A stretch of DNA of 64,000 nt from NCBI GenBank assembly GCA_018241525.1, contig JAFEDR010000009.1, forward strand, positions 248,001 through 312,000, read 5' to 3'. Positions 1-64,000 of the stretch are shown here, piece by piece (the stretch's first letter is position 1; every line of letters begins with the position of its first letter). Origin of the DNA: Pseudomonadota bacterium (lineage in GTDB: Bacteria > Pseudomonadota > Gammaproteobacteria > Steroidobacterales > Steroidobacteraceae). The notes beneath the pieces are model-generated. The model saw only the letters and a list, made by a program, of their open reading frames with translations, searched no databases and was not told the DNA's origin. The position numbers and the translations under genes were made by a program.

Positions 1-174
1 CCCGGCCTCGCGCGCCCGGCAGCCGTGGCGGACCTGCCGGTGCGGCTGTCGGCGAGCGGCGGCGGCATCGCGCGTCGCCCGCCGCTGCTCGGCGAGCACA
101 CCGAGGAAATCCTGCGAGGGCTCGGCTATTCGGCCGAGGAGATCGCCGGGCTGCGCGGCAAGGGTATCGTCTAG
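1..174 (+). CDS. CaiB/BaiF family CoA-transferase, C-terminal end (partial)
   Basis: Only the last 57 codons are present; the frame is open at base 1 and ends with TAG at 172-174. The end of the protein reads PLLGEHTEEILRGLGYSAEE followed by IAGLRGKGIV. The 'P.LGEHT.EIL..LGY...EI..L...G.V' pattern is the standard C-terminus of family III (CaiB/BaiF) CoA-transferases, which move CoA between carboxylic acids. Its place beside Rieske oxygenases and a thiolase suggests it activates an acid of the same degradation pathway, but the catalytic half of the protein lies outside the window, so the substrate is unknown. The short tail limits certainty. Confidence 0.75.
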   Translation, partial: PGLARPAAVADLPVRLSASGGGIARRPPLLGEHTEEILRGLGYSAEEIAGLRGKGIV

Positions 175-200
175 CGGTCGCCGCGCCGGCCTCACGGGTC

Positions 201-1121
201 TCAGCCTGCGCGCTCGACGCGGTAGCCCATCCGCGGGAAGTGCACGACCACCGTGCCGACCACCGGGTCCTCGCGCCGCAGCGCCACCTCCCCGAGGTCG
301 AGCGTCACGAGCGTTCCGCTCACGGGCACTCGGCCGTAGTCGTCCGGCGTCACGGTCACGCGCTCGCCGGCGGCAAGGCCTGCGGCGTCCGCCGGGTCCA
401 CGCCGTGCGCCCGCGCGGCGGTCGCCGCGCGCGCCGCCGCGTGCGCCTCGGCGGCGCTCGCGGTACGCCGCTCGCCGTGGCCCAGCGCCCGCACCCGCGC
501 CTCCCAGGCCGGCAGGTGGCGGAACGGCGCCAGCAGTGAGTCCGCTGCGGCCACGTTCGCGCGGGTCATCCACAGCGGGAAGTAGCCGTGGATGTCCGCG
601 AGCGAGGGTGCGGCGCCGAGCAGGAACGCCCGGCCGTCGGCAAGCTGCTCATCGAGCAGCCGCGCCTGCACCTTCAGCTGCACCTCGAGGTGGCCGAGGT
701 CCGCCTCGAGGCGGTCGAAGTCCATGAAGTTGAAGAACGCCTTGCGATCGTCGATGACCGCCTTCGGGATGCCCTGGCGGTTGGTGCCCATCGCGAGCCC
801 CGCACCCGGCTCGAAGAACGCGCGATCACTCCAGGCGGCGAGGGCCTGCGCGAGGCCGCGATGGCCGCCCGGGAAGAACGTCGGCTCCGGGTGGCGGCGC
901 TCGAGCTCGAGCGCGATCAGTCGGGTGTCGCAGTACACGTCGGCGCCGATCTGCAGCACCGGCGTCTTGCGGTAGCCACCGGTCAGTGCCGTCAGGTCGG
1001 GCTTCGGCAGGATCATCGGGATCTCGACCGACGCCCAGGCGAGGCGCTTGAAGCCGAGCATCAGCCGCGCCTTTTCGGCGAACGGCGAGGCGTCGAAGTG
1101 ATGCAGGAAGTATTCGGCCAC
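201..1121 (-). CDS. Glutathione S-transferase family protein
   Basis: A 306-residue protein. The chosen GTG at 1119-1121 gives the N-terminus VAEYFLHHFDASPFAEKAR, a thioredoxin-fold start with the GST 'S/C-P-F-xxK-xR' element; a GGGGG run lies just upstream. TPVLQ (cis-proline) and YCDTRLIALELE follow in the glutathione-binding domain (about residues 1-80), then a helical C-terminal domain. The protein is longer than a minimal GST (about 220 aa); the last 60 residues are a beta-rich extension. It is transcribed away from the first Rieske operon across a shared control region at 1122-1314. Family knowledge suggests glutathione conjugation or isomerisation of a pathway intermediate; that specific role is inference. 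An in-frame upstream extension to 1346 has no GST homology and was not used. Confidence 0.85.
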   Translation of the reverse strand: MAEYFLHHFDASPFAEKARLMLGFKRLAWASVEIPMILPKPDLTALTGGYRKTPVLQIGADVYCDTRLIALELERRHPEPTFFPGGHRGLAQALAAWSDRAFFEPGAGLAMGTNRQGIPKAVIDDRKAFFNFMDFDRLEADLGHLEVQLKVQARLLDEQLADGRAFLLGAAPSLADIHGYFPLWMTRANVAAADSLLAPFRHLPAWEARVRALGHGERRTASAAEAHAAARAATAARAHGVDPADAAGLAAGERVTVTPDDYGRVPVSGTLVTLDLGEVALRREDPVVGTVVVHFPRMGYRVERAG

Positions 1122-1201
1122 GCGCACCCCCGACGCCCGCGCCCGCACGGTCCGCCGTCGGCGGCTCGCGAAGACTTCAACTATAGGGCGGCTGGCAGGA
1201 A

Positions 1202-1223
1202 AAAAACAGTCACGCTTGTTTCT
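1202..1223. promoter_or_regulatory. Candidate operator (copy 1) in the GST/Rieske-1 divergent region
   Basis: AAAAACAG-TCACGC-TTGTTTCT, an imperfect inverted repeat whose first 11 bases (AAAAACAGTCA) match those of the element at 6777-6798 before the second Rieske operon. It overlaps the -35 region of a probable rightward promoter with -10 TATACT at 1242-1247, and of a probable leftward promoter with -10 TATAGT (read on the minus strand, about 1179-1184). A TetR- or GntR-type regulator is the likely reader; the protein is not identified in this window. Confidence 0.6.
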
Positions 1224-1314
1224 TTCTGAGCGGCGGCCGAATATACTGATTCCTGCGGCAGTCCCGGCGCGCGAAGCCCCGGGACCGACGCGGTGTCCCT
1301 GGGAGCACGCGCTG

Positions 1315-2541
1315 ATGGTCAGCAAAGCCGCGGTCGAACGCATCAAGGCCGGGATGCAGTACGAATTCGCCCGGACCGCCCCGCCGGAGGGCTTCCCGGC
1401 GTTGCCGCCGGTCCCGGGCGGTCGCTACACGGACCCGGAGTTCCTCGCGCTCGAGCGCCGCCACCTGTGGCAGCGCAGCTGGCTGTACGCCTGCCACGCG
1501 GACGAGCTGCCCCAGCCCGGTTCGTTCCTGCTCTGGAAGCGCACCGGCTCGCCGGTGCTGATCGTGCGCGGCAAGGACGAGGTGATCCGCGCCTTCTACA
1601 ACACCTGCCAGCACCGCGGCGGGCCGGTCGTGAAGGACGCGAGTGGTCGCGTCGACGGCCTCGTGTGCCAGTACCACGGCTGGACCTACGGCCTCGATGG
1701 CCGGCTCGTGAACCTGCGCGACAAGCGCGACTTCCCGGACTTCGACGCCAAGTGCCACGGTCTCGCCGCGGTGCGCTGCGAGCGCCTCGGCAACTGGGTG
1801 TTCGTCAACGAGGACCGTGACGCGCCGCCGCTGCTCGACTCGCTCGGCGAGATCCCGGCGATGTTCGCCGACATCCAGCCCGAGCAGCAGCGCTTCGTGC
1901 ACAAGAAGACCTATCGCGTGAAGTGCAACGTGAAGGTTCTGCTGGACGCGTTCCTCGAGGTCTATCACCTCAAGTCGATCCACCAGAACACGGTCGACCG
2001 CTTCCTCGACTACCGCGGCACGACGATCCACCTCTGGCCGGGCGGCCACTCGCTGATGGTGACGCCGAACCGTCGCCCGGAATGGGAAGATCCGGGCGCG
2101 CGCGGCATGCTGAAGCTCGCCACCGCCTCGGAGGTCACGGCGCGCCACAACCCCTCCTACCACCTCTACCCGAACCTCGTGACGCCGGTCTCCGACAGCG
2201 GCATTCCGTTCATCCTGTTCTGGCCGGTCAGCAGCCGCGAGATGGACATCGAGGTGGTCTGGTTCGCGCCCGACTGGGGCGGCGGCGCCCTCCCGGCGCT
2301 GTGGGAGACGCGGCTCGCGAACTTCGAGCGGATCCTCTACGAGGACACCCAGTTCGCCGAGTACATCCAGGAATCGGTCGAGTCGCCGGGCTATGCGGGC
2401 CTGCACCTCAACTACCAGGAGCGGCGCATCTACCACTGGCACGAGGAACTCGACCGGCGCATCGGTGCCGAGCGCGTCCCCGCGGCGCTGCGCGTGCAGC
2501 CGGTGCTCGCGCCCTTCGTCAAGCCGTCGCTCGCCGGATGA
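1315..2541 (+). CDS. Rieske non-haem iron ring-hydroxylating oxygenase, alpha subunit (1)
   Basis: A 408-residue oxygenase. The Rieske [2Fe-2S] centre is C98-x-H100 ... C118-x2-H121 (CQHRGG ... CQYHGW). The mononuclear iron site is in DAFLEVYHLKSIHQ, with D211, H218 and H223. The enzyme inserts O2 into an aromatic or other hydrophobic ring using electrons from a separate reductase; no ferredoxin or reductase gene is in the window. The ATG at 1315 follows a GGGAG, and longer in-frame extension into the promoter is not supported. Its stop overlaps the next start (ATGA), so it heads an operon through 6758. It is shorter than the second copy and only distantly similar to it, so the two probably act on different intermediates. 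Confidence 0.93.
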   Translation: MVSKAAVERIKAGMQYEFARTAPPEGFPALPPVPGGRYTDPEFLALERRHLWQRSWLYACHADELPQPGSFLLWKRTGSPVLIVRGKDEVIRAFYNTCQHRGGPVVKDASGRVDGLVCQYHGWTYGLDGRLVNLRDKRDFPDFDAKCHGLAAVRCERLGNWVFVNEDRDAPPLLDSLGEIPAMFADIQPEQQRFVHKKTYRVKCNVKVLLDAFLEVYHLKSIHQNTVDRFLDYRGTTIHLWPGGHSLMVTPNRRPEWEDPGARGMLKLATASEVTARHNPSYHLYPNLVTPVSDSGIPFILFWPVSSREMDIEVVWFAPDWGGGALPALWETRLANFERILYEDTQFAEYIQESVESPGYAGLHLNYQERRIYHWHEELDRRIGAERVPAALRVQPVLAPFVKPSLAG

Positions 2542-3971
2542 GCCGCGGGATCGCCGCGTGGGGTGCCTACCTGCCGCGGCGACGGCTCGTGCGGGCCGCC
2601 GCGGCCGAGGCGCTCGCCTGGCGTGCACCGTCCGGCGCGCGCGCGCGCGGCGAACGGGCCTACGCGAACTGGGACGAGGACAGCATCACGCTCGCGGTCG
2701 AGGCCGCGCGCGACGCGCTCGGCTCGCGTGACCGCGGCGCGATCGACGGCGTGACGCTCGCCTCCACCACCCTGCCATTCGCGGACCGCAGCAACGCCGG
2801 CCTCGTCGCCGACGCGCTGTCGCTGCGCGACGCGGTGCGCACGGTCGATGCCACCGGCTCGCAGCGCGCCGGCACCGGCGCGCTGATCGACGCGCTCGCG
2901 TCCGCGCCCGGCAGAAGCACGCTCGTGCTCGCCGCCGATCGCCGCGCGACGCGCGCCGGCAGCGCCGAGGAGCTCGCCTACGGCGACGGCGCCGCCGCGC
3001 TGCTGGTCGCCGACGACGGTCTCGCCGCCGAGTACCTCGGCAGCCACTCCGCGACCGCCGAGCTCGTCGACCATTTCCGCGCCAGCGACGCCGCAGCCGA
3101 CTACGTGCTCGAGGAACGCTGGGTGCGCACCGTCGGCCACCTCGGGCTCGTGCCACCGGCCGTGGCGACCCTGCTCGCGCGCCTCGGGCTCGTCGCCGGC
3201 GACGTCCGCCACTTCGCCTGCCCGCTGCCACCGGCGAGCCTGCGCACGGTCGCGAAGACGATCGGCTGCGCCGAGGCGGCGGTCGTCGAACCGCTCGACG
3301 AGCGCTGCGGCCACGCGGGCGCGGCCCAGCCGCTGCTGCTGCTCGGCGCCGCGCTCGAGCGCGCGGCGGCGGGCGACCTCATCGTCGTGGTCGGCTTCGG
3401 CCAGGGCGTCGACGTGCTCGCGCTTCGCGCGACCGGCGCCGGCGCGCGACCGGCGCGCGGCGTCGCCGGGGCGCTCGCCGCCGGCATCGCCGACCGCGCC
3501 TACGTGCGCTTCCTGGCGCAGAGCGGTGCGCTCGAGATGGACTGGGGGCTGCGGGCCGAGCGCGACAACCGCACGGCGCAGAGCGCCTACTTCCGGCGGC
3601 ACCGCGACGTGACCGGCTTCGTCGGCGGGCGCTGCCGGCAGTGCGGCACGGTGCAATATCCGCGCGCCGGCAGCTGCGTGAACCCGGACTGCCGCGCGCT
3701 CGGCGCGCAGGACGAGGTGCCGCTCGCCGGCCTCGCCGGCACCGTCAAGACCTTCACCGAGGACTGGCTCGCGTTCACGCCCTCACCGCCGCTCGCCTAC
3801 GGCAACGTGGCACTCGCCGGCGGCGGCAACGTGTTCATCGAGTTCTGCGACGTCGAGCCCGGCGAGCTCGCGGTCGGCGCGGCGGTCCGCTTCGTCTTCC
3901 GCATCAAGGACCTCGACCGGCTGCGCGACACGCGCCGCTACTTCTGGAAAGCGACGCCGGTGAGGCACTGA
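2538..3971 (+). CDS. HMG-CoA-synthase-like/thiolase-fold protein fused to a DUF35 zinc-ribbon/OB-fold domain
   Basis: 477 residues. The N-terminal 330 residues have a thiolase-superfamily (HMG-CoA synthase/KAS III) fold: NWDEDSITLAVEAARDAL, then TVDATGSQRAGTGAL where the nucleophilic cysteine would sit, and CGHAGAAQPL for the histidine loop. The usual active cysteine is replaced (TGSQ, about 106-109); from memory this is common in this DUF35-linked subgroup rather than a fresh mutation. Residues 360-390 are a zinc ribbon (C366, C369, C380, C385), followed by an OB-fold ending near 470. DUF35 proteins partner thiolase-like enzymes acting on acyl-CoAs, for example ChsH2 with the aldolase Ltp2. 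It overlaps the Rieske stop and lies 3 bp before the thiolase, so the two probably form a complex. Confidence 0.85.
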   Translation: MSRGIAAWGAYLPRRRLVRAAAAEALAWRAPSGARARGERAYANWDEDSITLAVEAARDALGSRDRGAIDGVTLASTTLPFADRSNAGLVADALSLRDAVRTVDATGSQRAGTGALIDALASAPGRSTLVLAADRRATRAGSAEELAYGDGAAALLVADDGLAAEYLGSHSATAELVDHFRASDAAADYVLEERWVRTVGHLGLVPPAVATLLARLGLVAGDVRHFACPLPPASLRTVAKTIGCAEAAVVEPLDERCGHAGAAQPLLLLGAALERAAAGDLIVVVGFGQGVDVLALRATGAGARPARGVAGALAAGIADRAYVRFLAQSGALEMDWGLRAERDNRTAQSAYFRRHRDVTGFVGGRCRQCGTVQYPRAGSCVNPDCRALGAQDEVPLAGLAGTVKTFTEDWLAFTPSPPLAYGNVALAGGGNVFIEFCDVEPGELAVGAAVRFVFRIKDLDRLRDTRRYFWKATPVRH

Positions 3972-3974
3972 GCC

Positions 3975-5180
3975 ATGGCGACCGGCATCCGCGACAAGGT
4001 GGCGATCCTCGGCATGGGCTGCTCGCGCTTCGGTGAGCGCTGGGAGGCCTCGGCCGACGACCTGATGCTGGAGGCCTTCGGCGAGGCCGTCGCCGACGCC
4101 GGCATCGAGCGCGACCAGATCGAGGCCGGCTGGCTCGGCGTGTTCTACCAGGAGCAGAGCACCTCGAAGTCGGGGCTGCCGCTGTCGATGGCGCTGCGCC
4201 TGCCGAACGTGCCGGTGACGCGCGTCGAGAACCTGTGCGCCACCGGCACCGAGGCGCTGCGCGGCGCGGCCTATGCGGTCGCCGCGGGCGCGGTCGACAT
4301 CGCGCTCGCGATGGGCGTCGAGAAGCTCAAGGACACCGGCTTCGGCGGGTTGCCGGAGCGCACCAAGGGAACCTTCGAGGACCAGTGGCAGCCCGGCTTC
4401 ACGCCGCCCGGCGCGTTCGCGCAGCTCGCCGCCGCCTATGCCGCACGCCACGGCGTGCCGATCGACACGCTGCGGCGCGCCATGGCGCACGTCTCGTGCA
4501 AGAGCCACGCGAACGCGCTCGACCACCCGAAGGCGCACCTGCGCTTCCCGATCACGACCGAGCAGGTGCTCGCGGCACCGACCATCGCCTACCCGCTCGG
4601 CGTGCTCGACTGCTGCGGCGTCAGCGACGGTGCGGCGTGCGCGATCGTCACGACGCCCGAGATCGCGCGCCGGCTCGGCAAGCGCGAGCTCGTGACCATC
4701 AAGGCACTGCAGCTCGCGCCGTCGAACGGCGTCGAGATGGGGCACGCGAGCTGGGACGGCAGCCACACGCTGACCACCCGGATCGCCGCGGCGCGCGCCT
4801 ACCGCGAGGCCGGCATCCGCGACCCGCGTGCCGAGCTCGACCTGATCGAGGTGCACGACTGCTTCTCGATCACGGAGCTGGTGCTGATGGAGGACCTCGG
4901 GCTCTCCGACGCCGGCCGCGCGCCCGCCGACATCCTCGACGGCCGCTACGACCGCGACGGCGCGATTCCCTGCCAGAGCGACGGCGGGCTCAAGTGCTTC
5001 GGCCACCCGGTCGGCGCCTCGGGGCTGCGCATGAGCTACGAGATCTACTCGCAGCTGCTCGGTCGCGCCGGCAGCCGCCAGCTGCGCACGCCGGCGCTCG
5101 GCCTCGCCCAGAACCTGGGCGGAATACCGAACCGCAATGTCGCGAGCGTCGCCATCTTCGGCCTCGCCGCCAGCCACTGA
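3975..5180 (+). CDS. Thiolase family protein (SCP2/acetyl-CoA acetyltransferase-like)
   Basis: 401 residues, full length for the SCP2-type thiolases. Nucleophile C88 is in VENLCATGTEALRGAAYA, the SCPx-type H294 is in EVHDCFSITE, and the final catalytic loop is CFGHPVGASG (C341, H344). It would cleave a beta-ketoacyl-CoA, or act as a retro-aldolase as in steroid side-chain degradation. The tight pairing with the DUF35 fusion just upstream (3-bp gap) favours a heteromeric thiolase/aldolase. The ATG at 3975 follows directly on the upstream stop; translation is probably coupled. The acyl-CoA substrate cannot be read from sequence. Confidence 0.92.
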   Translation: MATGIRDKVAILGMGCSRFGERWEASADDLMLEAFGEAVADAGIERDQIEAGWLGVFYQEQSTSKSGLPLSMALRLPNVPVTRVENLCATGTEALRGAAYAVAAGAVDIALAMGVEKLKDTGFGGLPERTKGTFEDQWQPGFTPPGAFAQLAAAYAARHGVPIDTLRRAMAHVSCKSHANALDHPKAHLRFPITTEQVLAAPTIAYPLGVLDCCGVSDGAACAIVTTPEIARRLGKRELVTIKALQLAPSNGVEMGHASWDGSHTLTTRIAAARAYREAGIRDPRAELDLIEVHDCFSITELVLMEDLGLSDAGRAPADILDGRYDRDGAIPCQSDGGLKCFGHPVGASGLRMSYEIYSQLLGRAGSRQLRTPALGLAQNLGGIPNRNVASVAIFGLAASH

Positions 5181-5212
5181 ACGACCGCGAATTCCTCGCC
5201 AGCGAGAAGCGC

Positions 5213-6118
5213 ATGACCCAACCGACCAGCCTGCACGCGATCCCGGCGGAGCCACAGCCGAAGCGCTGGGGCTACACGATGGAAGAGCTCGCGAGCGCCC
5301 CGATGGTCTTCCGCGACGACCTCTATGCGGGTCAAGTGGTGCTGGTCTCCGGCGGCGGCGGCGGCTTCGGCCGGGCCATGACCTTCCTGTTCGCACGCCT
5401 CGGTGCGACCGTCGCGATCTGCGGCCGCAAGCCCGAGAAGCTCGCCGAGACCGCCGACGGCGTGCGCCGCCTGCTGGGCCGCGATGCGGTCATCACGCAT
5501 CCGATGACGATCCGCGATCCCGACCAGTGCACGGCGCTCATCGACGACGTCTGGCGCCGCTGCGGGCGCCTCGATCTGCTCGTGAACAACGCCGGCGGCC
5601 AGTATCCCCAGGCGGCGATCGACTTCACGCCGAAGGGCTGGCTCGCCGTGATCGACACGAACCTGAACGGCACCTGGTACATGATGCAGGCCGCGGCGCG
5701 GCGCTGGCGCGACGCGGGCGTGCCCGGCAGCATCGTCAACATCGTCGCCAACGTCTGGCGCGGCATGCCGCAGGTGGCGCACACCTGCGCCGCGCGCGCC
5801 GGCGTGATCTACCTCAGCAAGACGCTCTCCACCGAGTGGGCGCCGCTCAAGATCCGGGTTAACTGCGTCTCGCCCGGCTCGATCAACTCCGAGGGCCTCA
5901 ACGTCTACGACCCGGCGGCCGCGGCGCAGTTCGAGAAGACCAACCCGATGCAGACGCTCGGCGATGCCTACGACGTCGGCCAGGCGGTCGCGTACCTCGG
6001 CGCCGCCTCGGCGAAGTTCGTCACCGGCGAGGTGCTGGTCGTCGATGGCGGCAACTGCCAGTGGGGCGACGTCTGGCCCGCGGGCAAGCCCGATTACTTC
6101 AAGGTCGGCGCGCCGTAG
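5213..6118 (+). CDS. SDR-family oxidoreductase, enoyl-CoA-reductase-like (PECR/DECR type)
   Basis: 301 residues. The Rossmann fold shows a glycine-rich loop VSGGGGGFG (about 45-53) and NNAGG (125-129). The usual YxxxK catalytic pair is not at its normal place: the segment reads HTCAARAGVIYLSKTLSTEW, with Thr and Arg where classical SDRs have Tyr and Lys. This pattern resembles peroxisomal trans-2-enoyl-CoA reductase and 2,4-dienoyl-CoA reductase, so reduction of an unsaturated acyl-CoA is likelier than alcohol oxidation. It carries about 35 extra N-terminal residues. The ATG at 5213 has GAGAAG upstream. It is the fourth gene of the Rieske-1 operon, 32 bp after the thiolase. Confidence 0.87.
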   Translation: MTQPTSLHAIPAEPQPKRWGYTMEELASAPMVFRDDLYAGQVVLVSGGGGGFGRAMTFLFARLGATVAICGRKPEKLAETADGVRRLLGRDAVITHPMTIRDPDQCTALIDDVWRRCGRLDLLVNNAGGQYPQAAIDFTPKGWLAVIDTNLNGTWYMMQAAARRWRDAGVPGSIVNIVANVWRGMPQVAHTCAARAGVIYLSKTLSTEWAPLKIRVNCVSPGSINSEGLNVYDPAAAAQFEKTNPMQTLGDAYDVGQAVAYLGAASAKFVTGEVLVVDGGNCQWGDVWPAGKPDYFKVGAP

Positions 6119-6182
6119 CGCACGGCGTCGCCGTTGTCCGGGCGCCGCCGCGCGGCGCCGCATGCCGGAGGGGGAACGAACG

Positions 6183-6758
6183 ATGGCCGATACGCTGATG
6201 GGCCGCATCCCGCGCGCCGACCTGCCGCCCGCGCTGCACGTCGCGTGGGACACGCTGAACGGGCTCACGGGCGAGCCCGCCTTCGTCGAGGTGTTCGCAC
6301 AGCACCCGGCGATGCTCGACTTCGTGATGCGCGAGTTCTACGGGAAGATCTTCTTCGGCGGTCAGGTGGCGGAGCGCTACAAGCAGCTCGCGCGCCTGCG
6401 GCTGTCGATGACGCATGGTTGCCGCACCTGCAACAAGCAGAACGTCCCGGGCGCGCTGGCCGCGGGCATCACCCAGGCGCAGGTCGATGCGATCGGTGAC
6501 TACGAGGCGGGCCCGTTCAGCGAGGCCGAGAAGGCGGTGCTCGCCTACACCGACCAGGTGGCGCTGACGAACATGCAGGGCCAGCTCTCGCCCGCGCTCT
6601 ACGCCCGCCTGCGGGCACACTTTTCCGACGCGGAGCTATGCGAGCTCGGCGTCGTGATGGCAGTGATCTCCGGGATGGCCAAGCTCGCCTTCGTGCTCGG
6701 GCTGGTCGAGCGCGAGCCGTACTGTCCCTTTGGCAGTGGTGCGGCGAAGCTGAGCTGA
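6183..6758 (+). CDS. Carboxymuconolactone decarboxylase/AhpD-like family protein
   Basis: 191 residues, all-alpha. The hallmark is THGCRTCNKQN (C80-x2-C83), matching the redox CxxC of AhpD-like members of the CMD family. The strong Shine-Dalgarno GGAGGGGG before the ATG at 6183 fixes the start. As an AhpD-like protein it could protect the oxygenase pathway from peroxide; as a CMD-type enzyme it could act on a ring-cleavage lactone. The CxxC favours the first, but this is inference. It is the last gene of the Rieske-1 operon; the second operator starts 19 bp after its stop. Confidence 0.85.
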   Translation: MADTLMGRIPRADLPPALHVAWDTLNGLTGEPAFVEVFAQHPAMLDFVMREFYGKIFFGGQVAERYKQLARLRLSMTHGCRTCNKQNVPGALAAGITQAQVDAIGDYEAGPFSEAEKAVLAYTDQVALTNMQGQLSPALYARLRAHFSDAELCELGVVMAVISGMAKLAFVLGLVEREPYCPFGSGAAKLS

Positions 6759-6776
6759 GGCGCGCTGCACTGCGGT

Positions 6777-6798
6777 AAAAACAGTCAGACCTGTTTTT
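6777..6798. promoter_or_regulatory. Candidate operator (copy 2), perfect inverted repeat before Rieske-2
   Basis: AAAAACAG-TCAGAC-CTGTTTTT: perfect 8-bp arms around a 6-bp spacer, sharing AAAAACAGTCA with the element at 1202-1223. A -10-like TATATT lies at 6815-6820, about the same distance from the repeat as in copy 1 (38 versus 40 bp from repeat start to -10), so the repeat again covers the -35 region. It sits between the Rieske-1 operon and the Rieske-2 gene, giving the second operon its own, apparently co-regulated promoter. Confidence 0.65.
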
Positions 6799-6856
6799 TT
6801 TATAGGCTCCACTCTATATTGACCGGGCTCTTTCACGAGGCCCGCGGGAGTTGCCG

Positions 6857-8215
6857 ATGTTCCGCTACGACAAGCCGTACGTGGTCAATCCGGGCGCCGC
6901 CGCCGGCTCGCTCGAGGCGAAGCGCCCGCCGGTGGACAACGGACTCGACGTGCCGTCCCCCGAGCGCTACTCGAGCCCGGAGTTCATGGCGCGCGAGTGG
7001 CGCGGTCTCTGGCCGCGCGTCTGGCTGCTGGCCGGCGTCAGCTCCGACATCCCGGAGCCCGGTGACTACACGGTCTTCGACATCGGCCACGAGTCGATCG
7101 TCCTGGTGCGGCAGAAGGATGGCGGCATCCGCGCGTTCTTCAACGTCTGCCCGCACCGCGGCAACAAGATTGCGCTGAGCGAGTTCGGCAGCGTCGACCG
7201 CTTCACCTGCGCCTTCCACGGCTGGAAGTTCTGCACCGATGGCCGGCTCGACCAGATCACCGACGAGGAGAGCTTCCACCCGGAGCTCGTACGTCGCCGC
7301 CCGGGCCTGTCCGAGGTGCGCTGCGATTCGGTCGGCGGCCTGATCTTCGTGAACATGGACGGCCAGGCGCCCGCGCTGCGCGACTGGATCGGGCTGCCGA
7401 AGGGCTACATCGAGAACTACGAGATCGACAAGATGAACGTCGTGCGCCACGTGCGCACCGAGTGGCACGGCAACTGGAAGGTCGGCGTCGACGCCTTCTA
7501 CGAGACCTACCACCTGCCCCACATCCACCCGCAGACGCAGGGCGTGATGGAGGACTTCTCGCAGTACGACCTGTACCCGAACGGGTTCAGCCGGATGATC
7601 GTGCCGATCTGCACCAAGTCGCACCGGATCGCCGACCAGGAGACCGTCGCACCGGATCTGCAGTACATGATGCGGGAGGCGGGTATGGATCCCGCCGAGT
7701 ACCACGGCAGCGCCAAGGACGTGCGTGCGGCCGTGCAGCAGGCGAAGCGTGCGCGGGCGCGGCGCCTCGGCCTCGCCCACTACGAACGCTTCAGCGACGG
7801 CCAGCTGACCGACAGCTGGGCGACCGGGCTCTTCCCCAACGTGCAGATCGGCATGCACCCGGAAGGCGTCTTCATCATGCGCTTCCTGCCGCACGCGACC
7901 GATCCCGAGCGGTTCTACTACGACAACCTGACGCTGTACCGCTACGTGGACGATCCGAACTACTTCGTGCCGGGCTGGATGGGCCTGCCGAAGGACACCG
8001 ACGTCACCGGGGCGACGCGTCCGCCCATCGAGCACTACGGCATCGAGCAGCGCGCCGACCTCGGGCCGGTGCTCAACCAGGACGTCGAGCTGGTGGCTGC
8101 CGTGCAGCGCGGCAGCCGCTCGCGCGGCTTCAAGGGGCCGCTGTGGTCGGAGCAGGAGTGCCGCGTGCGGCACTTCCATCGCGAGCTCGACCGCGTCCTG
8201 AAGGACGTCAAGTAA
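6857..8215 (+). CDS. Rieske non-haem iron ring-hydroxylating oxygenase, alpha subunit (2)
   Basis: 452 residues. The Rieske centre is C98-x-H100 and C118-x2-H121 (CPHRGN ... CAFHGW); the iron site is in VDAFYETYHLPHIHPQ, with H219 and H224. The chosen ATG (6857) lies 6 bp after GGGAG; an in-frame TTG six bases earlier is possible but less likely. Compared with copy 1 it has a longer C-terminal domain, including a basic segment (QQAKRARARRLG) in the catalytic half. No beta subunit or reductase is next to it, so it is probably a homo-oligomer fed by a reductase encoded elsewhere. It begins the second operon, followed by a PQQ dehydrogenase, a VOC protein and an SDR. Confidence 0.93.
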   Translation: MFRYDKPYVVNPGAAAGSLEAKRPPVDNGLDVPSPERYSSPEFMAREWRGLWPRVWLLAGVSSDIPEPGDYTVFDIGHESIVLVRQKDGGIRAFFNVCPHRGNKIALSEFGSVDRFTCAFHGWKFCTDGRLDQITDEESFHPELVRRRPGLSEVRCDSVGGLIFVNMDGQAPALRDWIGLPKGYIENYEIDKMNVVRHVRTEWHGNWKVGVDAFYETYHLPHIHPQTQGVMEDFSQYDLYPNGFSRMIVPICTKSHRIADQETVAPDLQYMMREAGMDPAEYHGSAKDVRAAVQQAKRARARRLGLAHYERFSDGQLTDSWATGLFPNVQIGMHPEGVFIMRFLPHATDPERFYYDNLTLYRYVDDPNYFVPGWMGLPKDTDVTGATRPPIEHYGIEQRADLGPVLNQDVELVAAVQRGSRSRGFKGPLWSEQECRVRHFHRELDRVLKDVK

Positions 8216-8243
8216 CGCCCGGCCGATCGGCCTGCGAGGTTCC

Positions 8244-10121
8244 ATGTCACCGTCCGCTCACGTCCACGGCCTGGTCGTTGCCCTGCTCGCGTTCTACGGC
8301 GCCGCCGCCCCGGCGGCGGTGCCGACGCGCGACGACCCGCCGCCCGCCGCAGAGGCGCCGCCGACGCGCGGTGCCGCGCTCTACGCCGGCTACTGCGCGA
8401 AGTGCCACGACGGTCACGTCTACAAGGCGCCGGCGAAGACTTTCCTGCAGATGATGGCGGCGGACGCGATCTACGCGGCCCTCGATGGCGGCGTGATGAA
8501 GAGCCAGGCCGCTGCGCTGAGTGCCGCCGACCGGCAGGCGGTGGCGGAGCACCTGGCCGGCCAGCCGCTGCACGCCGCGGCACCGCCCGCCGCCGCGCCG
8601 CGCTGCGAGGGCGCCGCGGCGGCCTTCGACCGCAGCGCGCCGCGGGTCAGCTCCTGGGGCTTCGACGCCCGCAACTCGCACTTCATCCCGGCCGAGGTGG
8701 CGAAGCTCCCGGCCGCAGACCTGCCGCGGCTGCGCCTGAAGTGGGCGTTCGCCTACCCGGGCGGCATCCGCGCACGCTCGCAGCCGAACGTCGCGATGGG
8801 AGCGGTCTTCGTCGGCAGCCACAACGGCACCGTCTATGCGCTCGATGCCGCGACCGGCTGCGTGCGCTGGCAGTTCCGCGCCTCCGCCGAGGTGCGCACG
8901 CCGGTGCTCGTGACGCCGTGGAAGGACGCGGCGAGTCGCCCGCTCGCCGTGTTCGGCGACCTGATCGGACGCGTCTATGCGCTCGATGCACTGACCGGCA
9001 AGCTGCGCTGGCAGCGCAAGGTCGAGGACCACCCGGCCGCGACGCTGACCGGTGCGCCGGTGTTCCACCGCGGGCGCCTGTACGTGCCGGTCTCCTCGCT
9101 CGAGGAAGCGGCGACCGACCCGGCCTATCCGTGCTGCAGCTTCCGCGGCTCGGTAGTCGCGCTCGAGGCGCGCACCGGGGCCGTGGCGTGGAAGAGCTAC
9201 ACGATCGATGAGAAGCCGAAGCGCGTCGGCTCGACCTCGAGCGGCGCGCCGGTGCTCGCGCCTTCGGGTGCCGCGATCTGGAACAGCCCGACGATCGACG
9301 AGAAGCGCGGCCTGCTGTACGTCGGTACCGGCGACAACTACTCCTCGCCCGCCAACGACCGCAGCGACGCGATCCTGGCCTTCGATCTCGGCACCGGCAA
9401 GCTGCGCTGGTCGCGCCAGGTCTTCGAGCGCGACGCCTGGAACGTCGGCTGCATGCTGAAGACCGACAACTGCCCCAAGCCCTCGGGCCCCGACTTCGAC
9501 CTCGGCTCCGGCACGATGCTGGTCTCGCTGCCGTCCGGCCGCGACGTGATCCTCGGCGGCCTCAAGAGCGGCACCGCCTTCGCGGTCGATGCCGACAGCC
9601 ACGCCGCGCCGCTCTGGATCGAGCGACTCGGGCGCGGCGGCACGCAGGGCGGCATCCAGTTCGGCATGGCGACCGACGGTAGGCGCCTGTACGTGCCGAT
9701 CTCGGACATGCGCACCAAGTACGAGAGCGAGTATCCCGGCGAGCCGCGCGGCGGCATCTACGCGCTTGACGTCGCGAGTGGCGCGCGCCTCTGGTCGCAG
9801 CCGGCCCCCGATCGCTGCCAGGGACGCGAGTTCTGCGACCCGGGCATCCTCGCCGCGATCACCGCGATTCCCGGCGCGGTCATCGCCGGGCACATGGACG
9901 GTCAGGTGCGCGCCTACGCCGCCGACAGCGGCGCGGTCCTGTGGGAGTACGACACGCTGGCGGAGGTCCGCACCGTCTCGGGCGCAGCCGCGCACGGCGG
10001 CTCGATCGGCGGCGGCGGGCCAGTGGTGGCGAACGGCGTGCTGTACGTGAACTCCGGGTACGGCGTCTACTTCCACCTGCCCGGTAACGTGCTGCTCGCC
10101 TTCTCGGTCGACGGCCGCTGA
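8244..10121 (+). CDS. PQQ-dependent quinohaemoprotein dehydrogenase, polyvinyl-alcohol-dehydrogenase type
   Basis: 625 residues with a signal peptide (GLVVALLAFYGAAAPAA). The order is an N-terminal cytochrome c domain with one haem site (CAKCHDG, about residues 51-57) followed by an eight-bladed PQQ beta-propeller with repeated 'G.VYALDA.TG...W' blades. The cytochrome-first order is that of polyvinyl alcohol dehydrogenases; methanol/ethanol-type quinohaemoproteins carry it at the C-terminus. It should act in the periplasm and pass electrons to a c-type cytochrome. CCSF in the propeller contains a vicinal cysteine pair, though not at the usual alcohol-dehydrogenase place. In this setting the substrate is more likely a secondary alcohol made by the oxygenases than a polymer, but that is inference. 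Confidence 0.85.
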   Translation: MSPSAHVHGLVVALLAFYGAAAPAAVPTRDDPPPAAEAPPTRGAALYAGYCAKCHDGHVYKAPAKTFLQMMAADAIYAALDGGVMKSQAAALSAADRQAVAEHLAGQPLHAAAPPAAAPRCEGAAAAFDRSAPRVSSWGFDARNSHFIPAEVAKLPAADLPRLRLKWAFAYPGGIRARSQPNVAMGAVFVGSHNGTVYALDAATGCVRWQFRASAEVRTPVLVTPWKDAASRPLAVFGDLIGRVYALDALTGKLRWQRKVEDHPAATLTGAPVFHRGRLYVPVSSLEEAATDPAYPCCSFRGSVVALEARTGAVAWKSYTIDEKPKRVGSTSSGAPVLAPSGAAIWNSPTIDEKRGLLYVGTGDNYSSPANDRSDAILAFDLGTGKLRWSRQVFERDAWNVGCMLKTDNCPKPSGPDFDLGSGTMLVSLPSGRDVILGGLKSGTAFAVDADSHAAPLWIERLGRGGTQGGIQFGMATDGRRLYVPISDMRTKYESEYPGEPRGGIYALDVASGARLWSQPAPDRCQGREFCDPGILAAITAIPGAVIAGHMDGQVRAYAADSGAVLWEYDTLAEVRTVSGAAAHGGSIGGGGPVVANGVLYVNSGYGVYFHLPGNVLLAFSVDGR

Positions 10122-10132
10122 CGACCGCGGCC

Positions 10133-10657
10133 GTGCTGCCGCTGCGGCCGGTGCAGATTGCCTACCACGTTGCCAACCCGGCGCGTGCGGCGGCCGCGAG
10201 TGCTGCCGCCTACGGCTGGGGACCGTTCTTCCTGTTCGAACACATCCCGCTCGCCGCGGTCCGCTATCGCGGCGCGCCGGCGCGCTTCGACCATTCCTCG
10301 GCCTACGGCCAGGCCGGCGAGCTGATGGTCGAATTCATCACCCAGCACGACGACTCGCCGTCGGTACTGCGCGAGCGGTATGCGCGCGACGAGGTCGGCG
10401 TGCACCACGTCGCGCACTTCGTGCCGGACCTCGGCGCCGCGATCGCGGCGCTCGGCGGCGGCGCCGCCCTCGAGGCGACGACCGCCGACGGCGTATCGTT
10501 CGCGATGCTCGACACGGTGGCCGAGCTCGGGCACATGACCGAGCTCTACGAGCCCGTGCCGGCGCTGCGTCGCTTCTATGACTACGTCCGCCGCCAGTCG
10601 GTCGGCTGGGACGGGCGCGACCCGGTGCGCAGGCTCGCGCCACGGGCGGACGGCTGA
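10133..10657 (+). CDS. VOC (glyoxalase/dioxygenase-fold) family protein
   Basis: 174 residues. It shows the beta-alpha-beta-beta-beta paired modules of VOC proteins: VQIAYHVANPARAAAAS at the start, FDHSSAYGQAGELMVEFI in the middle and VHHVAHFVPDLGAAIAAL at the second module, ending with ELGHMTELYEP. Possible metal ligands are the His of IAYH, Glu of VEFI, His of HHVAH and Glu of TELYE. The GTG at 10133 lies 11 bp after the previous stop; no strong ribosome site is visible. It could be an extradiol-type dioxygenase, isomerase or epimerase of the pathway. The order dehydrogenase-VOC-SDR fits stepwise processing of one compound, but its reaction cannot be assigned. Confidence 0.75.
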   Translation: MLPLRPVQIAYHVANPARAAAASAAAYGWGPFFLFEHIPLAAVRYRGAPARFDHSSAYGQAGELMVEFITQHDDSPSVLRERYARDEVGVHHVAHFVPDLGAAIAALGGGAALEATTADGVSFAMLDTVAELGHMTELYEPVPALRRFYDYVRRQSVGWDGRDPVRRLAPRADG

Positions 10658-10674
10658 ACCCCGCGGAGGCGACG

Positions 10675-11490
10675 ATGGGCAGGCTGGACGGCAAGGTGGC
10701 GGTGGTCGTGGGCGCGGCCGGCGACGGCAACATGGGACAGGTCATCGCGCGGCGCTTCGCCGCGGAGGGCGCGCGGATCATGGTGGCGGGCCGCCACGAG
10801 GCCCCGCTCGCCGCGCTCGCGACGGAGCTCGACGGCCGCTACGCGCTGTGCGACGTCACCCGCAAGGCGGACCTCGAGGCGCTGGCCGCCGCGACTCGCG
10901 CCGCCTACGGCCACGTCGACATCGCCGTGAACTGCACCGGCTGGGGTCTGCTCGCGAAGCTGCTGGAGACGACCGAGCAACAGCTCGACCAGGTGACGGC
11001 GCTGCAATTCAAGGGCACGTTCTTCTTCCTGCAGGCCTTCGTCGGCGCGATGGCGGCCGACCGGGGCGGCTCGGTGATCCTGATGTCGTCGGCCTCGGTC
11101 TACGCAGTCTTGCACCACCATGCGGCGTACATCGGCACGAAGGCAGGTGCGGATGCACTGATGCGCTGCTTCGCAAACGAGTTCGGCGCGAAGGGCGTGC
11201 GCGTGAATTCGATCGCGCCCGGCCTCACCGCGACGCCGATGACGGCGCGCGAGGTCGCGATGCCCGGCCTCGAGGCGGCGTTCGTGAAGGAGTACCCGCT
11301 CGGACGCGTCGGCACGACGACCGACGTCGCGGATGCGGCACTGTGGCTCGCCGGCGATGAGTGCTTCATGACCGGCCAGGTGCTGCAGGTGAACGGCGGA
11401 CTCACGCTGCGGCGGAATCCCACGCCGCGCGAGATCCACGCGGCGATCCAGTCGGCGAGCGCCGCCGGCAGCGCGGAACACACCCGCTGA
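10675..11490 (+). CDS. SDR-family NAD(P)-dependent oxidoreductase
   Basis: 271 residues, classical length. The nucleotide loop is VVVGAAGDGNMG (about 10-21), D60 of LCDVT binds adenine, and the catalytic set is S139/S141, Y152 and K156 (AYIGTKAG). The end of the domain, FMTGQVLQVNGGLTL, is typical. The ATG at 10675 has GGAGGCGACG directly upstream. It should oxidise or reduce a hydroxyl/keto group of a pathway intermediate. It is the last gene of the Rieske-2 operon; a hairpin follows at 11542-11563. The C-terminus carries about 25 extra residues of no recognisable function. Confidence 0.9.
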   Translation: MGRLDGKVAVVVGAAGDGNMGQVIARRFAAEGARIMVAGRHEAPLAALATELDGRYALCDVTRKADLEALAAATRAAYGHVDIAVNCTGWGLLAKLLETTEQQLDQVTALQFKGTFFFLQAFVGAMAADRGGSVILMSSASVYAVLHHHAAYIGTKAGADALMRCFANEFGAKGVRVNSIAPGLTATPMTAREVAMPGLEAAFVKEYPLGRVGTTTDVADAALWLAGDECFMTGQVLQVNGGLTLRRNPTPREIHAAIQSASAAGSAEHTR

Positions 11491-11541
11491 CGACGATCCG
11501 CCGCGCAGCGGCGCACCGCCGCGGCGAGCGGCTTTAGGTCG

Positions 11542-11563
11542 GCCGGACCCCTCGACGTCCGGC
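11542..11563 (+). terminator. Hairpin after the Rieske-2 operon
   Basis: GCCGGAC-N8-GTCCGGC, a perfect 7-bp GC stem followed by AATTTC. It lies 52 bp past the SDR stop and upstream of the receptor promoter, so it may end the Rieske-2 transcript. The T-run is poor, so termination strength is uncertain. Confidence 0.4.
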
Positions 11564-11646
11564 AATTTCACGCCCCGGTTGCGCCTATTCGCCGTCGGTA
11601 TCGGGGATTTTCCGCAGATATTTTGAATCCGGCGTCGAAATGCCGG

Positions 11647-11676
11647 TTTACAGGCGTCTTAAGAAATACTTATAAA
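11647..11676 (+). promoter_or_regulatory. Sigma70-like promoter for the TonB receptor
   Basis: -35 TTTACA (11647-11652) and -10 TATAAA (11671-11676), separated by 18 bp, each 5/6 matches to consensus. The predicted start near 11683 gives a 5' leader of about 200 nt before the receptor ATG at 11885. Confidence 0.5.
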
Positions 11677-11884
11677 TCCCCGTCGTTCAGTCATCAAAGT
11701 GTTGCTCGACTGCAACGCGTTGACGATGGTCCGGCGCTGACGCCACACTCGCCCCCAGATTGGTGCGGCGCCGACCGACAGCTGTCAGAGGAATGGCAGC
11801 ACACGGAACGCTCCAGGCCCGAACGGCAACCTGGTCACGGATGATTCGCACCCCAGACATCAAAGCGTCACGGAGCACTCCGGT

Positions 11885-14716
11885 ATGAAGTTCATTTCAG
11901 CTGGTTCATCGCGGTCTCTGCTGCTTTCGTCCCTGCTCGCGGTCCTTTCGATCGGTGCCGCGCCGGCCCAGGCGCAGCAGGCGGCGCCCAAGAAGGACGC
12001 ACCGGACACGCTCGAGGAAGTGGTCGTGACCGGGTCGCTGATCCCGCAGCTCAAGACCGACGTGTCGACACCGGTCGTCACGGTGACCAACGAGGACATG
12101 GCGCTGCAGGGCTTCTCATCGGTTGCGGACGCGCTACAGCGCAGCGTCGTCGCGACCGGCGCCGTCCAGGGCCCGCAGTTCGTCAACGGGTTCACCCCGG
12201 GTGCGCAGACGATCAGCATGTTCGGCCTGTCGCCGAGCTACACCAAGTTCCTGATCGACGGCCGGCCGATCGCGGACTACCCGGCGCTCTACAACGGTAC
12301 CGACATCGTCGTCAGCATCGACGGCATCCCGCAGGTCGCGATCGACCACGTCGACATCCTGCCCGGCGGCCAGTCCTCCATCTACGGCTCGGACGCGATC
12401 GCCGGTGTCGTGAACATCTCGCTCAAGAAGCGGATGGATGGCCCGGAGGCGGACGTCCGCTTCGGCTGGACCAAGGACGGCGGCGGTACCTCGAAGCGCG
12501 TCGGCCTCGCCGACGGCATCAACGTCGGCGACTTCAACTTCGTATTCGGCGGCCAGTACGAGAAGGTCGATCCGATCTGGGGCTACCAGCGCCCGCTGAC
12601 CAACCAGTACTTCGCCGGCGGCGCCTCGGCGCAGACCGCCGAGCGCGACTGGCTGGTCCTCGGCCTGTTCGGTGACGTCAACGGCAACCTCTACTACATG
12701 ACGGACCCGAACAACCCGCCGTGCGGCAACACCACTTCCCAGTTCGGCGGCACGACCGACCTGCGCACGCGCGCGAACCGCGGCCAGTACTGCGGCACGT
12801 TCACCTCCGGCTACGCCACGATCAACAACGGCACCGAGAACGAGCAGGCCTTCCTGCACGGCACCTGGGACATCTCGGCGAACACGCGGCTCTTCGCCGA
12901 CGTGCTGCTCGATCACGACGTGACCGAGTTCAACACCGGCACGGTGTTCTTCGGAACGGCCGACGATTCCACGGGCCCGTTCTACTACTTCTACGACCCG
13001 AACGTGACGCCGTGCACGACGCAGAACCCGAACTGCGACCTGCTGAACGTGCAGCGGATCTTCTCGCCCGAGGAGGCCGGCAATTTCCGCGGCCAGAGCA
13101 ACAAGGACACCAAGAACTCGGTGCGCGCGACGATCGGGCTCGAGGGTCGCTTCGGCGCCTCCGACTGGCGCTACGCGCTCGACATGACCTACACCGAGAA
13201 CAAGCTGATCGAGGCGACCCACCTCGCGTTCACGCAGGCGATCACGAACTTCTTCGCGCCGATGTTCGGCCCGAACCTCGGACCCGATCCGATCTTCGGC
13301 CAGCCGACCTACGCGGTCGACTGGGCCCAGTTCTATAAGCCGATCACGCCCGCCGACTACGCGAGCTTCACGGGCTATGCGACCTCGTGGTCGCGCACCG
13401 AGGAGAGCCTCGCGCGCGGCCAGGTGACCAACACCTCGCTGTTCTCGCTGCCGGGCGGCAAGGCGGGCCTCGCGCTCGTCGTCGAGGGCGGTGCGCAGGG
13501 CTGGGACTACGCGCCGGATCCGCGCTTCCTGAACGGCGAGACGTACCTCTACACGGCGACCGCCGGGTCCGGCCATCGATCGCGCATGGCCGGCACCTTC
13601 GAGCTGCGGCTGCCGGTGCTGAAGCAGGTCACCGTCGGCCTGTCCGATCGCTTCGACGACTATCGAGTCTCGGGTGAGGACGTCACCAAGGACACCTACA
13701 ACCTCTCGGTCGAGTACAAGCCGATCAAGAGCCTGATGCTGCGCGGCCGCTATGGCACGTCGTTCAAGGCACCAACGCTGTCCGACGAGTACCAGGGCAC
13801 GAGCGGCTTCTTCCAGACGGTCACCGACTACTACACCTGCACGAAGAACGGCTACACCGGTGCGAATCTCGGCAATTGCCCGCAGTTCGGCGAGTCGGTG
13901 TTCGGAACGACCAGCGGAAACACCAAGCTGCGGCCGATTACCGCCAAGAACTGGGATCTCGGGCTCGTCTGGAATCCGGTCCGCAACCTGCAGATCAACT
14001 ACGACGTGATGCACTGGCAGATCACGAACGAGGTCGCCCAGCAGGACTCGGACCAGCTGCTGCGCACCGAGTCCGCGTGCTTGCTCGGTCAGCTCGACCC
14101 GACGTCGCCGACCTGCGTGAATGCCGTTTCGCTGGTCACGCGCGACGCCAACGGACTGATCACCCAGATCTCGACGCCTAAGATCAACGTCGCCCGCGAG
14201 GACCTGACCGTCGGCGTGCTGGAAGTCCACTACGCGTTCACGGCCGGCAAGATCGGCGAGTTCCGGTTGGGCTCGGCCTGGACCGACTCGTTCAAGCACA
14301 AGGAACTGAAGTTCGCGGGCGATACGGTCATCGACCTGCTGAACAGCCCGTTCTACAGCACCGACTTCAAGTCGAAGGCCAACTTCACGGGCACCTGGTC
14401 GTTCCACAACTTCGACACGACGCTGTTCGTCGAGCGCTACGGCCGCACGCCGAACTACGCGGCGCAGCAGACGGTCGACGGCTACGCCGCGGCGGGCGCC
14501 GCCCGCCTCGAGCCGTGGACCATCGCCAATATGAGCCTGCGCTACCAGTGGTCGCCGTCGCTCGAGGTCATCGGCAACGTGAACAACCTGTTCAACAAGC
14601 TGCCGCCGCTCGACTCGTCGACGCTCGGCACGGTCAACGTGCCGTTCTCGGTGTTCAACTACAACAACTACGGTCGCGCCTACTTCGTCGGCGCGAACTA
14701 CCACTTCGGCAAGTAA
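11885..14716 (+). CDS. TonB-dependent outer-membrane receptor (1)
   Basis: 943 residues. A signal peptide ends near PAQAQQ (about residue 33); the TonB-box-like segment DTLEEVVVTG follows, then a plug domain with IDGRPIADYP, VDILPGGQSSIYGSDAIAGVVNI, and a beta-barrel ending in an aromatic C-terminal strand (YFVGANYHFGK). It would take up a bulky or scarce compound across the outer membrane using TonB/ExbBD energy. Because it lies directly after two Rieske operons it may import their substrate, but it has its own promoter and a long leader. The start ATG follows GGAG. It is followed by a strong hairpin at 14731-14762. Confidence 0.92.
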   Translation: MKFISAGSSRSLLLSSLLAVLSIGAAPAQAQQAAPKKDAPDTLEEVVVTGSLIPQLKTDVSTPVVTVTNEDMALQGFSSVADALQRSVVATGAVQGPQFVNGFTPGAQTISMFGLSPSYTKFLIDGRPIADYPALYNGTDIVVSIDGIPQVAIDHVDILPGGQSSIYGSDAIAGVVNISLKKRMDGPEADVRFGWTKDGGGTSKRVGLADGINVGDFNFVFGGQYEKVDPIWGYQRPLTNQYFAGGASAQTAERDWLVLGLFGDVNGNLYYMTDPNNPPCGNTTSQFGGTTDLRTRANRGQYCGTFTSGYATINNGTENEQAFLHGTWDISANTRLFADVLLDHDVTEFNTGTVFFGTADDSTGPFYYFYDPNVTPCTTQNPNCDLLNVQRIFSPEEAGNFRGQSNKDTKNSVRATIGLEGRFGASDWRYALDMTYTENKLIEATHLAFTQAITNFFAPMFGPNLGPDPIFGQPTYAVDWAQFYKPITPADYASFTGYATSWSRTEESLARGQVTNTSLFSLPGGKAGLALVVEGGAQGWDYAPDPRFLNGETYLYTATAGSGHRSRMAGTFELRLPVLKQVTVGLSDRFDDYRVSGEDVTKDTYNLSVEYKPIKSLMLRGRYGTSFKAPTLSDEYQGTSGFFQTVTDYYTCTKNGYTGANLGNCPQFGESVFGTTSGNTKLRPITAKNWDLGLVWNPVRNLQINYDVMHWQITNEVAQQDSDQLLRTESACLLGQLDPTSPTCVNAVSLVTRDANGLITQISTPKINVAREDLTVGVLEVHYAFTAGKIGEFRLGSAWTDSFKHKELKFAGDTVIDLLNSPFYSTDFKSKANFTGTWSFHNFDTTLFVERYGRTPNYAAQQTVDGYAAAGAARLEPWTIANMSLRYQWSPSLEVIGNVNNLFNKLPPLDSSTLGTVNVPFSVFNYNNYGRAYFVGANYHFGK

Positions 14717-14730
14717 GTGGTCCCGCGATG

Positions 14731-14762
14731 CGCCGGGCCGCGCCTCAGGGCGCGGCCCGGCG
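14731..14762. terminator. Strong GC hairpin between the receptor and the convergent SRPBCC gene
   Basis: CGCCGGGCCGCGC-CTCAGG-GCGCGGCCCGGCG: a perfect 13-bp stem with a 6-nt loop, 14 bp after the receptor stop. It can serve both convergent genes. There is no U-tract, as is common in very GC-rich genomes. The loop (TCAGG) and arm resemble the hairpin at 58710-58733. Confidence 0.65.
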
Positions 14763-14789
14763 GTCGCCTTCGCCGCGCGCCGCGGTCAC

Positions 14790-15230
14790 TCAGGCGCCGC
14801 GGGACTTCCAGAGCCACTCGCATCGGGACTTGAGCCCCTGCGCCTCGAGCCGGAGCAACCGGCGCGTGAGGCGGCGCAGCATATAGCCGCTCGCGCGACC
14901 CAGCACGCCGCCGAAGCGGATCGCGAGCTCCACCTCGGTACGGTCGCCGACGGGCGCGAGGCGGTGGTCCGCCTCGACGAGCACCCCGGGCGTTCGTGAC
15001 TGCCAGCGGAACGAGCGCCCGGGATCCACGCCGACGACCCGCCAGGTCGCCGCCGGCAGCGACGGCTGCCGGATCCGGAAGCTCGCTCCGTGCTCGAGGC
15101 CGGATCCTGCGAGCCGCGCGATCCGCACTATCGTCGGAGTCCATTCCGGCCAGCTCTCGACGTCGGCGACCACGCGCCAGACGAGGCCCACAGGTGCCTC
15201 GATCTCCTGCCGCTCCGTCCACTCCAGCAT
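14790..15230 (-). CDS. SRPBCC (START/polyketide-cyclase-fold) family protein
   Basis: 146 residues, full length for a small SRPBCC protein. The start MLEWTERQEIEAPVGLVWRV matches the family opening 'I.ap...vW.vv.D...wp.w.p.i', and a strand pattern with FRWQSRTPGVLVEADHRLAP follows. The ATG at 15228-15230 has GGAGACGACG upstream on its strand. Such proteins bind hydrophobic ligands in a helix-grip cavity; a ligand cannot be named. The C-terminal stretch is rich in Arg/Leu (LRRLTRRLLRLEAQGL). It is convergent to the receptor gene and divergent from the GNAT gene. Confidence 0.85.
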   Translation of the reverse strand: MLEWTERQEIEAPVGLVWRVVADVESWPEWTPTIVRIARLAGSGLEHGASFRIRQPSLPAATWRVVGVDPGRSFRWQSRTPGVLVEADHRLAPVGDRTEVELAIRFGGVLGRASGYMLRRLTRRLLRLEAQGLKSRCEWLWKSRGA

Positions 15231-15376
15231 CGTCGTCTCCGCTCCACTCGGCGTCGGCCGGCAACTTCCGGCCGGCGGCGCATTAATCCCGAACTCGCTT
15301 CGCTCGGGGAGCGGGCCGTCGCGTCTTTCGCACGGCTCGACGATTGCGCGAAGGGCGTTCGACGTGGCGGCCCGGG

Positions 15377-15399
15377 ATCGTTCACTTTTCCTGAACGAT
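15377..15399. promoter_or_regulatory. Inverted repeat TTCA-N7-TGAA upstream of the GNAT gene
   Basis: ATCGTTCA-CTTTTCC-TGAACGAT, perfect 8-bp arms with a 7-bp spacer, about 80 bp before the GNAT start. The same GTTCA-N7-TGAAC layout recurs twice at 33555-33610. A DNA-binding site is likely; the regulator is unknown. Confidence 0.5.
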
Positions 15400-15478
15400 G
15401 CTTCAGCAAGTCTGCGCCGGCCTCGACCAAAGGAGCGCAGGCTCTGCGCATCGCCCATCCACCCGTCCCGAGCCCGCG

Positions 15479-16264
15479 ATGTCGCTCGCCCCTCAGCACT
15501 CCGCTCCTGCCGCCGCCGGTCACGGCGGCGCGACGCCGCTCGTCCGGCGCCTGCGGCTGCGTGACGGTCGATCCGTGTCCGTCGCAACGCTCGGGCCGGC
15601 GTTCGCTGCATCGTTCCAGTCATTCATCCGCGGGCTCTCCCCCGAGGCACGCGCGGCTCGGTTCCACATGGGCTTGGCGGAACCGCCGTCGTCGCTGGTC
15701 GCCGCTCTGGTCCAGGTAGACCAGCAGCGACACGTCGCGTGGGTCGCGCACGAGAGCGGCCGGCCGGATTCGATCGTCGCGGAAGTACGCTTCGCCGCCG
15801 AGGGTGATGCCGCCGAGCTCGCGGTCGCCGTGGCCGACCGCTGGCGCCGACTCGGGCTGGCGCGAGCGCTGCTGCGCCGGATCGCGCGCCGTGCGGCGCG
15901 CGCGGGCATCCGTCGCCTGTGGGGTCACGTGCGGGCGGACAACGAGCCGATGCTCCGGCTCGCGCACCGTGCGGGGTTCCGGCGCTCGCGGTTGCCGGGC
16001 GATGCCGCGACCCTGCTGATCGAACGCGAGCTCGCGCCGGCGGCATCGCTGCTGAGAACCACCGGACGCCGGCTCGTCGCGTGGTTTACCGCGCGGCGCC
16101 GGACGCTGTCGGTGCTCGCGGCCCTCATTCTGCCGGGCGGCTTCCTGGTGCTGGTCGCGATGGCGCTCGCCGCCCGGGTGGCGCCGGCGCTCCGTGCCCT
16201 GGGCTCGCGCGGGCAGACACTGGTGCACCGCGCCGCGCCACGAGCCTGCGCCGGCTGCCCCTGA
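15479..16264 (+). CDS. GNAT-family N-acetyltransferase with a C-terminal membrane segment
   Basis: 261 residues. The acetyl-CoA-binding loop of GNAT proteins is visible as WRRLGLARALLRRIARRAARA (about 123-143), followed by the 'N..ML.LAHRAGFR' element. After the domain a hydrophobic stretch (LSVLAALILPGGFLVLVAMALAA) suggests one membrane helix near residue 220, so the enzyme may be tethered to the inner membrane. The ATG at 15479 was chosen because earlier residues are low-complexity and unlike the family; no strong ribosome site is visible. The substrate is unknown; similar stand-alone GNATs are fused to or sit beside acyl-CoA enzymes. Confidence 0.75.
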   Translation: MSLAPQHSAPAAAGHGGATPLVRRLRLRDGRSVSVATLGPAFAASFQSFIRGLSPEARAARFHMGLAEPPSSLVAALVQVDQQRHVAWVAHESGRPDSIVAEVRFAAEGDAAELAVAVADRWRRLGLARALLRRIARRAARAGIRRLWGHVRADNEPMLRLAHRAGFRRSRLPGDAATLLIERELAPAASLLRTTGRRLVAWFTARRRTLSVLAALILPGGFLVLVAMALAARVAPALRALGSRGQTLVHRAAPRACAGCP

Positions 16265-16541
16265 GCCCCGCCCTCGCTGCGGCGTCTGCCACGGCCGGCC
16301 GACGCTGACCCGCCGTCGATCCGTGCTCCGGACGGACGCGACCCGGGCCGCCTTCGGAATATGTCGCCTCGTGGCCGGCGGCGGCGGCAATCCCGGTGCA
16401 CTTCGCCGGCGTTGATGTCATCCTTCGCCCCCCGGCGCGATCCTCGCGCCGGCCTCCGGACGCGGACAGGACGTCGAGACGACCGGGGAACGAGTTCTCG
16501 GAGTGAGGCCTCGTCGCCCGACGCAAGGGAGCAGGGCACAG

Positions 16542-18299
16542 ATGACGATCGGATGCGGCGCCCCCGCGGCGCAGCACCACGGACGGATCCAGCAGCCGCG
16601 CGCGGCGCTCGGGCGACTGGCCGGCTGTCTCGGCGCGCTGCTGCTGCCGGCGCTCGCGATCGCCGCCGGACCCTCCGCGTTTGAGGTCAGCGTGCTGACG
16701 TCTGAATACGCGGACGCGAGCCCGTCGGCGGTCGCGGACGGCTCGCTGGAGGCGCACTTCCAGCCGCTGCACGCAGGGCGCGGTGTCGCCGGCGGCAACC
16801 CCACGTGGGTGCGACTGCTGTCCAGGACCGCCATGTCGGCCGACGGTTCACCCGCGCTCGTCGTGCGCGAGCCGCGCGCCGGCAAGGTGCTCGCGTTCCG
16901 CGCGACCGACTCGAAGCTCTTTGCACTGCCGACGACCGCGTCCCTGCCCGCGCTGCGCGGTGGCACCGACGTCGTGTTCGCGCTGCCGGGAGGACTCGGG
17001 GCCGGGGAGCGGCTCTACCTGCGCCTCGACGATCGCGCCCTCGCGGGTGCCGAGGCAGGTGTCACGCTCGCGCCGCTGCGCACCGTGCTCGAGCACGGCG
17101 CGGACCACACGCGCATGATCGCCTTTGCCTTCGGTGCGCTGCTCGCAATGGCGCTTGCGTCGCTGCTGATCTCGTTCGTGTTCGTCGATCGGCTGTTCAT
17201 GCTCTACGGCGCCCTGTTCGGACTGCAGGCGCTCTACATCGCCTACCTCTCCGGCCAGGGCTTCGACTGGCCGGTGCTCGGGCTCGCGCGGCCGCTCGCC
17301 TCGCACGCCTGGAACGTCCCGGCCGCGCTGAGCGGCGCGGTTGCCTGCCTGTTCGTGCGCGAGATCGCCGATCTCAGCCGCTTCTCGCCACGCGTCTACC
17401 GCGTGTTCGGCGGCCTCGCGGTCGCGTTCGTGCTGCTCGCCTGCGCCAACGGGCTCAAGTTCCTCGGCATCGGTCCGCTGGTCTCGGCGCTCGGCAACGT
17501 CATGTTCCTCGGCACGACGTTGTTCACGCTCGTGGTCGCGTTCCTCGCCTGGCGTCGCGGCATCCGCGCGGCCGGCTGGTTCCTGATCGCCTGGCTGCTG
17601 CTCGAGGGCTTCACGACGCTGGCTGCGCTGCGGCTGCTGCTCGGAGTCGTCGACGAGTCGGACTCGCTGCTCTACGTCGGCCTGCCGATGTCGATGGTCA
17701 GCGCCGCCGTCCTCACGGCGCTCGGCGTCGCCGACCGGCTGCGCGACCAGCGCCGCGCGCTCAGCGACGCCGAGCGGCGCGCCCAGACCGATCCGCTGAC
17801 CGGGGTCCTCAACCGGCGCTCGCTGATCGAGCGGCTCGAGGCGGCCTCGCTGCGCGCGCGGGCGCGCGAGCTGCCGATCACGCTGCTGTTCCTCGACCTC
17901 GATCACTTCAAGACGATCAACGACACGCGCGGCCACGCGGCCGGCGACGCCTGCCTGCGCGCCGTGGTGGGCCCGATCCAGGCCGAGCTGCGCCAATCGG
18001 ACGTGGTGGGTCGCTACGGCGGCGAGGAGTTCGTCGTGATCCTGAGCAGCGCCGACACGGGCGTCGCGAGCGCAATCGCCGAGCGCATCCGCGACCGCGT
18101 GGCCAACACGCTGGTCGAGGGGTTCGGTGCGCCGATCCGGCTCACCTGCAGCATCGGGGTGGCCGGCAGCGACGCGCTCGGCGTGTGGGGCGAGCAGCTG
18201 ATCGCCCGCGCGGACGATGCCGTGTACGGCGCGAAGAACGCAGGCCGCAACCGTGTGGAGGTCGCCGCGCCGGCCCCGGTCGCCGCCGCGGCCCGCTGA
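16542..18299 (+). CDS. Membrane diguanylate cyclase with 7TM sensor (7TMR-DISM type)
   Basis: 585 residues. Residues 1-42 form a signal-like segment, about 45-170 a periplasmic sensory domain resembling 7TMR-DISMED2, about 185-400 a block of seven hydrophobic helices (AFAFGALLAMALASLLISFVF onward), then a short coiled stretch (DRLRDQRRALSDAERRAQTD) and a GGDEF domain. The active loop is RYGGEEF (GGEEF at 493-497), so cyclase activity is expected; RQSD five residues before it is the inhibitory I-site. It should make c-di-GMP in response to an extracytoplasmic ligand. The ATG at 16542 was preferred over an in-frame GTG at 16503. It is a single-gene unit. Confidence 0.9.
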   Translation: MTIGCGAPAAQHHGRIQQPRAALGRLAGCLGALLLPALAIAAGPSAFEVSVLTSEYADASPSAVADGSLEAHFQPLHAGRGVAGGNPTWVRLLSRTAMSADGSPALVVREPRAGKVLAFRATDSKLFALPTTASLPALRGGTDVVFALPGGLGAGERLYLRLDDRALAGAEAGVTLAPLRTVLEHGADHTRMIAFAFGALLAMALASLLISFVFVDRLFMLYGALFGLQALYIAYLSGQGFDWPVLGLARPLASHAWNVPAALSGAVACLFVREIADLSRFSPRVYRVFGGLAVAFVLLACANGLKFLGIGPLVSALGNVMFLGTTLFTLVVAFLAWRRGIRAAGWFLIAWLLLEGFTTLAALRLLLGVVDESDSLLYVGLPMSMVSAAVLTALGVADRLRDQRRALSDAERRAQTDPLTGVLNRRSLIERLEAASLRARARELPITLLFLDLDHFKTINDTRGHAAGDACLRAVVGPIQAELRQSDVVGRYGGEEFVVILSSADTGVASAIAERIRDRVANTLVEGFGAPIRLTCSIGVAGSDALGVWGEQLIARADDAVYGAKNAGRNRVEVAAPAPVAAAAR

Positions 18300-18350
18300 G
18301 CCGCGAACCCGGGAACGGCCACGACGCCACCGCGGCGCTAAGATCCGCGC

Positions 18351-19286
18351 ATGCCGATCCACGAGCGCGATCCGTGGCGAGAGCAGTACTTCGAGCACGT
18401 CGCCTGTCCGGCGGACGTCCACGTGCCGACCGACGACATCGACGCGTTCCGCTGGAATCCTGCGCACCGCTGGGTCTACAACAAGCTGCTGGTGGCGGAG
18501 TCGCAGGGCCTCGAGTGCGGCCTGCACGGGCTCGAGCCCGCCACGTTCCCGGTGTTCGCGAAGCCGGTCTACAACCTGTGCGGCATGGCCGTCGACAGCT
18601 GCCGGATCGAGGACCGGGCGGCGTTCGCGCGCACGCTCAGGCCCGGCCAGATGTGGATGGTGCTGCTCGAGGGCGAGCACGTCAGCACCGACGCGGCGGT
18701 GGTCGACGGCCGGGTGCGCTGGATCCGTCACACCGCCGGCCGCGCGCTGCACGGCGGCATGTTCGACTACTGGACCGTCGAGAGCCGGCGGCGCGCGCCG
18801 CTCGATGCGTACTGTCAGGCCTGGATCGAGCGCCACCTCGCCGGCTACACGGGCATGGTCAACCTGGAGAGCATCGGCGGACGGATTATCGAGTGCCATC
18901 TGCGCTTCACCGACCAGTGGCCGGACCTCTACGGTCCGGGCTGGCTCGACGCGGTCGTACGCCTCTATGCGGATCGGCACTGGGCATACGACGACAATCG
19001 GGCGGTTCCGGGCTACAGCGTCGTACTCTTCGGTCCGCACGGTGCCGCCTATCGCCACCCGCCGCCGGAGCTGCTGCGCGCCGCGCGCGACGAGCCGCGG
19101 CTGCGGAGCGTGCAGGTGACGTTCGACGAGGGTCGCGCGCCCGAGACGCACACGATGCCCGCCGGGGGATTCCGGCTGCTGATCCTGAACACGCTCGAGC
19201 TCGGGGCGGGACTCGAATGGCGGCGCCGATTCGCCCGGCACTTCGGGGTGACGACGCCCGGCGAGGCGTACCCGTCGCTCGCCTGA
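18351..19286 (+). CDS. Conserved hypothetical protein with an ATP-grasp-like pattern
   Basis: 311 residues. I do not know a named function. Segments resemble the order of an ATP-grasp fold: TFPVFAKPVYNLCGM (possible nucleotide lysine), PGQMWMVLLEGEHVSTDAAV, the repeat-like VVDGRVRWIRHTAG, and GMVNLESIGGRIIECHLRFTDQWPDLYG where ATP-grasp enzymes place Glu and Asn metal ligands. The second half (VVLFGPHGAAYRHPP, and FRLLILNTLELGAGLEWR) is beta-rich. No signal peptide is seen. The ATG at 18351 follows a purine-poor region, so the start is moderately certain. It stands alone between a cyclase and a CBS gene; an amino-acid or peptide ligase role is only a guess. Confidence 0.7.
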   Translation: MPIHERDPWREQYFEHVACPADVHVPTDDIDAFRWNPAHRWVYNKLLVAESQGLECGLHGLEPATFPVFAKPVYNLCGMAVDSCRIEDRAAFARTLRPGQMWMVLLEGEHVSTDAAVVDGRVRWIRHTAGRALHGGMFDYWTVESRRRAPLDAYCQAWIERHLAGYTGMVNLESIGGRIIECHLRFTDQWPDLYGPGWLDAVVRLYADRHWAYDDNRAVPGYSVVLFGPHGAAYRHPPPELLRAARDEPRLRSVQVTFDEGRAPETHTMPAGGFRLLILNTLELGAGLEWRRRFARHFGVTTPGEAYPSLA

Positions 19287-19309
19287 GCCCGGGCGATCCG
19301 CCGCCGAAC

Positions 19310-19328
19310 CCGGGGCCGGAAGCCCCGG
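19310..19328 (+). terminator. Hairpin after the ATP-grasp-like gene
   Basis: CCGGGGC-CGGAA-GCCCCGG, a perfect 7-bp GC stem with a 5-nt loop, 24 bp after the stop. It lacks a T-run but is well placed as a transcript end. Confidence 0.45.
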
Positions 19329-19532
19329 CAGCGGGCATCGCGCCCGGTCGCGGACGAGGTGCTAACCCGTTGATTCAAAGCGGGCGTTCAGCCGTCCCGG
19401 AGCGCGGACCGAAAAGTAGGGTGAAGACAGGTGACCTCCGCCCCGGGAATCGTGATATTCGATCTGCAGGGATTTTGCCCGCCCGGGGGGAGCCGTCCGG
19501 GGGGCCTTGCGCGACTTCGCAGGAGTCCAACC

Positions 19533-20096
19533 ATGCATCGCATCCCGCTTACGCCACTCGCCGTCCGCTCGCTGCCCGTCCCCGGGACCGAGCCGTGGCA
19601 CGTCCGCCACGCCGATCCGGCGCTGCTGGCAATGACGGACTTCCGCGACCGGCCGTCGGTGACGGTTTCGACGGTCACCTCCGTCGACGAGGCGCTCGAG
19701 CACATGAAGCATGCCGGCGTCCGCTCGGCGTTCGTCACCGACACGACCTCGAGCCAGGTCGTCGGCCTCGTCACCGCGTACGACGTGATCGGCGAGAAGC
19801 CGATGCGGCAGCGGCTCGCGGGCATCGCGCGCGAGGAAGTATCGGTTCGCGAGGTGATGACGCCGGTCAGCGAATGGCAGGTCGCGCACTTCCACGACAT
19901 CGAGCGCGCGACGATGTCGGACATCGCGGCGGTGTTCGCGAACTCGGGGCTGACGCACCTGCCGGTCGTCGAGCGCGGCGCGAACGGCACCGTCACCGTG
20001 CGCGGGCTCTTTTCCGCCGCCAAGATCACGCGCGTGATGAAACCCGGCGGCACGGCGCACGCCGAGCCCACGCCGCTGCGCCGCGAGGCGCGCTGA
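19533..20096 (+). CDS. CBS-domain protein
   Basis: 187 residues. Two CBS motifs are visible: VTVSTVTSVDEALEHMKHAG ... VVGLVTAYDVIGEK (about 45-90) and VREVMTPVSEWQVAHF ... LTHLPVVERGANGTVTVRGLFS (about 105-165). Together they form one Bateman module that binds adenosyl nucleotides. The ATG at 19533 has AGGAGTCC upstream, deciding against the longer in-frame form. No catalytic domain is attached, so it is probably a nucleotide-sensing regulatory protein acting on a partner. It is preceded by a 200-bp non-coding stretch and appears monocistronic. Confidence 0.85.
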   Translation: MHRIPLTPLAVRSLPVPGTEPWHVRHADPALLAMTDFRDRPSVTVSTVTSVDEALEHMKHAGVRSAFVTDTTSSQVVGLVTAYDVIGEKPMRQRLAGIAREEVSVREVMTPVSEWQVAHFHDIERATMSDIAAVFANSGLTHLPVVERGANGTVTVRGLFSAAKITRVMKPGGTAHAEPTPLRREAR

Positions 20097-20151
20097 GCGC
20101 GCGCTTGGCCCGGCGGCGCGGGCGCAGCGACCGCCTCGCGGCGCGGACGCC

Positions 20152-20565
20152 ATGATCGAGCACGCGGGCAGCTGTCACTGCGGCGCGGTGCGGCTCACCT
20201 TCCGCACAGCGCGTGCACCGGCGGACTGGCCGCTCAGGGTCTGCACCTGCACGTTCTGCCGTCGCTTTGGCGGCACGTACACGTCCGATCCGGCCGGATT
20301 GATCGTGCTGTCGGCGTCACGGGCGCTGCGGACCTACCAGTTCGGCCAGCGCACGGCGGACTTCCTCTTCTGCCCCGAGTGCGGCGTCTATTTTGGCGCG
20401 GCCGCGGACCTGCCCGGCGGCCGTCGTGCGGTGCTGCACGTGCGGGTACTCGACTCGGTCGCGCTCGACCTCTCGCGCGCACAGCCGATGGATTTCGACG
20501 CGGAATCCGCGTCGATCCGCAACGAGCGCCGGCTGCGACACTGGACGCCGCTCATCGCCGGTTGA
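20152..20565 (+). CDS. GFA-family (glutathione-dependent formaldehyde-activating-like) zinc protein (1)
   Basis: 137 residues. The zinc motifs of the GFA fold are present: SCHCGAVRLTF (C-x-C near residues 8-10), CTCTFCRRFGG (C-x2-C) and LFCPECGVYF (C-x2-C). GFA proteins bind zinc and often glutathione; most have no proven reaction, and formaldehyde activation is known only for a few. The start ATG at 20152 gives MIEHAGSCHCG, the usual spacing. A second GFA protein is at 31785. It lies 118 bp before a 2OG oxygenase, in the same direction. Confidence 0.85.
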   Translation: MIEHAGSCHCGAVRLTFRTARAPADWPLRVCTCTFCRRFGGTYTSDPAGLIVLSASRALRTYQFGQRTADFLFCPECGVYFGAAADLPGGRRAVLHVRVLDSVALDLSRAQPMDFDAESASIRNERRLRHWTPLIAG

Positions 20566-20683
20566 CGCGCCGCGCGAGTGCGTCGGCCCAGTCCGCAAGA
20601 AGCGGAGCGCCGCTCGCCTGCGCATGACGGCACTCTGGCCGGGCGCCGGGACCGTACCCGGTCACGCCGCCCGAGGAGCCGTG

Positions 20684-21406
20684 ATGCCCACGACCGCGAC
20701 CCGTCACACCCGCGCCGGCGCTGGGACCGGCGCACCGGCGCCCGACAGCCCGCTCGCGAACGCCGGGCATGCCGTGCTGCCGGCCCTGCTGCAGCCGGCG
20801 GAGTGCCGCGCGCTGCGTGCGCTCTATGCCGAGGACGCGCACTTTCGCAGCACCGTCACGATGGCGCGGCACGGCTTCGGGCGCGGCGAGTACCGCTACT
20901 TCCGCTATCCGCTGCCAGAGGCCGTCGCGACGCTGCGCGAGCGGCTCTATGCGCAGCTCGCCGGCATTGCCAATGCCTGGCGCGGCGCCTGCGGACGCGA
21001 GGCGCCCTTCCCGGCGACACTGGCGCCGTTCCTCGATGAGTGCCGCGCCGCCGGCCAGTGCCAGCCGACGCCACTGCTGCTGCGCTACGGGCCCGGCGAC
21101 TACAACTGCCTGCACCGCGACCTGTATGGCGACGTGCACTTTCCGGTGCAGGTGGCGGTGCTGCTGTCGCAGCCCGAGCGGGAGTTCTCGGGCGGTGAGT
21201 TCGTGCTCAGCGAGCAGCGGCCGCGCCGCCAGAGCCGCGCGACGGTCGTGCCGCTCGGCCAGGGCGATGCGGTGGCCTTCGCCGTCAGCCAGTTCCCGGT
21301 CGATGGAACGCACCGGCCAGCGCGCGCGACGCTGCGGCACGGCGTCAGCACCGTGCGCGACGGCGAACGCTTCGTGCTCGGGCTCGTCTTTCACGACGCC
21401 CGTTAA
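20684..21406 (+). CDS. 2-oxoglutarate/Fe(II)-dependent oxygenase
   Basis: 240 residues. The double-stranded beta-helix core carries the iron ligands H144 and D146 (LHRDLYGD) and H219 (LRHGVSTV), with R229 placed to bind 2-oxoglutarate. The family is the prolyl-hydroxylase-like 2OG group acting on proteins or small molecules. The ATG at 20684 follows GAGGAGCC. Residues 1-25 are low-complexity. It is convergent with the DUF4139 gene (22 bp apart). The substrate is unknown. Confidence 0.85.
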   Translation: MPTTATRHTRAGAGTGAPAPDSPLANAGHAVLPALLQPAECRALRALYAEDAHFRSTVTMARHGFGRGEYRYFRYPLPEAVATLRERLYAQLAGIANAWRGACGREAPFPATLAPFLDECRAAGQCQPTPLLLRYGPGDYNCLHRDLYGDVHFPVQVAVLLSQPEREFSGGEFVLSEQRPRRQSRATVVPLGQGDAVAFAVSQFPVDGTHRPARATLRHGVSTVRDGERFVLGLVFHDAR

Positions 21407-21428
21407 TGACGGACCTGGCCCACGGCTT

Positions 21429-23087
21429 TCACTCGCCTGGCGCCTCCTCGTTCGAGACGAGTCGGTGGTCGCCGGGGTACCGCACGGCGTAGTACTGCCG
21501 GATGACCGTGGTCCGTCCGGGCTCCGCGGACACGCGCCACAACAGTAGCCCGGCGCGCCCCTCGTAGTCGCGGACGGTCGGCGGCGTCGCGCCCTTCAGC
21601 GTCTCGACGTGGACGTCGGCCGAACGGCTGACCGGCAGGCGGTCGACCAGCTCGACCGGGACCGGCGTCGGATGGTAGCTCGTCACCTCGAAGCGCCGGC
21701 GCGTTTCCCGCGAGTACTGTCGCGACAGCAGCCCGCGCTCGCCCGACTCGGCAGGTTCCTCCCGCACCGCGACGCGGATCCGCTCGTCGATGCCGAACGG
21801 CAGCCGGACGGCGGCGCCCGGCAGCAGCGCGCCGGTGTCGGCCTCGCCGACGTAACTCTCATCACGGTAGAGCTGCAGCCGGCCCGCATCGATCGGCACG
21901 TCGCCGCGGTAGACGAAGCCGGCCTCCAGGTGCGCCGCGCGCTCGGCGCCCGGTACGACGCGGGCCACGAGCTTCACGTCGAAGGCGTCGTCCGCGACCG
22001 TGAAGACGCGCGGCTCGTGGTCGGAGAGGATCGACAGGCGCCCCGGCAGCGCGTACTCGGCCGCGTACTCGGTGGCGATGACCCGCGCCGCAGGCGGTGG
22101 TGGCGCGACCGCCCGGGGCGCGGGACTCGCCACCTCGCGGGCGCCGAGCTGCACCGCGGACAGCATCGCGAGCGACTTGCCCGACGGCGGGTCCGCGAGA
22201 CCCACGAACAGCGACCCGAGCTGCGGCGTGGAGGCGTCCGCCGCCGGGCGGGCGCCACCGAGCGACAGCGTGATGTTCCGCCAGTCCTCGCCGGAGGTCT
22301 GCGTGACGGCGGCGCGGCGCAGCAGCGTCACCCGTCCGCGGGTCGTGTCGAGTCGCGCCTCGTAGACCCAGTGCCAGGCCGCGGCGGGCTCGTAGTACGT
22401 CGCGGTGACCACGGCCGAGGTGCTGACGCTGGCCTCGAGCGTCGCGGTGACGCGCAGCTCGTCGTCGCGGTCGGTCTCGAGGTTGTCGAGCTCAGCCTTC
22501 AGCTTGCCGAGCCGCCGGTCGAGCTCGCGCAGCCGGATCGTCGCCGTGCGCTGCCGCCGGCGCGCGAGGTCCGAGGCGGTCCCGAGCGAGGCGAACACAC
22601 CGGCGAGCTGCGGGCCGTTGAGGGGCTGATGCCCGGCTCCAGTGCCGGTACCACCCGCAAGTGCCTCGAGCAGCTTCAGCTGCAGCTGCGCCGAGGCGAG
22701 CTCGTCCTCGAGCGCCCGTCGCTCGTCGCCGGCGGCCTCGACGCGCCGTTCCAGCGCGTGCTCCTGGTCGAGCACCGAGTGGCCGAGGTGCTCGGTCTTG
22801 ATGTCGAGCGCACCGAGCCGGACTCCGCTTCCGCCGACGCTGAGGCGCAGCGATTTCGGATCGCCAGTCGCCGGAAGGCCGCGGACGACGATCTGGTGCG
22901 TACCGGCCGGAATCGACACGCGCCCGCTGCGCGCAACGGTGGCGCCCTGCCGGTACAGCATCACGCGGTCGACCGGCAGATCGACGAGGAGATCGCGGGC
23001 GGCGGAAGGAACGGCGACGAGCGGACTCGCCAAGGCCAGGGTGGTCGCGAGGAGCCTCGCGACCGGGACGAGTTGATGGACGGCCAT
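21429..23087 (-). CDS. DUF4139 (mucoidy-inhibitor-A-like) exported protein
   Basis: 552 residues. A signal peptide (LLATTLALASPLVAVPSAA) is followed by an N-terminal beta domain (VDLPVDRVMLYRQGATVARSG), a coiled-coil middle (about 100-210, rich in RLRELDRRLGKLKAELDNLE) and the C-terminal DUF4139 beta-sandwich (ATYYEPAAAWHWVYEARLDT onward). This is the architecture of the MuiA/DUF4139 family, thought to act at the cell envelope; no molecular activity is established. The ATG at 23085-23087 has GGAG upstream on its strand. It is divergent from the TetR gene, but about 160 bp separate its start from the TetR operators. Confidence 0.85.
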   Translation of the reverse strand: MAVHQLVPVARLLATTLALASPLVAVPSAARDLLVDLPVDRVMLYRQGATVARSGRVSIPAGTHQIVVRGLPATGDPKSLRLSVGGSGVRLGALDIKTEHLGHSVLDQEHALERRVEAAGDERRALEDELASAQLQLKLLEALAGGTGTGAGHQPLNGPQLAGVFASLGTASDLARRRQRTATIRLRELDRRLGKLKAELDNLETDRDDELRVTATLEASVSTSAVVTATYYEPAAAWHWVYEARLDTTRGRVTLLRRAAVTQTSGEDWRNITLSLGGARPAADASTPQLGSLFVGLADPPSGKSLAMLSAVQLGAREVASPAPRAVAPPPPAARVIATEYAAEYALPGRLSILSDHEPRVFTVADDAFDVKLVARVVPGAERAAHLEAGFVYRGDVPIDAGRLQLYRDESYVGEADTGALLPGAAVRLPFGIDERIRVAVREEPAESGERGLLSRQYSRETRRRFEVTSYHPTPVPVELVDRLPVSRSADVHVETLKGATPPTVRDYEGRAGLLLWRVSAEPGRTTVIRQYYAVRYPGDHRLVSNEEAPGE

Positions 23088-23250
23088 GCGGACGCTCCGG
23101 TCAGCGCGACCGGCGCGGCCGCACGGTCGTGAACGCGGATCGCCCGCAGTCGGGGTCAAATCCGTGCACCCGGCGGGGCTCGCGCCACCGGCTGCCGCGC
23201 CTCCCGGGCGCAGGTCACACGAGCCCGGGCATCGGCAGAGGCACCGACCG

Positions 23251-23274
23251 AGACTTGAGTGATCGCTCAAGTCT
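23251..23274. promoter_or_regulatory. TetR operator 1 (24-bp near-palindrome)
   Basis: AGACTTGAGTGA and TCGCTCAAGTCT are complementary arms with a single mismatched pair near the centre. It contains the -35 TTGAGT (23255-23260) of a promoter with -10 TACACT at 23278-23283 (17-bp spacing), so bound repressor would block the polymerase. A second site lies 33 bp downstream. Confidence 0.8.
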
Positions 23275-23286
23275 TGTTACACTCGA

Positions 23287-23304
23287 TTTGAGTGAGCACT
23301 CAAA
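23287..23304. promoter_or_regulatory. TetR operator 2, overlapping the start codon
   Basis: TTTGAGTGA-GCACTCAAA, 9-bp arms with one mismatch, the same core (TTGAGTGA/CACTCAA) as operator 1. Its centre is 33 bp from the first (about three helical turns), and it covers the GTG start of the regulator at 23292. Confidence 0.75.
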
Positions 23305-23915
23305 CGCCTCCGCCCGACGCGACGCGCGACCGGATCCTGTATTCGGCGCTGCGACTCTTCGCCGAGAAAGGCTTCCAGTCGACCTCCGTCGCCGACATCC
23401 AGCGCGAGGCCGACGTCCATGCGGGCAGCCTGTACCACTTCTTCCCGACCAAGCAGCACCTGCTGCTCGCGGTCCTGGCGGCTTATCGCGACGGCATCGT
23501 GCCGATGCTGCTCGAACCGGCCTGGCGCGGCGTCGAGGACCCCATCGCGCGGATCTTTGCGCTGCTCGGCGCCTACCGCGCCGCGCTCGAGGCGAGCGCC
23601 TGCACCTACGGCTGCCCGATCGGCTCCCTGGCGCTCGAGCTGCACGAGCCCGACCCGCCGGTGCGCGAGCTGCTGGCGGTCAACTTCGACGGCTGGGTGC
23701 GGCACGTCGAGGCCTGTCTCGACGCCGCCCGCGACCGCCTGCCGCCGGGCCTCGACAGGCACCAGCTCGCGGTCTTCACGCTGACGACCATGGAGGGCGC
23801 GGTGATGCAGGCCCGCACGCACCGCTCACTGCACACCTTCGACGCCTCGATCGCCTCGCTGCACGACTACTACCAACGCCTGCTGGCCACCACCGACAAG
23901 GGGACAACGAAGTGA
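23292..23915 (+). CDS. TetR/AcrR-family transcriptional regulator (autoregulated)
   Basis: 207 residues. The N-terminal helix-turn-helix reads RDRILYSALRLFAEKGFQSTSVADIQREADVHAGSLYHFFPTKQHL, in pieces the textbook TetR pattern (about 12-57). The C-terminal ligand domain contains CTYGCPIGSLALELHE, seen in AcrR-like regulators with a cysteine-containing pocket, possibly electrophile-sensing. The GTG at 23292 starts only about 9 nt after the -10 box, so the message may be leaderless. Its stop overlaps the GTG of the SRPBCC gene (GTGA), so the two are co-expressed and presumably co-repressed through operators at 23251-23304. Confidence 0.92.
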   Translation: MSTQTPPPDATRDRILYSALRLFAEKGFQSTSVADIQREADVHAGSLYHFFPTKQHLLLAVLAAYRDGIVPMLLEPAWRGVEDPIARIFALLGAYRAALEASACTYGCPIGSLALELHEPDPPVRELLAVNFDGWVRHVEACLDAARDRLPPGLDRHQLAVFTLTTMEGAVMQARTHRSLHTFDASIASLHDYYQRLLATTDKGTTK

Positions 23916-24562
23916 ACACCGCCACCTGGCCGATCCGACTCGCCGCGATTGCGCTCGCGCTCGCCGGCCCCGCCACCGCCGCCGAGCCGAGCTGGCGCGA
24001 CTTCAAGGACGTCAGCAATACCTCCTTCGTCGAGCCGAGCGGCGATCGCTCGATCCAGCTGTCGGTCGAGGTCCCGGCACCGGCGCATGACGCGTTCCAG
24101 GCCTTCGCGACCTCGCAGGGCTTCGCCAGCTGGGCCGTACCGGTCGCGGAAGTCGACTTTCGCATCGGCGGCCATATTGAGGCGAGCTACGATCCGCACG
24201 CGCGGATCGGCGACCCCGCCAACATCCGCAACGAGATCCTCGCCTACGTCCCGGACCGGCTGATCGTGATCCACAACGTCCAGGCCCCGCCGGGATTCGC
24301 CGACCCGGAACTGTTCGGCAAGACCGTCACGGTGATCGAGTTCCTCGCGCTCGACCCGGCGCGCACGCGCGTGACGATCACCAACGCCGGCTACGGCGCC
24401 GGCGAGCGCTTCGCGAAGCTGTATCGCCACTTCGAGTGGGGCGACGCCTACACGCTGCAGGAGCTGCGCCATCGCTTCGAGCGCGGACCGGTTGACTGGG
24501 CAGCGCGCTTCGCGCGCGAGCGGGCCGCGGCTGCGGCGAAGACGGTCGAGGATCGCCGATAG
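23912..24562 (+). CDS. Exported SRPBCC (AHSA1/START-fold) protein in the TetR operon
   Basis: 216 residues. An apparent signal peptide (IRLAAIALALAGPATAAEP) precedes an SRPBCC domain: SIQLSVEVPAPAHDAFQAFATSQGFASWAVPVAEVDFRIGGHIEA in pieces matches the activator-of-Hsp90-like ligand-binding group, with FEWGDAYTLQELRHRFERGP at the end. The GTG at 23912 overlaps the TetR stop by 4 bp and has AAGGGGAC upstream. It would bind a hydrophobic ligand in the periplasm. Its coupling to the regulator suggests a response to the TetR ligand. It is convergent with the GGDEF-EAL gene 22 bp downstream. Confidence 0.83.
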   Translation: MNTATWPIRLAAIALALAGPATAAEPSWRDFKDVSNTSFVEPSGDRSIQLSVEVPAPAHDAFQAFATSQGFASWAVPVAEVDFRIGGHIEASYDPHARIGDPANIRNEILAYVPDRLIVIHNVQAPPGFADPELFGKTVTVIEFLALDPARTRVTITNAGYGAGERFAKLYRHFEWGDAYTLQELRHRFERGPVDWAARFARERAAAAAKTVEDRR

Positions 24563-24584
24563 CGGCGGACGTGCTGCGGCGCGC

Positions 24585-27185
24585 TCAGCCGCCGCGCGGC
24601 CGGAACGGCGTCACCACGCCCGCGTCGCCCGATCCGCCGTCGTCGGGCGCGAGCGCGAGGCGCGGCCAGGCCTGTGCGAGCCGCCGCGGTCCTTCGCTGA
24701 GGAAGCGGCCGATTTCCTGGGACGGCATGGGGCCGGCGACGAGGAAGCCCTGAACGTCGAGCGGCCCGAAGGCGGAGATCGCCTCGAGCTGCGAGATCCG
24801 CTCGATGCCCTCGGCGGTGACGGCGAGCCCGAGCTCGCGGCAAAGCCCGATCACCGACATCGCGATGGCCGCCGAGCGCGCGTTGCCGTCGACGCTGCCC
24901 GTCAGGCTCTTGTCGAGCTTGACGCGGCTGAGCGGCAGCGCGTCGAGCGACTTCAGCGAGGAGAAGCCGGTGCCGAAGTCGTCGAGCGCGACGGCGATGC
25001 CACGCTCGCGCAGCCGCCGCAGCGCCTCGACCGCCACCCGGCCGGTCTGCACGGCCGTCTCGGTGAGCTCGATCTCGAGGCAGTCGGCCGGCATGCCGTG
25101 CTCGCGCAGCGCCGACTCGATGGCCGGCACGCAGCGGCCCGTCAGGAACTGCTGCGGCGAGACGTTGACGGCGATGCGCGCGCCCGGCCAGTGCGCGGTG
25201 CGCAGCCGCTTCGCGATTGCGGTCGCCTCCGACAGCACCCAGTCGCCGATCTCGAGGATCAGGCCCGACTCCTCCGCCACCGGGATGAACTCCGATGCGG
25301 CGAGCACGGTGCCGTCGGGCTTGCGCCAGCGCAGCAGCGCCTCGAGCGTGGTCGGCCGCCATCCGGGCAGCGATACCTGCGGCTGCAGGTAGAGCTCGAA
25401 TTCGCCGCCTTCGAGCGCCCGCCGCAGCCCCTGCTCGGTGTGGAAGCGGTGCGCCGCGGCGGCGAGGAGGTCCGGCCGGAACAGCGCGAAGCCGCGCCGG
25501 CCGCGGTCCTTGGCGTGGAACAGCGCCGCGTCCGCGGCCTGCAGCAGCGCCTCCGGCGTCTCGCCGTGCTCGGGGGCCACCGCAATGCCGATGCTGACGC
25601 TGACCAGCACCTCGCGCGCGTCGACCCGCACCGGCTCCTGGAACGCGCGGATCACCTCCTCGGCGAACGCCTCCGGCGCCGCGCCGGCACGGTCGGCCGT
25701 GACGACCAGCGTGAACTCGTCGCCGCCCAGGCGCGCCAGGAACGCGCGCCCGTCCGCCGCGCGGGACAGGCGCTCGGCGATCTGTCGCAGCACGCGATCG
25801 CCGAAGCCGTGCCCAAGCGTGTCGTTCATCGACTTGAAGTTGTCGATGTCCAGGTAGAAGACCGCGCACGACGCTGTCGACGTGCGGGTGCGCGCGATCC
25901 GCGTGGCAAGGTGGTTCTCGAGCTCGCGTCGGTTCGGCAGCCCGGTCAGCGGGTCGTGATGCGCGAGGTGGCGCAGCTGCGCGGTGCGCGCCGAGACCCG
26001 CTCCTCGAGCGTCGCCTGATGATCGCGCAGCGCCTTCTCGCCCGCCTGCAGTTCGCCGGCCATGACGTTGAAGGCGCGCGCGAGCTCGTCGAGTTCGCGG
26101 ATGCCGCCGTGCGGCACGCTGACGCCACGCTCGCCCTGCCCGAGGCGGCGCGTCGAGGCGAGCAGGCGGCGCGCCGGTCGGACGATGCCGTAGCCGGCGG
26201 CGAGCGCGATCCCGGCCAGCAGCACCAGCACCCAGCCGGCTACGAGCGTCAGGTGCCGCTCGCCGGCGAGCGCCGAGATCTCGGCGTCGGTGCGCGCGGA
26301 GGCGAGCGCGGTCGCGCTCGTTCGGCGGATCTCGGCCTCGAGCGCCGCGCTCAGCTGCCCGGCCAGCGCATCGAACTGCGCGCGGCGCGCGCCGACCTCG
26401 GCGTCGAGCTCGGCGAAGCGCCCCCAGGCACGCGCCGCGGCGACGAAATCCTGCAGCTGGATCTCGCGCCAAGCCCGGCCGGGAGACTGAAGGAATTCCG
26501 CGTCGTGCTGCGCAAAGTACCGGCCCAGCCCCTCGATGTCGCCATACACCAGCGCCTCGTTCGGACGCGAGGGCGCCAGGAAGCCCTGCAGCATGTCGTC
26601 GCGGGCGGCGCTGGCCAGTCGCGCGAGCTCGGTCAGCGAGCGGCGGGCGAGGACCTGCTCGCCGGAGGTGACGCCGGAGGCCGCGCGCGCCGAGCGCGCC
26701 GCGAGCGCGGTGATCGCGGCGCGACCGGCGGTGATCTCCTCGTCGCGCTGGCGACCGAGCCCGACCAGTGACAGGCCGGTGTCGCGGAACACCTCGATGC
26801 TGGCGGCGCTCGCTCCCTCCTCCGCCGCATCGGCCGGTGCGCCCGGGCGCTGCTCGAGGCGTCGCGGCAGCTCGGCGGCGAGGCGCACGGCCGCCGCGTA
26901 GTCCTCCGCGCTCGCGGGCCGCGGCAGCTCGAGCACGCCATGATGGAACGCGGCGACGCGATCGCTCAGGCGATGGGCGCTCTCGAGGGCGCGGTCGTAT
27001 TGTGCTTCGGCCGACGCGATCGCCCCGGCCGCGTCCTGGGTCGAGCGACGCGCCACGAGTGCGCCGAGCACGAACACCGCGAGCACGGCGACCAGCGCCA
27101 CGGCAAACCAGACCACCAGCGAGGGGCGCAGGCGATCGAGGCGCGATCCGGCAAGCCGAGCATGCATACTGTGCTTCGCCGTCAT
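24585..27185 (-). CDS. Membrane GGDEF-EAL c-di-GMP protein with HAMP domain
   Basis: 866 residues. Order: a first membrane helix (LVVWFAVALVAVLAVFVLGALV, about 25-46), a periplasmic helical sensor, a second helix (LVAGWVLVLLAGIALAAGYG, near 320-345), HAMP, then GGDEF (LGGDEF, 487-491) and EAL (LEALLRW, Glu615). EAL catalytic elements NVSPQQF, ELTETAV, DDFGTGFSSL, KLDKSL and VTAEGIE are all present, so phosphodiesterase activity is expected; the canonical GGDEF loop also allows cyclase activity. Such dual proteins usually tip one way with their sensor signal. The ATG at 27185 was used; another at 27167 (MHARLAG) is nearly as good, as neither has a strong ribosome site. Confidence 0.9.
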   Translation of the reverse strand: MTAKHSMHARLAGSRLDRLRPSLVVWFAVALVAVLAVFVLGALVARRSTQDAAGAIASAEAQYDRALESAHRLSDRVAAFHHGVLELPRPASAEDYAAAVRLAAELPRRLEQRPGAPADAAEEGASAASIEVFRDTGLSLVGLGRQRDEEITAGRAAITALAARSARAASGVTSGEQVLARRSLTELARLASAARDDMLQGFLAPSRPNEALVYGDIEGLGRYFAQHDAEFLQSPGRAWREIQLQDFVAAARAWGRFAELDAEVGARRAQFDALAGQLSAALEAEIRRTSATALASARTDAEISALAGERHLTLVAGWVLVLLAGIALAAGYGIVRPARRLLASTRRLGQGERGVSVPHGGIRELDELARAFNVMAGELQAGEKALRDHQATLEERVSARTAQLRHLAHHDPLTGLPNRRELENHLATRIARTRTSTASCAVFYLDIDNFKSMNDTLGHGFGDRVLRQIAERLSRAADGRAFLARLGGDEFTLVVTADRAGAAPEAFAEEVIRAFQEPVRVDAREVLVSVSIGIAVAPEHGETPEALLQAADAALFHAKDRGRRGFALFRPDLLAAAAHRFHTEQGLRRALEGGEFELYLQPQVSLPGWRPTTLEALLRWRKPDGTVLAASEFIPVAEESGLILEIGDWVLSEATAIAKRLRTAHWPGARIAVNVSPQQFLTGRCVPAIESALREHGMPADCLEIELTETAVQTGRVAVEALRRLRERGIAVALDDFGTGFSSLKSLDALPLSRVKLDKSLTGSVDGNARSAAIAMSVIGLCRELGLAVTAEGIERISQLEAISAFGPLDVQGFLVAGPMPSQEIGRFLSEGPRRLAQAWPRLALAPDDGGSGDAGVVTPFRPRGG

Positions 27186-27746
27186 TCCGCAGTGGCGATC
27201 CGCAGTGCCGCGCAGCGGGAAATCCGCCTCCGGCAGCTGAGCGATCGTCGTCCGGTGCGCGCGCCGTTTGTGCCGCGCGGCTCGTTCCTCATTGAACGCC
27301 GGCCATCGCCCACGCTGCCCGAGACGACCCCATCGTTCACGGCAACCGTGGAATTCTGCGACGCCGGTCACTCGTCGGCGGGCATGATGTGACTTAATCA
27401 CCATCCGCCGGCCGCCCGCAAGGAGGATGCGCCGCCCCGGCCGCGATCCGCTCGCTGCACGGAGCGTCGCTTCTCACCCGTGAAGGGTCGCCGCTGACGC
27501 CCCGTCGAGTGCCATCGATGAAGACCACCGCACGGCCAGCGCCACGGGCGCCCGACCCGGCGATCGCAGCGGCCGGGATTGCCGGGCTGAGCCGCGATCG
27601 CGGCGCGTGCCCCCGCGCGCCATCCGCCGCGCCATCCGTCGCGCCGAGCGTGCCCGGAACGGACTTGATAGAGTCCGTCGGCCGCGAACCGGCGACGCAA
27701 TGCGTCGACGGCTCCCGGTCCGCCCGTCTTCGAGGCAACACAGACC
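27186..27746. other. 561-bp non-coding divergent region
   Basis: Between the leftward GGDEF-EAL gene and the rightward HAD gene no convincing coding region was found. Notable points: an AAGGAGG at 27420-27426 followed immediately by ATG (no spacing, so probably not a working start), and a small inverted repeat GGACT-TGATAG-AGTCC at 27661-27676, 70 bp before the HAD start, which may be a regulatory site or a promoter -10 (GATAGA). The rest is GC-rich without repeats. Confidence 0.5.
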
Positions 27747-28454
27747 GTGACCGACGCACATGCGATCAGGGCCCTCATCTTCGACATGGACGGCACGCTG
27801 GTCGATACCGAGACGCAGACCGACGTCGCGATTGCAATCGTGCTCGCCAGGCTCGGGGTCCCCGACTTCGCGCTGCCGCCGGCGGATACCCGCGGCCGGA
27901 CCTGGCCGGACGTGGCGCGCCGCATCCGTGAGCTGACGGGCGTGGCGCTGTCGGTCGAGGCGCTGTCCGCGGCGCTGCTCGAGGAGTGGAACCTCGCCAC
28001 CGCGCAGGTGAAGCCGGTCGCCGGCGCCCCCGAGGCGCTCGCCCGCGCCGCACGCGCGGGGCTGCGGCTCAGCGTCGTCTCCTCGAGCCCGGTGGCGGTC
28101 ATCGAGCGGCTGCTCGGCGCGATCGGCGTCCTCGACCTCGTCGGCCGCGGCGCCTGCGTCGGCGGCGACCAGGTCGCCCGCGGCAAGCCGGACCCGGAGG
28201 GCTTCCTGCGTGCCGCGAAACGGCTGGGCGCGACGCCGGCGCAGTCGATCGTCTTCGAGGACAGCCGTGCGGGCCTGCTGGCCGCCGGCGCAGCCGGCAT
28301 GCGCGCGGTGTTCATCACCTGCTGCGCGACCGACGTCGCGGCGAACCGGCCGCTCGCCGCGGCCGAGATCCACGACTACCGCGAGCTGCCGGACGCGTTC
28401 TTCGCGGATCCGGCCCGCGGACTCGAGCAGCTGCGCGGCGGTAGCGGCCGGTGA
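27747..28454 (+). CDS. HAD-superfamily phosphatase (phosphoglycolate/sugar-phosphate type)
   Basis: 235 residues. Motif I is IFDMDGTLVDTE (D13, D15), motif II SVVSSSP, motif III around GKPDPEGFLRAAKRLG, and motif IV VFEDSRAG. The alpha-helical cap after motif I places it in HAD subfamily IA, with beta-phosphoglucomutase and phosphoglycolate phosphatase as relatives. The GTG at 27747 has GAGG upstream. Its stop overlaps the next start (GTGA). The neighbour is an organophosphate:phosphate antiporter-type transporter, so the phosphatase may act on the imported phosphate ester. Confidence 0.88.
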   Translation: MTDAHAIRALIFDMDGTLVDTETQTDVAIAIVLARLGVPDFALPPADTRGRTWPDVARRIRELTGVALSVEALSAALLEEWNLATAQVKPVAGAPEALARAARAGLRLSVVSSSPVAVIERLLGAIGVLDLVGRGACVGGDQVARGKPDPEGFLRAAKRLGATPAQSIVFEDSRAGLLAAGAAGMRAVFITCCATDVAANRPLAAAEIHDYRELPDAFFADPARGLEQLRGGSGR

Positions 28455-29725
28455 GCCCGGCCCCGGAGTCGCGCCTGCGGCGGTACCGCGCCGAGATCTT
28501 CACTGCCACCTGGCTCTCGTACTTCGGCTTCTACCTGGTGCGCAAGACGTACGCGGTCGTCAAGGGACCGCTCAAGGCGCGGCTCGGGCTCGACGACGTG
28601 CATGTCGCCTACCCGTGGACGATCTATCTCGTCGCGTACATGCTCGGTCAGTTCTTCGCCGCGTGGCTCGGCCGGCACGTGACCAGCCGTCGCGCGCTCC
28701 TGTGCGGCATGCTCGTGGCGGCGGCGAGCAACGTCGTGCTCGGCTGGGCGGTCGCGGAGCACCACGCGAGCGCCTACGCCTGGATCTGCTCGACGATGGC
28801 GATCCACGGCGTCGCGCAGGCCATCGGCTGGCCGCACAACGTCGCGCTGTTCGCCAACTGGACCCGCCGCGCCGAGCGCGGCACGCTGTTCGGCATCTGG
28901 GGCACCTGCTACCAGATCGGCGCGGTGGCCGGCAAGGGCCTCGCGGCGTTCCTGCTGAGCTGGCTCGGCATCGCCTGGTCGTTCGTCGGCGCGAGCCTCG
29001 CGCTGCTCGCGATCACGGCGCTGTTCGCGTGGCTCGCGCACGAGCGGCCGGAATCGGTCGGTCTCGTGCTCGAGGACGAGCGCGAGCCCGCTGCCGCGGT
29101 CGCCGGCGATCCGGGACCCGCGGCGGCACCGCTCGCGGCCGGCTGGGTCCGGCTGGTCGTCGCGATGGGCCTCATCTACTTCGGCCTCAAGTTCCTGCGC
29201 TACGCGCTCGACAGCTGGTCGGCGCTGATCCTGAGCGAGCAGTTCCACCTGTCGGCGACGCAGGCCGGCTACCTGTCGGCGGCCTTCGACCTGGTCGGCT
29301 TCCTCGGCGTCATCGTCGCCGGCATCTGGTCCGACCGCATCGCCGGCAACTCGCGCACGCCGGTGATCTTCTGGATGATCCTGACCTGCCTCGCGGCGAC
29401 CGTCGCGATGTGGTTCATCGGCCTGCGCTCGGCGACGACGTTCGTCGCGCTGCTGGGCCTCATCGGCTTCACCGCCATGGGACCGGACTCGCTGGTCTCC
29501 GGCGTCTGCGCGATGGACGCGGGCTCGCGCCGCCAGGCGGCACTCGCGGCCGGCATCATCAACGGCCTCGGCTCGGTCGGCCCGATCGTGCAGGAACCGG
29601 CGATCGGCTGGCTCAAGCAGACGTCGGGGATCGACTCGGTGTTCCTGCTGCTCGTGCTCGTGGTGCTCGGTACCACGCTCGGCACCGGGCTGCTGTGGCA
29701 CGCGCAGCGCCGCCGGCCGGCATGA
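28451..29725 (+). CDS. MFS transporter, organophosphate:Pi antiporter (GlpT/UhpT-like)
   Basis: 424 residues, 12 predicted membrane helices. The N-terminus WLSYFGFYLVRKTYAVVKGPL corresponds to the 'Y..YY..RKN' signature of the OPA family (glycerol-3-phosphate and hexose-phosphate antiporters), with a basic residue in helix 1 suited to a phosphate group. GWPHNVALFANW ... ERGTLFGIWGTCYQIG is another family match. It probably imports a phosphorylated metabolite in exchange for phosphate. The GTG at 28451 overlaps the HAD stop, and its own stop overlaps the next ATG, making a three-gene translationally coupled operon. The exact substrate is not determinable. Confidence 0.85.
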   Translation: MSPAPESRLRRYRAEIFTATWLSYFGFYLVRKTYAVVKGPLKARLGLDDVHVAYPWTIYLVAYMLGQFFAAWLGRHVTSRRALLCGMLVAAASNVVLGWAVAEHHASAYAWICSTMAIHGVAQAIGWPHNVALFANWTRRAERGTLFGIWGTCYQIGAVAGKGLAAFLLSWLGIAWSFVGASLALLAITALFAWLAHERPESVGLVLEDEREPAAAVAGDPGPAAAPLAAGWVRLVVAMGLIYFGLKFLRYALDSWSALILSEQFHLSATQAGYLSAAFDLVGFLGVIVAGIWSDRIAGNSRTPVIFWMILTCLAATVAMWFIGLRSATTFVALLGLIGFTAMGPDSLVSGVCAMDAGSRRQAALAAGIINGLGSVGPIVQEPAIGWLKQTSGIDSVFLLLVLVVLGTTLGTGLLWHAQRRRPA

Positions 29726-31020
29726 GCGCGCACCCTCCGGCCGCGCACGGGCGACGCGTCCCGGTCCGCTGGCTGATGCTCGCCTGCGTCTTCGCCTTCG
29801 GCTTCCTCGGCTACGTGCAGCGCACCGGCATCGCCACGGCGGCCGAGCACTTCGTGCCGGAGCTCGGCCTCAGCCAGATCCAGTACGGCTGGCTCCTGAA
29901 CGCGTTCCTGATCGCGTACACGGTGTTCCAGATCCCCGGCGCACTGGTCGGCCAGCGCCTCGGTGCGCGACTCGCGCTCGCCGTCATCGGCCTCGTGACG
30001 GTGGTGGCCGCGGTCGCCTCGGCGGCGGTGCCGGCGGGACCCGCGACGCTGCTGGTGCTCGGCGTCATCTTCTGCGCGCGTTCGGGTCTCGGCCTCGCGC
30101 AGTCGGCCCTGTTCCCGGTCGCGAGCGGCGTCATCGAAAGCTGGTTCCCGGTGCGGCGCTGGGCGTTCGCGCAGGGACTGACGGTCGCCGGCCTGTGGCT
30201 CGGCGCCGCCTGCACGCCGCCGCTGATGGCGTGGCTGATGACGCAGCGCGGCTGGCGCACCGCGCTCGTGGCCACGAGCGTGCCGAGCCTCGCGTTGGTC
30301 GCGTTCTGGTACCGGTACGCGCGCGACCGCCCCGCCGAGCACCGCGCGGTCGGCCCGGCGGAGCTCGCCGAGCTCGCCACCAACCCGCCGGTGGTCGATC
30401 GCGAGGCCGGCCTGCGCACGGCCCTGCGCCTGCTCGGCAACCGCCGCATCGCACTCGTCACCCTCTCCTACTTCCTGATGAACTACGTCTTCTACCTGGT
30501 GACGTTCTGGTCGGTGCACTACCTGGTCGACGAGCGCCACTTCACGCTCGAGACCGGTGGCTGGCTCGCCGCGCTGCCGTTCCTGGCCGCCGCCGCCGCG
30601 GCGGGCCTCGGCGGGCGGATCTGCGACCGCCTGTGCGCCCGCTATGGCGTTCGCCGCGGCATGCGCCTCGTGCCGATGGCGGCGCTGCCGGTCGCAGCGC
30701 TCTTCCTGTGGCTGACCGGCACCGCGCCGACCGGCTACCTCGCGGTCGCGGCCCTGTGCCTCGCGTTCGCGTGCACGGAGCTCACCGAGGGCAGCTTCTG
30801 GGCCGCGACCATGCGCATCGCGCCGAGCGAGGTCATGGCAGCCACCGCGGTGCTGAACACCGGCGGCAACCTCGGCGGCGTCGTCGCGACCCCGATGATC
30901 GCGGCGCTGTCGGAGGCGCGCGACTGGAGCGCGATCTTCGCGCTGGGTGCGGCGACCGCGGTGCTGTCCGCCGCCCTCTGGGTGCTGATCGACGCCGAGC
31001 CGGCGCCAACGGCCGGCTGA
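29722..31020 (+). CDS. MFS transporter (anion:cation symporter-like)
   Basis: 432 residues with 12 predicted helices. The opening WLMLACVFAFGFLGYVQRTGIATAAEHF, in pieces 'F..Y..R..I..A', and GLGLAQSALFPVASGVIESWFPVRRWAFAQGLTVAGLWLGAA, in pieces, resemble the ACS family that carries organic anions such as sugar acids and phthalates. It differs clearly from the upstream OPA-type transporter, so the operon encodes two distinct importers. The ATG at 29722 overlaps the upstream stop (ATGA). The gene ends 19 bp before the convergent DUF1579-like gene. Confidence 0.85.
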   Translation: MSAHPPAAHGRRVPVRWLMLACVFAFGFLGYVQRTGIATAAEHFVPELGLSQIQYGWLLNAFLIAYTVFQIPGALVGQRLGARLALAVIGLVTVVAAVASAAVPAGPATLLVLGVIFCARSGLGLAQSALFPVASGVIESWFPVRRWAFAQGLTVAGLWLGAACTPPLMAWLMTQRGWRTALVATSVPSLALVAFWYRYARDRPAEHRAVGPAELAELATNPPVVDREAGLRTALRLLGNRRIALVTLSYFLMNYVFYLVTFWSVHYLVDERHFTLETGGWLAALPFLAAAAAAGLGGRICDRLCARYGVRRGMRLVPMAALPVAALFLWLTGTAPTGYLAVAALCLAFACTELTEGSFWAATMRIAPSEVMAATAVLNTGGNLGGVVATPMIAALSEARDWSAIFALGAATAVLSAALWVLIDAEPAPTAG

Positions 31021-31039
31021 AGTCGACCGCGCTCGCCGG

Positions 31040-31570
31040 TCAGCGCGCGGGATCCGCGGGCATCCGCCGGTAGAGGCCGTCGAAGCTCGTGCGCCACGCA
31101 CTCGAGCCCTCGCTGCGCTGCTCCCAGTGCTGGCGCACCGTGCCGTCCGGGTTCGGCGTCCAGGTGATCCGCTCGTGCACGACGCCGGTCGGCCCCGGCG
31201 TCGTTCCCTCGAGGACCATTGCCGGGCCAACGAGGCCGCCGTCGAGGTAGAGCGTGCCGCCCTCGTCGTCGACCCAGGTCTGGTGCCAGCGATCGCGCGC
31301 GGCGTCGTAGAACGACTGACTGCGGCCGCGCGTACCCGAGGCGCCGCTCCACGACTCGAGGAGCACGCAGCCGCGCAGGTCGGCGACGATCTCGTTGTGG
31401 CCGGCAAGCCGGCCTCCCGCGGAGACCTCCCAGCGGCCGACCCAGAAGTCGAAGTCCCGGTGGCGTGGATCGCCGCAGCCGGTGGGACTTTCCGCGTGGG
31501 CCATGCCGAGGACTCCGAGGAGCAGCGCGAGCGCGAGACCAGGCCAGCGTGCCAGCATGCGGGTGGACAT
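31040..31570 (-). CDS. Exported DUF1579-like protein
   Basis: 176 residues. Signal peptide WPGLALALLLGVLGMAHA, then RDFDFWVGRWEVSAGGRLAGHNEI, the 'FDFWVG.W.V' start that marks the DUF1579-like beta-barrel family, with HERITWTPNPDGTVRQHWEQRSEG in the middle. The AAGGAGG six bases before the ATG at 31568-31570 is one of the best ribosome sites in the window. Proteins of this family are lipocalin-like; ligand and function are not known. It is transcribed alone, convergent with the MFS gene. Confidence 0.8.
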   Translation of the reverse strand: MSTRMLARWPGLALALLLGVLGMAHAESPTGCGDPRHRDFDFWVGRWEVSAGGRLAGHNEIVADLRGCVLLESWSGASGTRGRSQSFYDAARDRWHQTWVDDEGGTLYLDGGLVGPAMVLEGTTPGPTGVVHERITWTPNPDGTVRQHWEQRSEGSSAWRTSFDGLYRRMPADPAR

Positions 31571-31784
31571 GTGAGCCTCCTTCGCGGACAGCAGACGTGC
31601 GCAGGCGGCTCCCGCGGGTGAGTGCCGTGCCGCCACCGGGTCAGCCGGAGCGGCGGCGATGTACACCACTGATAGACTCGCGGGCGACCCGCGCGCGGTC
31701 AAGCCGGTTGGGACGAACCGTGCCGCGACCGTGCCCGCCGGTGCCGCCACGCGCCCGTTGACCGGCCCACTCGCGGAGCAGCCG

Positions 31785-32270
31785 ATGAACGCCGAGCTTC
31801 CCTTCCTCGCCGACGGCGGCTGCGCCTGCCGCGCGATCCGCTACCAGCTCGTCAGCCGGCCACTGTTCGTGCACTGCTGCCACTGCCGTTGGTGCCAGCG
31901 CGAGGGCGGCGCCTCGTTCGCGCTCAATGCGATGATCGAATCCGACCGAGTGCTGCGCCTCGCGGGCGAGCCGGTGCCGGTCCTGACGCCCTCGGCCAGC
32001 GGCCGGGGCCAGACGATCCTGCGCTGCCCGACCTGCCAGGTCGCGGTGTGGAGCCACTATGCCGGCGCGGGCGCGGCGATCAGCTTCGTGCGCGTCGGCA
32101 CGCTCGACGAGCCGGACCGGCTGCCGCCCGATATCCACATCTACACTTCGAGCCGGCAGCCTTGGGTCGTCCTGCCGGCCGGCGTGCCGGCCGTGCCCGA
32201 GTACTACGACCGCCACGCGTACTGGCCGGCGACCAGCCTCGAGCGGCGCGAGGCGCTGCTGCGGGCGTAG
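31785..32270 (+). CDS. GFA-family zinc protein (2)
   Basis: 161 residues. Zinc motifs: GGCACRAIRYQL (C-x-C), HCCHCRWCQREGG (C-x2-C region) and LRCPTCQVAVWSHY (C-x2-C). The C-terminal part (PDIHIYTSSRQPWVVLP) is a typical GFA extension ending in an aromatic-rich helix (EYYDRHAYWPATSLERR). The ATG at 31785 lies 8 bp after GGAG. Only distantly similar to the GFA protein at 20152. Convergent with the cytochrome P460-like gene, 25 bp away. Confidence 0.87.
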   Translation: MNAELPFLADGGCACRAIRYQLVSRPLFVHCCHCRWCQREGGASFALNAMIESDRVLRLAGEPVPVLTPSASGRGQTILRCPTCQVAVWSHYAGAGAAISFVRVGTLDEPDRLPPDIHIYTSSRQPWVVLPAGVPAVPEYYDRHAYWPATSLERREALLRA

Positions 32271-32295
32271 GTCCGCAGCAGCGCCCTGCGCGTCG

Positions 32296-32931
32296 TCAGT
32301 TCTTCTTGGCGCCGCCGGCAGGCGCCTTCTGCAGGTCGGCGAGGGCCTTCAGCGCCGCGGCATCGGCCGCGCTCACCTTGTCGGCACCCGGGCAACGCGG
32401 GTCGGTATGCTGCAGCGCAGTCAGCATCGCCTCGGTCAGCGGGATCGTGTCGCAGCCGTGGCCCGTCTCGCAGACGAAGTCCCATTGGGGCTTGGCCTTG
32501 ATGTGGCAGGCAAAGCAGTTGCCGCCGAAGCGGTTGACCACCTCGGCGAAGCCGCGCTTGCGGATCTTCGAGCCGTCCTTCGCGACGTCGAGCTCGAAGA
32601 ACTCCCAGTCCTTGGTCGCCGCATTGAAGCCCTGCGGCTGCTTGACCATCACCTCCGTCGGCACGAGCTGCACGACCGACCCGGGCGGATAGACGCCGCC
32701 GGTGGGCGAGCGCGCGACCTTGAGCGTGCCATCGAGGTTGCCGAGCAGGTTGCCGACGAAGAAGCCCCGCACCGGCGTCAGCTTGCTGATGCAGCCGAAG
32801 GAGTGGTCGTCTACCGGGATCGGCGCGGCCGTGGCGAGCGGCGCGCCGGCGGTGAGGCCTGCAAGGAGCAGCAGCGCGGCACGCAGCGGCAGTCGATATC
32901 CGCCGCGACGAAAGTCGAAGGGTCGGTTCAT
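32296..32931 (-). CDS. Exported monohaem protein, cytochrome P460-like
   Basis: 211 residues. A signal peptide (LRAALLLLAGLTAGAPLATAA) is followed by a beta domain with VMVKQPQGFNAATKDWEFFELD and one haem site, C139-F-A-C142-H143 (GGNCFACHIKAKPQWDFV). The 'W.FF.....DG ... C.ACH..A...D.V' order is that of the cytochrome P460/DUF family. In the P460 group the haem is cross-linked by a lysine or tyrosine; I cannot tell whether the needed residue is present. It should sit in the periplasm; roles in hydroxylamine or NO detoxification are known for relatives but are inference here. The ATG follows GGGGGA. No redox partner is adjacent. Confidence 0.75.
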   Translation of the reverse strand: MNRPFDFRRGGYRLPLRAALLLLAGLTAGAPLATAAPIPVDDHSFGCISKLTPVRGFFVGNLLGNLDGTLKVARSPTGGVYPPGSVVQLVPTEVMVKQPQGFNAATKDWEFFELDVAKDGSKIRKRGFAEVVNRFGGNCFACHIKAKPQWDFVCETGHGCDTIPLTEAMLTALQHTDPRCPGADKVSAADAAALKALADLQKAPAGGAKKN

Positions 32932-33107
32932 GGTTCCCCCGGGGTTGGTCGTCCGAACCCACGGGCGTTCTCGCCGCGGGCGTTTCCGCACCGAGCATAG
33001 CGACTCGGGTGGTGGCTGCGCAGCCCGGGACGGCGGCCTCCCCGGCCCGGTATCAGTGTGTCCAGGACCACGGGACCGCCGGGGGGAGCGGCGGCCCCGC
33101 AGGTCGC

Positions 33108-33470
33108 TCAGCCACTGGTCGCGAGGGCGCGGTGGCGCACATAGGCGGCGTAGTACGCGGTCACGTTCGGCCGGTCGATGCTGAGGACCGCCGCATGCAC
33201 CGAGGAGGCGACGCAGGCGCGCCACTCGGCCGAGGCGGCGCGGCTGCCGAGCACCGACTCCGGTCCGCAGACGTTGTCGGCGGCGTTCTCGAGCCGGCGA
33301 TAGAGCGACTGCAGCCCGGCCTCGCTGCCGAGATTGAGATCGGCGAAGCGGACGAGCTGCGTGCGCGTCTCGTCGCGCTCGCCGGCCTGGGCGAGCGAGG
33401 CCACGCCACCGAAGCCGAGCAGCGTCAGGGTGGCGGCGCCGGCGAAGGCGATCAGGGGACGAAGGTTCAT
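33108..33470 (-). CDS. UrcA-family exported small protein
   Basis: 120 residues. Signal peptide LIAFAGAATLTLLGFGGVASLAQA, then QLVRFADLNLGSEAGLQSLYRRLENAADNVCGPE in pieces, the defining pattern 'V.F.DL.L....G...L..RI..AA..VC', with a second cysteine (WRACVA) likely forming a disulphide. UrcA was named from the uranium response of Caulobacter; its activity is unknown. GAGGAG lies 5 bp before the ATG. The TTCA-N7-TGAA repeats at 33555-33610 lie upstream of this gene on its strand and may control it. Confidence 0.85.
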   Translation of the reverse strand: MNLRPLIAFAGAATLTLLGFGGVASLAQAGERDETRTQLVRFADLNLGSEAGLQSLYRRLENAADNVCGPESVLGSRAASAEWRACVASSVHAAVLSIDRPNVTAYYAAYVRHRALATSG

Positions 33471-33554
33471 GGTGGACTCCTCGAGGGGGTTGGGTCGGGC
33501 GAGGCGCAGTCTCGACGAACGGCCACGGCGTCCCTTCTGAAGTCCTGAAGTGGT

Positions 33555-33610
33555 GTTCAGCCGCGCTGAACGATCCGCGTCGCACGGTCGGGTGTTCAGA
33601 TTCCCTGAAC
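33555..33610. promoter_or_regulatory. Two GTTCAG-N5-CTGAAC inverted repeats between urcA-like and CmcJ-like genes
   Basis: GTTCAG-N5-CTGAAC occurs at 33555-33571 and again at 33594-33610; an extra CTGAA lies at 33545-33549, and a GTTAAG follows at about 33615. The spacing (TTCA-N7-TGAA) equals that of the element at 15377-15399. The pair sits in the 230-bp divergent region, about 85 bp above the UrcA start and 90 bp above the CmcJ-like start. Confidence 0.6.
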
Positions 33611-33700
33611 GCGCGTTAAGCGGTTGTTGCGCATCGACCCGGCGTCGCGCGGAACACTCGGGCCGAGGCGGTCATTCGTTCCCGCCACGCGAGGTGAGCC

Positions 33701-34546
33701 GTGAGCAGCGTCCTGCCGATCCGTCAGCCGAACCGCACGCTTGAGAGTGAGGTTGAGTTCGTCGTGCCGGGCGCCGCGGCGCTCTACACCTACGAGTACG
33801 CGGCCGGTGCCGGCGCGCCACCCGACTCCGCGACCTTCGTGCCGCGGACGGTGTCGCTGCGCGACGTGCGCGAACTCGCCGCGCCGACGCTCGAGGCCCA
33901 CGGGCTCGCGTTCCTGCGCTCGCCGACGGCCGTCGCCGACCTCTACGACGCCGCGGCGGTCGAGCGCGACTACTTCCCCGAGTGCGCGGCCCTGCTGCGC
34001 CGCGCGCTCGGCGCGCGCGAGGTCATCGTCTACGACCACAACGTCCGCCGTGGCCAGGCGCTCGCGCTCAAGCCCGACCGCTACGACCAGGGCCGGCCGG
34101 TGCCGCACGCCCACACCGACTACAGCGGTCGCTCGGCCCTCCGGCGCCTGCGCGAGATCCTCGGGCCGGCCGCAGCCGACGCGGAACGGCGCCGCTACGT
34201 GCAGGTGAACCTGTGGCGCCCCATCCGCGGCCCGGTCCGCGACCGTCCGCTCGCGCTGTGCGACGGCGCGAGCCTGGGTCCCGGCGACCTGCAGTCCTCG
34301 GAGCTGCGCTATCCCGACCGCACCGGCGAGCTCTACTACCTCGCGCACGGGCCGTCGCAGCGCTGGATCTACGCCTCGGACATGCAGCCCGACGAGGCGT
34401 GGGTGTTCAAGAACTTCGACTCGCGCCCGCCCGCGGGCGTGATCGCCGTGCCGCACTGCGCCGTCGCAGATCCGCGCTACGCCGGCGCGCGGGTCGGGCC
34501 GCGCGAGAGCATCGAAGTCCGCGCCTTCGCGCTGTTCGACGCCTGA
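33701..34546 (+). CDS. CmcJ/NvfI-family oxidoreductase (2OG-oxygenase-like)
   Basis: 281 residues, matching the CmcJ family length. Diagnostic segments: VYDHNVRRGQ, VPHAHTDYSG (H138 and D140, the 'VHxDxS' metal motif), VNLWRPIRGPVRDRPLALCD, IYASDMQPDEAWVFKNFDS and the late PHCAVADP histidine. Members come from cephamycin (CmcJ) and fungal meroterpenoid (NvfI) pathways and are widespread in bacteria without known substrates. GAGGTGA before the GTG at 33701 supports the start. It lies 16 bp from the convergent cupin-like gene and is not part of that operon. Confidence 0.85.
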   Translation: MSSVLPIRQPNRTLESEVEFVVPGAAALYTYEYAAGAGAPPDSATFVPRTVSLRDVRELAAPTLEAHGLAFLRSPTAVADLYDAAAVERDYFPECAALLRRALGAREVIVYDHNVRRGQALALKPDRYDQGRPVPHAHTDYSGRSALRRLREILGPAAADAERRRYVQVNLWRPIRGPVRDRPLALCDGASLGPGDLQSSELRYPDRTGELYYLAHGPSQRWIYASDMQPDEAWVFKNFDSRPPAGVIAVPHCAVADPRYAGARVGPRESIEVRAFALFDA

Positions 34547-34562
34547 GGAGCCGGCCGGCGAC

Positions 34563-35624
34563 TCAGGAGCGCGGGCCGGCGGGCCCCGGCCGCAGGCGCA
34601 TCGCGACGACCTCGCGGACGCGCGCCGCATCCTCGGCCGAGAGCGCCGCGAGCACCCCGTGCCGCTCCGGCGGCACCGCCTCGGTCGCCGCGCCGGGGTC
34701 GGCGAAGACGTAGTGCTCGAACAGTGCGCGCCACGCGGCCCGGGTCGCCGACGGCAGTCCACGCACGCCGAGGATCGCGAGCAGCAGGCTGTCGAAACCC
34801 GACTCGCTGCGCCCGGATCGGTCGGTGCGCGCGTGCCACCAGTAGTTCACGAGCAGGTTGCAGTCGGCGAGCGACTCGACGTTGTGCCACCAGAGCGGCG
34901 GCACGTACAGCGCGTCGCCCGGACCGAGCTCGGCGACCCGCGCGGCGGCGAGTGCATCGGCGAACCGGGGGAAGCGCCGCAGGTCCGGCTGGCGCACGTC
35001 GACGAGGCTCATCGGCGCCCCGGTAGGTGCGAAGTCGAGCGGGCCGACGTAGAGGTTGGCCACCTGCGCCGGCGGGAACAGCGTGAAGCGGCGGCGGCCT
35101 GCCACCACGCAGGCGAGGTTGCACCACTCGTCGACGTGCGTCGGCGTCATCAGGCGGTTGCCGAGCCACAGTCGCGGGGCAATGCCGTCCGCGAGCAGCG
35201 GCATCGGGTGCTCCGCCGTGAAGCCCGGCACGCAGCTCTCGGCCGGCGCGCTCTGCACCGCGACCGACGGTGCCGCGGGGAAGGCCGCGTAGCGCAGTAC
35301 CTGCTCGGCGACCGCCGCGAGCGGCAGCCGGTTGCGCAGGTAGTTGAAGCCGTCCATCGCCTCGTTGTAGAACACGCGCCCGCCGCCAGCGGGCGGCACG
35401 AGCAGCGCGTCGACGGGTGCGCCGCTGTCGAGCCGCGCGAGATAGGCGACGAGCGCCGCCGGCGAGCGCGCCGCCTCGGCCACGGCCGGCCAGCGGGCGA
35501 CCAGCCCGCGCAGCACGGCGGGCTCGCCCGCCGCGACCACGTCGCGCTCGAATCCGGCGCGGTCGTGTACCTCGACCTCGGTGATCGGCCGCGGCGCGGG
35601 CCGCGACGCAGCGGTCTCCGGCAT
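34563..35624 (-). CDS. Cupin-8/JmjC-like Fe(II)/2OG oxygenase-type protein
   Basis: 353 residues. The JmjC-like jelly roll shows H-x-D in LMTPTHVDEWCNLACVV and the distal His in YVPPLWWHNVESL, so the iron triad looks complete; FTLFPPAQVANLYVGPLD is a further cupin-8 hallmark. It follows the halogenase gene in the same operon; from memory such cupin genes recur next to flavin halogenases and TonB receptors in Xanthomonas- and Caulobacter-like bacteria, with no function proven. The start could be GTG at 35630 or ATG at 35624; the ATG is better spaced from GGTGA. It is the last gene of the leftward GlcNAc operon. Confidence 0.85.
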   Translation of the reverse strand: MPETAASRPAPRPITEVEVHDRAGFERDVVAAGEPAVLRGLVARWPAVAEAARSPAALVAYLARLDSGAPVDALLVPPAGGGRVFYNEAMDGFNYLRNRLPLAAVAEQVLRYAAFPAAPSVAVQSAPAESCVPGFTAEHPMPLLADGIAPRLWLGNRLMTPTHVDEWCNLACVVAGRRRFTLFPPAQVANLYVGPLDFAPTGAPMSLVDVRQPDLRRFPRFADALAAARVAELGPGDALYVPPLWWHNVESLADCNLLVNYWWHARTDRSGRSESGFDSLLLAILGVRGLPSATRAAWRALFEHYVFADPGAATEAVPPERHGVLAALSAEDAARVREVVAMRLRPGPAGPRS

Positions 35625-35634
35625 CGTCACGCGT

Positions 35635-37245
35635 TCACCAGAAGTACACCTGCAGCGACGGGCCGGGGCGGCGGGGCGGGATCGCCGCCAGCAGCGACCG
35701 GTGGTCGGGGTAGTGGACCACGCTGCGCTCGAGCAGGTCGTCGATCTCGGCCAGAGTGTAGCGCCCCTCCTCCGCCGTCGGTGCGCGCAGGTCCGCAGCG
35801 TCCGGGAAGATGGCCATGCCGGCCATCAGCGCGTACCACGAGAACACCGGGTAACCCTTGCCGAGCGCCTGGCGGCGCACCGGCGTCGAGATGCCCTCGC
35901 CGTTCATCCACAGCGTCAGCAGCTGCTTGAGGGGCTCCGAGAGCTGCCGGTTCGCCGCGTTGGCGCGCCAGTACTCGGTGTCGGTGCGGCTGTTGGTCTT
36001 GTAGTGGGTCACGATGTAGTCGCGGGTACCCTCGAAATGCTCGTTGACGCGCTGGTTGAACGCCGCGCGCGCCGCCTCGCCGAGGTCGCCGCGGTCGAGC
36101 GCCTCGGCAAAGCCGGCGGCGGTCTGCTGGATGAACAGCAGCGCCGTCGCCTCCAGCGGCTCGATGAAACCCTGCGAGAGGCCCACCGCGAGGCAGTTGC
36201 GACGCCAGTGCTCGGTCACTCGGCCGACCCGCATCCGGAGGTGGCGCGCCGGCACGTCCGACTCGAGCAGCCCGAGCCTCGCCCGCAGCTCGCGTTCCGC
36301 CTCATCGGCCGAGCAGAACTTCGTGCTGTAGACATAGCCATTGCCGTAGCGGCTCGTCAGCGGGATCCGCCAGGCCCAGCCGTGCCGCAGCGCGGTCGAG
36401 ACCGTCTCCGACGGGATCGGCCCGTCGATCGGGGTGGGCAGCGCGACCGCGGCGTCGTTGAAGAGGTTCTCGGCGAAGCTCAGGAACGGCGTCCGCAGCG
36501 CCTGGTCGATCAGCAGGCCGGCAAAGCCGGTGCAGTCGACGAAGAAGTCCGCCTCGATCGGCGCGTCGTCCCGGAGTGTGAGCGCGGCGATGTCGCCATC
36601 GGCGGCGAGCGTCGCGCCGGTGACGTGGCGCACGAGGTGCCGGACGCCTCGCTCGATGGCCTTGCGCTTCAGGAATTCGCCAAGCAGGCCGGCGTCGAAG
36701 TGGTAGCCGTGCCAGACGTCGAACGGGAAGTCCGGCGACGGCTTCGGGGCCAGGCGCCGCGCGGCGAGCCGGGTGGCGATGAAGTACCGGTCCGGATGGG
36801 CATCGACGTTCACCCCGCGCACCCGCGCATCGGCGTTGTGGACGAACTGCGGCATCGTCAGGTTGTCGAGCATCGAGGCGAACGGGTGGAAGTACGAGCC
36901 GAAGCCGGGCCGGCTCGACCAGCCCTCAAAGGTGATGCCGCACTTGTAGGTCGCATGGCAGGCCGGCATCCACTCCGCCTCCTCGATCCCGAGGCCGTCG
37001 AAGAACCCGCGCAGCCACGGGGTCGAGCCCTCGCCGACGCCGATGGTGGGCACGGTCGGCGACTCGACCAGCAGCACCTCGCCGCCGCGCGGCACGAGGC
37101 TGCGCGCCAGCAGCAGCGCCGTCATCCAGCCCGCGGAGCCGCCGCCCACGATCACCAGCCGGCGGACCGGCGGCGGGCCGGCGGCCGGGACCGCGGCCGT
37201 CGCCGCGGTGGCGGACTGGTTGTAGACGGTGGCGACGATCGACAT
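35635..37245 (-). CDS. Flavin-dependent tryptophan-halogenase-family protein
   Basis: 536 residues, the family's normal size. The FAD loop is VIVGGGSAGWMTA (31-43), the halogenase lysine is K101 in ATYKCGITFEGW, and the WxWxIP signature is present as WAWRIP (290-295), so halogenase chemistry is possible. SQGFIEPLEATALLFIQQT is the conserved C-terminal substrate/FAD region. It lies inside a GlcNAc uptake operon, 33 bp after PTS IICB, and is followed by a cupin-like gene. No flavin reductase is adjacent. Such carbohydrate-linked halogenase homologues have no known substrate; acting on tryptophan is not implied. GGGAG precedes the ATG. Confidence 0.9.
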   Translation of the reverse strand: MSIVATVYNQSATAATAAVPAAGPPPVRRLVIVGGGSAGWMTALLLARSLVPRGGEVLLVESPTVPTIGVGEGSTPWLRGFFDGLGIEEAEWMPACHATYKCGITFEGWSSRPGFGSYFHPFASMLDNLTMPQFVHNADARVRGVNVDAHPDRYFIATRLAARRLAPKPSPDFPFDVWHGYHFDAGLLGEFLKRKAIERGVRHLVRHVTGATLAADGDIAALTLRDDAPIEADFFVDCTGFAGLLIDQALRTPFLSFAENLFNDAAVALPTPIDGPIPSETVSTALRHGWAWRIPLTSRYGNGYVYSTKFCSADEAERELRARLGLLESDVPARHLRMRVGRVTEHWRRNCLAVGLSQGFIEPLEATALLFIQQTAAGFAEALDRGDLGEAARAAFNQRVNEHFEGTRDYIVTHYKTNSRTDTEYWRANAANRQLSEPLKQLLTLWMNGEGISTPVRRQALGKGYPVFSWYALMAGMAIFPDAADLRAPTAEEGRYTLAEIDDLLERSVVHYPDHRSLLAAIPPRRPGPSLQVYFW

Positions 37246-37277
37246 CGGGGCTCCCGGGTCGTTCCGGCGGCGCCGCG

Positions 37278-38975
37278 TCAGTCCGCGCCGGCGGTCACGA
37301 GCCCGGCGGCGACCGCCTCGGCGGATCCCGTCACCAGCACGTGCACGACGCCCGCCGACGGGCGCGCGACACCCCGGACACCCAGCCGCGCGAGCCCGGC
37401 GTCGTCGACCAGCGCCGCATCCCGAACGCGCAGCAGCAGCCGCCCGGCCACCGCCTCGCAGGCGAGCACGTTGCGGGCCCCGCCGAGGGCCGCCGAGAGC
37501 CCGCCGGCATCCGGCGCCGTCCCGCGCTCGCGCAGCGCGGCCCGCATCTCGCCCGCGATCTGGTCGGCGACCGGCCCCACCACGACCTGCAGTGCGCTCG
37601 CCGAGATCCGCACGATTCCGCGCGCCCCGAGGGCCCGCAGGCGCGGCTCGTCGACATTCCCGGCCTCGGCGACCTCGAGCCGCAGCCGCGTCGTGCAGGC
37701 ATCGACGCTGCGCAGGTTCGCCGCGCCGCCGAGCGCCGCGACGTAGGCTTCGCCGCGCGCGCTGCCGGCGGTCGCCGCCGCGACCGGCGTCGCGGCGACG
37801 CCGGTGTCGCGCTCGCGTCCCGGGGTCGCCAGGTCGAAACGCCGGATGCAGACCCGGAACAGCGTGTAGTAGAGGGCGAAGTAGGCGGCGCCGACCGGCA
37901 GCAGCAGCAGCGGACGCTGCGCGTAGCGGAAGTTGAGCACGTAATCGAACAGGCCGGCCGAGAAGCTGAAGCCGAGGCGGATGCCGAGCGCGTCCATCAG
38001 CGCCATTGCGACCCCGGTGGCAACCGCGTGCACGACGTACAGCAGCGGCGCGAGGAACATGAAGGTGAACTCGACCGGCTCGGTGACGCCGGTCAGGAAC
38101 GAGGTGAGCGCGAGCGAGCCGAGCAGGCCGGCGACCGCCGCCCGCCGCTCGGGGCTCGCGGCGCGGTACATCGCGAGGCAGGCGCCCGGCAGGCCGAACA
38201 TCATCACGGGGAAGAAGCCGGACATGAACGCCCCCGCGGTCGGATCGCCGGCGAAGAAGCGCTTCAGGTCGCCGGTGGCGCCGTGGTAGTCGCCGACGAT
38301 GAACCACGCGAAGTTGTTCAGGATGTGGTGCAGGCCCGTGACGATCAGCACCCGGTTCAGCACGCCGTAGACGAAGAGCCCGACCGAGCCGGCCCCCAGG
38401 ATCGCGTGACTGAAGCCGTCCAGGCCGCGCTCGAGCGACGGCCAGGCGACGCTGAGCACGCCGGCGATCGCGATGCCTACGAGGCCCGCGGCGATCGCGA
38501 TGAAGCGCCGGCCGCCGAAAAAGCTGAGGGCCCCCGGCAGGTTGATGCCCGAGTAACGGTTGTACAGGAGTCCCGCGGCAATGCCGGAGGCGAGCCCGAC
38601 GGGGACGCTCAGCTTCGCTATCTCGTCCTGGCGGAAGGCCAGCACGGCGAGATCGCGGCTTCTTCCCGCGAGGCCAGCGACCACGGCATCCGGCGCGACC
38701 AGCACCGCCTCGGCGCCCTTGGTGGCCACGAGGTAGCAGACGAGCGCCGCGAGGCCCGCCGCGCCGTGGTTCTCGCGAGCGAGGCCGACGGCCACGCCGA
38801 CCGCGAACAGCAGCCCGAGGTTACGGAACACCGCGTCGCCGGCGGCAGCCACCATCGTCGAGTCGAGCAGGTCAGGTTGCCCGAGGCGCAGCAGCAGGCC
38901 GGCAATCGGCAGCACCGCAATCGGCAGCATCAGCGCACGGCCGAGCGCCTGCATGCGGGCGAGTGGCGAGGTCAT
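37278..38975 (-). CDS. nagE: PTS N-acetylglucosamine transporter IICB (NagE-type) with a second degenerate IIB
   Basis: 565 residues. About 1-385 is a glucose-family IIC domain with 10 or so membrane helices; HHILNNFAWFIVGDYHGATGDLKRFFAGDPTAGAFM and FLTGVTEPVEFTFMFLAP, in pieces, match the GlcNAc-specific branch. Residues around 410-480 are a IIB domain with the phosphorylation site VDACTTRLRL. Residues 490-560 repeat the same fold, but the site reads NVLACEAVAGRLLLRV, so the CTTR motif is lost. There is no IIA on this protein; the IIA is on the upstream fusion. The ATG overlaps the upstream stop (ATGA). It should import and phosphorylate GlcNAc in the inner membrane. Confidence 0.93.
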   Translation of the reverse strand: MTSPLARMQALGRALMLPIAVLPIAGLLLRLGQPDLLDSTMVAAAGDAVFRNLGLLFAVGVAVGLARENHGAAGLAALVCYLVATKGAEAVLVAPDAVVAGLAGRSRDLAVLAFRQDEIAKLSVPVGLASGIAAGLLYNRYSGINLPGALSFFGGRRFIAIAAGLVGIAIAGVLSVAWPSLERGLDGFSHAILGAGSVGLFVYGVLNRVLIVTGLHHILNNFAWFIVGDYHGATGDLKRFFAGDPTAGAFMSGFFPVMMFGLPGACLAMYRAASPERRAAVAGLLGSLALTSFLTGVTEPVEFTFMFLAPLLYVVHAVATGVAMALMDALGIRLGFSFSAGLFDYVLNFRYAQRPLLLLPVGAAYFALYYTLFRVCIRRFDLATPGRERDTGVAATPVAAATAGSARGEAYVAALGGAANLRSVDACTTRLRLEVAEAGNVDEPRLRALGARGIVRISASALQVVVGPVADQIAGEMRAALRERGTAPDAGGLSAALGGARNVLACEAVAGRLLLRVRDAALVDDAGLARLGVRGVARPSAGVVHVLVTGSAEAVAAGLVTAGAD

Positions 38976-41494
38976 GGACTACTCCCGGGGCGCAAGGCCT
39001 GGATGCGTGCACGAACGAGGGCGGCAGACTCGAGCGCGAGGCAGTCGGCGGCGAGCGCGACGCAGTCCGCGAGCCGGAGCGAGCGCACCCGCTGCTTGAT
39101 CGCCGGCACGGCCGCCGGCACCACGGACAGCTCGCGGATCCCGAGCCCGAGCAGCACGGGCACGGCCGCCGCATCCGCCGCGACCCCGCCGCACACCGCG
39201 GCCAGCCGGCCGGAAGCCGCGGCGGCACTCGCCGCGCGGCCGACGAGCTGCAGCACCGCCGGATGCAGTGCGTCGGCGCGCCCCGCGAGCTGCGGGTGGC
39301 CGCGATCCATCGCCAGCGTGTACTGCGTGAGGTCGTTGCTGCCCACCGAGAGGAAATCCGCCGCCGCCGCGAGCGCAGGCGCGAGCAGCGCCGAGGCCGG
39401 GGTCTCGATCATCGCGCCGATCGCGACCGGCTCGCGGCGGCCGAGCTCGGTAGCGAGCTCCGCGACCAGTGCCCGCACGGCGGCGAGCTCGGCGACGTCC
39501 GTCACCATGGGGACGAGCAGCCGCACGATGCCGGCGGGCTCGACCCGGAGCGCGGCGCGCAGCTGCGTGCGCAGCAGGCTGCGATGCGCGAGCGCCGTGC
39601 GGATCCCGCGCAGCCCGAGCGCCGGGTTCTCCTCGGCAGGCAGCGGCAGGTATGGCAGCGGCTTGTCGCCGCCCACGTCCATCAGCCGCAGCACCAGTGG
39701 CCGGCCGCCCAGCGCGTCAGCGATCGCCTGGTAGGCGGCGAGCTGCTCGGCTTCGTCCGGCGCGGTCGCGCGGTCGATGAACAGGAACTCCGTCCGCAGC
39801 AGGCCGCAGCCCTCGGCGCCGTTCGCGACGGCGGCCACGGCGTCGGCGGTGCTGCCGACGTTCGCGAAGACCTCGACACGCGTACCGTCGAGCGTATGGC
39901 ACGCCTGCTGCGCGTCGCGGCGCTGCTCATCCCGCGCGCGCCGGCGATCCGCGACGCTGCGCTCGGCGGCGCGGAGCTCCGCAACCGTCGGCGCGCTGTC
40001 GATCTGGCCGGCATCTGCGTCGACGACCACGGTCGTGCCCTCGGCGAGATCGCGGATCCGCGCGCCGAGGCCGACCAGCATCGGCACGTCCATCGCCGCC
40101 GCGAGGATCGCGACGTGCGAGGTCGCGCCACCCGCGGCGAGGCAGATTGCCGCGAGCCGCGTGCGGTCGAGCGCAACGAGCTCGGAGGGCAGCAACTCGT
40201 CGGCGACCAGCACCGCGCGGTCCGGCAGCGGCAGGTTCATCGGCCGCGCTTCGCCGTTGAGCGCGAGCAGCACGTGGGCCTCGACGTCGAGCAGGTCGTC
40301 GGCGCGCTCGCGTAGCCGCGGATCGGCGAGCGCGCGCAGCGCGGCGATCGCGCGTCGCACCGCGGTGCGCCACGCGAAGCCAGCGCTCTTGCCGGCCGCG
40401 AGCAGTTCCTGCGCCGTGTCCTGCAGCAAGGGGTCCTCGAGGAACTCGACGTGCGCGCCGACGATCTCGCGGCGCGCGGCGCCGCCGACCTCGCCGACGC
40501 GGGTGAGGCGCGCCTTCACGGTGGCGAGCGCATGGCGCAGCGCGGCGCTCTCGGCCTCGGCGCCGCGACCGGCCTCCGTAACCTCGATCTCGCGCCGCTC
40601 GAGGCGCGCGACGGTGCCGACGGCGAAGCCGCCGACCGCGGTCACGCCACGCCCGGCCCCGGCATCGGCTGCCGGGGCCGGTGCCGGCGCATCGGCAGAG
40701 GGCGGCGCGAGTCCGCTCCCGGCGGCCTCGACACGCACCGCGTCGGCGAGCGCGGCGACGAACGCGTCGAGCGCCGCCGTCGCGTCCGTACCCGCGGCCT
40801 CGAGCGTGACCTCCTCGCCCGCACCAACGCCGAGCGACATTAGCGCGACGACGCTACGAGCGCTCGCCCGGCGCCCGCGCAGCTCGACAGTGACGTCGGA
40901 CGCGAACGCCCGCAGCCGCTGACTGAGCATCGCCGCGGGGCGGGCGTGGATGCCGTGGCGCAGTTCGACTTTCAGCGCTCGGCGCTCGGCGGCAGCAACG
41001 GGCACCGGAGCGACCGTCGACGGCCCGGTCACGGCGGGCAGCTCAACGTCGTACAGCGGCGCGCCGGCGCGGACGGGCCCGGCTGCACGTGGCCGGATCG
41101 TCAGCGACCCGGCTGGCGAGGTCGCAACGACCGGCGTCAGCAGGCTCGGCGCCATGCGGGCGACGGCATCCAGGTCGAAGCTCAGCAGCCGGTCGCCCGC
41201 CGCGACCCGCTGGCCCGCGCGGACGTGCGCCTCGAATCCGCGGCCGGCCAGTTTCACGGTGTCGATGCCGACGTGGACGAGTACGTCAGGGCCCGCGTCG
41301 CTGCGAATCGAGACGGCGTGGCGACTGGCCCCGACGGTGGTCACCAGCCCGTCACAAGGTGACCGTACCTCGCCCGACAGCGGATCGATCGCGAGGCCCT
41401 CGCCAAGCATGCGCCCCGCGAATACCGGGTCCGGCACCTCGTCGAGGGTCGCGCACCAGCCGTCGAGCGGCGCGAGGATCGTCAGCGTCTTCAC
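38972..41494 (-). CDS. PTS IIA(Glc)-HPr-enzyme I fusion protein
   Basis: About 840 residues. Domains: IIA of the glucose family with phospho-His74 (VLVHVGIDTV), HPr with His183 (RHGIHARPAAML) and the regulatory serine region (ARSVVALMSLG), and enzyme I from about 280 with its phospho-His in GGATSHVAIL and the PEP-binding C-terminal barrel. One polypeptide thus carries phosphate from PEP to the IIB of the next gene. The GTG at 41494 overlaps the hexosaminidase stop by 4 bp; an in-frame upstream extension is inside that gene. Similar fusions are known in GlcNAc loci of Caulobacter-like bacteria. Having its own phosphorelay frees this sugar system from the general PTS. Confidence 0.93.
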   Translation of the reverse strand: MKTLTILAPLDGWCATLDEVPDPVFAGRMLGEGLAIDPLSGEVRSPCDGLVTTVGASRHAVSIRSDAGPDVLVHVGIDTVKLAGRGFEAHVRAGQRVAAGDRLLSFDLDAVARMAPSLLTPVVATSPAGSLTIRPRAAGPVRAGAPLYDVELPAVTGPSTVAPVPVAAAERRALKVELRHGIHARPAAMLSQRLRAFASDVTVELRGRRASARSVVALMSLGVGAGEEVTLEAAGTDATAALDAFVAALADAVRVEAAGSGLAPPSADAPAPAPAADAGAGRGVTAVGGFAVGTVARLERREIEVTEAGRGAEAESAALRHALATVKARLTRVGEVGGAARREIVGAHVEFLEDPLLQDTAQELLAAGKSAGFAWRTAVRRAIAALRALADPRLRERADDLLDVEAHVLLALNGEARPMNLPLPDRAVLVADELLPSELVALDRTRLAAICLAAGGATSHVAILAAAMDVPMLVGLGARIRDLAEGTTVVVDADAGQIDSAPTVAELRAAERSVADRRRARDEQRRDAQQACHTLDGTRVEVFANVGSTADAVAAVANGAEGCGLLRTEFLFIDRATAPDEAEQLAAYQAIADALGGRPLVLRLMDVGGDKPLPYLPLPAEENPALGLRGIRTALAHRSLLRTQLRAALRVEPAGIVRLLVPMVTDVAELAAVRALVAELATELGRREPVAIGAMIETPASALLAPALAAAADFLSVGSNDLTQYTLAMDRGHPQLAGRADALHPAVLQLVGRAASAAAASGRLAAVCGGVAADAAAVPVLLGLGIRELSVVPAAVPAIKQRVRSLRLADCVALAADCLALESAALVRARIQALRPGSSP

Positions 41495-43770
41495 GGCGCG
41501 GCCACCCCGAGCTCCACCCAGTCGAGCGCCCAGAGCGGATCGATCGTCGGTCGCGCGAAGCGCAGGCACACGTCACGGCGCTCCGTTGCGGCCGGCAGCG
41601 CGCCGCGCAGCACCTGCGGCGAGGGGGTGCCGTCCAGCGCGAGCACGGCCGCGGGCGGAGCCTGGCAGCTGCCCACATGCACCTCGAGCTCCGCGGCGGC
41701 TCCGCGCGGCGAGCCGAGCTTCACGTGGGCCAGATCGGCGGCCAGCTCGAAATTGAACGGCAGCGGAACGGCGCGGACCCGAAAGCCTGGCCCGGCCGAG
41801 AGGTCGGCACCGCGGTAGATCCAGCACGGGTCCATGATGTCGAGCGCGAGCGGTGCCGCCTCGGCCGTGCCGCCCCGCGCGTCGAGCAGCAGGCCGACCC
41901 CGTCGCTGCAGAGCTCGAGCTCGCGGCTGTTGCGCCGCGCGAGCGATGCCGCATCGGTGCGCTGCGTCCAGGTGCCGGACAGGCGCTGCGCCCCGAGGAA
42001 CGTCGCGGCCGCGAGCGTCGCGCCCGGCGCGACCTCGATCGAGTCGCCGTAGGCCGCCGAGTCCGCCGTCGGTTCACGCCCGTCGGCCGTGTAGCGAATC
42101 GTCCCGACGTGCGACTGGTTCCCGAGTCGGACCTCGAGGTGCCCGGGGGCCGCCTGCAGGCTCGCGTGCACGGCGAAGGCGCTGTCGGCCGCGTGCAGCC
42201 CGAGCGCCGCATAGCGCGGCCGCGTCGCGGCGAGTCGCTGCAGGAAGCCGCGCCAGTCGCGTCGCGCCGCCGGCGTCCAGCCGAGCTCCGCGATCGCCGC
42301 GGCCCTCGGCAGTGCCATCCACTCGAGCATATCCCGGGTGGGGATGTGCTCGGTCCAGAGGTTGCCCTGCACGCCGCGCACGTGGGCGCGCGCGTGGGCT
42401 GGCAGCGACGGATCCTCCGGCGCGAAGCGGTAGACGTCCTCGAGCGAGACGACCTGCGTGCGGCCGGTGGGCTCCTGCGGCAGTGAGCTTTGCCGGTTGT
42501 CGAGGTACAGCGTTGGCCAGGGCGCGAGTACCGCGTCGTTGCCGGCGAGCGCCGCGGCGCGCGCGCCGCTCGTGCCGTGCCAGGACATCACGACGGCGTC
42601 CGCGGGCAGCCCCGGGCGCAGGATCTCGTCCCAGCCGACCAGTCGACGTCCGTGCGCGGCGAGGAACCGCCCGAGGCGCGCCGTGAAATAGGGCTGCAGC
42701 CCGTCGACGTCGGCAATGCCGAGCTCGTGCAGCCGGGCGACGACCCGCGCGGACCGGCGCCACTCGTCCCTCACCACCTCGTCGCCGCCGACGTGCACGT
42801 ACGGACCCGGAAAGAGCTGCACGACTTCCTCGAACACGTCCTCGAGGAACCGCAGCGTCGCCTCCTCCGGATTGAGCAGATAGGTGTGGATGCCCCAGCG
42901 CGCCGAGACCGTTGGCGCCGGATCCTCGCCCGCCCCGAGTGACGGATACGCGGCGATCGCCGCCTGGGCGTGCCCCGGCACGTCGATCTCCGGCACGATG
43001 GTGACGGCGTGTTCCGCCGCGTAGGCGACGATCTCGCGCACTTCCGCCTGGGAGTAAAAGCCGCCGACGCGCGCGACGGGTTCCCGGCCGACGGTCGCCG
43101 GCACGCGCCACGCGCCGACCTGCGTGAGGCGCGGGTACTTGCGGATCTCGAGCCGCCAGCCCTGGTCGTCGGTCAGATGCCAGTGCAATACGTTGAGCTT
43201 GTGCCAGCTCATCCACTCGATCACGGATTTCACGTCGGCGACGGACTGGAAATGACGGGCGGAGTCGAGCATCAGTCCGCGCCACGGATAGGCGGGCGCG
43301 TCGCTGATCGTCTGCGCCGGGATTGCGGCCGAGGCAGTGCCGGGCGGGATCAGCTGCCAGAGGGTCGCAGCCCCGTACAGCAGGCCCGCGTCGCTGCGGG
43401 CCTCGATGCGCGCGCCATGCGCCGAGATCGAAAGGCGGTAAGCCTCGGGTCCGAGGTCCTGGCGCCGCACGAGGCGAACCGCCGTCCCCCGGGGCGGTCG
43501 ATCCGCGAGCGCGAGGTCGGGCCCGCCGATGCGCTGCGTCCACTCCCGCAGGATGCCGGCGACGCGGCGCGCGCCCGCATCCTCGCCGGCCGCGTAGACG
43601 GGAGTGCCGGCCGCAAGCACCAGCACGCCCGTCCGCGCCTCGATCACCGCGGGTTCCGGGATCACCCCGCTTGCCGGCGGCGCTGCACCCGATGCCAGCA
43701 GACAGGCGCAAGCCACCGGCAGCCACCGGAGCCGACATGCTGGCTGCAACCGCGGTTCCTCCACCGTCAC
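41491..43770 (-). CDS. Beta-N-acetylhexosaminidase (GH20)
   Basis: 759 residues. A signal sequence (WLPVACACLLASGAA) contains cysteines and may be a lipobox, giving an anchored lipoprotein. After the GH20b-like domain comes the barrel: WRGLMLDSARHFQ, HWHLTDDQGWRLEI, and the catalytic pair D330-E331 in HVGGDEV, used for substrate-assisted cleavage of terminal GlcNAc. The C-terminal 200 residues are beta-rich with a chitobiase-like segment (TIRYTADGREPT). It would trim chito-oligosaccharides or glycan GlcNAc in the periplasm. The GTG at 43770 is used; a TTG at 43749 after GGAGG is a credible alternative. A hairpin separates it from the receptor gene. Confidence 0.92.
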   Translation of the reverse strand: MTVEEPRLQPACRLRWLPVACACLLASGAAPPASGVIPEPAVIEARTGVLVLAAGTPVYAAGEDAGARRVAGILREWTQRIGGPDLALADRPPRGTAVRLVRRQDLGPEAYRLSISAHGARIEARSDAGLLYGAATLWQLIPPGTASAAIPAQTISDAPAYPWRGLMLDSARHFQSVADVKSVIEWMSWHKLNVLHWHLTDDQGWRLEIRKYPRLTQVGAWRVPATVGREPVARVGGFYSQAEVREIVAYAAEHAVTIVPEIDVPGHAQAAIAAYPSLGAGEDPAPTVSARWGIHTYLLNPEEATLRFLEDVFEEVVQLFPGPYVHVGGDEVVRDEWRRSARVVARLHELGIADVDGLQPYFTARLGRFLAAHGRRLVGWDEILRPGLPADAVVMSWHGTSGARAAALAGNDAVLAPWPTLYLDNRQSSLPQEPTGRTQVVSLEDVYRFAPEDPSLPAHARAHVRGVQGNLWTEHIPTRDMLEWMALPRAAAIAELGWTPAARRDWRGFLQRLAATRPRYAALGLHAADSAFAVHASLQAAPGHLEVRLGNQSHVGTIRYTADGREPTADSAAYGDSIEVAPGATLAAATFLGAQRLSGTWTQRTDAASLARRNSRELELCSDGVGLLLDARGGTAEAAPLALDIMDPCWIYRGADLSAGPGFRVRAVPLPFNFELAADLAHVKLGSPRGAAAELEVHVGSCQAPPAAVLALDGTPSPQVLRGALPAATERRDVCLRFARPTIDPLWALDWVELGVAAP

Positions 43771-43776
43771 TGCCGT

Positions 43777-43805
43777 CCCGGGGCGCGCCAGACGCGCGCC
43801 CCGGG
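43777..43805 (-). terminator. Intercistronic hairpin between the receptor and hexosaminidase genes
   Basis: CCCGGGGCGCG-CCAGACG-CGCGCCCCGGG: a perfect 11-bp GC stem, 7-nt loop, in the 68-bp gap of the leftward operon. It has no U-tract. A partial terminator or mRNA-stabilising end would make the receptor more abundant than the downstream enzymes. Confidence 0.6.
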
Positions 43806-43838
43806 CAAGCTTGACACACCGCTAGCCGACGTGGCGGC

Positions 43839-46589
43839 TCAGAACTTCACGCGGACGTTCAGGTAGTACTGCCGGCCGTTGGTGTAGAACGCGCGCGGCT
43901 GGTCGGTGTTGAGCGCGTAGTACTTCAACGTCGGGTTGTTGAGGTTCTGGCCGTCCAGCGTGAACGACAGGTTGTCGTTGACGGTATAGGCCAGCGAAGC
44001 CGACAGGTAGCCGGTGGCGTCCATCGAGAACGCGCTGCTCCGGTCGAGCCCGCTGAAGTACGCCGATCGGTAGTTGTACGCGACCCGCGCACTGAAGTGC
44101 GCGTCCTCGTAGTAGGCACTCAGGTTGTACGTGTTCTTCGACGTGCCGACCAGGCGATCATCACCGTTGACCACGTCGGAGGTCTGCTTGCCGTCCGCAT
44201 AGGTGTAGTTGGCCGCGACGCCGATGTGGTCGGTCAGGGCCTGCTGGTAGGCAAGCTCGAGGCCCCCGACCCGACCCTTCGAGTTGATCGGCACAGTCAT
44301 GATGTAGTTGAGGTTCTGGCCCTGCGGGTACTGGTTGCTGAACGACAGCGCGTTCAGCGGCACCGAGCCGTAGCTGATGTAGTTGCGCAGGTCCATATAG
44401 AAGAGCGTCGCCGACAGCAGCGAGCGCTTCGCGAAGTACCACTCGATGCCCGCATCGAGGTTCGTGGAGCGAATCGGCTTCAGGTCGGGGTTGCTGGTCG
44501 AGCCGCCACCGGCCACGTTGCCGACCGGCGGAGAACCGAGCGTGGTCGCACCCGCGAGCGCCGAGTAGTCCGGGCGCGTCATCGTCTCGGCGGCCGCAAA
44601 GCGCGCTATCAGGTCCTTCGCGAGCTCGAGCTTCAGGTTGGCGCTCGGCAGCAGGTCGTTGTAGGTGTGACTCGCCGGGCGGGCGATGTAAGGTCCGAAC
44701 AGCGAGGTCGTGACCGCTCCCGGGGTGGTCGCCAGCACCGAGCTGTCCTGCTCGTAGTTGACCGTGTCCTCCTGCGTGCGCACGTACCGCAGGCCGAAGT
44801 TCGCGGACCAGCCGGAGCCCTTGAGATCCGCCTGGATGTACGCGGCGTCGTTCTTCTCGTGCAGCTGGAACCAGAAGTCCGGGTAGGCCCGCGCCACCGG
44901 ATCGCGCTGCACGAGACCCGTGCCGTTGTAGGCCGCGAGCTGCGCCGGGGTCCAGTACCAGACGCCGGTCGGGATGCTGCCGCCGAACGTGTTGAAGTCC
45001 GACGGGTAGTTCTGCCAGGTCGTCGGGTAGTTCGCGGTGCTGGTGCCGCCGCCGTTCGGGCCACTGAAGGTCGGGCCCTGGGCGATCGCGCCGAGCGACA
45101 CGCGGCTGTGCGACTCGTGCCGCGCCCCGAACTTCAGGTCCTCCCAGGGCCCGCCGTCCAGCCGCATCGTGGCATCGAGCTTGACCCAGTCCTCCTTGTC
45201 CTTCACGTCGATGTCCTGGGCACCGAAGATCCAGCCGAACGCCACCGGCGTGCCGTTCGGGAATGGCGTGGTGTTGTTCGTCGTACCGAGGTTGAAGTTC
45301 GGCGCGCTGCCGAGGCCCTGCAGCGTCCAGCCGGCGCCCTGACCGACGTCCGGCACGGTTTCCGCGACATTCTGCGTCGGCGTCTTGCCGTCGCCTTCCG
45401 AGTGGCCGAGCTGCCCGTCGATCGACAGCCGCTCGCTGACGCGCCAGTTGCCGTCGAGGTTGATGAAATACGTCGTCTCCTTCTCGTCGGGGCGGGAGAT
45501 CTGGTCGTAGATGCCGTAGTTCGTGCCGCTGACGCCGGTGTAGTTGGCGGACACGAGCGTGTTGTTGCGGACCACGTAACCCGCGTCCGGCGACTGTCCG
45601 GCGCCGTCGTGCACGAAGCCGTTCTGCACCCACACGAGGTAGTTGCGGTTGTAGTTCGGGGCGTTGACGTCCGACAGGAAGCCCGACAGGTCGAAGTTCA
45701 GGTTGTCGGTCGGCTTGAACTGCACGTCCAGCAGTCCGCCCTTGCGCTCGCGCTTCTGCTCGAAGAACGCCGCGCCGAGGAAGTCCGGGTACCAGACGTT
45801 CGCGAGGTCCGGGTGCGCGGTGGCCACCGCGCTCGTCGGCGCGATCTGGCTGTAGCCGAGGATTTCGACGCCGTCGCGGCGCAGGTGACGGGTCTCGGAG
45901 AATGCCTGCACCATCACGCCGATCGTCTTGTCGTCGTTGCGCCAGTTGAAGAGCCCACTCAGCTGCGGATCGGTCTTGCTCGGCAGGTCCGAGTAAACGG
46001 CGCCGGCCGAGGCCTCGAAGGTCAGCGGCTTCGCGAAGTCGAGCGGCTTGCGCGTGATGATGTCGACCGAGCCGGCGACTCCGCCCTCGACCAGCGAGGC
46101 CTCCGAACTCTTGCGGACCACGACCTGGCTGACGAGCTCCGACGGCAGCAGCGTATAGCTGACGCTGCGGCCGACCGTGCCGGTCTGGTTCAGCACGAAC
46201 CAGTCGCCGGCGGCGACGTTGTGGCCGTTGATCAGCGTCTGGGTCAGGCTGGGATTGGTGCCGCGCATGCTGACGCGGTCGTTCTCGTCGAAACCACCCT
46301 CGCCCGCGCTCGCGGAGCTGATCGTCACGCCCGGCACGCGCTGCAGCGAGTCAGCGATGTTCTTGTCCGGCATCTTGCCGATGTCCTCGGCCGTGACGAC
46401 CTCGACGAGGTTGTCCGACTGGCGCTTGACGTCGAGCGACGCCTCGAGCGAGCGCCGGAAACCCGTCACCACCACTTCCTCGAGCGTATTCGCGGGCGCG
46501 ACCGGCGCTGCCTGCGCGAGCGCGAGCGCCGGTGGCGCCAGCATCGCGAGTCCCAGGGCCGACTTGACCGCCAAGGTGATCCGATTCAT
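43839..46589 (-). CDS. TonB-dependent receptor (2), GlcNAc/chito-oligosaccharide locus
   Basis: 916 residues. A signal peptide ends at ALALAQA; the TonB box NTLEEVVVTGFRRSLEASLDVKR, in pieces, and the plug (DIGKMPDKNIADSLQRVPGV) fit the TIGR01782-type Xanthomonas/Caulobacter receptor family exactly. The barrel ends in QYYLNVRVKF with a terminal Phe. GGGGGAG stands upstream of the ATG. As first gene of the leftward operon beside hexosaminidase, PTS and halogenase, it most likely imports chito-oligosaccharides or GlcNAc-containing glycans. It is controlled from the divergent region at 46590-46897. Confidence 0.93.
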   Translation of the reverse strand: MNRITLAVKSALGLAMLAPPALALAQAAPVAPANTLEEVVVTGFRRSLEASLDVKRQSDNLVEVVTAEDIGKMPDKNIADSLQRVPGVTISSASAGEGGFDENDRVSMRGTNPSLTQTLINGHNVAAGDWFVLNQTGTVGRSVSYTLLPSELVSQVVVRKSSEASLVEGGVAGSVDIITRKPLDFAKPLTFEASAGAVYSDLPSKTDPQLSGLFNWRNDDKTIGVMVQAFSETRHLRRDGVEILGYSQIAPTSAVATAHPDLANVWYPDFLGAAFFEQKRERKGGLLDVQFKPTDNLNFDLSGFLSDVNAPNYNRNYLVWVQNGFVHDGAGQSPDAGYVVRNNTLVSANYTGVSGTNYGIYDQISRPDEKETTYFINLDGNWRVSERLSIDGQLGHSEGDGKTPTQNVAETVPDVGQGAGWTLQGLGSAPNFNLGTTNNTTPFPNGTPVAFGWIFGAQDIDVKDKEDWVKLDATMRLDGGPWEDLKFGARHESHSRVSLGAIAQGPTFSGPNGGGTSTANYPTTWQNYPSDFNTFGGSIPTGVWYWTPAQLAAYNGTGLVQRDPVARAYPDFWFQLHEKNDAAYIQADLKGSGWSANFGLRYVRTQEDTVNYEQDSSVLATTPGAVTTSLFGPYIARPASHTYNDLLPSANLKLELAKDLIARFAAAETMTRPDYSALAGATTLGSPPVGNVAGGGSTSNPDLKPIRSTNLDAGIEWYFAKRSLLSATLFYMDLRNYISYGSVPLNALSFSNQYPQGQNLNYIMTVPINSKGRVGGLELAYQQALTDHIGVAANYTYADGKQTSDVVNGDDRLVGTSKNTYNLSAYYEDAHFSARVAYNYRSAYFSGLDRSSAFSMDATGYLSASLAYTVNDNLSFTLDGQNLNNPTLKYYALNTDQPRAFYTNGRQYYLNVRVKF

Positions 46590-46711
46590 TTAGATGCTCC
46601 CCCGTAAATGTCGCCGTACCGTCGATGCCGAATTCGCGGACCGGACTGGCCGGGCATGGGTGCCGCGGCGAGAGGCCCTGGACGTCGCCCGGGCTTTAAT
46701 CCCAGGAACGA

Positions 46712-46739
46712 ACCACTTAAGGCCCAATATAGTACCAGT
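46712..46739 (-). promoter_or_regulatory. Triple half-site operator array A
   Basis: On the minus strand it reads ACTGGTA-N6-TGG-N8-TGGTT. The TGG(T) units lie at exact 11-bp steps (plus-strand ACCA at 46712, CCCA at 46723, ACCA at 46734). ACTGGT is the half-site of GntR/HutC regulators of amino sugars (DasR and YvoA/NagR). It overlaps a possible -10 (TACTAT/TATATT) for the receptor operon. Confidence 0.6.
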
Positions 46740-46835
46740 GAGAAAAGAATGCTAGCCCGTCAAAACAGCGTAAAAGGCCCTTTTGTCGCGAACGAATGGT
46801 CGGTCTCGGAGATTCGACTACAAAGTCGTCCCCAT

Positions 46836-46864
46836 ACTGGTATCTGTGTGGTACTGTTCTGGTT
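46836..46864 (+). promoter_or_regulatory. Triple half-site operator array B
   Basis: ACTGGTA-N6-TGG-N8-TGGTT on the plus strand, with perfect TGGT at 46838, 46849 and 46860, again in 11-bp steps. It is the mirror counterpart of array A and ends 33 bp before the NagR-like start, well placed for autoregulation. Confidence 0.65.
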
Positions 46865-46897
46865 GATGCGTCCACGCCACCGTTCCGGCTCCTCACC

Positions 46898-47641
46898 ATG
46901 ACGTCGCTAGCCAAGGCCGTCGGCCCACTCGACGAACAGAGCAACCTGCCGCTCTATCAGCAGTTGCAGCGCGCGATCCGGCGCGCCATCGAGAGCCGAC
47001 TGCTGGCGCCCGACGACGCGTTGCCGGCCGAGCGCGATCTGGCGACCGACTTCTCGGTCTCGCGCATCACGGTGCGCAAGGCCATCGAGGGTCTCGTGGC
47101 GGAGGGGCTGCTGGTCCGCCGCCAGGGCAGCGGCAACTTCGTCTCGGCTCGCGTCGAGAAGAATTTCTCGATGCTGACCTCGTTCTCCGAGGACATGCGC
47201 GCGCGGGGGCGCACGCCGCGCAGCGTGTGGCTGAAGCGCGCGGCCGGCACGGTGACGCCGGAGGAGGCGCTCGCGCTGCGCCTCAGTCCCGGCACGCCCG
47301 TGTACCGCTTCCACCGGATCCGCTACGCGGACGACGCGCCGATGGCGATCGAATACGCGACGATCGTCGCCTCCGCCCTGCCCTCGCTCGAGTCCGTGGA
47401 CACCTCGCTGTATGAGGCGCTCGAGCAGGCTGGGCAGCGGCCGGTACGCGCGCTGCAGCGGCTGCGGGCGGTGCTCCTGACCGGCGACCAGGCGGAGCTG
47501 CTGAAGGCCCGACCCGGGGAGGCGGGCCTGCTGGTCGAGCGCCTCGGCTCGCTGCGCGACGGCCGGGCGATCGAGTTCTCGCAGTCCTTCTACCGCGGCG
47601 ACACGTACGACTTCGTGGCCGAGCTGAGCGACGGCACGTGA
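46898..47641 (+). CDS. nagR: GntR/HutC-family regulator, NagR-like
   Basis: 247 residues. The N-terminal winged helix: PLYQQLQRAIRRAIESRLL, LPAERDLATDFSVSRITVRKAIEGLVAEGLLVRRQGSGNFV in pieces (about 18-80), then a UTRA ligand domain (FSEDMRARGRTPRSVWL ... YRFHRIRYADDAPMAIEY). UTRA regulators of this type bind GlcNAc-6-P or glucosamine-6-P. The ATG at 46898 gives the usual short lead before the helix-turn-helix; no Shine-Dalgarno is seen. Its stop overlaps the deaminase start by 4 bp (GTGA). It most likely represses both divergent operons until amino-sugar phosphate builds up. Confidence 0.9.
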   Translation: MTSLAKAVGPLDEQSNLPLYQQLQRAIRRAIESRLLAPDDALPAERDLATDFSVSRITVRKAIEGLVAEGLLVRRQGSGNFVSARVEKNFSMLTSFSEDMRARGRTPRSVWLKRAAGTVTPEEALALRLSPGTPVYRFHRIRYADDAPMAIEYATIVASALPSLESVDTSLYEALEQAGQRPVRALQRLRAVLLTGDQAELLKARPGEAGLLVERLGSLRDGRAIEFSQSFYRGDTYDFVAELSDGT

Positions 47642-48708
47642 GCGGCCCGCAGATTCCGGCGCGGGGCGCCGCGCCGTCCGCGGCCGCCGCGGCAACGCTG
47701 ATGTTCCGCGAGGCGGCGAGCGCGGGCGAGGTCGTCCGCGCACAGCTGGCGGCGGACGCTGACCTGTACGCGTCGCTCGGCACGACGCTCCGCTCGCTCG
47801 CGCCACGCGCAGTGGTCACCTGTGCGCGCGGCAGCTCCGACCATGCGGCGACCTACGCCAAGTACCTGATCGAGACGCGGGTACGGGTGCTGTGCGCCTC
47901 GGCCGCGCCGTCGGTCGCATCGGTCTACGGCATTGGCCAGGACCTCGACGGCTGCGTGCTGCTCGCGATTTCCCAGTCCGGCCGCAGCCCGGACCTGATC
48001 GCTACCGTCGAGCGCGCACGCGCCTGCGGCGCGACGGTGGTCGCCCTTTGCAACACGCCGGATACGCCGCTGGTCGCGGCCGCCGACCACGTGATTCCGC
48101 TGCGCGCCGGGCCCGAACGCAGCGTCGCGGCCACGAAGTCGTACCTGGCGACGCTCGCGGCACTGGCGCGATTCGTGGCTGCGTGGACCGACGATGCGGT
48201 ACTCGCGCGGGACCTCGGCGGCCTGCCGGCGGCGCTCGATCGAGCGTGGCAGCTCGACTGGAGCGCGGCGCTCGAGCTGCTGGCCGGCGTCGAGCACCTC
48301 TATGTCGTCGGCCGCGGGCTCGGGCTCGCGGCGGCGCAGGAAGTGGCGCTCAAGTTCAAGGAGACCTGCGGCCTGCATGCCGAAGCGTTCAGCGGCGCCG
48401 AAGTCCGGCACGGGCCGTTCGCGCTACTCGGCCGCCGCTTCCCCGCAATGATCCTCGCGCAGCACGACGCAACGCACGACGGCCTCGCGGCACTCGCGCT
48501 CGATCTGGTGCGGCAGGGCGTACCGACGCTGGTGGCCGGTGCCGCGGCGGCCGGCGCGACCGAGCTGCCGACGGTCGCCTGCCGCGCGGAGCTCGAGCCG
48601 ATGCTGCAGGTGGCGACGGCCTACCGGCTGCTCGCCGAGCTCGCGGTCCGACGCGGCCTCGATCCCGACCAGCCGCCGCACCTGCGCAAGGTCACGGAGA
48701 CCGTCTAG
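47638..48708 (+). CDS. nagB-II: SIS-domain glucosamine-6-phosphate deaminase (NagB-II type)
   Basis: 356 residues holding two SIS domains and no glutaminase domain, so it is the isomerase half of a GlmS-like protein. First SIS: VVTCARGSSDHAATYAKYLIE and LLAISQSGRSPDL; second: HLYVVGRGLGLAAAQEVALKFKETCGLHAEAF, AEVRHGPFAL; C-terminus HLRKVTETV is the conserved tail. In amino-sugar loci this form, NagB-II, converts glucosamine-6-phosphate to fructose-6-phosphate and ammonia. The GTG at 47638 overlaps the regulator's stop. It follows the regulator and precedes nagA, completing the catabolic route. Confidence 0.93.
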   Translation: MSGPQIPARGAAPSAAAAATLMFREAASAGEVVRAQLAADADLYASLGTTLRSLAPRAVVTCARGSSDHAATYAKYLIETRVRVLCASAAPSVASVYGIGQDLDGCVLLAISQSGRSPDLIATVERARACGATVVALCNTPDTPLVAAADHVIPLRAGPERSVAATKSYLATLAALARFVAAWTDDAVLARDLGGLPAALDRAWQLDWSAALELLAGVEHLYVVGRGLGLAAAQEVALKFKETCGLHAEAFSGAEVRHGPFALLGRRFPAMILAQHDATHDGLAALALDLVRQGVPTLVAGAAAAGATELPTVACRAELEPMLQVATAYRLLAELAVRRGLDPDQPPHLRKVTETV

Positions 48709-49847
48709 TGGCCATCGCCCTCGCGAATGCGGAGCTGCTGCTCGGAGACCGCTTCGTGGCGGGCCGGACGCTGCTGATCAAGGGCGGGCGCGTCGAGGCG
48801 GTGCTCGCCGCCGACGATGCCCGACTGCGGAGCGTGCCGACCGAAGATCTGGCGGGCTTGCGGCTCGTCCCTGGTTTCGTGGACATCCAGGTGAACGGCG
48901 GCGGCGGCGTCCTGTTCAATGACGCCCCGAGCGTCGAGGGCATCCGCGCGATCGGCGCCGCCCATCGTGCGTTCGGCACGACCGGCTTCCTGCCGACGAT
49001 CATCAGCGACGACCTCGACACGATCGCCCGGGCGGTGGACGCGGTCGAGGCCGCGATCGCGGCTGGCGTCCCGGGTGTGCTCGGTATCCACATCGAGGGC
49101 CCGTTCCTGAATCCCGATCGCCGCGGCGTGCACGATCCACGCCACCTGCGCGAGCTCTCCGCAGCGCTCGTGCCCCGGCTGCGGTCGCTGCGAGGCGGGC
49201 GCACGCTGCTGACGGTCGCGCCGGAGCGCACCACCCCGGAGATCATCGGCGAACTGGCCGCCGCCGGCGTGATCGTCGCCGCCGGTCACAGCAATGCCAC
49301 GTTCGCGCAGGTCACGGCGGCGATCGCACAGGGCCTGCGCGGGTTCACGCACCTCTTCAACGCGATGTCGCAGCTGACGCCGCGCGAGCCCGGCATGGTC
49401 GGCGCGGCGCTCTACAGCCGCGACACGTGGTGCGGGATCATCGTCGACGGGCACCACGTCGACCCGATGACGCTGCGGATCGCGCTGCGCTGCAAGCCCC
49501 GCGACCGATTCCTGCTCGTGACCGACGCCATGCCGCCGGTGGGTTCGCCGGCGCGGACATTCTCGCTGCAGGGGCGGACGATCCGCGTCGTCGACGGCGT
49601 CTGCCGCGACGAACGCGGCACGCTCGCCGGGACCGCACTCGACATGGCAAGTGCGGTCCGCAACAGCGTCGGGCTGCTCGGGGTCGAACCGGTCGACGCG
49701 CTGCGCATGGCGAGCGAGTACCCGGCGAACTTCCTCGGCATCGCCGACCTCGGCCGGATCGAGCCGGGAGCGCGCGCCAGCCTCGCGGCGCTCGATGATG
49801 CGCTGCAGGTGCGCCGCACCTGGATCGACGGATGGGAGAGCGCCTGA
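48708..49847 (+). CDS. nagA: N-acetylglucosamine-6-phosphate deacetylase
   Basis: 379 residues. Amidohydrolase motifs: GFVDIQVNGGGGVLFND, the metal Glu in GIHIEGPFLNPDRRGVH, the metal histidines in AAGHSNATF and GFTHLFNAMSQL, and the catalytic Asp in LVTDAMPPVG. It removes acetate from GlcNAc-6-P, giving the substrate of the deaminase just upstream. The GTG at 48708 shares its first base with the upstream TAG stop. It ends 13 bp before the convergent flavoprotein gene. Confidence 0.95.
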   Translation: MAIALANAELLLGDRFVAGRTLLIKGGRVEAVLAADDARLRSVPTEDLAGLRLVPGFVDIQVNGGGGVLFNDAPSVEGIRAIGAAHRAFGTTGFLPTIISDDLDTIARAVDAVEAAIAAGVPGVLGIHIEGPFLNPDRRGVHDPRHLRELSAALVPRLRSLRGGRTLLTVAPERTTPEIIGELAAAGVIVAAGHSNATFAQVTAAIAQGLRGFTHLFNAMSQLTPREPGMVGAALYSRDTWCGIIVDGHHVDPMTLRIALRCKPRDRFLLVTDAMPPVGSPARTFSLQGRTIRVVDGVCRDERGTLAGTALDMASAVRNSVGLLGVEPVDALRMASEYPANFLGIADLGRIEPGARASLAALDDALQVRRTWIDGWESA

Positions 49848-49853
49848 CGGTCG

Positions 49854-49875
49854 GCGCCGGCTAGCGGCCCGGCGC
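49854..49875. terminator. Candidate bidirectional hairpin between nagA and the flavoprotein gene
   Basis: GCGCCGG-N8-CCGGCGC, a perfect 7-bp stem, overlapping the stop codon of the leftward gene. Its place between convergent genes suits a shared transcript end; there is no T-run. Confidence 0.4.
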
Positions 49876-51897
49876 GATGATGACGCGGTCGCGTGCCGCG
49901 GGCGGTCGGTGCAGCTCGCCGCCGAGTTCGCGGGCGGCTTTGTGCCCGGCGTAGACGGCCGCGGCGATGATGGCCGGCTGCCGGCAATCGCCGACGCGGG
50001 TGATCCGGCTGCCGTCCTCCTCGCCCTCGTGACCCACGAGCTCGCGGAACAGCGCGTCGTCCGGTTCCCGCGAGGTCACGAGCACGACCGCCGCCGCCTC
50101 GCACTCGAGCTCGCGCCCGCTGTAGACGCAGCCGAGCCGCGCCACCCGACCGTCGAAGCCCTCGAGGGCGCGGTTGACGACGATCTCGACGCCGGCCTCG
50201 AGCAGCTCGCGCTGCGTCCGGGGCTGCTCGGCCGTGTACTGGCTCCAGTCCCCGGCCTTGCCCTCGGTGGTGACGTAGCACACCTCCGCCCCCTGCCGGG
50301 CGAGGAGCAGGGCCAGCACCGGACCCATGTAATAGTGGTCGTCGTCGAACACCACCACCCGACCGGAGGGGCGGACGCCGTCCATCACGTCGTCCGGCGT
50401 CAGCACCGTACCCGTGAGGCGCTCGATCGGCCGCGCATGCCAGCGGCCAAGGCCGTCCCGGCGCCAGCGGGCGCCGGTGGCGATCAGCACGTGGTCGGCG
50501 CCGAACTCCCGCACGTCCGCCGCGTTCAGCCGGTTGCCGAGATAGAGCGTGACGCCGGGCAGGCGCTGCAGCTGCCCCAGCCGGTAGTCCCGCACGCGCG
50601 CCCACTCCGCGAGTCCCGGCAGCCGGCTCTCGCGCGTCACGCGCCCGCCGGCGGCGTCGCCGGCCTCCGCGAGCGCGACCTCGAAGCCACGCTTGCCCAG
50701 GACGTGCGCGGCCTCCAGGCCGGCAGGTCCCGCGCCGACGACGAGTACCCGTCCACGCCCCGCGGGCACGCGCTCAGGGTGCCAGCCGCTGCGCCACTCC
50801 TCGCCCATCGTCGGGTTCTGGGTGCAGCGCAACGCGACGCCCCGGAAATTGTGCGCGTAGCAAATGTTGCAGCCGATGCACTCGCGGATATCCTCGACCC
50901 GGCCGTCGCGGATCTTCTGCGGCAGGAATGGATCCGCGATCGAGGGGCGCGCGGCACCGACGAAGTCGAGCACGCCACTGCGCAGCTGGCGCAGCATCGT
51001 GTCCGGCGAGGTAAAGCGCCCGACGCCGACCACCGGCCGGCGGGTCAGCGAGCGGATGTCGCGGATCCGGTCCTCGAGCGCCGCCTCCGGCACGAAGCGC
51101 GACGAGCCCATTTCCTCGTCGTAGTCGGCCAGCACCAGGTCCCAGAGGTCCGGCAGCTCGCCGAGCATGGCCATCAGGTCGCGCGTCTCGTCGAGCCCGA
51201 GGTGTTGGTCGCCGTGGCCGTTCGCGCTGAAGCGCGTCGCGATCGCGCAGCGGTCGCCGACAGCATCGCGGGTCTCCTCGAGCAGCTCGCGGAAGAGGCG
51301 TGCGCGATTCTCGAGCGAGCCGCCGTATTCGTCGCCGCGATCGTTGAGGCTGCGCGACAGGAATTCCCAGACGAGATAGCCGTGCGTCGGGTAGACGTAG
51401 ACGACGTCGAATCCGGCGGCACGCGCCCGCAGGGCAGCGTCGCGGTGCCAGCGACGGAAGCGCCGGATGTCGGCCCGGTCCATCCGCTGCGACTGGAACG
51501 GGTCGGTGCGGCCCGGCATCGAGCGGACCCCGATCGCGGGCACCCGCGAGGCCAGGTTCGCCACGTACGAGCCGCCGTGCCAAAGCTCGATCCCCGCGAG
51601 CGCACCGTGCGCGTGGACGGCATCGGCCATCGCCGCCAGGTTCGCGAGGTCGCCGTCGTCCCAGTTCGCCGCGAATGGGTACGGCGCGTCGTCCGAGGTC
51701 GGGTGGATCGAGCAGTACTCGGTGCAGACCACGCCCCAGCCGCCCTCGGCTTTCATGCCGCGCATCGCAGCGAGCGTCCGCGGCAGAGCGTGGCCCATGC
51801 CGGTGCAGTGCGGTACCTGGTAGAAGCGGTTCGGCGCGGTCACCGGCCCGAGGCGGAGCGGCTCGAAAAGCGGCGCGTAGCGCGGATCGGTCGCCAT
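49861..51897 (-). CDS. Trimethylamine/dimethylamine-dehydrogenase-like FMN/4Fe-4S flavoprotein
   Basis: 678 residues, close to trimethylamine dehydrogenase (about 730). It begins ATDPRYAPLFEPLRLGP, then RFYQVPHC with C31 at the position of TMADH Cys30, which links FMN covalently, and Y61 (TEYCSIHP) at Tyr60. The barrel continues to VYVYPTHGYL and GDEYGGSLENR; the cluster is ECIGCNICYAHN ... LRCTQN, giving four cysteines; NAD/ADP-type domains follow (VLVVGAGPAGLEAA). The TMADH substrate bowl uses Tyr60, Trp264 and Trp355; here the two Trp positions are not Trp (DYDEEMGSS; CYAHN), so the amine is probably different. GGAGGGC precedes the ATG. Divergent from an MttB-like gene. Confidence 0.88.
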   Translation of the reverse strand: MATDPRYAPLFEPLRLGPVTAPNRFYQVPHCTGMGHALPRTLAAMRGMKAEGGWGVVCTEYCSIHPTSDDAPYPFAANWDDGDLANLAAMADAVHAHGALAGIELWHGGSYVANLASRVPAIGVRSMPGRTDPFQSQRMDRADIRRFRRWHRDAALRARAAGFDVVYVYPTHGYLVWEFLSRSLNDRGDEYGGSLENRARLFRELLEETRDAVGDRCAIATRFSANGHGDQHLGLDETRDLMAMLGELPDLWDLVLADYDEEMGSSRFVPEAALEDRIRDIRSLTRRPVVGVGRFTSPDTMLRQLRSGVLDFVGAARPSIADPFLPQKIRDGRVEDIRECIGCNICYAHNFRGVALRCTQNPTMGEEWRSGWHPERVPAGRGRVLVVGAGPAGLEAAHVLGKRGFEVALAEAGDAAGGRVTRESRLPGLAEWARVRDYRLGQLQRLPGVTLYLGNRLNAADVREFGADHVLIATGARWRRDGLGRWHARPIERLTGTVLTPDDVMDGVRPSGRVVVFDDDHYYMGPVLALLLARQGAEVCYVTTEGKAGDWSQYTAEQPRTQRELLEAGVEIVVNRALEGFDGRVARLGCVYSGRELECEAAAVVLVTSREPDDALFRELVGHEGEEDGSRITRVGDCRQPAIIAAAVYAGHKAARELGGELHRPPAARDRVIIAPGR

Positions 51898-52009
51898 CGG
51901 TGCCCTCCGGCGCGACCGCGGAGCCGGTCGCATTTCGAAATGCTCGTTATACGTCCATATAGTAAACTTATATAAGCATATAGTTCGCTCTCACGTCGGA
52001 GGGTCGCCG
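51898..52009. promoter_or_regulatory. Highly repetitive AT-rich divergent promoter region
   Basis: 112 bp between the flavoprotein and the MttB-like gene. It contains a perfect 12-bp palindrome CATTTCGAAATG (51931-51942), two direct copies of CATATAGT (51956-51963 and 51977-51984, 21 bp apart) and, centred between them, the perfect palindrome CTTATATAAG (51967-51976). A promoter with -35 TTATAC (51948) and -10 TATAAG (51971) is possible. The design suggests a single regulator switching both genes. Confidence 0.65.
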
Positions 52010-53524
52010 ATGCGCCCCGAATCCCACCGCGGCCGCCGCCCCCGCCCCCCGCCGCCTCCGCCGGCCGTGGTCGATCGGGGGCGGCATGCGGGCCCGACAT
52101 CGCCCTACGAGCCGCTCGCGCCACACGCGGTCGACCTCGTGATCAGCTCGGCGATCACGCTGCTCCAGGACGTGGGCTGCGCGTTCGAGACCGGCACCGA
52201 GGCCATCGACCTGTTCCGGGCAGCCGGGTGCGAAGTCGCCGACGACGGCGTGGTGCGCTTCCCGCCCGCCGTGGTGCGCGACACCCTGGCGTCGGTCGCG
52301 AAGGGCACGCGCCTCTGGAACCGGTCCGGCACGGCCTGCCTCGAGATCGACGCCGCGCACACCTGGTTCATCCCGGGGATGACCTGTATCAAGGTCTACG
52401 ATCGCGACAGCGGCGAGTCGCGCCCGAGCACCGCCGAGGACCTGGCCACCATCGCGCGGGTCGCAGACGCACTGCCGAACATCGACGCCGTCTGTGTGGC
52501 GTGCAAGGACGTCCCGAACTCGGATATCCACGGCGAGATCGGCGAGTTCGCGGTGCTCCTCGAGAACACGACCAAGCCGCTTGAGTACCTGTGCGAGAAC
52601 GCCGAATCCTTCGAGGTCGCCATCGAGATGGCCGCGGCCGTGCGCGGCTCGCGCGCCGCACTCGCCGAGAAGCCCTACTTCCTGCAGATCGTGACGCCGC
52701 TGCCGCTCAACTACTGGCGCACGCACATCGATCAGGTGATCGCCGGCGCGCGCGCCGGCGTCCCGGTGAGTGTCGGCACGCTGCCGATCGGCGGCGCCTC
52801 GACGCCGATTACCATGGCCGGCTGCATGGTCAACAGCCTCGCGACCGACTTCGCCGGCATGGTGCTCGGCCAGCTGGCCCGTCGCGGCGCCTTCGTGATC
52901 GGCAGCTCCGACATCTGCTTCATGGAGCCGGCCACCGGCGGCATCGGCAACTTCGGTCACGCTTCGCTCGCGGACGCCGCCGCGCACCAGGTGCGGCGCC
53001 GGCTCGGCATCCCCTCGTTTACCGGCCTCGGCGGCCACTCGGTTGCCCGGCGCTTCGACCAGGACGCGGTCTGGGAGCTCACCGCCGGCATGATGCAGGC
53101 GTTCTTCACGCGGCCGGCGACGCTCGACTACCTCGGGTCGCTCGACGAGGGCATCACCTACTCGCTGCACGCGCTCTGCCTGTGTGACGAGCTCGCCGGG
53201 CTCCTGCGCAGCATGTGGCAGGGCATCGAGGTCTCCGAGGACACGATCGCACTCGATCTCGCCCGGCGGGTCGGCCCACGTGGCAACTACCTCGCGCAGC
53301 CGCACACCGCCGCCCACTGCCGCGAGCAGCTCTGGGGCGCCCGCTACCTGGGACCGCACATCCCGCTGAGCTCGGGCCTCGCACCGGACCGTACGCTTCG
53401 TGAGCGCATCGACGAGGATCTCGGGCGACTGCTTGGGCATGCACCCGAGCCGCTCGAGGCCGGTATCCGCGCCGAGCTCGCGACGATCCGGGCGCGATTT
53501 CGCGAACGCTACCGGCCCGGCTGA
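52010..53524 (+). CDS. MttB-family (trimethylamine methyltransferase superfamily) protein, non-pyrrolysine
   Basis: 504 residues, family length. The barrel shows VDLVISSAITLLQDVGCAFET, FIPGMTCIKVYD, and PLEYLCENAESFEVAIEMAA; the later NSLATDFAGMVLGQL and GGHSVARRFDQDAVWELTAGMMQAF are typical MttB-like segments. There is no in-frame amber codon, so it belongs to the non-pyrrolysine branch that includes glycine-betaine methyltransferase MtgB. Those enzymes demethylate quaternary amines to a corrinoid protein; no corrinoid protein or reductive activator is nearby. The first 30 residues are Pro/Arg-rich and may not be structured. GGAGG precedes the ATG at 52010. Confidence 0.9.
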   Translation: MRPESHRGRRPRPPPPPPAVVDRGRHAGPTSPYEPLAPHAVDLVISSAITLLQDVGCAFETGTEAIDLFRAAGCEVADDGVVRFPPAVVRDTLASVAKGTRLWNRSGTACLEIDAAHTWFIPGMTCIKVYDRDSGESRPSTAEDLATIARVADALPNIDAVCVACKDVPNSDIHGEIGEFAVLLENTTKPLEYLCENAESFEVAIEMAAAVRGSRAALAEKPYFLQIVTPLPLNYWRTHIDQVIAGARAGVPVSVGTLPIGGASTPITMAGCMVNSLATDFAGMVLGQLARRGAFVIGSSDICFMEPATGGIGNFGHASLADAAAHQVRRRLGIPSFTGLGGHSVARRFDQDAVWELTAGMMQAFFTRPATLDYLGSLDEGITYSLHALCLCDELAGLLRSMWQGIEVSEDTIALDLARRVGPRGNYLAQPHTAAHCREQLWGARYLGPHIPLSSGLAPDRTLRERIDEDLGRLLGHAPEPLEAGIRAELATIRARFRERYRPG

Positions 53525-53632
53525 GCGGCGCCGGCGCCCACTCCCGGTACAATCCCCGCCTGTGGCGCCGTCTCGGGCGCCACCGGGTCCGCGGGCGACC
53601 AGCTCCGGCCGAACACTGCGGGAGCCGATCGC

Positions 53633-55834
53633 ATGATCCGACGTCGCCGACTGCCTCTGATCGCGCCGCTGCTGCTGGCGCCGGCGTGGCTCGCGCTCGC
53701 CGCCGCGGCTGGAACGACCTCGCCGGCGCCCGGGCGCGTCGACGCGGCGCGCCTCGCCGCCGTCGACGCCGAGCCCGGCAACTGGTTCACCGGCGGACGC
53801 GACCGCGACGGGACCTACTACTCGCCGCTGCGGCAGATCGACACAAGCAACGTCGAACGCCTCGGCTACGCGTGGTCCTACGACCTCGGCACGCCGCGCC
53901 GCGGACAGGAGGCGACACCGATCGTCGTCGACGGTGTCATGTACACCTCCGGCACCTGGGGGTACGTCTACGCGCTCGACGCAGCTTCGGGCCGCGAGCT
54001 GTGGCGATACGATCCGCAGGCGAACTACCGGGCGGCGCGCAACCCGTGCTGCGACCTCGTCAACCGCGGCGTCGCCGTCTGGCAGGGCAAGGTCTACGTG
54101 GCCTCCGTCGACGGCCGGCTGCACTCGCTGGATGCCCGCACCGGCGAGGCGCGCTGGATCGTCGACACGATCGCCGATCACTCGCTGCCGTACTCGAGCA
54201 CCGGCGCGCCGCAGATCGCCGGCCGCGTGGTCGTGATCGGCAACAGCGGCTCGGACATGGGCAAGGCCGGCGTGCGCGGCTATGTCTCGGGTTACGACCT
54301 CACAACGGGTCGCCTGCGCTGGCGGTTCTACACCGTGCCGCCGGCACCCGGCCGACCGTACGAGCACCCGGATCTCGCCGCCGCCGACCGGACCTGGCCC
54401 GCCGGACGCAGCGCCGTGTTCCAGGGCGGCGGCACGGCCTGGGACGGCTTCGCCTATGACCCGGCGGCTGACCTGGTGTACTTCGGCACGGCGAATGCCG
54501 CGCCGTACGACCTGCGCCAGGTCGGGCCCTCGCGCTTCGATGCGCTCTATACGGCGAGCATCGTGGCCCTGCACGCCGCGACCGGACGCCTCGCCTGGTA
54601 CTACCAGACGACGCCCCACGACCAGTACGACTACGACGCGGTGCAGAAGCTCATCCTCACCGACCTCAGCGTCGGCGGCCAGCCGCGCCGGGTGCTGATG
54701 CAGGCGTCCAAGAACGGCTTCTACTACGTGCTCGACCACAAGACCGGCGAGCTGCTCTCGGCGAACAGTTACACCTACGTCAACTGGGCCACCGGGGTCG
54801 ACCTCAAGACCGGGCGCCCGCTCGTCGCCGCGAACGCCGACTGGACGCAGGGACCGCGGAACATCTATCCGTCCTGGGCCGGCGGCCACACCTGGATGCC
54901 GATGTCCTACAGCCGCGCGAGCCGGCTGACCTACATCCCGGTGATCGACGTGCCGAACATCTGGGTCGACATGGCGGCCAATGGCGGCACGGTGAAGTTC
55001 CTCGACGGCTTCTTCACGGTCAACGGCATCATGCCGGACGAGACCTACAACCCCGAGGATCTGAAGCGCCTCTATGGCCCGCTGCCGCCGCTCGACTCGC
55101 TGAAAGCCGAGCGCAAGGAGAAGCTGGTCCGCGAGCTGATCCGCGCCTGGGACCCGGTCGCCGGCAAGGTCGTGTGGGAACACGAGACCTCCTCGGGCAT
55201 GCGCGGCTACGACGGCGGCATCATGAGCACCGCCGGCAATCTCGTGTTCCAGGGACGTGGCAGCGGCGAGCTGTGGATCTACGCGGCCGACAGCGGTCGG
55301 GTGCTGAAGCGCATCGCGACCGGCAGCCACCTGATGGCGGCGCCGATGACCTACACCGTTCGCGGCGAACAGTACGTCGCCGTGCAGGCAGGCTACGGCG
55401 GCGCCGCGATCACAGTCGGGCCGGCACCGGAGTCGAGCGCAGCGTCGCGCTACGAGAACGTCAACCGGATCATCGCCTTCAAGCTCGATGGACCGGCGGT
55501 GCCGCTGCCGCCGGCACTGCCGCCCGTTCGCTTCGAGCAGCCGCCCGAGCAGCATGCCGGCGAAGCGAGCATCCGCGCCGGCGAGATCAAGTTCATCGAG
55601 GAGTGCTCGCGCTGCCACGCGTTCGGGCCGAGCGTCACGCCCGACCTGCGGCGCCTGAACGCGGGGCTGCACGCCGCCTTCAAGGACATCGTGCTCAAGG
55701 GTCTCGTGGCGCCGACCGGCATGGAGGGCTTCGACGACCTGCTCTCCGAGCAGGACGTCGACGACATCCACGCCTACCTGATCGACGAGGCGTGGAAGGC
55801 ATATCGCGAGCAGCAGGCGACCGCGCACCCGTGA
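53633..55834 (+). CDS. PQQ-dependent quinohaemoprotein alcohol dehydrogenase (C-terminal cytochrome c)
   Basis: 733 residues. Signal peptide LPLIAPLLLAPAWLALAAAA, then an eight-bladed PQQ propeller (NWFTGGRDRDGTYYSPLRQI start), and a C-terminal cytochrome c with C658-x2-C661-H662 (CSRCHAFG). The vicinal C139-C140 pair is the disulphide that covers PQQ, and the catalytic region reads TTPHDQYDYDAVQ with D333 as base and D335 two residues on. In XoxF/PedH-type enzymes this extra Asp binds a lanthanide; calcium enzymes usually lack it. It should oxidise an alcohol in the periplasm. It lies 108 bp after the MttB-like gene, in the same direction. Confidence 0.9.
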   Translation: MIRRRRLPLIAPLLLAPAWLALAAAAGTTSPAPGRVDAARLAAVDAEPGNWFTGGRDRDGTYYSPLRQIDTSNVERLGYAWSYDLGTPRRGQEATPIVVDGVMYTSGTWGYVYALDAASGRELWRYDPQANYRAARNPCCDLVNRGVAVWQGKVYVASVDGRLHSLDARTGEARWIVDTIADHSLPYSSTGAPQIAGRVVVIGNSGSDMGKAGVRGYVSGYDLTTGRLRWRFYTVPPAPGRPYEHPDLAAADRTWPAGRSAVFQGGGTAWDGFAYDPAADLVYFGTANAAPYDLRQVGPSRFDALYTASIVALHAATGRLAWYYQTTPHDQYDYDAVQKLILTDLSVGGQPRRVLMQASKNGFYYVLDHKTGELLSANSYTYVNWATGVDLKTGRPLVAANADWTQGPRNIYPSWAGGHTWMPMSYSRASRLTYIPVIDVPNIWVDMAANGGTVKFLDGFFTVNGIMPDETYNPEDLKRLYGPLPPLDSLKAERKEKLVRELIRAWDPVAGKVVWEHETSSGMRGYDGGIMSTAGNLVFQGRGSGELWIYAADSGRVLKRIATGSHLMAAPMTYTVRGEQYVAVQAGYGGAAITVGPAPESSAASRYENVNRIIAFKLDGPAVPLPPALPPVRFEQPPEQHAGEASIRAGEIKFIEECSRCHAFGPSVTPDLRRLNAGLHAAFKDIVLKGLVAPTGMEGFDDLLSEQDVDDIHAYLIDEAWKAYREQQATAHP

Positions 55835-55896
55835 TGCCGCACCCCGGCCGATGAGCGGCGTGCGGCGAGCGAGCTGACACGGCGGTGGCCGCAGCC

Positions 55897-57285
55897 ATGC
55901 AGGCGGGCGGGCGGCCGGTGGCAGACGCGGCGAGCGAGCGGGCGGCCCTGTTCGGCCTCGCGTGGCCGCTGTTCATAGAGCTGCTGCTCGGCATGGCCGT
56001 CGGTGTCGTCGGCCTCGCGCTCGCGGCGCGGATGTCGGCAGCGGCTTCCGGCGCGTTCGCGCTCGCCAACAACGTCCAGGCGACGTTCTTCCTGCTGCTG
56101 CGCATCGTGAGCCTTGGCGTCAGCGTCGCGATCACCCAGGAGCTCGGCGCCGGCAACCGAACCCAGGCGGACGCCACCGCCCGCGCCGCGCTAGGCGCGA
56201 GCGGCTGGGTTGGGTTCGTCACCGCATCGCTGGTAGCCCTGGGTGCCGGCGCACTGCTCGGGCTGCTGAGTGCGCCGCCGGACGTTCTGCCGCTCGCACG
56301 CCCGTACCTGCAGGTGCTCGGTCTCGCGCTCGGCCTCGACGCGCTCAACGTGAGTCTCGCCGCCGTGCTGCGCGCGCACCTGCGCGCCCGCGACGTCGTC
56401 CGGACGATCCTCGCGATGCACGCGATCCATCTCGCGCTGTGCGTGCCGCTCATGTACGGCGCAGGCGGGCTGCCGGGCTTCGGCCTGCCCGGCTACGCGC
56501 TCGCGATGCTGGCGGCGCGCACCGCCGGCATCGCGCTGTACCTGCGCCTCTGGCGACGCCGCCTGGCACTGCGCACCCGGCCACGCGACTGGTGGCAGTG
56601 GCATGCCGAGCGACTGCGGCCGGTGCTGCACATCGGCCTGCCGGGCGCCGGCGAGGGCATCGCATACCGCCTCGCGCTGCTCGCGACGTTCGCCATCGTG
56701 GCACGGATGGGAACCCCGGCGCTCGCCACGCACGCCTACGCGATGCAGCTGACGTACCTGATCGTGCTGCCGGGCCTAGCGATCGGGCTTGCGACCGAGA
56801 TCCTGGTAGGCCGCCACGTCGGCGCCGGCCGGTTGCGCGCCGCGGATGCGACCGTGCGCCGCAGCCTCGCGTGGGGACTCGCCATCGCGACCGGCACCGC
56901 GCTCACGGGCGCGCTCGCCGCGCCATGGGTGCTCGCGCTCTTCACCGACGACCCCGGCGTGCGCCGTGCGGCACAGACGCTCCTCTGGATCTCGGTCGTG
57001 CTCGAGCCGGGCCGGCTCTTCAATCTCGTCGTCATCAACGCGCTGCGGGCGGCGGGCGACGCGCGCTTTCCGGTCGCGGCCGGCGTGCTGTCGATGCTCG
57101 TGGTCATGGCGGGCGGCGCCTGGCTGCTGGGCGTCGGGTGCGGCCTCGGCCTCGCGGGGATCTGGATCGCTTACGCGGCCGACGAATGGCTGCGCGGCCT
57201 CGTGATGCTCGGCCGATGGCGGCTCCGCGCCTGGACGCCGCATGCGCGTGCCGCAGTCCGCCGCGTGCGCCGCGTCGCGCACTGA
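55897..57285 (+). CDS. MATE-family efflux transporter
   Basis: 462 residues with 12 predicted membrane helices in two halves, opening AALFGLAWPLFIELLLGMAVGV and repeating the pattern at RPVLHIGLPGAGEGIAYRLALL. ALANNVQATFFLLLRIVSLGVSVAITQELGAGN, in pieces, contains the MATE family motif with Gln/Gly-rich turn; the second half has THAYAMQLTYLIVLPGLAIGLATEILVGRHVG in pieces. It exports cationic or drug-like compounds by Na+ or H+ antiport. The ATG at 55897 is preferred; a GTG at 55885 is in frame. It follows the PQQ dehydrogenase by about 60 bp and could be co-transcribed. Confidence 0.87.
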   Translation: MQAGGRPVADAASERAALFGLAWPLFIELLLGMAVGVVGLALAARMSAAASGAFALANNVQATFFLLLRIVSLGVSVAITQELGAGNRTQADATARAALGASGWVGFVTASLVALGAGALLGLLSAPPDVLPLARPYLQVLGLALGLDALNVSLAAVLRAHLRARDVVRTILAMHAIHLALCVPLMYGAGGLPGFGLPGYALAMLAARTAGIALYLRLWRRRLALRTRPRDWWQWHAERLRPVLHIGLPGAGEGIAYRLALLATFAIVARMGTPALATHAYAMQLTYLIVLPGLAIGLATEILVGRHVGAGRLRAADATVRRSLAWGLAIATGTALTGALAAPWVLALFTDDPGVRRAAQTLLWISVVLEPGRLFNLVVINALRAAGDARFPVAAGVLSMLVVMAGGAWLLGVGCGLGLAGIWIAYAADEWLRGLVMLGRWRLRAWTPHARAAVRRVRRVAH

Positions 57286-57295
57286 CTCGCCGTCG

Positions 57296-58405
57296 TCAGT
57301 CGACCGGCCAGGGCAGGGCCGGCGGCTCCCCCGCTTCGCCGTCGACGTCCGGCAGCGGTGCGCTGGGGTAGGTGCCGCGCCACCAGCTCCCCTGCTCGCC
57401 CGCCTGGGCGGGCTCGAGCGGCTCGCCGATGCGCGGCAGCAGCAGCGCCGCGCCGCGCGACTCCGCCTGGCGCACGAGGCGCTCGATCGGCTCGTCCCAG
57501 TCGTGCATGGCGAGCGCGAACGTGCCCCAGTGGACGGGCAGCAGCGTGCCGCCACCGAGCAGCGCGTGGGCCGCGAGCGCGTTGTCCGGACCGAGGTGGA
57601 TGTCGCCCCAGGACGGGTGGAACGCGCCGATCTCGAGCATCACGAGGTCGAACGGCCCGAGCCGCTCGCGAATCGTCGCGTACTCGCTCGTCAAGCCCGT
57701 GTCCCCGCTGAAGAACACCCGGTGGCGCGGCCCGCGAAACACGAACGAGGTCCAGAGCGTCGCATTGCGATCGGTCAGCGAGCGTCCGGAGAAGTGCTGC
57801 GAGGGCGTGGCGATGATCTCGAGCTCGCCGCCGGGCACGCGGTAGGTCTCCCACCAGTCGAGCTCCGTGATGCGGCGCGGATCGACGCCCCAGCGCTCCA
57901 GGTGGCGTCCGACGCCGAGCGGGACCACGAATGGCACCGTCGTGCGCCGCAGCGCGCGGATGGTCGGGTAGTCGAGGTGATCGTAGTGGTCGTGCGAGAT
58001 CGCGATGACGTCCGGGCGCGGCACGTCGCGCAGGTGCACGGGCACCGGCTGGAACCGCTTGGGCCCGAGCCAGCGCGTCGGCGAGGCGCGCGGGCCCCAG
58101 ACGGGGTCCGTCAGGACGCGCACGCCGTCGATCTCGACGAGCACCGTCGAGTGGCCCAGCCAGGTGGCGCGTACCCCGCCGGCGGCGCGCCGCCAGCCGT
58201 CCCGGGGGTCCACCGCCGGCAGTGGTGCGTCGGGATAGCGACGGCCGCGGACCCGCAGGAACTCGCTGAGCGTCGGCGCCGGCACGGAGCGGTCGCGAAG
58301 TCCTGCCATCACCGGGTGCACGTTCGCGAAGCCGTTGCCGTTCCAGAGCGGCGAGGCGCGCATGCGTTCCGCGCGCAGACCCTGGTTCGCATCTTCCGTC
58401 GTCAT
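57296..58405 (-). CDS. MBL-fold metallo-hydrolase (UlaG/NAPE-PLD-like)
   Basis: 369 residues. Zinc motif ISHDHYDHLDYPT (HxHxDH type), further ligands in TPSQHFSGRSLTD, FFSGDTGLTSEY and LPVHWGTFALAMHDWDEP. The opening RATWLGHSTVLVEIDGVRVLTDPVW is typical of the NAPE-phospholipase-D-like/UlaG branch. It probably hydrolyses a phosphodiester or lactone; the substrate is unknown. AGGAGCGAGCGA precedes the ATG at 58405, supporting this start. Convergent with the MATE gene and divergent from the sedolisin gene. Confidence 0.88.
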   Translation of the reverse strand: MTTEDANQGLRAERMRASPLWNGNGFANVHPVMAGLRDRSVPAPTLSEFLRVRGRRYPDAPLPAVDPRDGWRRAAGGVRATWLGHSTVLVEIDGVRVLTDPVWGPRASPTRWLGPKRFQPVPVHLRDVPRPDVIAISHDHYDHLDYPTIRALRRTTVPFVVPLGVGRHLERWGVDPRRITELDWWETYRVPGGELEIIATPSQHFSGRSLTDRNATLWTSFVFRGPRHRVFFSGDTGLTSEYATIRERLGPFDLVMLEIGAFHPSWGDIHLGPDNALAAHALLGGGTLLPVHWGTFALAMHDWDEPIERLVRQAESRGAALLLPRIGEPLEPAQAGEQGSWWRGTYPSAPLPDVDGEAGEPPALPWPVD

Positions 58406-58806
58406 TCGCTCGCTCCTGCTCGGTTCCCGTGTGGGCCGCGCACCGACTCTCCGGGCGTGCGGCCGGCCGCGCAAGCGGTGCCGCGACCGAACGCCGGGCG
58501 TCTGCGACGAACGCCGGCGCCGCTCGCCATGATGCTGTCATGAAATTGCGGCTTCGCGGCAGACGGATCCGCTGTCGCCGCGCGCCGACGCGCGTCCGCA
58601 GCGTCGAAGGTTAATTATCGCTTTTGCATCTTGCACTCGTCACCGTGGCGGCGGAACCTCCGCGCGAAGGCCGCCTCTAATCCCGAGCCGTGGCCAGGGC
58701 CATCGGCTCGGGTCGCGTTTCAGGGCGCGACCCGGCTGGTGCGCCGGGCCGCCGCGCGTGAACGCGGCTCCGCCAGCGCCCTCATCCGCGAACCCAGGAG
58801 AGGCCC
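58406..58806. other. 401-bp non-coding region with tandem hairpins before the sedolisin gene
   Basis: No gene was found. It contains a short inverted repeat CATGA-N5-TCATG (58528-58542), an AT-rich patch TTAATTAT (58611-58618) that may be a promoter -10 or an UP-like element, and two strong GC hairpins back to back at 58682-58733, ending about 70 bp before the next start. Confidence 0.5.
58682..58733 (+). terminator. Two tandem GC hairpins in the leader of the sedolisin gene
   Basis: First hairpin 58682-58712: CCCGAGCCG-TGGCC pairs with GGCCA-CGGCTCGGG, a 14-bp stem with one bulged T. The second, 58710-58733, GGGTCGCG-TTTCAGGG-CGCGACCC, shares the GGG at 58710-58712, so the two cannot fully form together. 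This may be a terminator of upstream transcription or a switch-like leader. Confidence 0.5.
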
Positions 58807-60429
58807 ATGCTGCGACAACGACTCGACGGCAGTGATCGCGCTCCTCTTGCCGGCGCCCGCGCCGCTGCCGCGTGCCCGGCCGACGATCCGATCGAGATCA
58901 GCGTGATCCTCTGCCGGCCGCGCGGCGAGTGGCTGAACGACGCCCTCGACCGACTCGCCGGTGGCCAGCGGCACTATCCGTCGATGACGCGCGAGCGTTT
59001 CACCGAGCTGCATGGCGCCTCGCTGCGGGACATCGACGCCGTGACGGACTTTGCCCGCGCCCACGGGCTTTCGATCATGCAGGTCGATCGCGCCCGACGC
59101 ACGATGAGGCTCGCCGGCTCCATCGGCAGCGCCAACGCGGCGTTCGGCGTCGAGTTGCGCGAGTTTCACCATCCCGGCTGGCGCTATCGCGGCCACATCG
59201 GCGGCATCCTGCTGCCGACGACGGTGATCGGCTCGGTGGAAGCCGTGCTCGGACTGGACGACCGGCCGCACGCGCGTCCGCACTTCAGGCTGCGACCGCC
59301 AAGCGAACAGACCCGGCCGTCCTACGCGCCCACCGAGGTCGCCGCACTGTACGGATTCCCTGACGGCGACGGCAGCGGCGAGTGCGTCGCGATCGTCGAA
59401 CTTGGCGGCGGCTACCACCTGGTCGACCTGGCGCACTACTTCGCGAAGCAGCACTTGCCGATCCCGACCGTCATTCCGGTCTCGGTCGACCATGCCGCCA
59501 ACCACGCCACCGGCGATCCCAACGGGCCCGATGGTGAGGTAATGCTCGACATAGAAATCATCGGCAGTCTCGCGCCAAAATCCCGGATCGGCGTCTACTT
59601 TGCGCCGAATACCGAGGCCGGCTTCGTCAACGCGGTGACGACGGCGATCCACGACCGCCAGCTGCACCCGAGCGTGCTGTCGATCAGCTGGGGCGCCGCC
59701 GAGGAGAGCTGGAGCGGCCAGGCGCTGCGCGCGTTGGACGCGGCGTTCCAGGACGCGGCCGTGCTCGGCGTGTCGGTCGTCGTCGCCGCCGGCGACAGCG
59801 GCTCCAGCGACGGGCTCGCCGATGGCAAGGACCACGTCGACTTCCCGGCGTCCAGTCCGCACGTGCTCGCCTGCGGCGGCACCACGCTGATCGCGCGCGA
59901 TGGTGCGATCGCAAGCGAGACGGTGTGGAACGACCGGCCGGCACGGGGCGCGGGTGGCGGCGGCATCAGCCACGTGTTTCCCGTGCCACAGTGGCAACGA
60001 GGCCTCAGCGTGGTGCGGGACGGGCAGCGCGTGGCGCTCGCGATGCGCGGCGTGCCGGACGTCGCGGCCGATGCCGATCCGCTCACCGGCTACGACGTGC
60101 GGGTCGATGGCTACGACGCCGTGGTCGGCGGGACGAGCGCCGTCGCGCCGCTCTGGGCCGGGCTCGTCGCCCGGATCAACAGCGGCGCGACGACGAAGCT
60201 TGGCTACCTGAATCCACTGCTCTATTCGCACCGCGAGGTGTTTCACGACGTCACGCGTGGTGACAACGGCGACTTCGCGGCCACCGTCGGCTGGGATGCC
60301 TGCACTGGTCTCGGCTCACCGATCGGTCGGCGCGTTGCCGACACGGCCAGCCGGCGCGCCGGGGCAAAGCCGGCGGTACGACGCGATCGCAGGCGCAAAC
60401 CGGCGGACGAACCGCCCGCGGCTCGCTGA
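58807..60429 (+). CDS. Sedolisin (S53) serine-carboxyl peptidase
   Basis: 540 residues. A propeptide-like region (about 25-160, pro-kumamolisin type) precedes the catalytic domain. Catalytic E244 and D248 (DGEVMLDIE), oxyanion D330 (AAGDSGSSDG) and nucleophile S444 (GGTSAVAPLWAG) are all in place; the calcium site is near HDVTRGDNGDF and GWDACTGLGSP. Sedolisins are acid-active endopeptidases, usually secreted after self-cleavage. No signal peptide is visible at the N-terminus, and the C-terminus is a basic Arg-rich tail (RRDRRRKPADEPPAAR). Export would need another route, or a missed upstream start. A small acidic gene follows. Confidence 0.9.
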   Translation: MLRQRLDGSDRAPLAGARAAAACPADDPIEISVILCRPRGEWLNDALDRLAGGQRHYPSMTRERFTELHGASLRDIDAVTDFARAHGLSIMQVDRARRTMRLAGSIGSANAAFGVELREFHHPGWRYRGHIGGILLPTTVIGSVEAVLGLDDRPHARPHFRLRPPSEQTRPSYAPTEVAALYGFPDGDGSGECVAIVELGGGYHLVDLAHYFAKQHLPIPTVIPVSVDHAANHATGDPNGPDGEVMLDIEIIGSLAPKSRIGVYFAPNTEAGFVNAVTTAIHDRQLHPSVLSISWGAAEESWSGQALRALDAAFQDAAVLGVSVVVAAGDSGSSDGLADGKDHVDFPASSPHVLACGGTTLIARDGAIASETVWNDRPARGAGGGGISHVFPVPQWQRGLSVVRDGQRVALAMRGVPDVAADADPLTGYDVRVDGYDAVVGGTSAVAPLWAGLVARINSGATTKLGYLNPLLYSHREVFHDVTRGDNGDFAATVGWDACTGLGSPIGRRVADTASRRAGAKPAVRRDRRRKPADEPPAAR

Positions 60430-60517
60430 AGCCTGCGGCCGCCGGGGCGATGGCGGCTGCCGCAGGGCGCCGTCACGAACCCCCCGCTTCTTCATGAACC
60501 TGAACCGGAGATGAACA

Positions 60518-60715
60518 ATGCCGCTGAAGCGCAAGCGACCGGATGACGCACACGCCCTCGTCGACAACCTGCTGGCGTCGATCGAGGAGTTTCTGGCGGC
60601 GCGGGACCAGCACGACAGCGAGGAACGCGCCTCGGAATCGCCCGACCGCGATTCGCCGCACGCCGTCCACGACACCGCGGATTCGTCGCCAGGCGCCGAG
60701 CCGGGCGCGCTCTGA
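60518..60715 (+). CDS. Small acidic hypothetical protein
   Basis: 65 residues. MPLKRKRPDDAHALVDNLLASIEEFLAA, in pieces a basic start followed by an amphipathic helix, then a disordered Asp/Glu/Ser-rich tail (DSEERASESPDRDSPH). GGAG lies 8 bp before the ATG at 60518, which supports real translation. No family recognised. It follows the sedolisin gene by 88 bp in the same direction and might be a partner or inhibitor, but nothing in the sequence proves it. Confidence 0.55.
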   Translation: MPLKRKRPDDAHALVDNLLASIEEFLAARDQHDSEERASESPDRDSPHAVHDTADSSPGAEPGAL

Positions 60716-60855
60716 CGACGCGATGCGCGGGCCGCGTGGCGCGCCCGCGCGCGAAGCGCCGCGGTTGTCACCGATCGGCGACGCATTTCGTCGCCCTCGC
60801 GCCGGGCGCGCGGTCTATCTTCGCTCCTCCCTCGACCGTCCGACGGAGGCGACAC

Positions 60856-61446
60856 ATGGCGTTCTTCAGAGACATGGTTCCCGGCAACCCGCGCGAGACC
60901 GGACCCACGACCAGCGGCCCGGCACCTGCCCCGCGCGAACCGGCGAAGATTGGCGAGAGTCCGCCACGCGCGGCCGAGAAGCCGGAAGTGACGCCACCGC
61001 CACGCACATTGGCCCGGCCTGAACCCGCCGAGCCGCGTCCCTCCGCCGCGCCGGCTGCGTCCGAGCCGCGCGAAGATGCGACCGAGTCGGTGATCGGCCC
61101 GCAGCTCACGCTCGACGGCAAGATTGAAGGCGTGGGTCACGTGCGCATCGCCGGTCGCTTCAAGGGCGACGTGAACGTGCAGGGCAATCTCACGATCGAG
61201 CGCGGCGCCCAGGTCTCGGGCCAGGTGCGTGCGAAGCAGGTCGTGGTCGCCGGCACGCTCGACGGCAATATCGACGGCGCCGAGCGGGTCGAGCTGCAGA
61301 AGACCGCCGTTCTCACCGGCGACCTGAAGGCGGCCTCGCTGGTCGTGGCCGGCGGCTCGCGAATGCGTGGCCAGGTCGAGTTCGGCTGGGAAGAGGCGCC
61401 GGCCGGTCGCAGCGCGACCCCGCTGCGGGTGGAACCAGGCGGATGA
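60856..61446 (+). CDS. Bactofilin-family cytoskeletal protein
   Basis: 196 residues. An N-terminal Pro/Ala-rich disordered stretch (about 1-75) is followed by the bactofilin beta-helix: VIGPQLTLDGKIEGVGHVRIAGRFKGDVNVQGNLTIERGAQVSGQV in pieces, with the rungs about every 17-19 residues and the family phrase 'G...G.I.G...V.I.G...G.I'. Bactofilins polymerise without nucleotide and shape stalks, cell width or polar assemblies. GGAGGCGAC precedes the ATG. Its stop overlaps the next start (ATGA), so the zinc-ribbon protein is probably a partner. Confidence 0.9.
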   Translation: MAFFRDMVPGNPRETGPTTSGPAPAPREPAKIGESPPRAAEKPEVTPPPRTLARPEPAEPRPSAAPAASEPREDATESVIGPQLTLDGKIEGVGHVRIAGRFKGDVNVQGNLTIERGAQVSGQVRAKQVVVAGTLDGNIDGAERVELQKTAVLTGDLKAASLVVAGGSRMRGQVEFGWEEAPAGRSATPLRVEPGG

Positions 61447-61889
61447 GCGCCGCCCGCGCCGGCGAGCCCGGCCGGACGCGCACCTGCCCGCACTGCAAGG
61501 CGACCATCCTCGACAGCGCGGACGTCTGCCCGCAGTGCCAGCATCACCTGCGCTTTGGCGCTGCGAGCCAGGCCGGGCGGCAGTCAGAGGCAGTGTTCCG
61601 GCTCGAGGGAACGGTCGCCAACGAGACGGGCGGCGGGGTCTGGGAATACGACCTCGTGGTCGCGCTGTACGACGCGCGCGGGGCGCAGCTCGCCCGCCAG
61701 GTGGTCCACGTCGGCGCACTGCCGCCGGGCGACGTGCGCCGCTGCCTCGTATCGCTGGACGTGCGACCCGCCGACGCGCCGCGAGCGGTCGCCGAGGTCA
61801 GCGTGCCGCGACGCACGCCGCCGCGTCCGCCGGCACCGAGCCGCACCGTGCGGACGGGTCCGCCGCCGGCGCCCGGCAAGGGTCGCTGA
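61443..61889 (+). CDS. Zinc-ribbon hypothetical protein coupled to bactofilin
   Basis: 148 residues. An N-terminal zinc ribbon, TCPHCKATILDSADVCPQCQ (two CxxC pairs, about 15-34), is joined to a beta-sandwich-like domain: FRLEGTVANETGGGVWEYDLVVALYDARGAQLARQVVHV, in pieces, with 'G.V.N.......V.V...D..G', as in FxLYD-type domains, and a Pro-rich tail. The ATG overlaps the bactofilin stop by 4 bp. Not recognised as a named protein; a role in bactofilin assembly is inferred only from the coupling. Confidence 0.75.
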   Translation: MSAARAGEPGRTRTCPHCKATILDSADVCPQCQHHLRFGAASQAGRQSEAVFRLEGTVANETGGGVWEYDLVVALYDARGAQLARQVVHVGALPPGDVRRCLVSLDVRPADAPRAVAEVSVPRRTPPRPPAPSRTVRTGPPPAPGKGR

Positions 61890-61920
61890 CCCAAGCGACG
61901 CCTCGCCGGCGCCCGCGCAA

Positions 61921-62697
61921 TCAGCTCGCGATCAGGTCGCGGTACGCCCGCCAGGTCGCGTGACCGAGCAGCGGGATCACCAGGATCATCCCGCACAGCA
62001 GGGTCGCGAAGCCCGCAGCGGTCAGCACGACGATCATCGCGGCCCAGATCGCCATCGGCAGCGGATTGCGGCGGATCACCGCGAGGCTCGTGCGGATCGC
62101 CTCGCCGGCGCGCGCATGCCGCGAGATGATCAACGGCACCGTGACGACCGACATGCAGAACACGGCGAGCGCGAGGAGGCCACCGGTCGCGACGTAGGCG
62201 ACGATCCGCTCCCGCGTCAGGTCCTGCGCCACGCCTAGGTAGAACGCGTTCGTCAGGCTCGGTGCCGGCAATCGCAGCACGCCGCTCAGCAGCACCTCCG
62301 ACACGAGCAGCCAGAGCACGGCGACCAGCGCGAGGATTCCGCCGTAAGCCAGCAGCGCGCGATCCTCGCGGCGGAGCGGCTCGAGCGAATCGTCGAAGCC
62401 TGCCGGCAGACCTTCCTGCAGCCGCCGCGACAGCTCGCACAGCCCGGTGGCCATGACCGGCGCGACCAGCAGGAAGCCGGTCACCGAGGCCGCGATCAGG
62501 TACGGGTGCGCGCCGAGAACGGTCAGCAGCATCCACCCGAACAGCGTCATCGCGAGCCCGTACGTGACGCTCACCCGGAAGCTCTTGGCAAGATCGACGA
62601 CAGCCCGCCCGAGCCACACGAAGGGCCGCCGGGCGCGGATCTTGCGCACCTCGACGTGCAGGGACGGCGTGAGGGAGTGATCGGCGACAGTATGCAT
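61921..62697 (-). CDS. DUF2189 integral membrane protein
   Basis: 258 residues with about six membrane helices (YGLAMTLFGWMLLTVLGA, LIAASVTGFLLVAPVMATGL, LLAYGGILALVAVLWLLVSEVLL, then ATGGLLALAVFCMSVVTVPLII, WAAMIVVLTAAGFATLLCGMILVIPLLGH). The order WLGRAVVDLAKSFRVSVTYGL, FLLVAPVMATGLCELSRRLQEG and PLLGHATWRAYRDL is that of DUF2189, a family of uncharacterised membrane proteins. GGGAGG precedes the ATG at 62697. Transcribed alone, convergent with the bactofilin operon. Confidence 0.85.
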   Translation of the reverse strand: MHTVADHSLTPSLHVEVRKIRARRPFVWLGRAVVDLAKSFRVSVTYGLAMTLFGWMLLTVLGAHPYLIAASVTGFLLVAPVMATGLCELSRRLQEGLPAGFDDSLEPLRREDRALLAYGGILALVAVLWLLVSEVLLSGVLRLPAPSLTNAFYLGVAQDLTRERIVAYVATGGLLALAVFCMSVVTVPLIISRHARAGEAIRTSLAVIRRNPLPMAIWAAMIVVLTAAGFATLLCGMILVIPLLGHATWRAYRDLIAS

Positions 62698-62826
62698 GGA
62701 GACCTCCCGCGATACAGGTCGCTGCGATGGAACGTTCAGCGGGAGCATATACCCCGGCCCGCGCGGGCGGCAGCCGTGCGCGGACGCCGCCGGATCGCGG
62801 CGCAGCATCGACCTCGTCGCGCGGGC

Positions 62827-63582
62827 CTAACGCGCCGGAACCTGCCAGCCGGCCGCTCGCCCCGCCCGCTCCGCGGATGCATCAAGCGGTTCGCCGTCGA
62901 TGTCGTCGCTCACGGCGCGCAGCACCGCCGGCGCCAGCTCGGACGCCGCGGTGCGCAATTCCCCGCTGGCGCCGGCTGCAGGGCTGGCGACCGCGACCCC
63001 GACCCGCCACGATCCGTCGACGCGGCAGGCGGCGCCGCTGACGGGCCTCGCGCCCTGCAGCACGAAGGCGCGACAGAAGGCGCCGGCGCGGTCCCGGTAG
63101 CTGAGACCGATCCGCACACCGGAGCCCGCGTCTCCTTCTCCGGAGAGCTGCTCGGAAAGCGCCGCCGCGAGGCGGCCGCGCGCCACGAGGCCACCGGCGC
63201 CGAGCGCCAGCTCCGGGCCCGCCCGCCCGGCGCTCCAGAGCTGCGCAGCGATCACGCCGAGCGCCAGGCTCGCGGCCATGGCGGCCCATTCCCGCCCCGC
63301 CCACCGGCGCGCGCGCGCGGCACCCCGCGCTCGGCGCTGGGCGAGATCGGCAACCGCCGCGGCCGGTGCCGGTGCCGCCAGCACCGCACGCAGCGCCGCC
63401 GGCACCGGCTCCGAGAGCTCGGCGCCGTACGCACGCTGCAGCCGGTCGCGCTGCTGCTCGAGCGCCGCAATGCGCGCCGCGAGCGGCGGGTCCGACGCCA
63501 GCCGCCGTGCCAGCGCCGCATGCTGCTCGGCGTCGAGCTCGCCGTCGACGTAGCGCATCAGGGTCTCTTCATCGACGCTCAT
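62827..63582 (-). CDS. Membrane anti-sigma factor of the adjacent ECF sigma factor
   Basis: 251 residues. The N-terminus (SVDEETLMRYVDGELDAEQHAALARRL) is an anti-sigma start without a zinc-finger HxxxCxxC. A membrane helix follows near residues 98-113 (WAAMAASLALGVIAAQLW), and the rest is periplasmic with two cysteines (FCRAF, GAACRV). Its start overlaps the sigma stop (ATGA), the standard arrangement of an ECF sigma/anti-sigma pair. It should hold the sigma factor at the membrane until a periplasmic signal triggers release. The signal is unknown. Confidence 0.82.
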   Translation of the reverse strand: MSVDEETLMRYVDGELDAEQHAALARRLASDPPLAARIAALEQQRDRLQRAYGAELSEPVPAALRAVLAAPAPAAAVADLAQRRARGAARARRWAGREWAAMAASLALGVIAAQLWSAGRAGPELALGAGGLVARGRLAAALSEQLSGEGDAGSGVRIGLSYRDRAGAFCRAFVLQGARPVSGAACRVDGSWRVGVAVASPAAGASGELRTAASELAPAVLRAVSDDIDGEPLDASAERAGRAAGWQVPAR

Positions 63583-64000
63583 GGCTCACTCCGTCCGCCG
63601 AGCAGCCGCTGCAGGGCCTCGCGTCCGCGAGCGAGCCGGCTGGTCAGCGTTCCGATCGGGATGTCGAGCACCGTCGCCGCCTCGCGGTATGGCAGGCCTT
63701 CGACCAGCACAAGCAACAGCGCCGAGCGCTGCTCTTCCGGCAGGGACTCCATGGCGCGCTGCACCGAAAGCGTGTCGTCGACGCTGCCCTCCGCGGCAGG
63801 CACCGTGGCAAGCGCGGTGTCGAGCACGTCGACCTCGCCGCGGCGGCGGCGCGCGCGCACCTCGTCGAGCCAGGTATTTCGGACGATCGTGAACATCCAG
63901 CTGTCGAGCCTCGTGCCAGGTTGCCAGGAACCGATCCGGGCGAGGGCCTTCTCGAGCGCGGCCTGCAGCACGTCGTCGGCATCCGCGGCGTGGCGCGTCA
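63579..64000 (-). CDS. ECF-family RNA polymerase sigma factor (partial, 5' end outside window)
   Basis: The frame stays open through base 64000, so at least 139 residues are present and the N-terminus is missing. Region 2 is visible in ADADDVLQAALEKALARIGSW with RLDSWMFTIVRNTWLDEVRARRRRG, and region 4 in LPEEQRSALLLVLVEGLPYREAATVLDIPIGTLTSRLARGREAL, in pieces, the sigma-70 region 4 helix-turn-helix. The stop overlaps the anti-sigma start by 4 bp. It directs RNA polymerase to a stress or signal regulon. The target promoters cannot be named from here. Confidence 0.9.
   Translation of the reverse strand, partial: TRHAADADDVLQAALEKALARIGSWQPGTRLDSWMFTIVRNTWLDEVRARRRRGEVDVLDTALATVPAAEGSVDDTLSVQRAMESLPEEQRSALLLVLVEGLPYREAATVLDIPIGTLTSRLARGREALQRLLGGRSEP

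Follow-up and report, generated by a model that had tools for sequence, protein, structure and literature searches.

The locus described here raises the question of why a set of genes for GlcNAc uptake and breakdown also encodes a flavin-dependent halogenase and a JmjC-like oxygenase. It occupies positions 34563-49847 of the window, which denotes the whole 64,000-nucleotide stretch of DNA that was analysed, and is a complete GlcNAc locus with a TonB receptor, GH20, PTS IIBC, a fused IIA-HPr-EI protein, a GntR regulator, a NagB-II-like deaminase, and NagA. All genes were recovered by Pfam and TIGRFAM/NCBIfam profile matches where an earlier note on this DNA had placed them (Table 1). Our main reading, to which we assign a probability of about 0.55, is that this is a GntR-controlled GlcNAc scavenging locus with its own PTS, together with a conserved halogenase/FIH-like accessory pair of TonB-dependent sugar uptake. 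Our analysis bears out the view that the pair finds no explanation in sugar catabolism.

Table 1. Genes and putative regulatory sites of the GlcNAc locus, and the other two full-length halogenases of the genome
Feature	Position	Strand	Evidence or remark
Cupin_8 / FIH-JmjC-like 2-oxoglutarate oxygenase	34563..35624	-	PF13621, E=1.3e-62
Flavin-dependent halogenase, tryptophan-halogenase family, 536 aa	35635..37245	-	PF04820, E=3.4e-124
GlcNAc PTS IIBC, NagE type	37278..38975	-	TIGR01998, 628 bits vs. cut-off 553
Fused PTS IIA-HPr-EI	38972..41494	-	PF00358, PF00381, PF05524, PF00391, PF02896, all above cut-off
GH20 beta-N-acetylhexosaminidase	41491..43770	-	PF00728, E=2e-109; start codon uncertain
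TonB-dependent receptor, GlcNAc type	43839..46589	-	TIGR01782, 629 bits vs. cut-off 310
Putative GntR operator, direct TGGT repeats (TGGTACTATATTGGGCCTTAAGTGGT)	46712..46740	-	upstream of receptor gene
Second TGGTA-repeat site	46838..46862	+	before GntR gene; read from sequence, partial match in searches
GntR/UTRA regulator, NagQ/NagR type	46898..47641	+	PF00392 and PF07702; start set from relatives
NagB-II-like glucosamine-6-phosphate deaminase, SIS domains	47638..48708	+	NF046059, 313 bits, full length, below cut-off 430
NagA, GlcNAc-6-phosphate deacetylase	48705..49847	+	TIGR00221, 306 bits vs. cut-off 226
Other two halogenases (L102, L103)	G000:C14:366000-382000, 1094000-1110000		directly after TonB receptors

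The genes form two divergent units rather than a single operon. On the minus strand, the order starting from the receptor is TonB receptor, GH20, IIA-HPr-EI, IIBC, halogenase, and Cupin_8, with neighbours overlapping by 4 bases or separated by gaps of 10-68 bases, as expected of one operon. The plus-strand unit runs from GntR through the NagB-II-like gene to NagA with successive 4-base overlaps. The earlier claim that the two redox enzymes end the operon holds for the receptor operon, in which they come last; in many relatives the pair directly follows the receptor gene. As its NF046059 score stays below the cut-off, the deaminase is named NagB-II-like only.

As previously proposed, the route from outer-membrane uptake to fructose-6-phosphate is complete, with receptor, GH20, PTS, NagA, and the NagB-II-like enzyme all present. 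The TonB receptor would import GlcNAc oligomers and GH20 would trim them, IIBC together with IIA-HPr-EI would import and phosphorylate GlcNAc, and NagA and the NagB-II-like enzyme would yield fructose-6-phosphate. The NagE-type IIBC, which scores above its cut-off, is joined by IIA, HPr, and EI, and phosphorylation-site motifs are readable in the sequence (VHVGID in IIA, GIHARPA in HPr, GGATSH in EI, and DACTTR in IIB). Since the profile of the EI N-domain (PF05524) has a single match, the IIA-HPr-EI fusion, in the 4.45-Mb assembly, which is ~96% complete, the relay is apparently the organism's only sugar-PTS relay, in agreement with the self-contained PTS that had been suggested. The emphasis on chitin fared less well. 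A search of the assembly that, among chitin-degrading enzymes, covered the GH18 chitinases (PF00704) gave no match, which weakens this emphasis, and it is more likely that the organism scavenges GlcNAc oligomers than that it degrades chitin on its own. The C-terminal extension of IIBC resembles a second, diverged IIB domain, and TIGR01998 matches this protein in two stretches.

The TGGT direct repeats of the putative GntR operator have a spacing of ~11 bases, and the site is kept at the same position in ~14 related loci; in locus L086, where a cupin gene is divergent from the receptor gene, such a site is likewise found between the two. A 14-base core of the operator has exactly one match in the assembly, before the receptor operon carrying the halogenase and the cupin, which predicts, at the level of sequence, that the receptor, the PTS, and the redox pair share one GlcNAc-responsive transcript. 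No GntR operator was found upstream of the 13 unlinked nag-type halogenases checked, which counts against our main reading.

The pairing of halogenase and cupin is real and more than incidental. Across 30 genomes, namely this one and 29 relatives that came from a family search and are unbiased towards context, 11 of the 13 clear Cupin_8 genes lie less than 1 kb from a halogenase, compared with 0.05 expected. In the fetched loci, of which the contig set was selected for resemblance to the halogenase of the window and is biased to its clade, the two genes stay adjacent with short gaps while the gene order around them changes. The pair may follow IIBC or NagA or come immediately behind the receptor, and its two genes also occur in reversed or divergent orientation. 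Conservation together with the pair was seen for no further biosynthetic, export, or resistance gene in these loci, for which gene calls came from our own codon-usage caller and several of which stop at contig ends. In two loci, L053 and L067, receptor, halogenase, and cupin are each present twice in a mirror arrangement. The order there (L053, 8357-15736, and also L067) is receptor-cupin-halogenase-halogenase-cupin-receptor, with one halogenase and one cupin per receptor.

With identity to the window proteins of at least 70% for the receptor, at least 70% for the halogenase, and at least 60% for the cupin as thresholds for presence, the three occur together in five of 30 genomes (G000, G001, G003, G008, and G011), which belong to one genus and are thus not independent cases, and all three were unseen in the remaining 25. 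Since the pair is located on a different contig from the receptor in G008 and G011, this co-occurrence does not reflect linkage alone. Many nag-type halogenases have no adjoining receptor, a point against the main reading, and these unlinked "orphans" fall with the halogenases of nag loci into one well-supported clade of the tree that reaches outside the genus. A receptor 47-58% identical to that of the window is present in 13 of 19 searched genomes with orphan halogenases, and the best receptor matches reach only 40-42% in the other six, which likewise speak against it. In the 13 receptor loci fetched from orphan genomes, the receptor is accompanied by GH20, NagA/NagB-II, or a GntR or LacI regulator. 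The inner-membrane importer varies, being a PTS in the window, encoded by ABC genes in L053 and L067, and, judging from size and context, probably a permease in LacI-type loci, so that the constant partner is the receptor side and not the PTS. As assembled, the gene for the GlcNAc-type receptor of one relative (L125, G011:C22:11281-13908) is read through a single in-frame TAG.

Contrary to the uniqueness that the earlier note had implied, the association is not confined to this locus, since like halogenases stand beside TonB receptors of other sugars. Both other full-length halogenases of this genome directly follow a TonB receptor in another sugar operon. One of these two operons encodes a glucoamylase-like protein along with a LacI regulator and an ABC importer; in the second, an MFS permease and a protein of the GlcNAc-2-epimerase family accompany ROK proteins. 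Among 37 full-length halogenases from this genome and the relatives, 23 have a TonB receptor no more than two genes away, a count that errs low because the receptor profile misses divergent receptors; one further linked receptor, in L106 (near copy L111), was missed by the profile. Such halogenases are therefore commonly accessories of TonB-dependent sugar loci in these groups, and that of the window is the GlcNAc version. The wider halogenase family is also accompanied by SapC, DUF6445, and a TPR-2OG oxygenase. Two or more of the recurrent partners (Cupin_8, DUF6445, SapC, and the TPR-2OG-FeII_Oxy_5 protein) are 2OG oxygenases; the TPR protein with C-terminal 2OG-FeII_Oxy_5 (PF13759) is found in the halogenase/receptor loci L106, L111, and L077. 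A TPR, sulfotransferase-looking protein is encoded no more than two genes away from the halogenase or the cupin in L011, L016, L018, L041, L043, and L044.

Both redox enzymes retain their catalytic motifs, as had been read from the letters of the DNA, and are predicted to be active. The halogenase matches PF04820 with 416 bits against a curated cut-off of 21, and K101 and GWAWRIP (289-295) are intact; G34-G36/G39 of GxGxxG, K101, W290, W292, I294, P295, and the active-site glutamates E362 and E365 are invariant in 23 aligned homologues. By sequence (~33-36% identity) and by the fold of its model (pLDDT 86), it is nearest to the tryptophan 5/6-halogenases PyrH, SttH, and AbeH, with which it shares the catalytic Lys, WxWxIP, and the aromatic HPF motif. 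Unlike these enzymes, it stands outside any natural-product cluster, and PyrH Tyr447, Tyr448, Glu452, and Tyr454, which we take to sit close to the amino-acid moiety of tryptophan when it is bound, lack conservation in the nag group. With the HPF motif retained, the non-conservation of these four positions suggests that the substrate is an aromatic other than free tryptophan. In the cupin, the HxD...H iron site (H163, D165, H247) as well as N169 and N260 are invariant in 34 relatives, and the Thr/Asn positions aligned with FIH are kept. Matches to FIH and JMJD5/7 were obtained with phmmer, and the model (pLDDT 93) has FIH, TYW5, JMJD5, and JMJD7 as best structural matches, so that the protein belongs by iron site and fold to the FIH-like JmjC 2OG oxygenases (PF13621). 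It differs from these proteins in its identity of only ~20% and in that its bacterial subfamily is almost always found beside a halogenase. An alternative upstream GTG start of the cupin at 35630 is possible.

What the pair acts on is a separate question. The halogenase and the FIH-like oxygenase would be produced together with the receptor as a two-enzyme accessory, the halogenase oxidising or halogenating an electron-rich aromatic other than free tryptophan and the cupin hydroxylating the same or a partner substrate. Three targets had been put forward, namely the imported glycan, the receptor itself, and a competitor compound. Flavin halogenases as a class oxidise electron-rich aromatic rings, of which GlcNAc has none, and sister halogenases go with receptors of quite different sugars; despite the position of the pair beside PTS and GH20 genes in the operon, the glycan is chemically the least likely of the three and hardly credible. 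It is also highly improbable that the pair is a chance bystander in the nag operon, as the existence of unlinked nag-type halogenases might indicate, because the two genes are paired, have repeatedly been re-linked to a receptor in varied orders, and co-occur with it in an all-or-none manner even when unlinked. A small aromatic, such as an antimicrobial, a signal of the indole type, or a compound entering with the glycan, is a serious rival as substrate, though with the odds against it. The halogenase would then halogenate and the cupin hydroxylate, with sugar supply as the expression cue. Those FIH-like oxygenases whose function is known have proteins or tRNA as substrates, no other biosynthetic, export, or resistance genes are conserved with the pair, and the polar residues presumed to be close to the amino-acid moiety of tryptophan are not conserved, all of which argues against such a substrate. 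In its favour, free tryptophan or indoles are the substrates of the closest enzymes that have been characterised, and in vitro bromination of indoles is described for BrvH and the Xanthomonas enzymes (PMC5945002, PMC7336383).

QhpG, a halogenase-fold flavoprotein that dihydroxylates peptidyl Trp (PMC7876137), is the weak NCBIfam match of the window's protein, and a hydroxylase partner adjoins. This would fit a monooxygenase or redox sensor that has the halogenase fold and does not halogenate, acting QhpG-like on protein tryptophan; such a role is unlikely, as the catalytic Lys, WxWxIP, and the EPLE signature are fully retained and the QhpG model gives 46 bits against a cut-off of 240. For the accessory pair of the main reading, our leading guess is a protein-bound aromatic tied to the uptake machinery, to which the FIH-like partner, the QhpG precedent, and the absence of natural-product genes point. 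That the pair places halogen or hydroxyl groups on a protein of the TonB-dependent sugar-uptake system, receptor or partner, is a rather doubtful specification of this guess. We know of no description of protein modification of such a kind in bacteria. No W/Y/H column separates 61 halogenase-linked from 35 unlinked receptors, and the halogenase-receptor correlation over 10 shared loci (0.44) is not above that of the halogenase with IIBC (0.55) or with the EI fusion (0.68); larger correlations from another comparison were set aside because the taxon sets differed. A single target residue in the receptor and receptor-specific co-evolution were accordingly rejected, and a receptor target receives no direct support from these comparisons. 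A precursor peptide gene, as for a RiPP-tailoring halogenase, was also rejected, since the halogenase gene is preceded by a gap of 32 bases and followed by one of 4-10 bases, with comparable spacing in relatives, which leaves no room for it.

Every component of the locus is of a known family. The receptor, deacetylase, and NagB-II logic is common to the Shewanella-type Nag pathway (NagP, NagK, NagB-II, NagA, and the TonB-dependent OmpNag; PMC2996990), from which the window differs by a PTS with fused IIA-HPr-EI in place of NagP and NagK, a GntR regulator, and the added halogenase/cupin pair. BrvH and the Xanthomonas campestris halogenases, for instance Xcc4156 (PDB 6frl and 6y1w), which do not act on free tryptophan and whose native substrates are unknown (PMC5945002, PMC7336383), belong to the same Pfam family as the window's halogenase. 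By score, the window's enzyme is nearer to PyrH/SttH than it is to BrvH or Xcc4156, and in contrast to these two it is linked with a cupin partner and with a defined locus for GlcNAc uptake. No paper describing the TonB receptor-halogenase-cupin association was found in a search that left out most subscription literature, so that earlier notice is possible. Several flavin halogenases of the family have been purified and crystallised with their natural substrates unknown. Here, co-occurrence, FIH-like pairing, and operon position tie one halogenase subfamily to GlcNAc uptake via the TonB receptor, and this tie points to a probable inducer, to a partner enzyme, and to a small number of candidate targets, which makes the natural role testable. 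Culturable relatives with this subfamily include Oleiagrimonas, Dyella, Lysobacter, Roseateles, and Pelomonas. Should the target indeed be one of the uptake proteins, enzymatic halogenation would enter outer-membrane biology.

Two neighbouring regions deserve mention. A gene for a CmcJ/NvfI family oxidoreductase (33701-34546, plus strand; NF041278, 254 bits vs. 80) is convergent with the cupin gene and adds a further oxygenase-type enzyme at the edge of the locus. It was rejected as a member of the module, being on the opposite strand and not seen next to the pair when relatives were mapped by tblastn. On the other side, an old-yellow-enzyme/trimethylamine-dehydrogenase-like gene (49861-51933, minus strand) and an adjoining trimethylamine-methyltransferase (MttB)-like gene (52010-53524, plus strand) were recognised by eye, and these genes beside the nag locus are possibly a methylamine or betaine locus.
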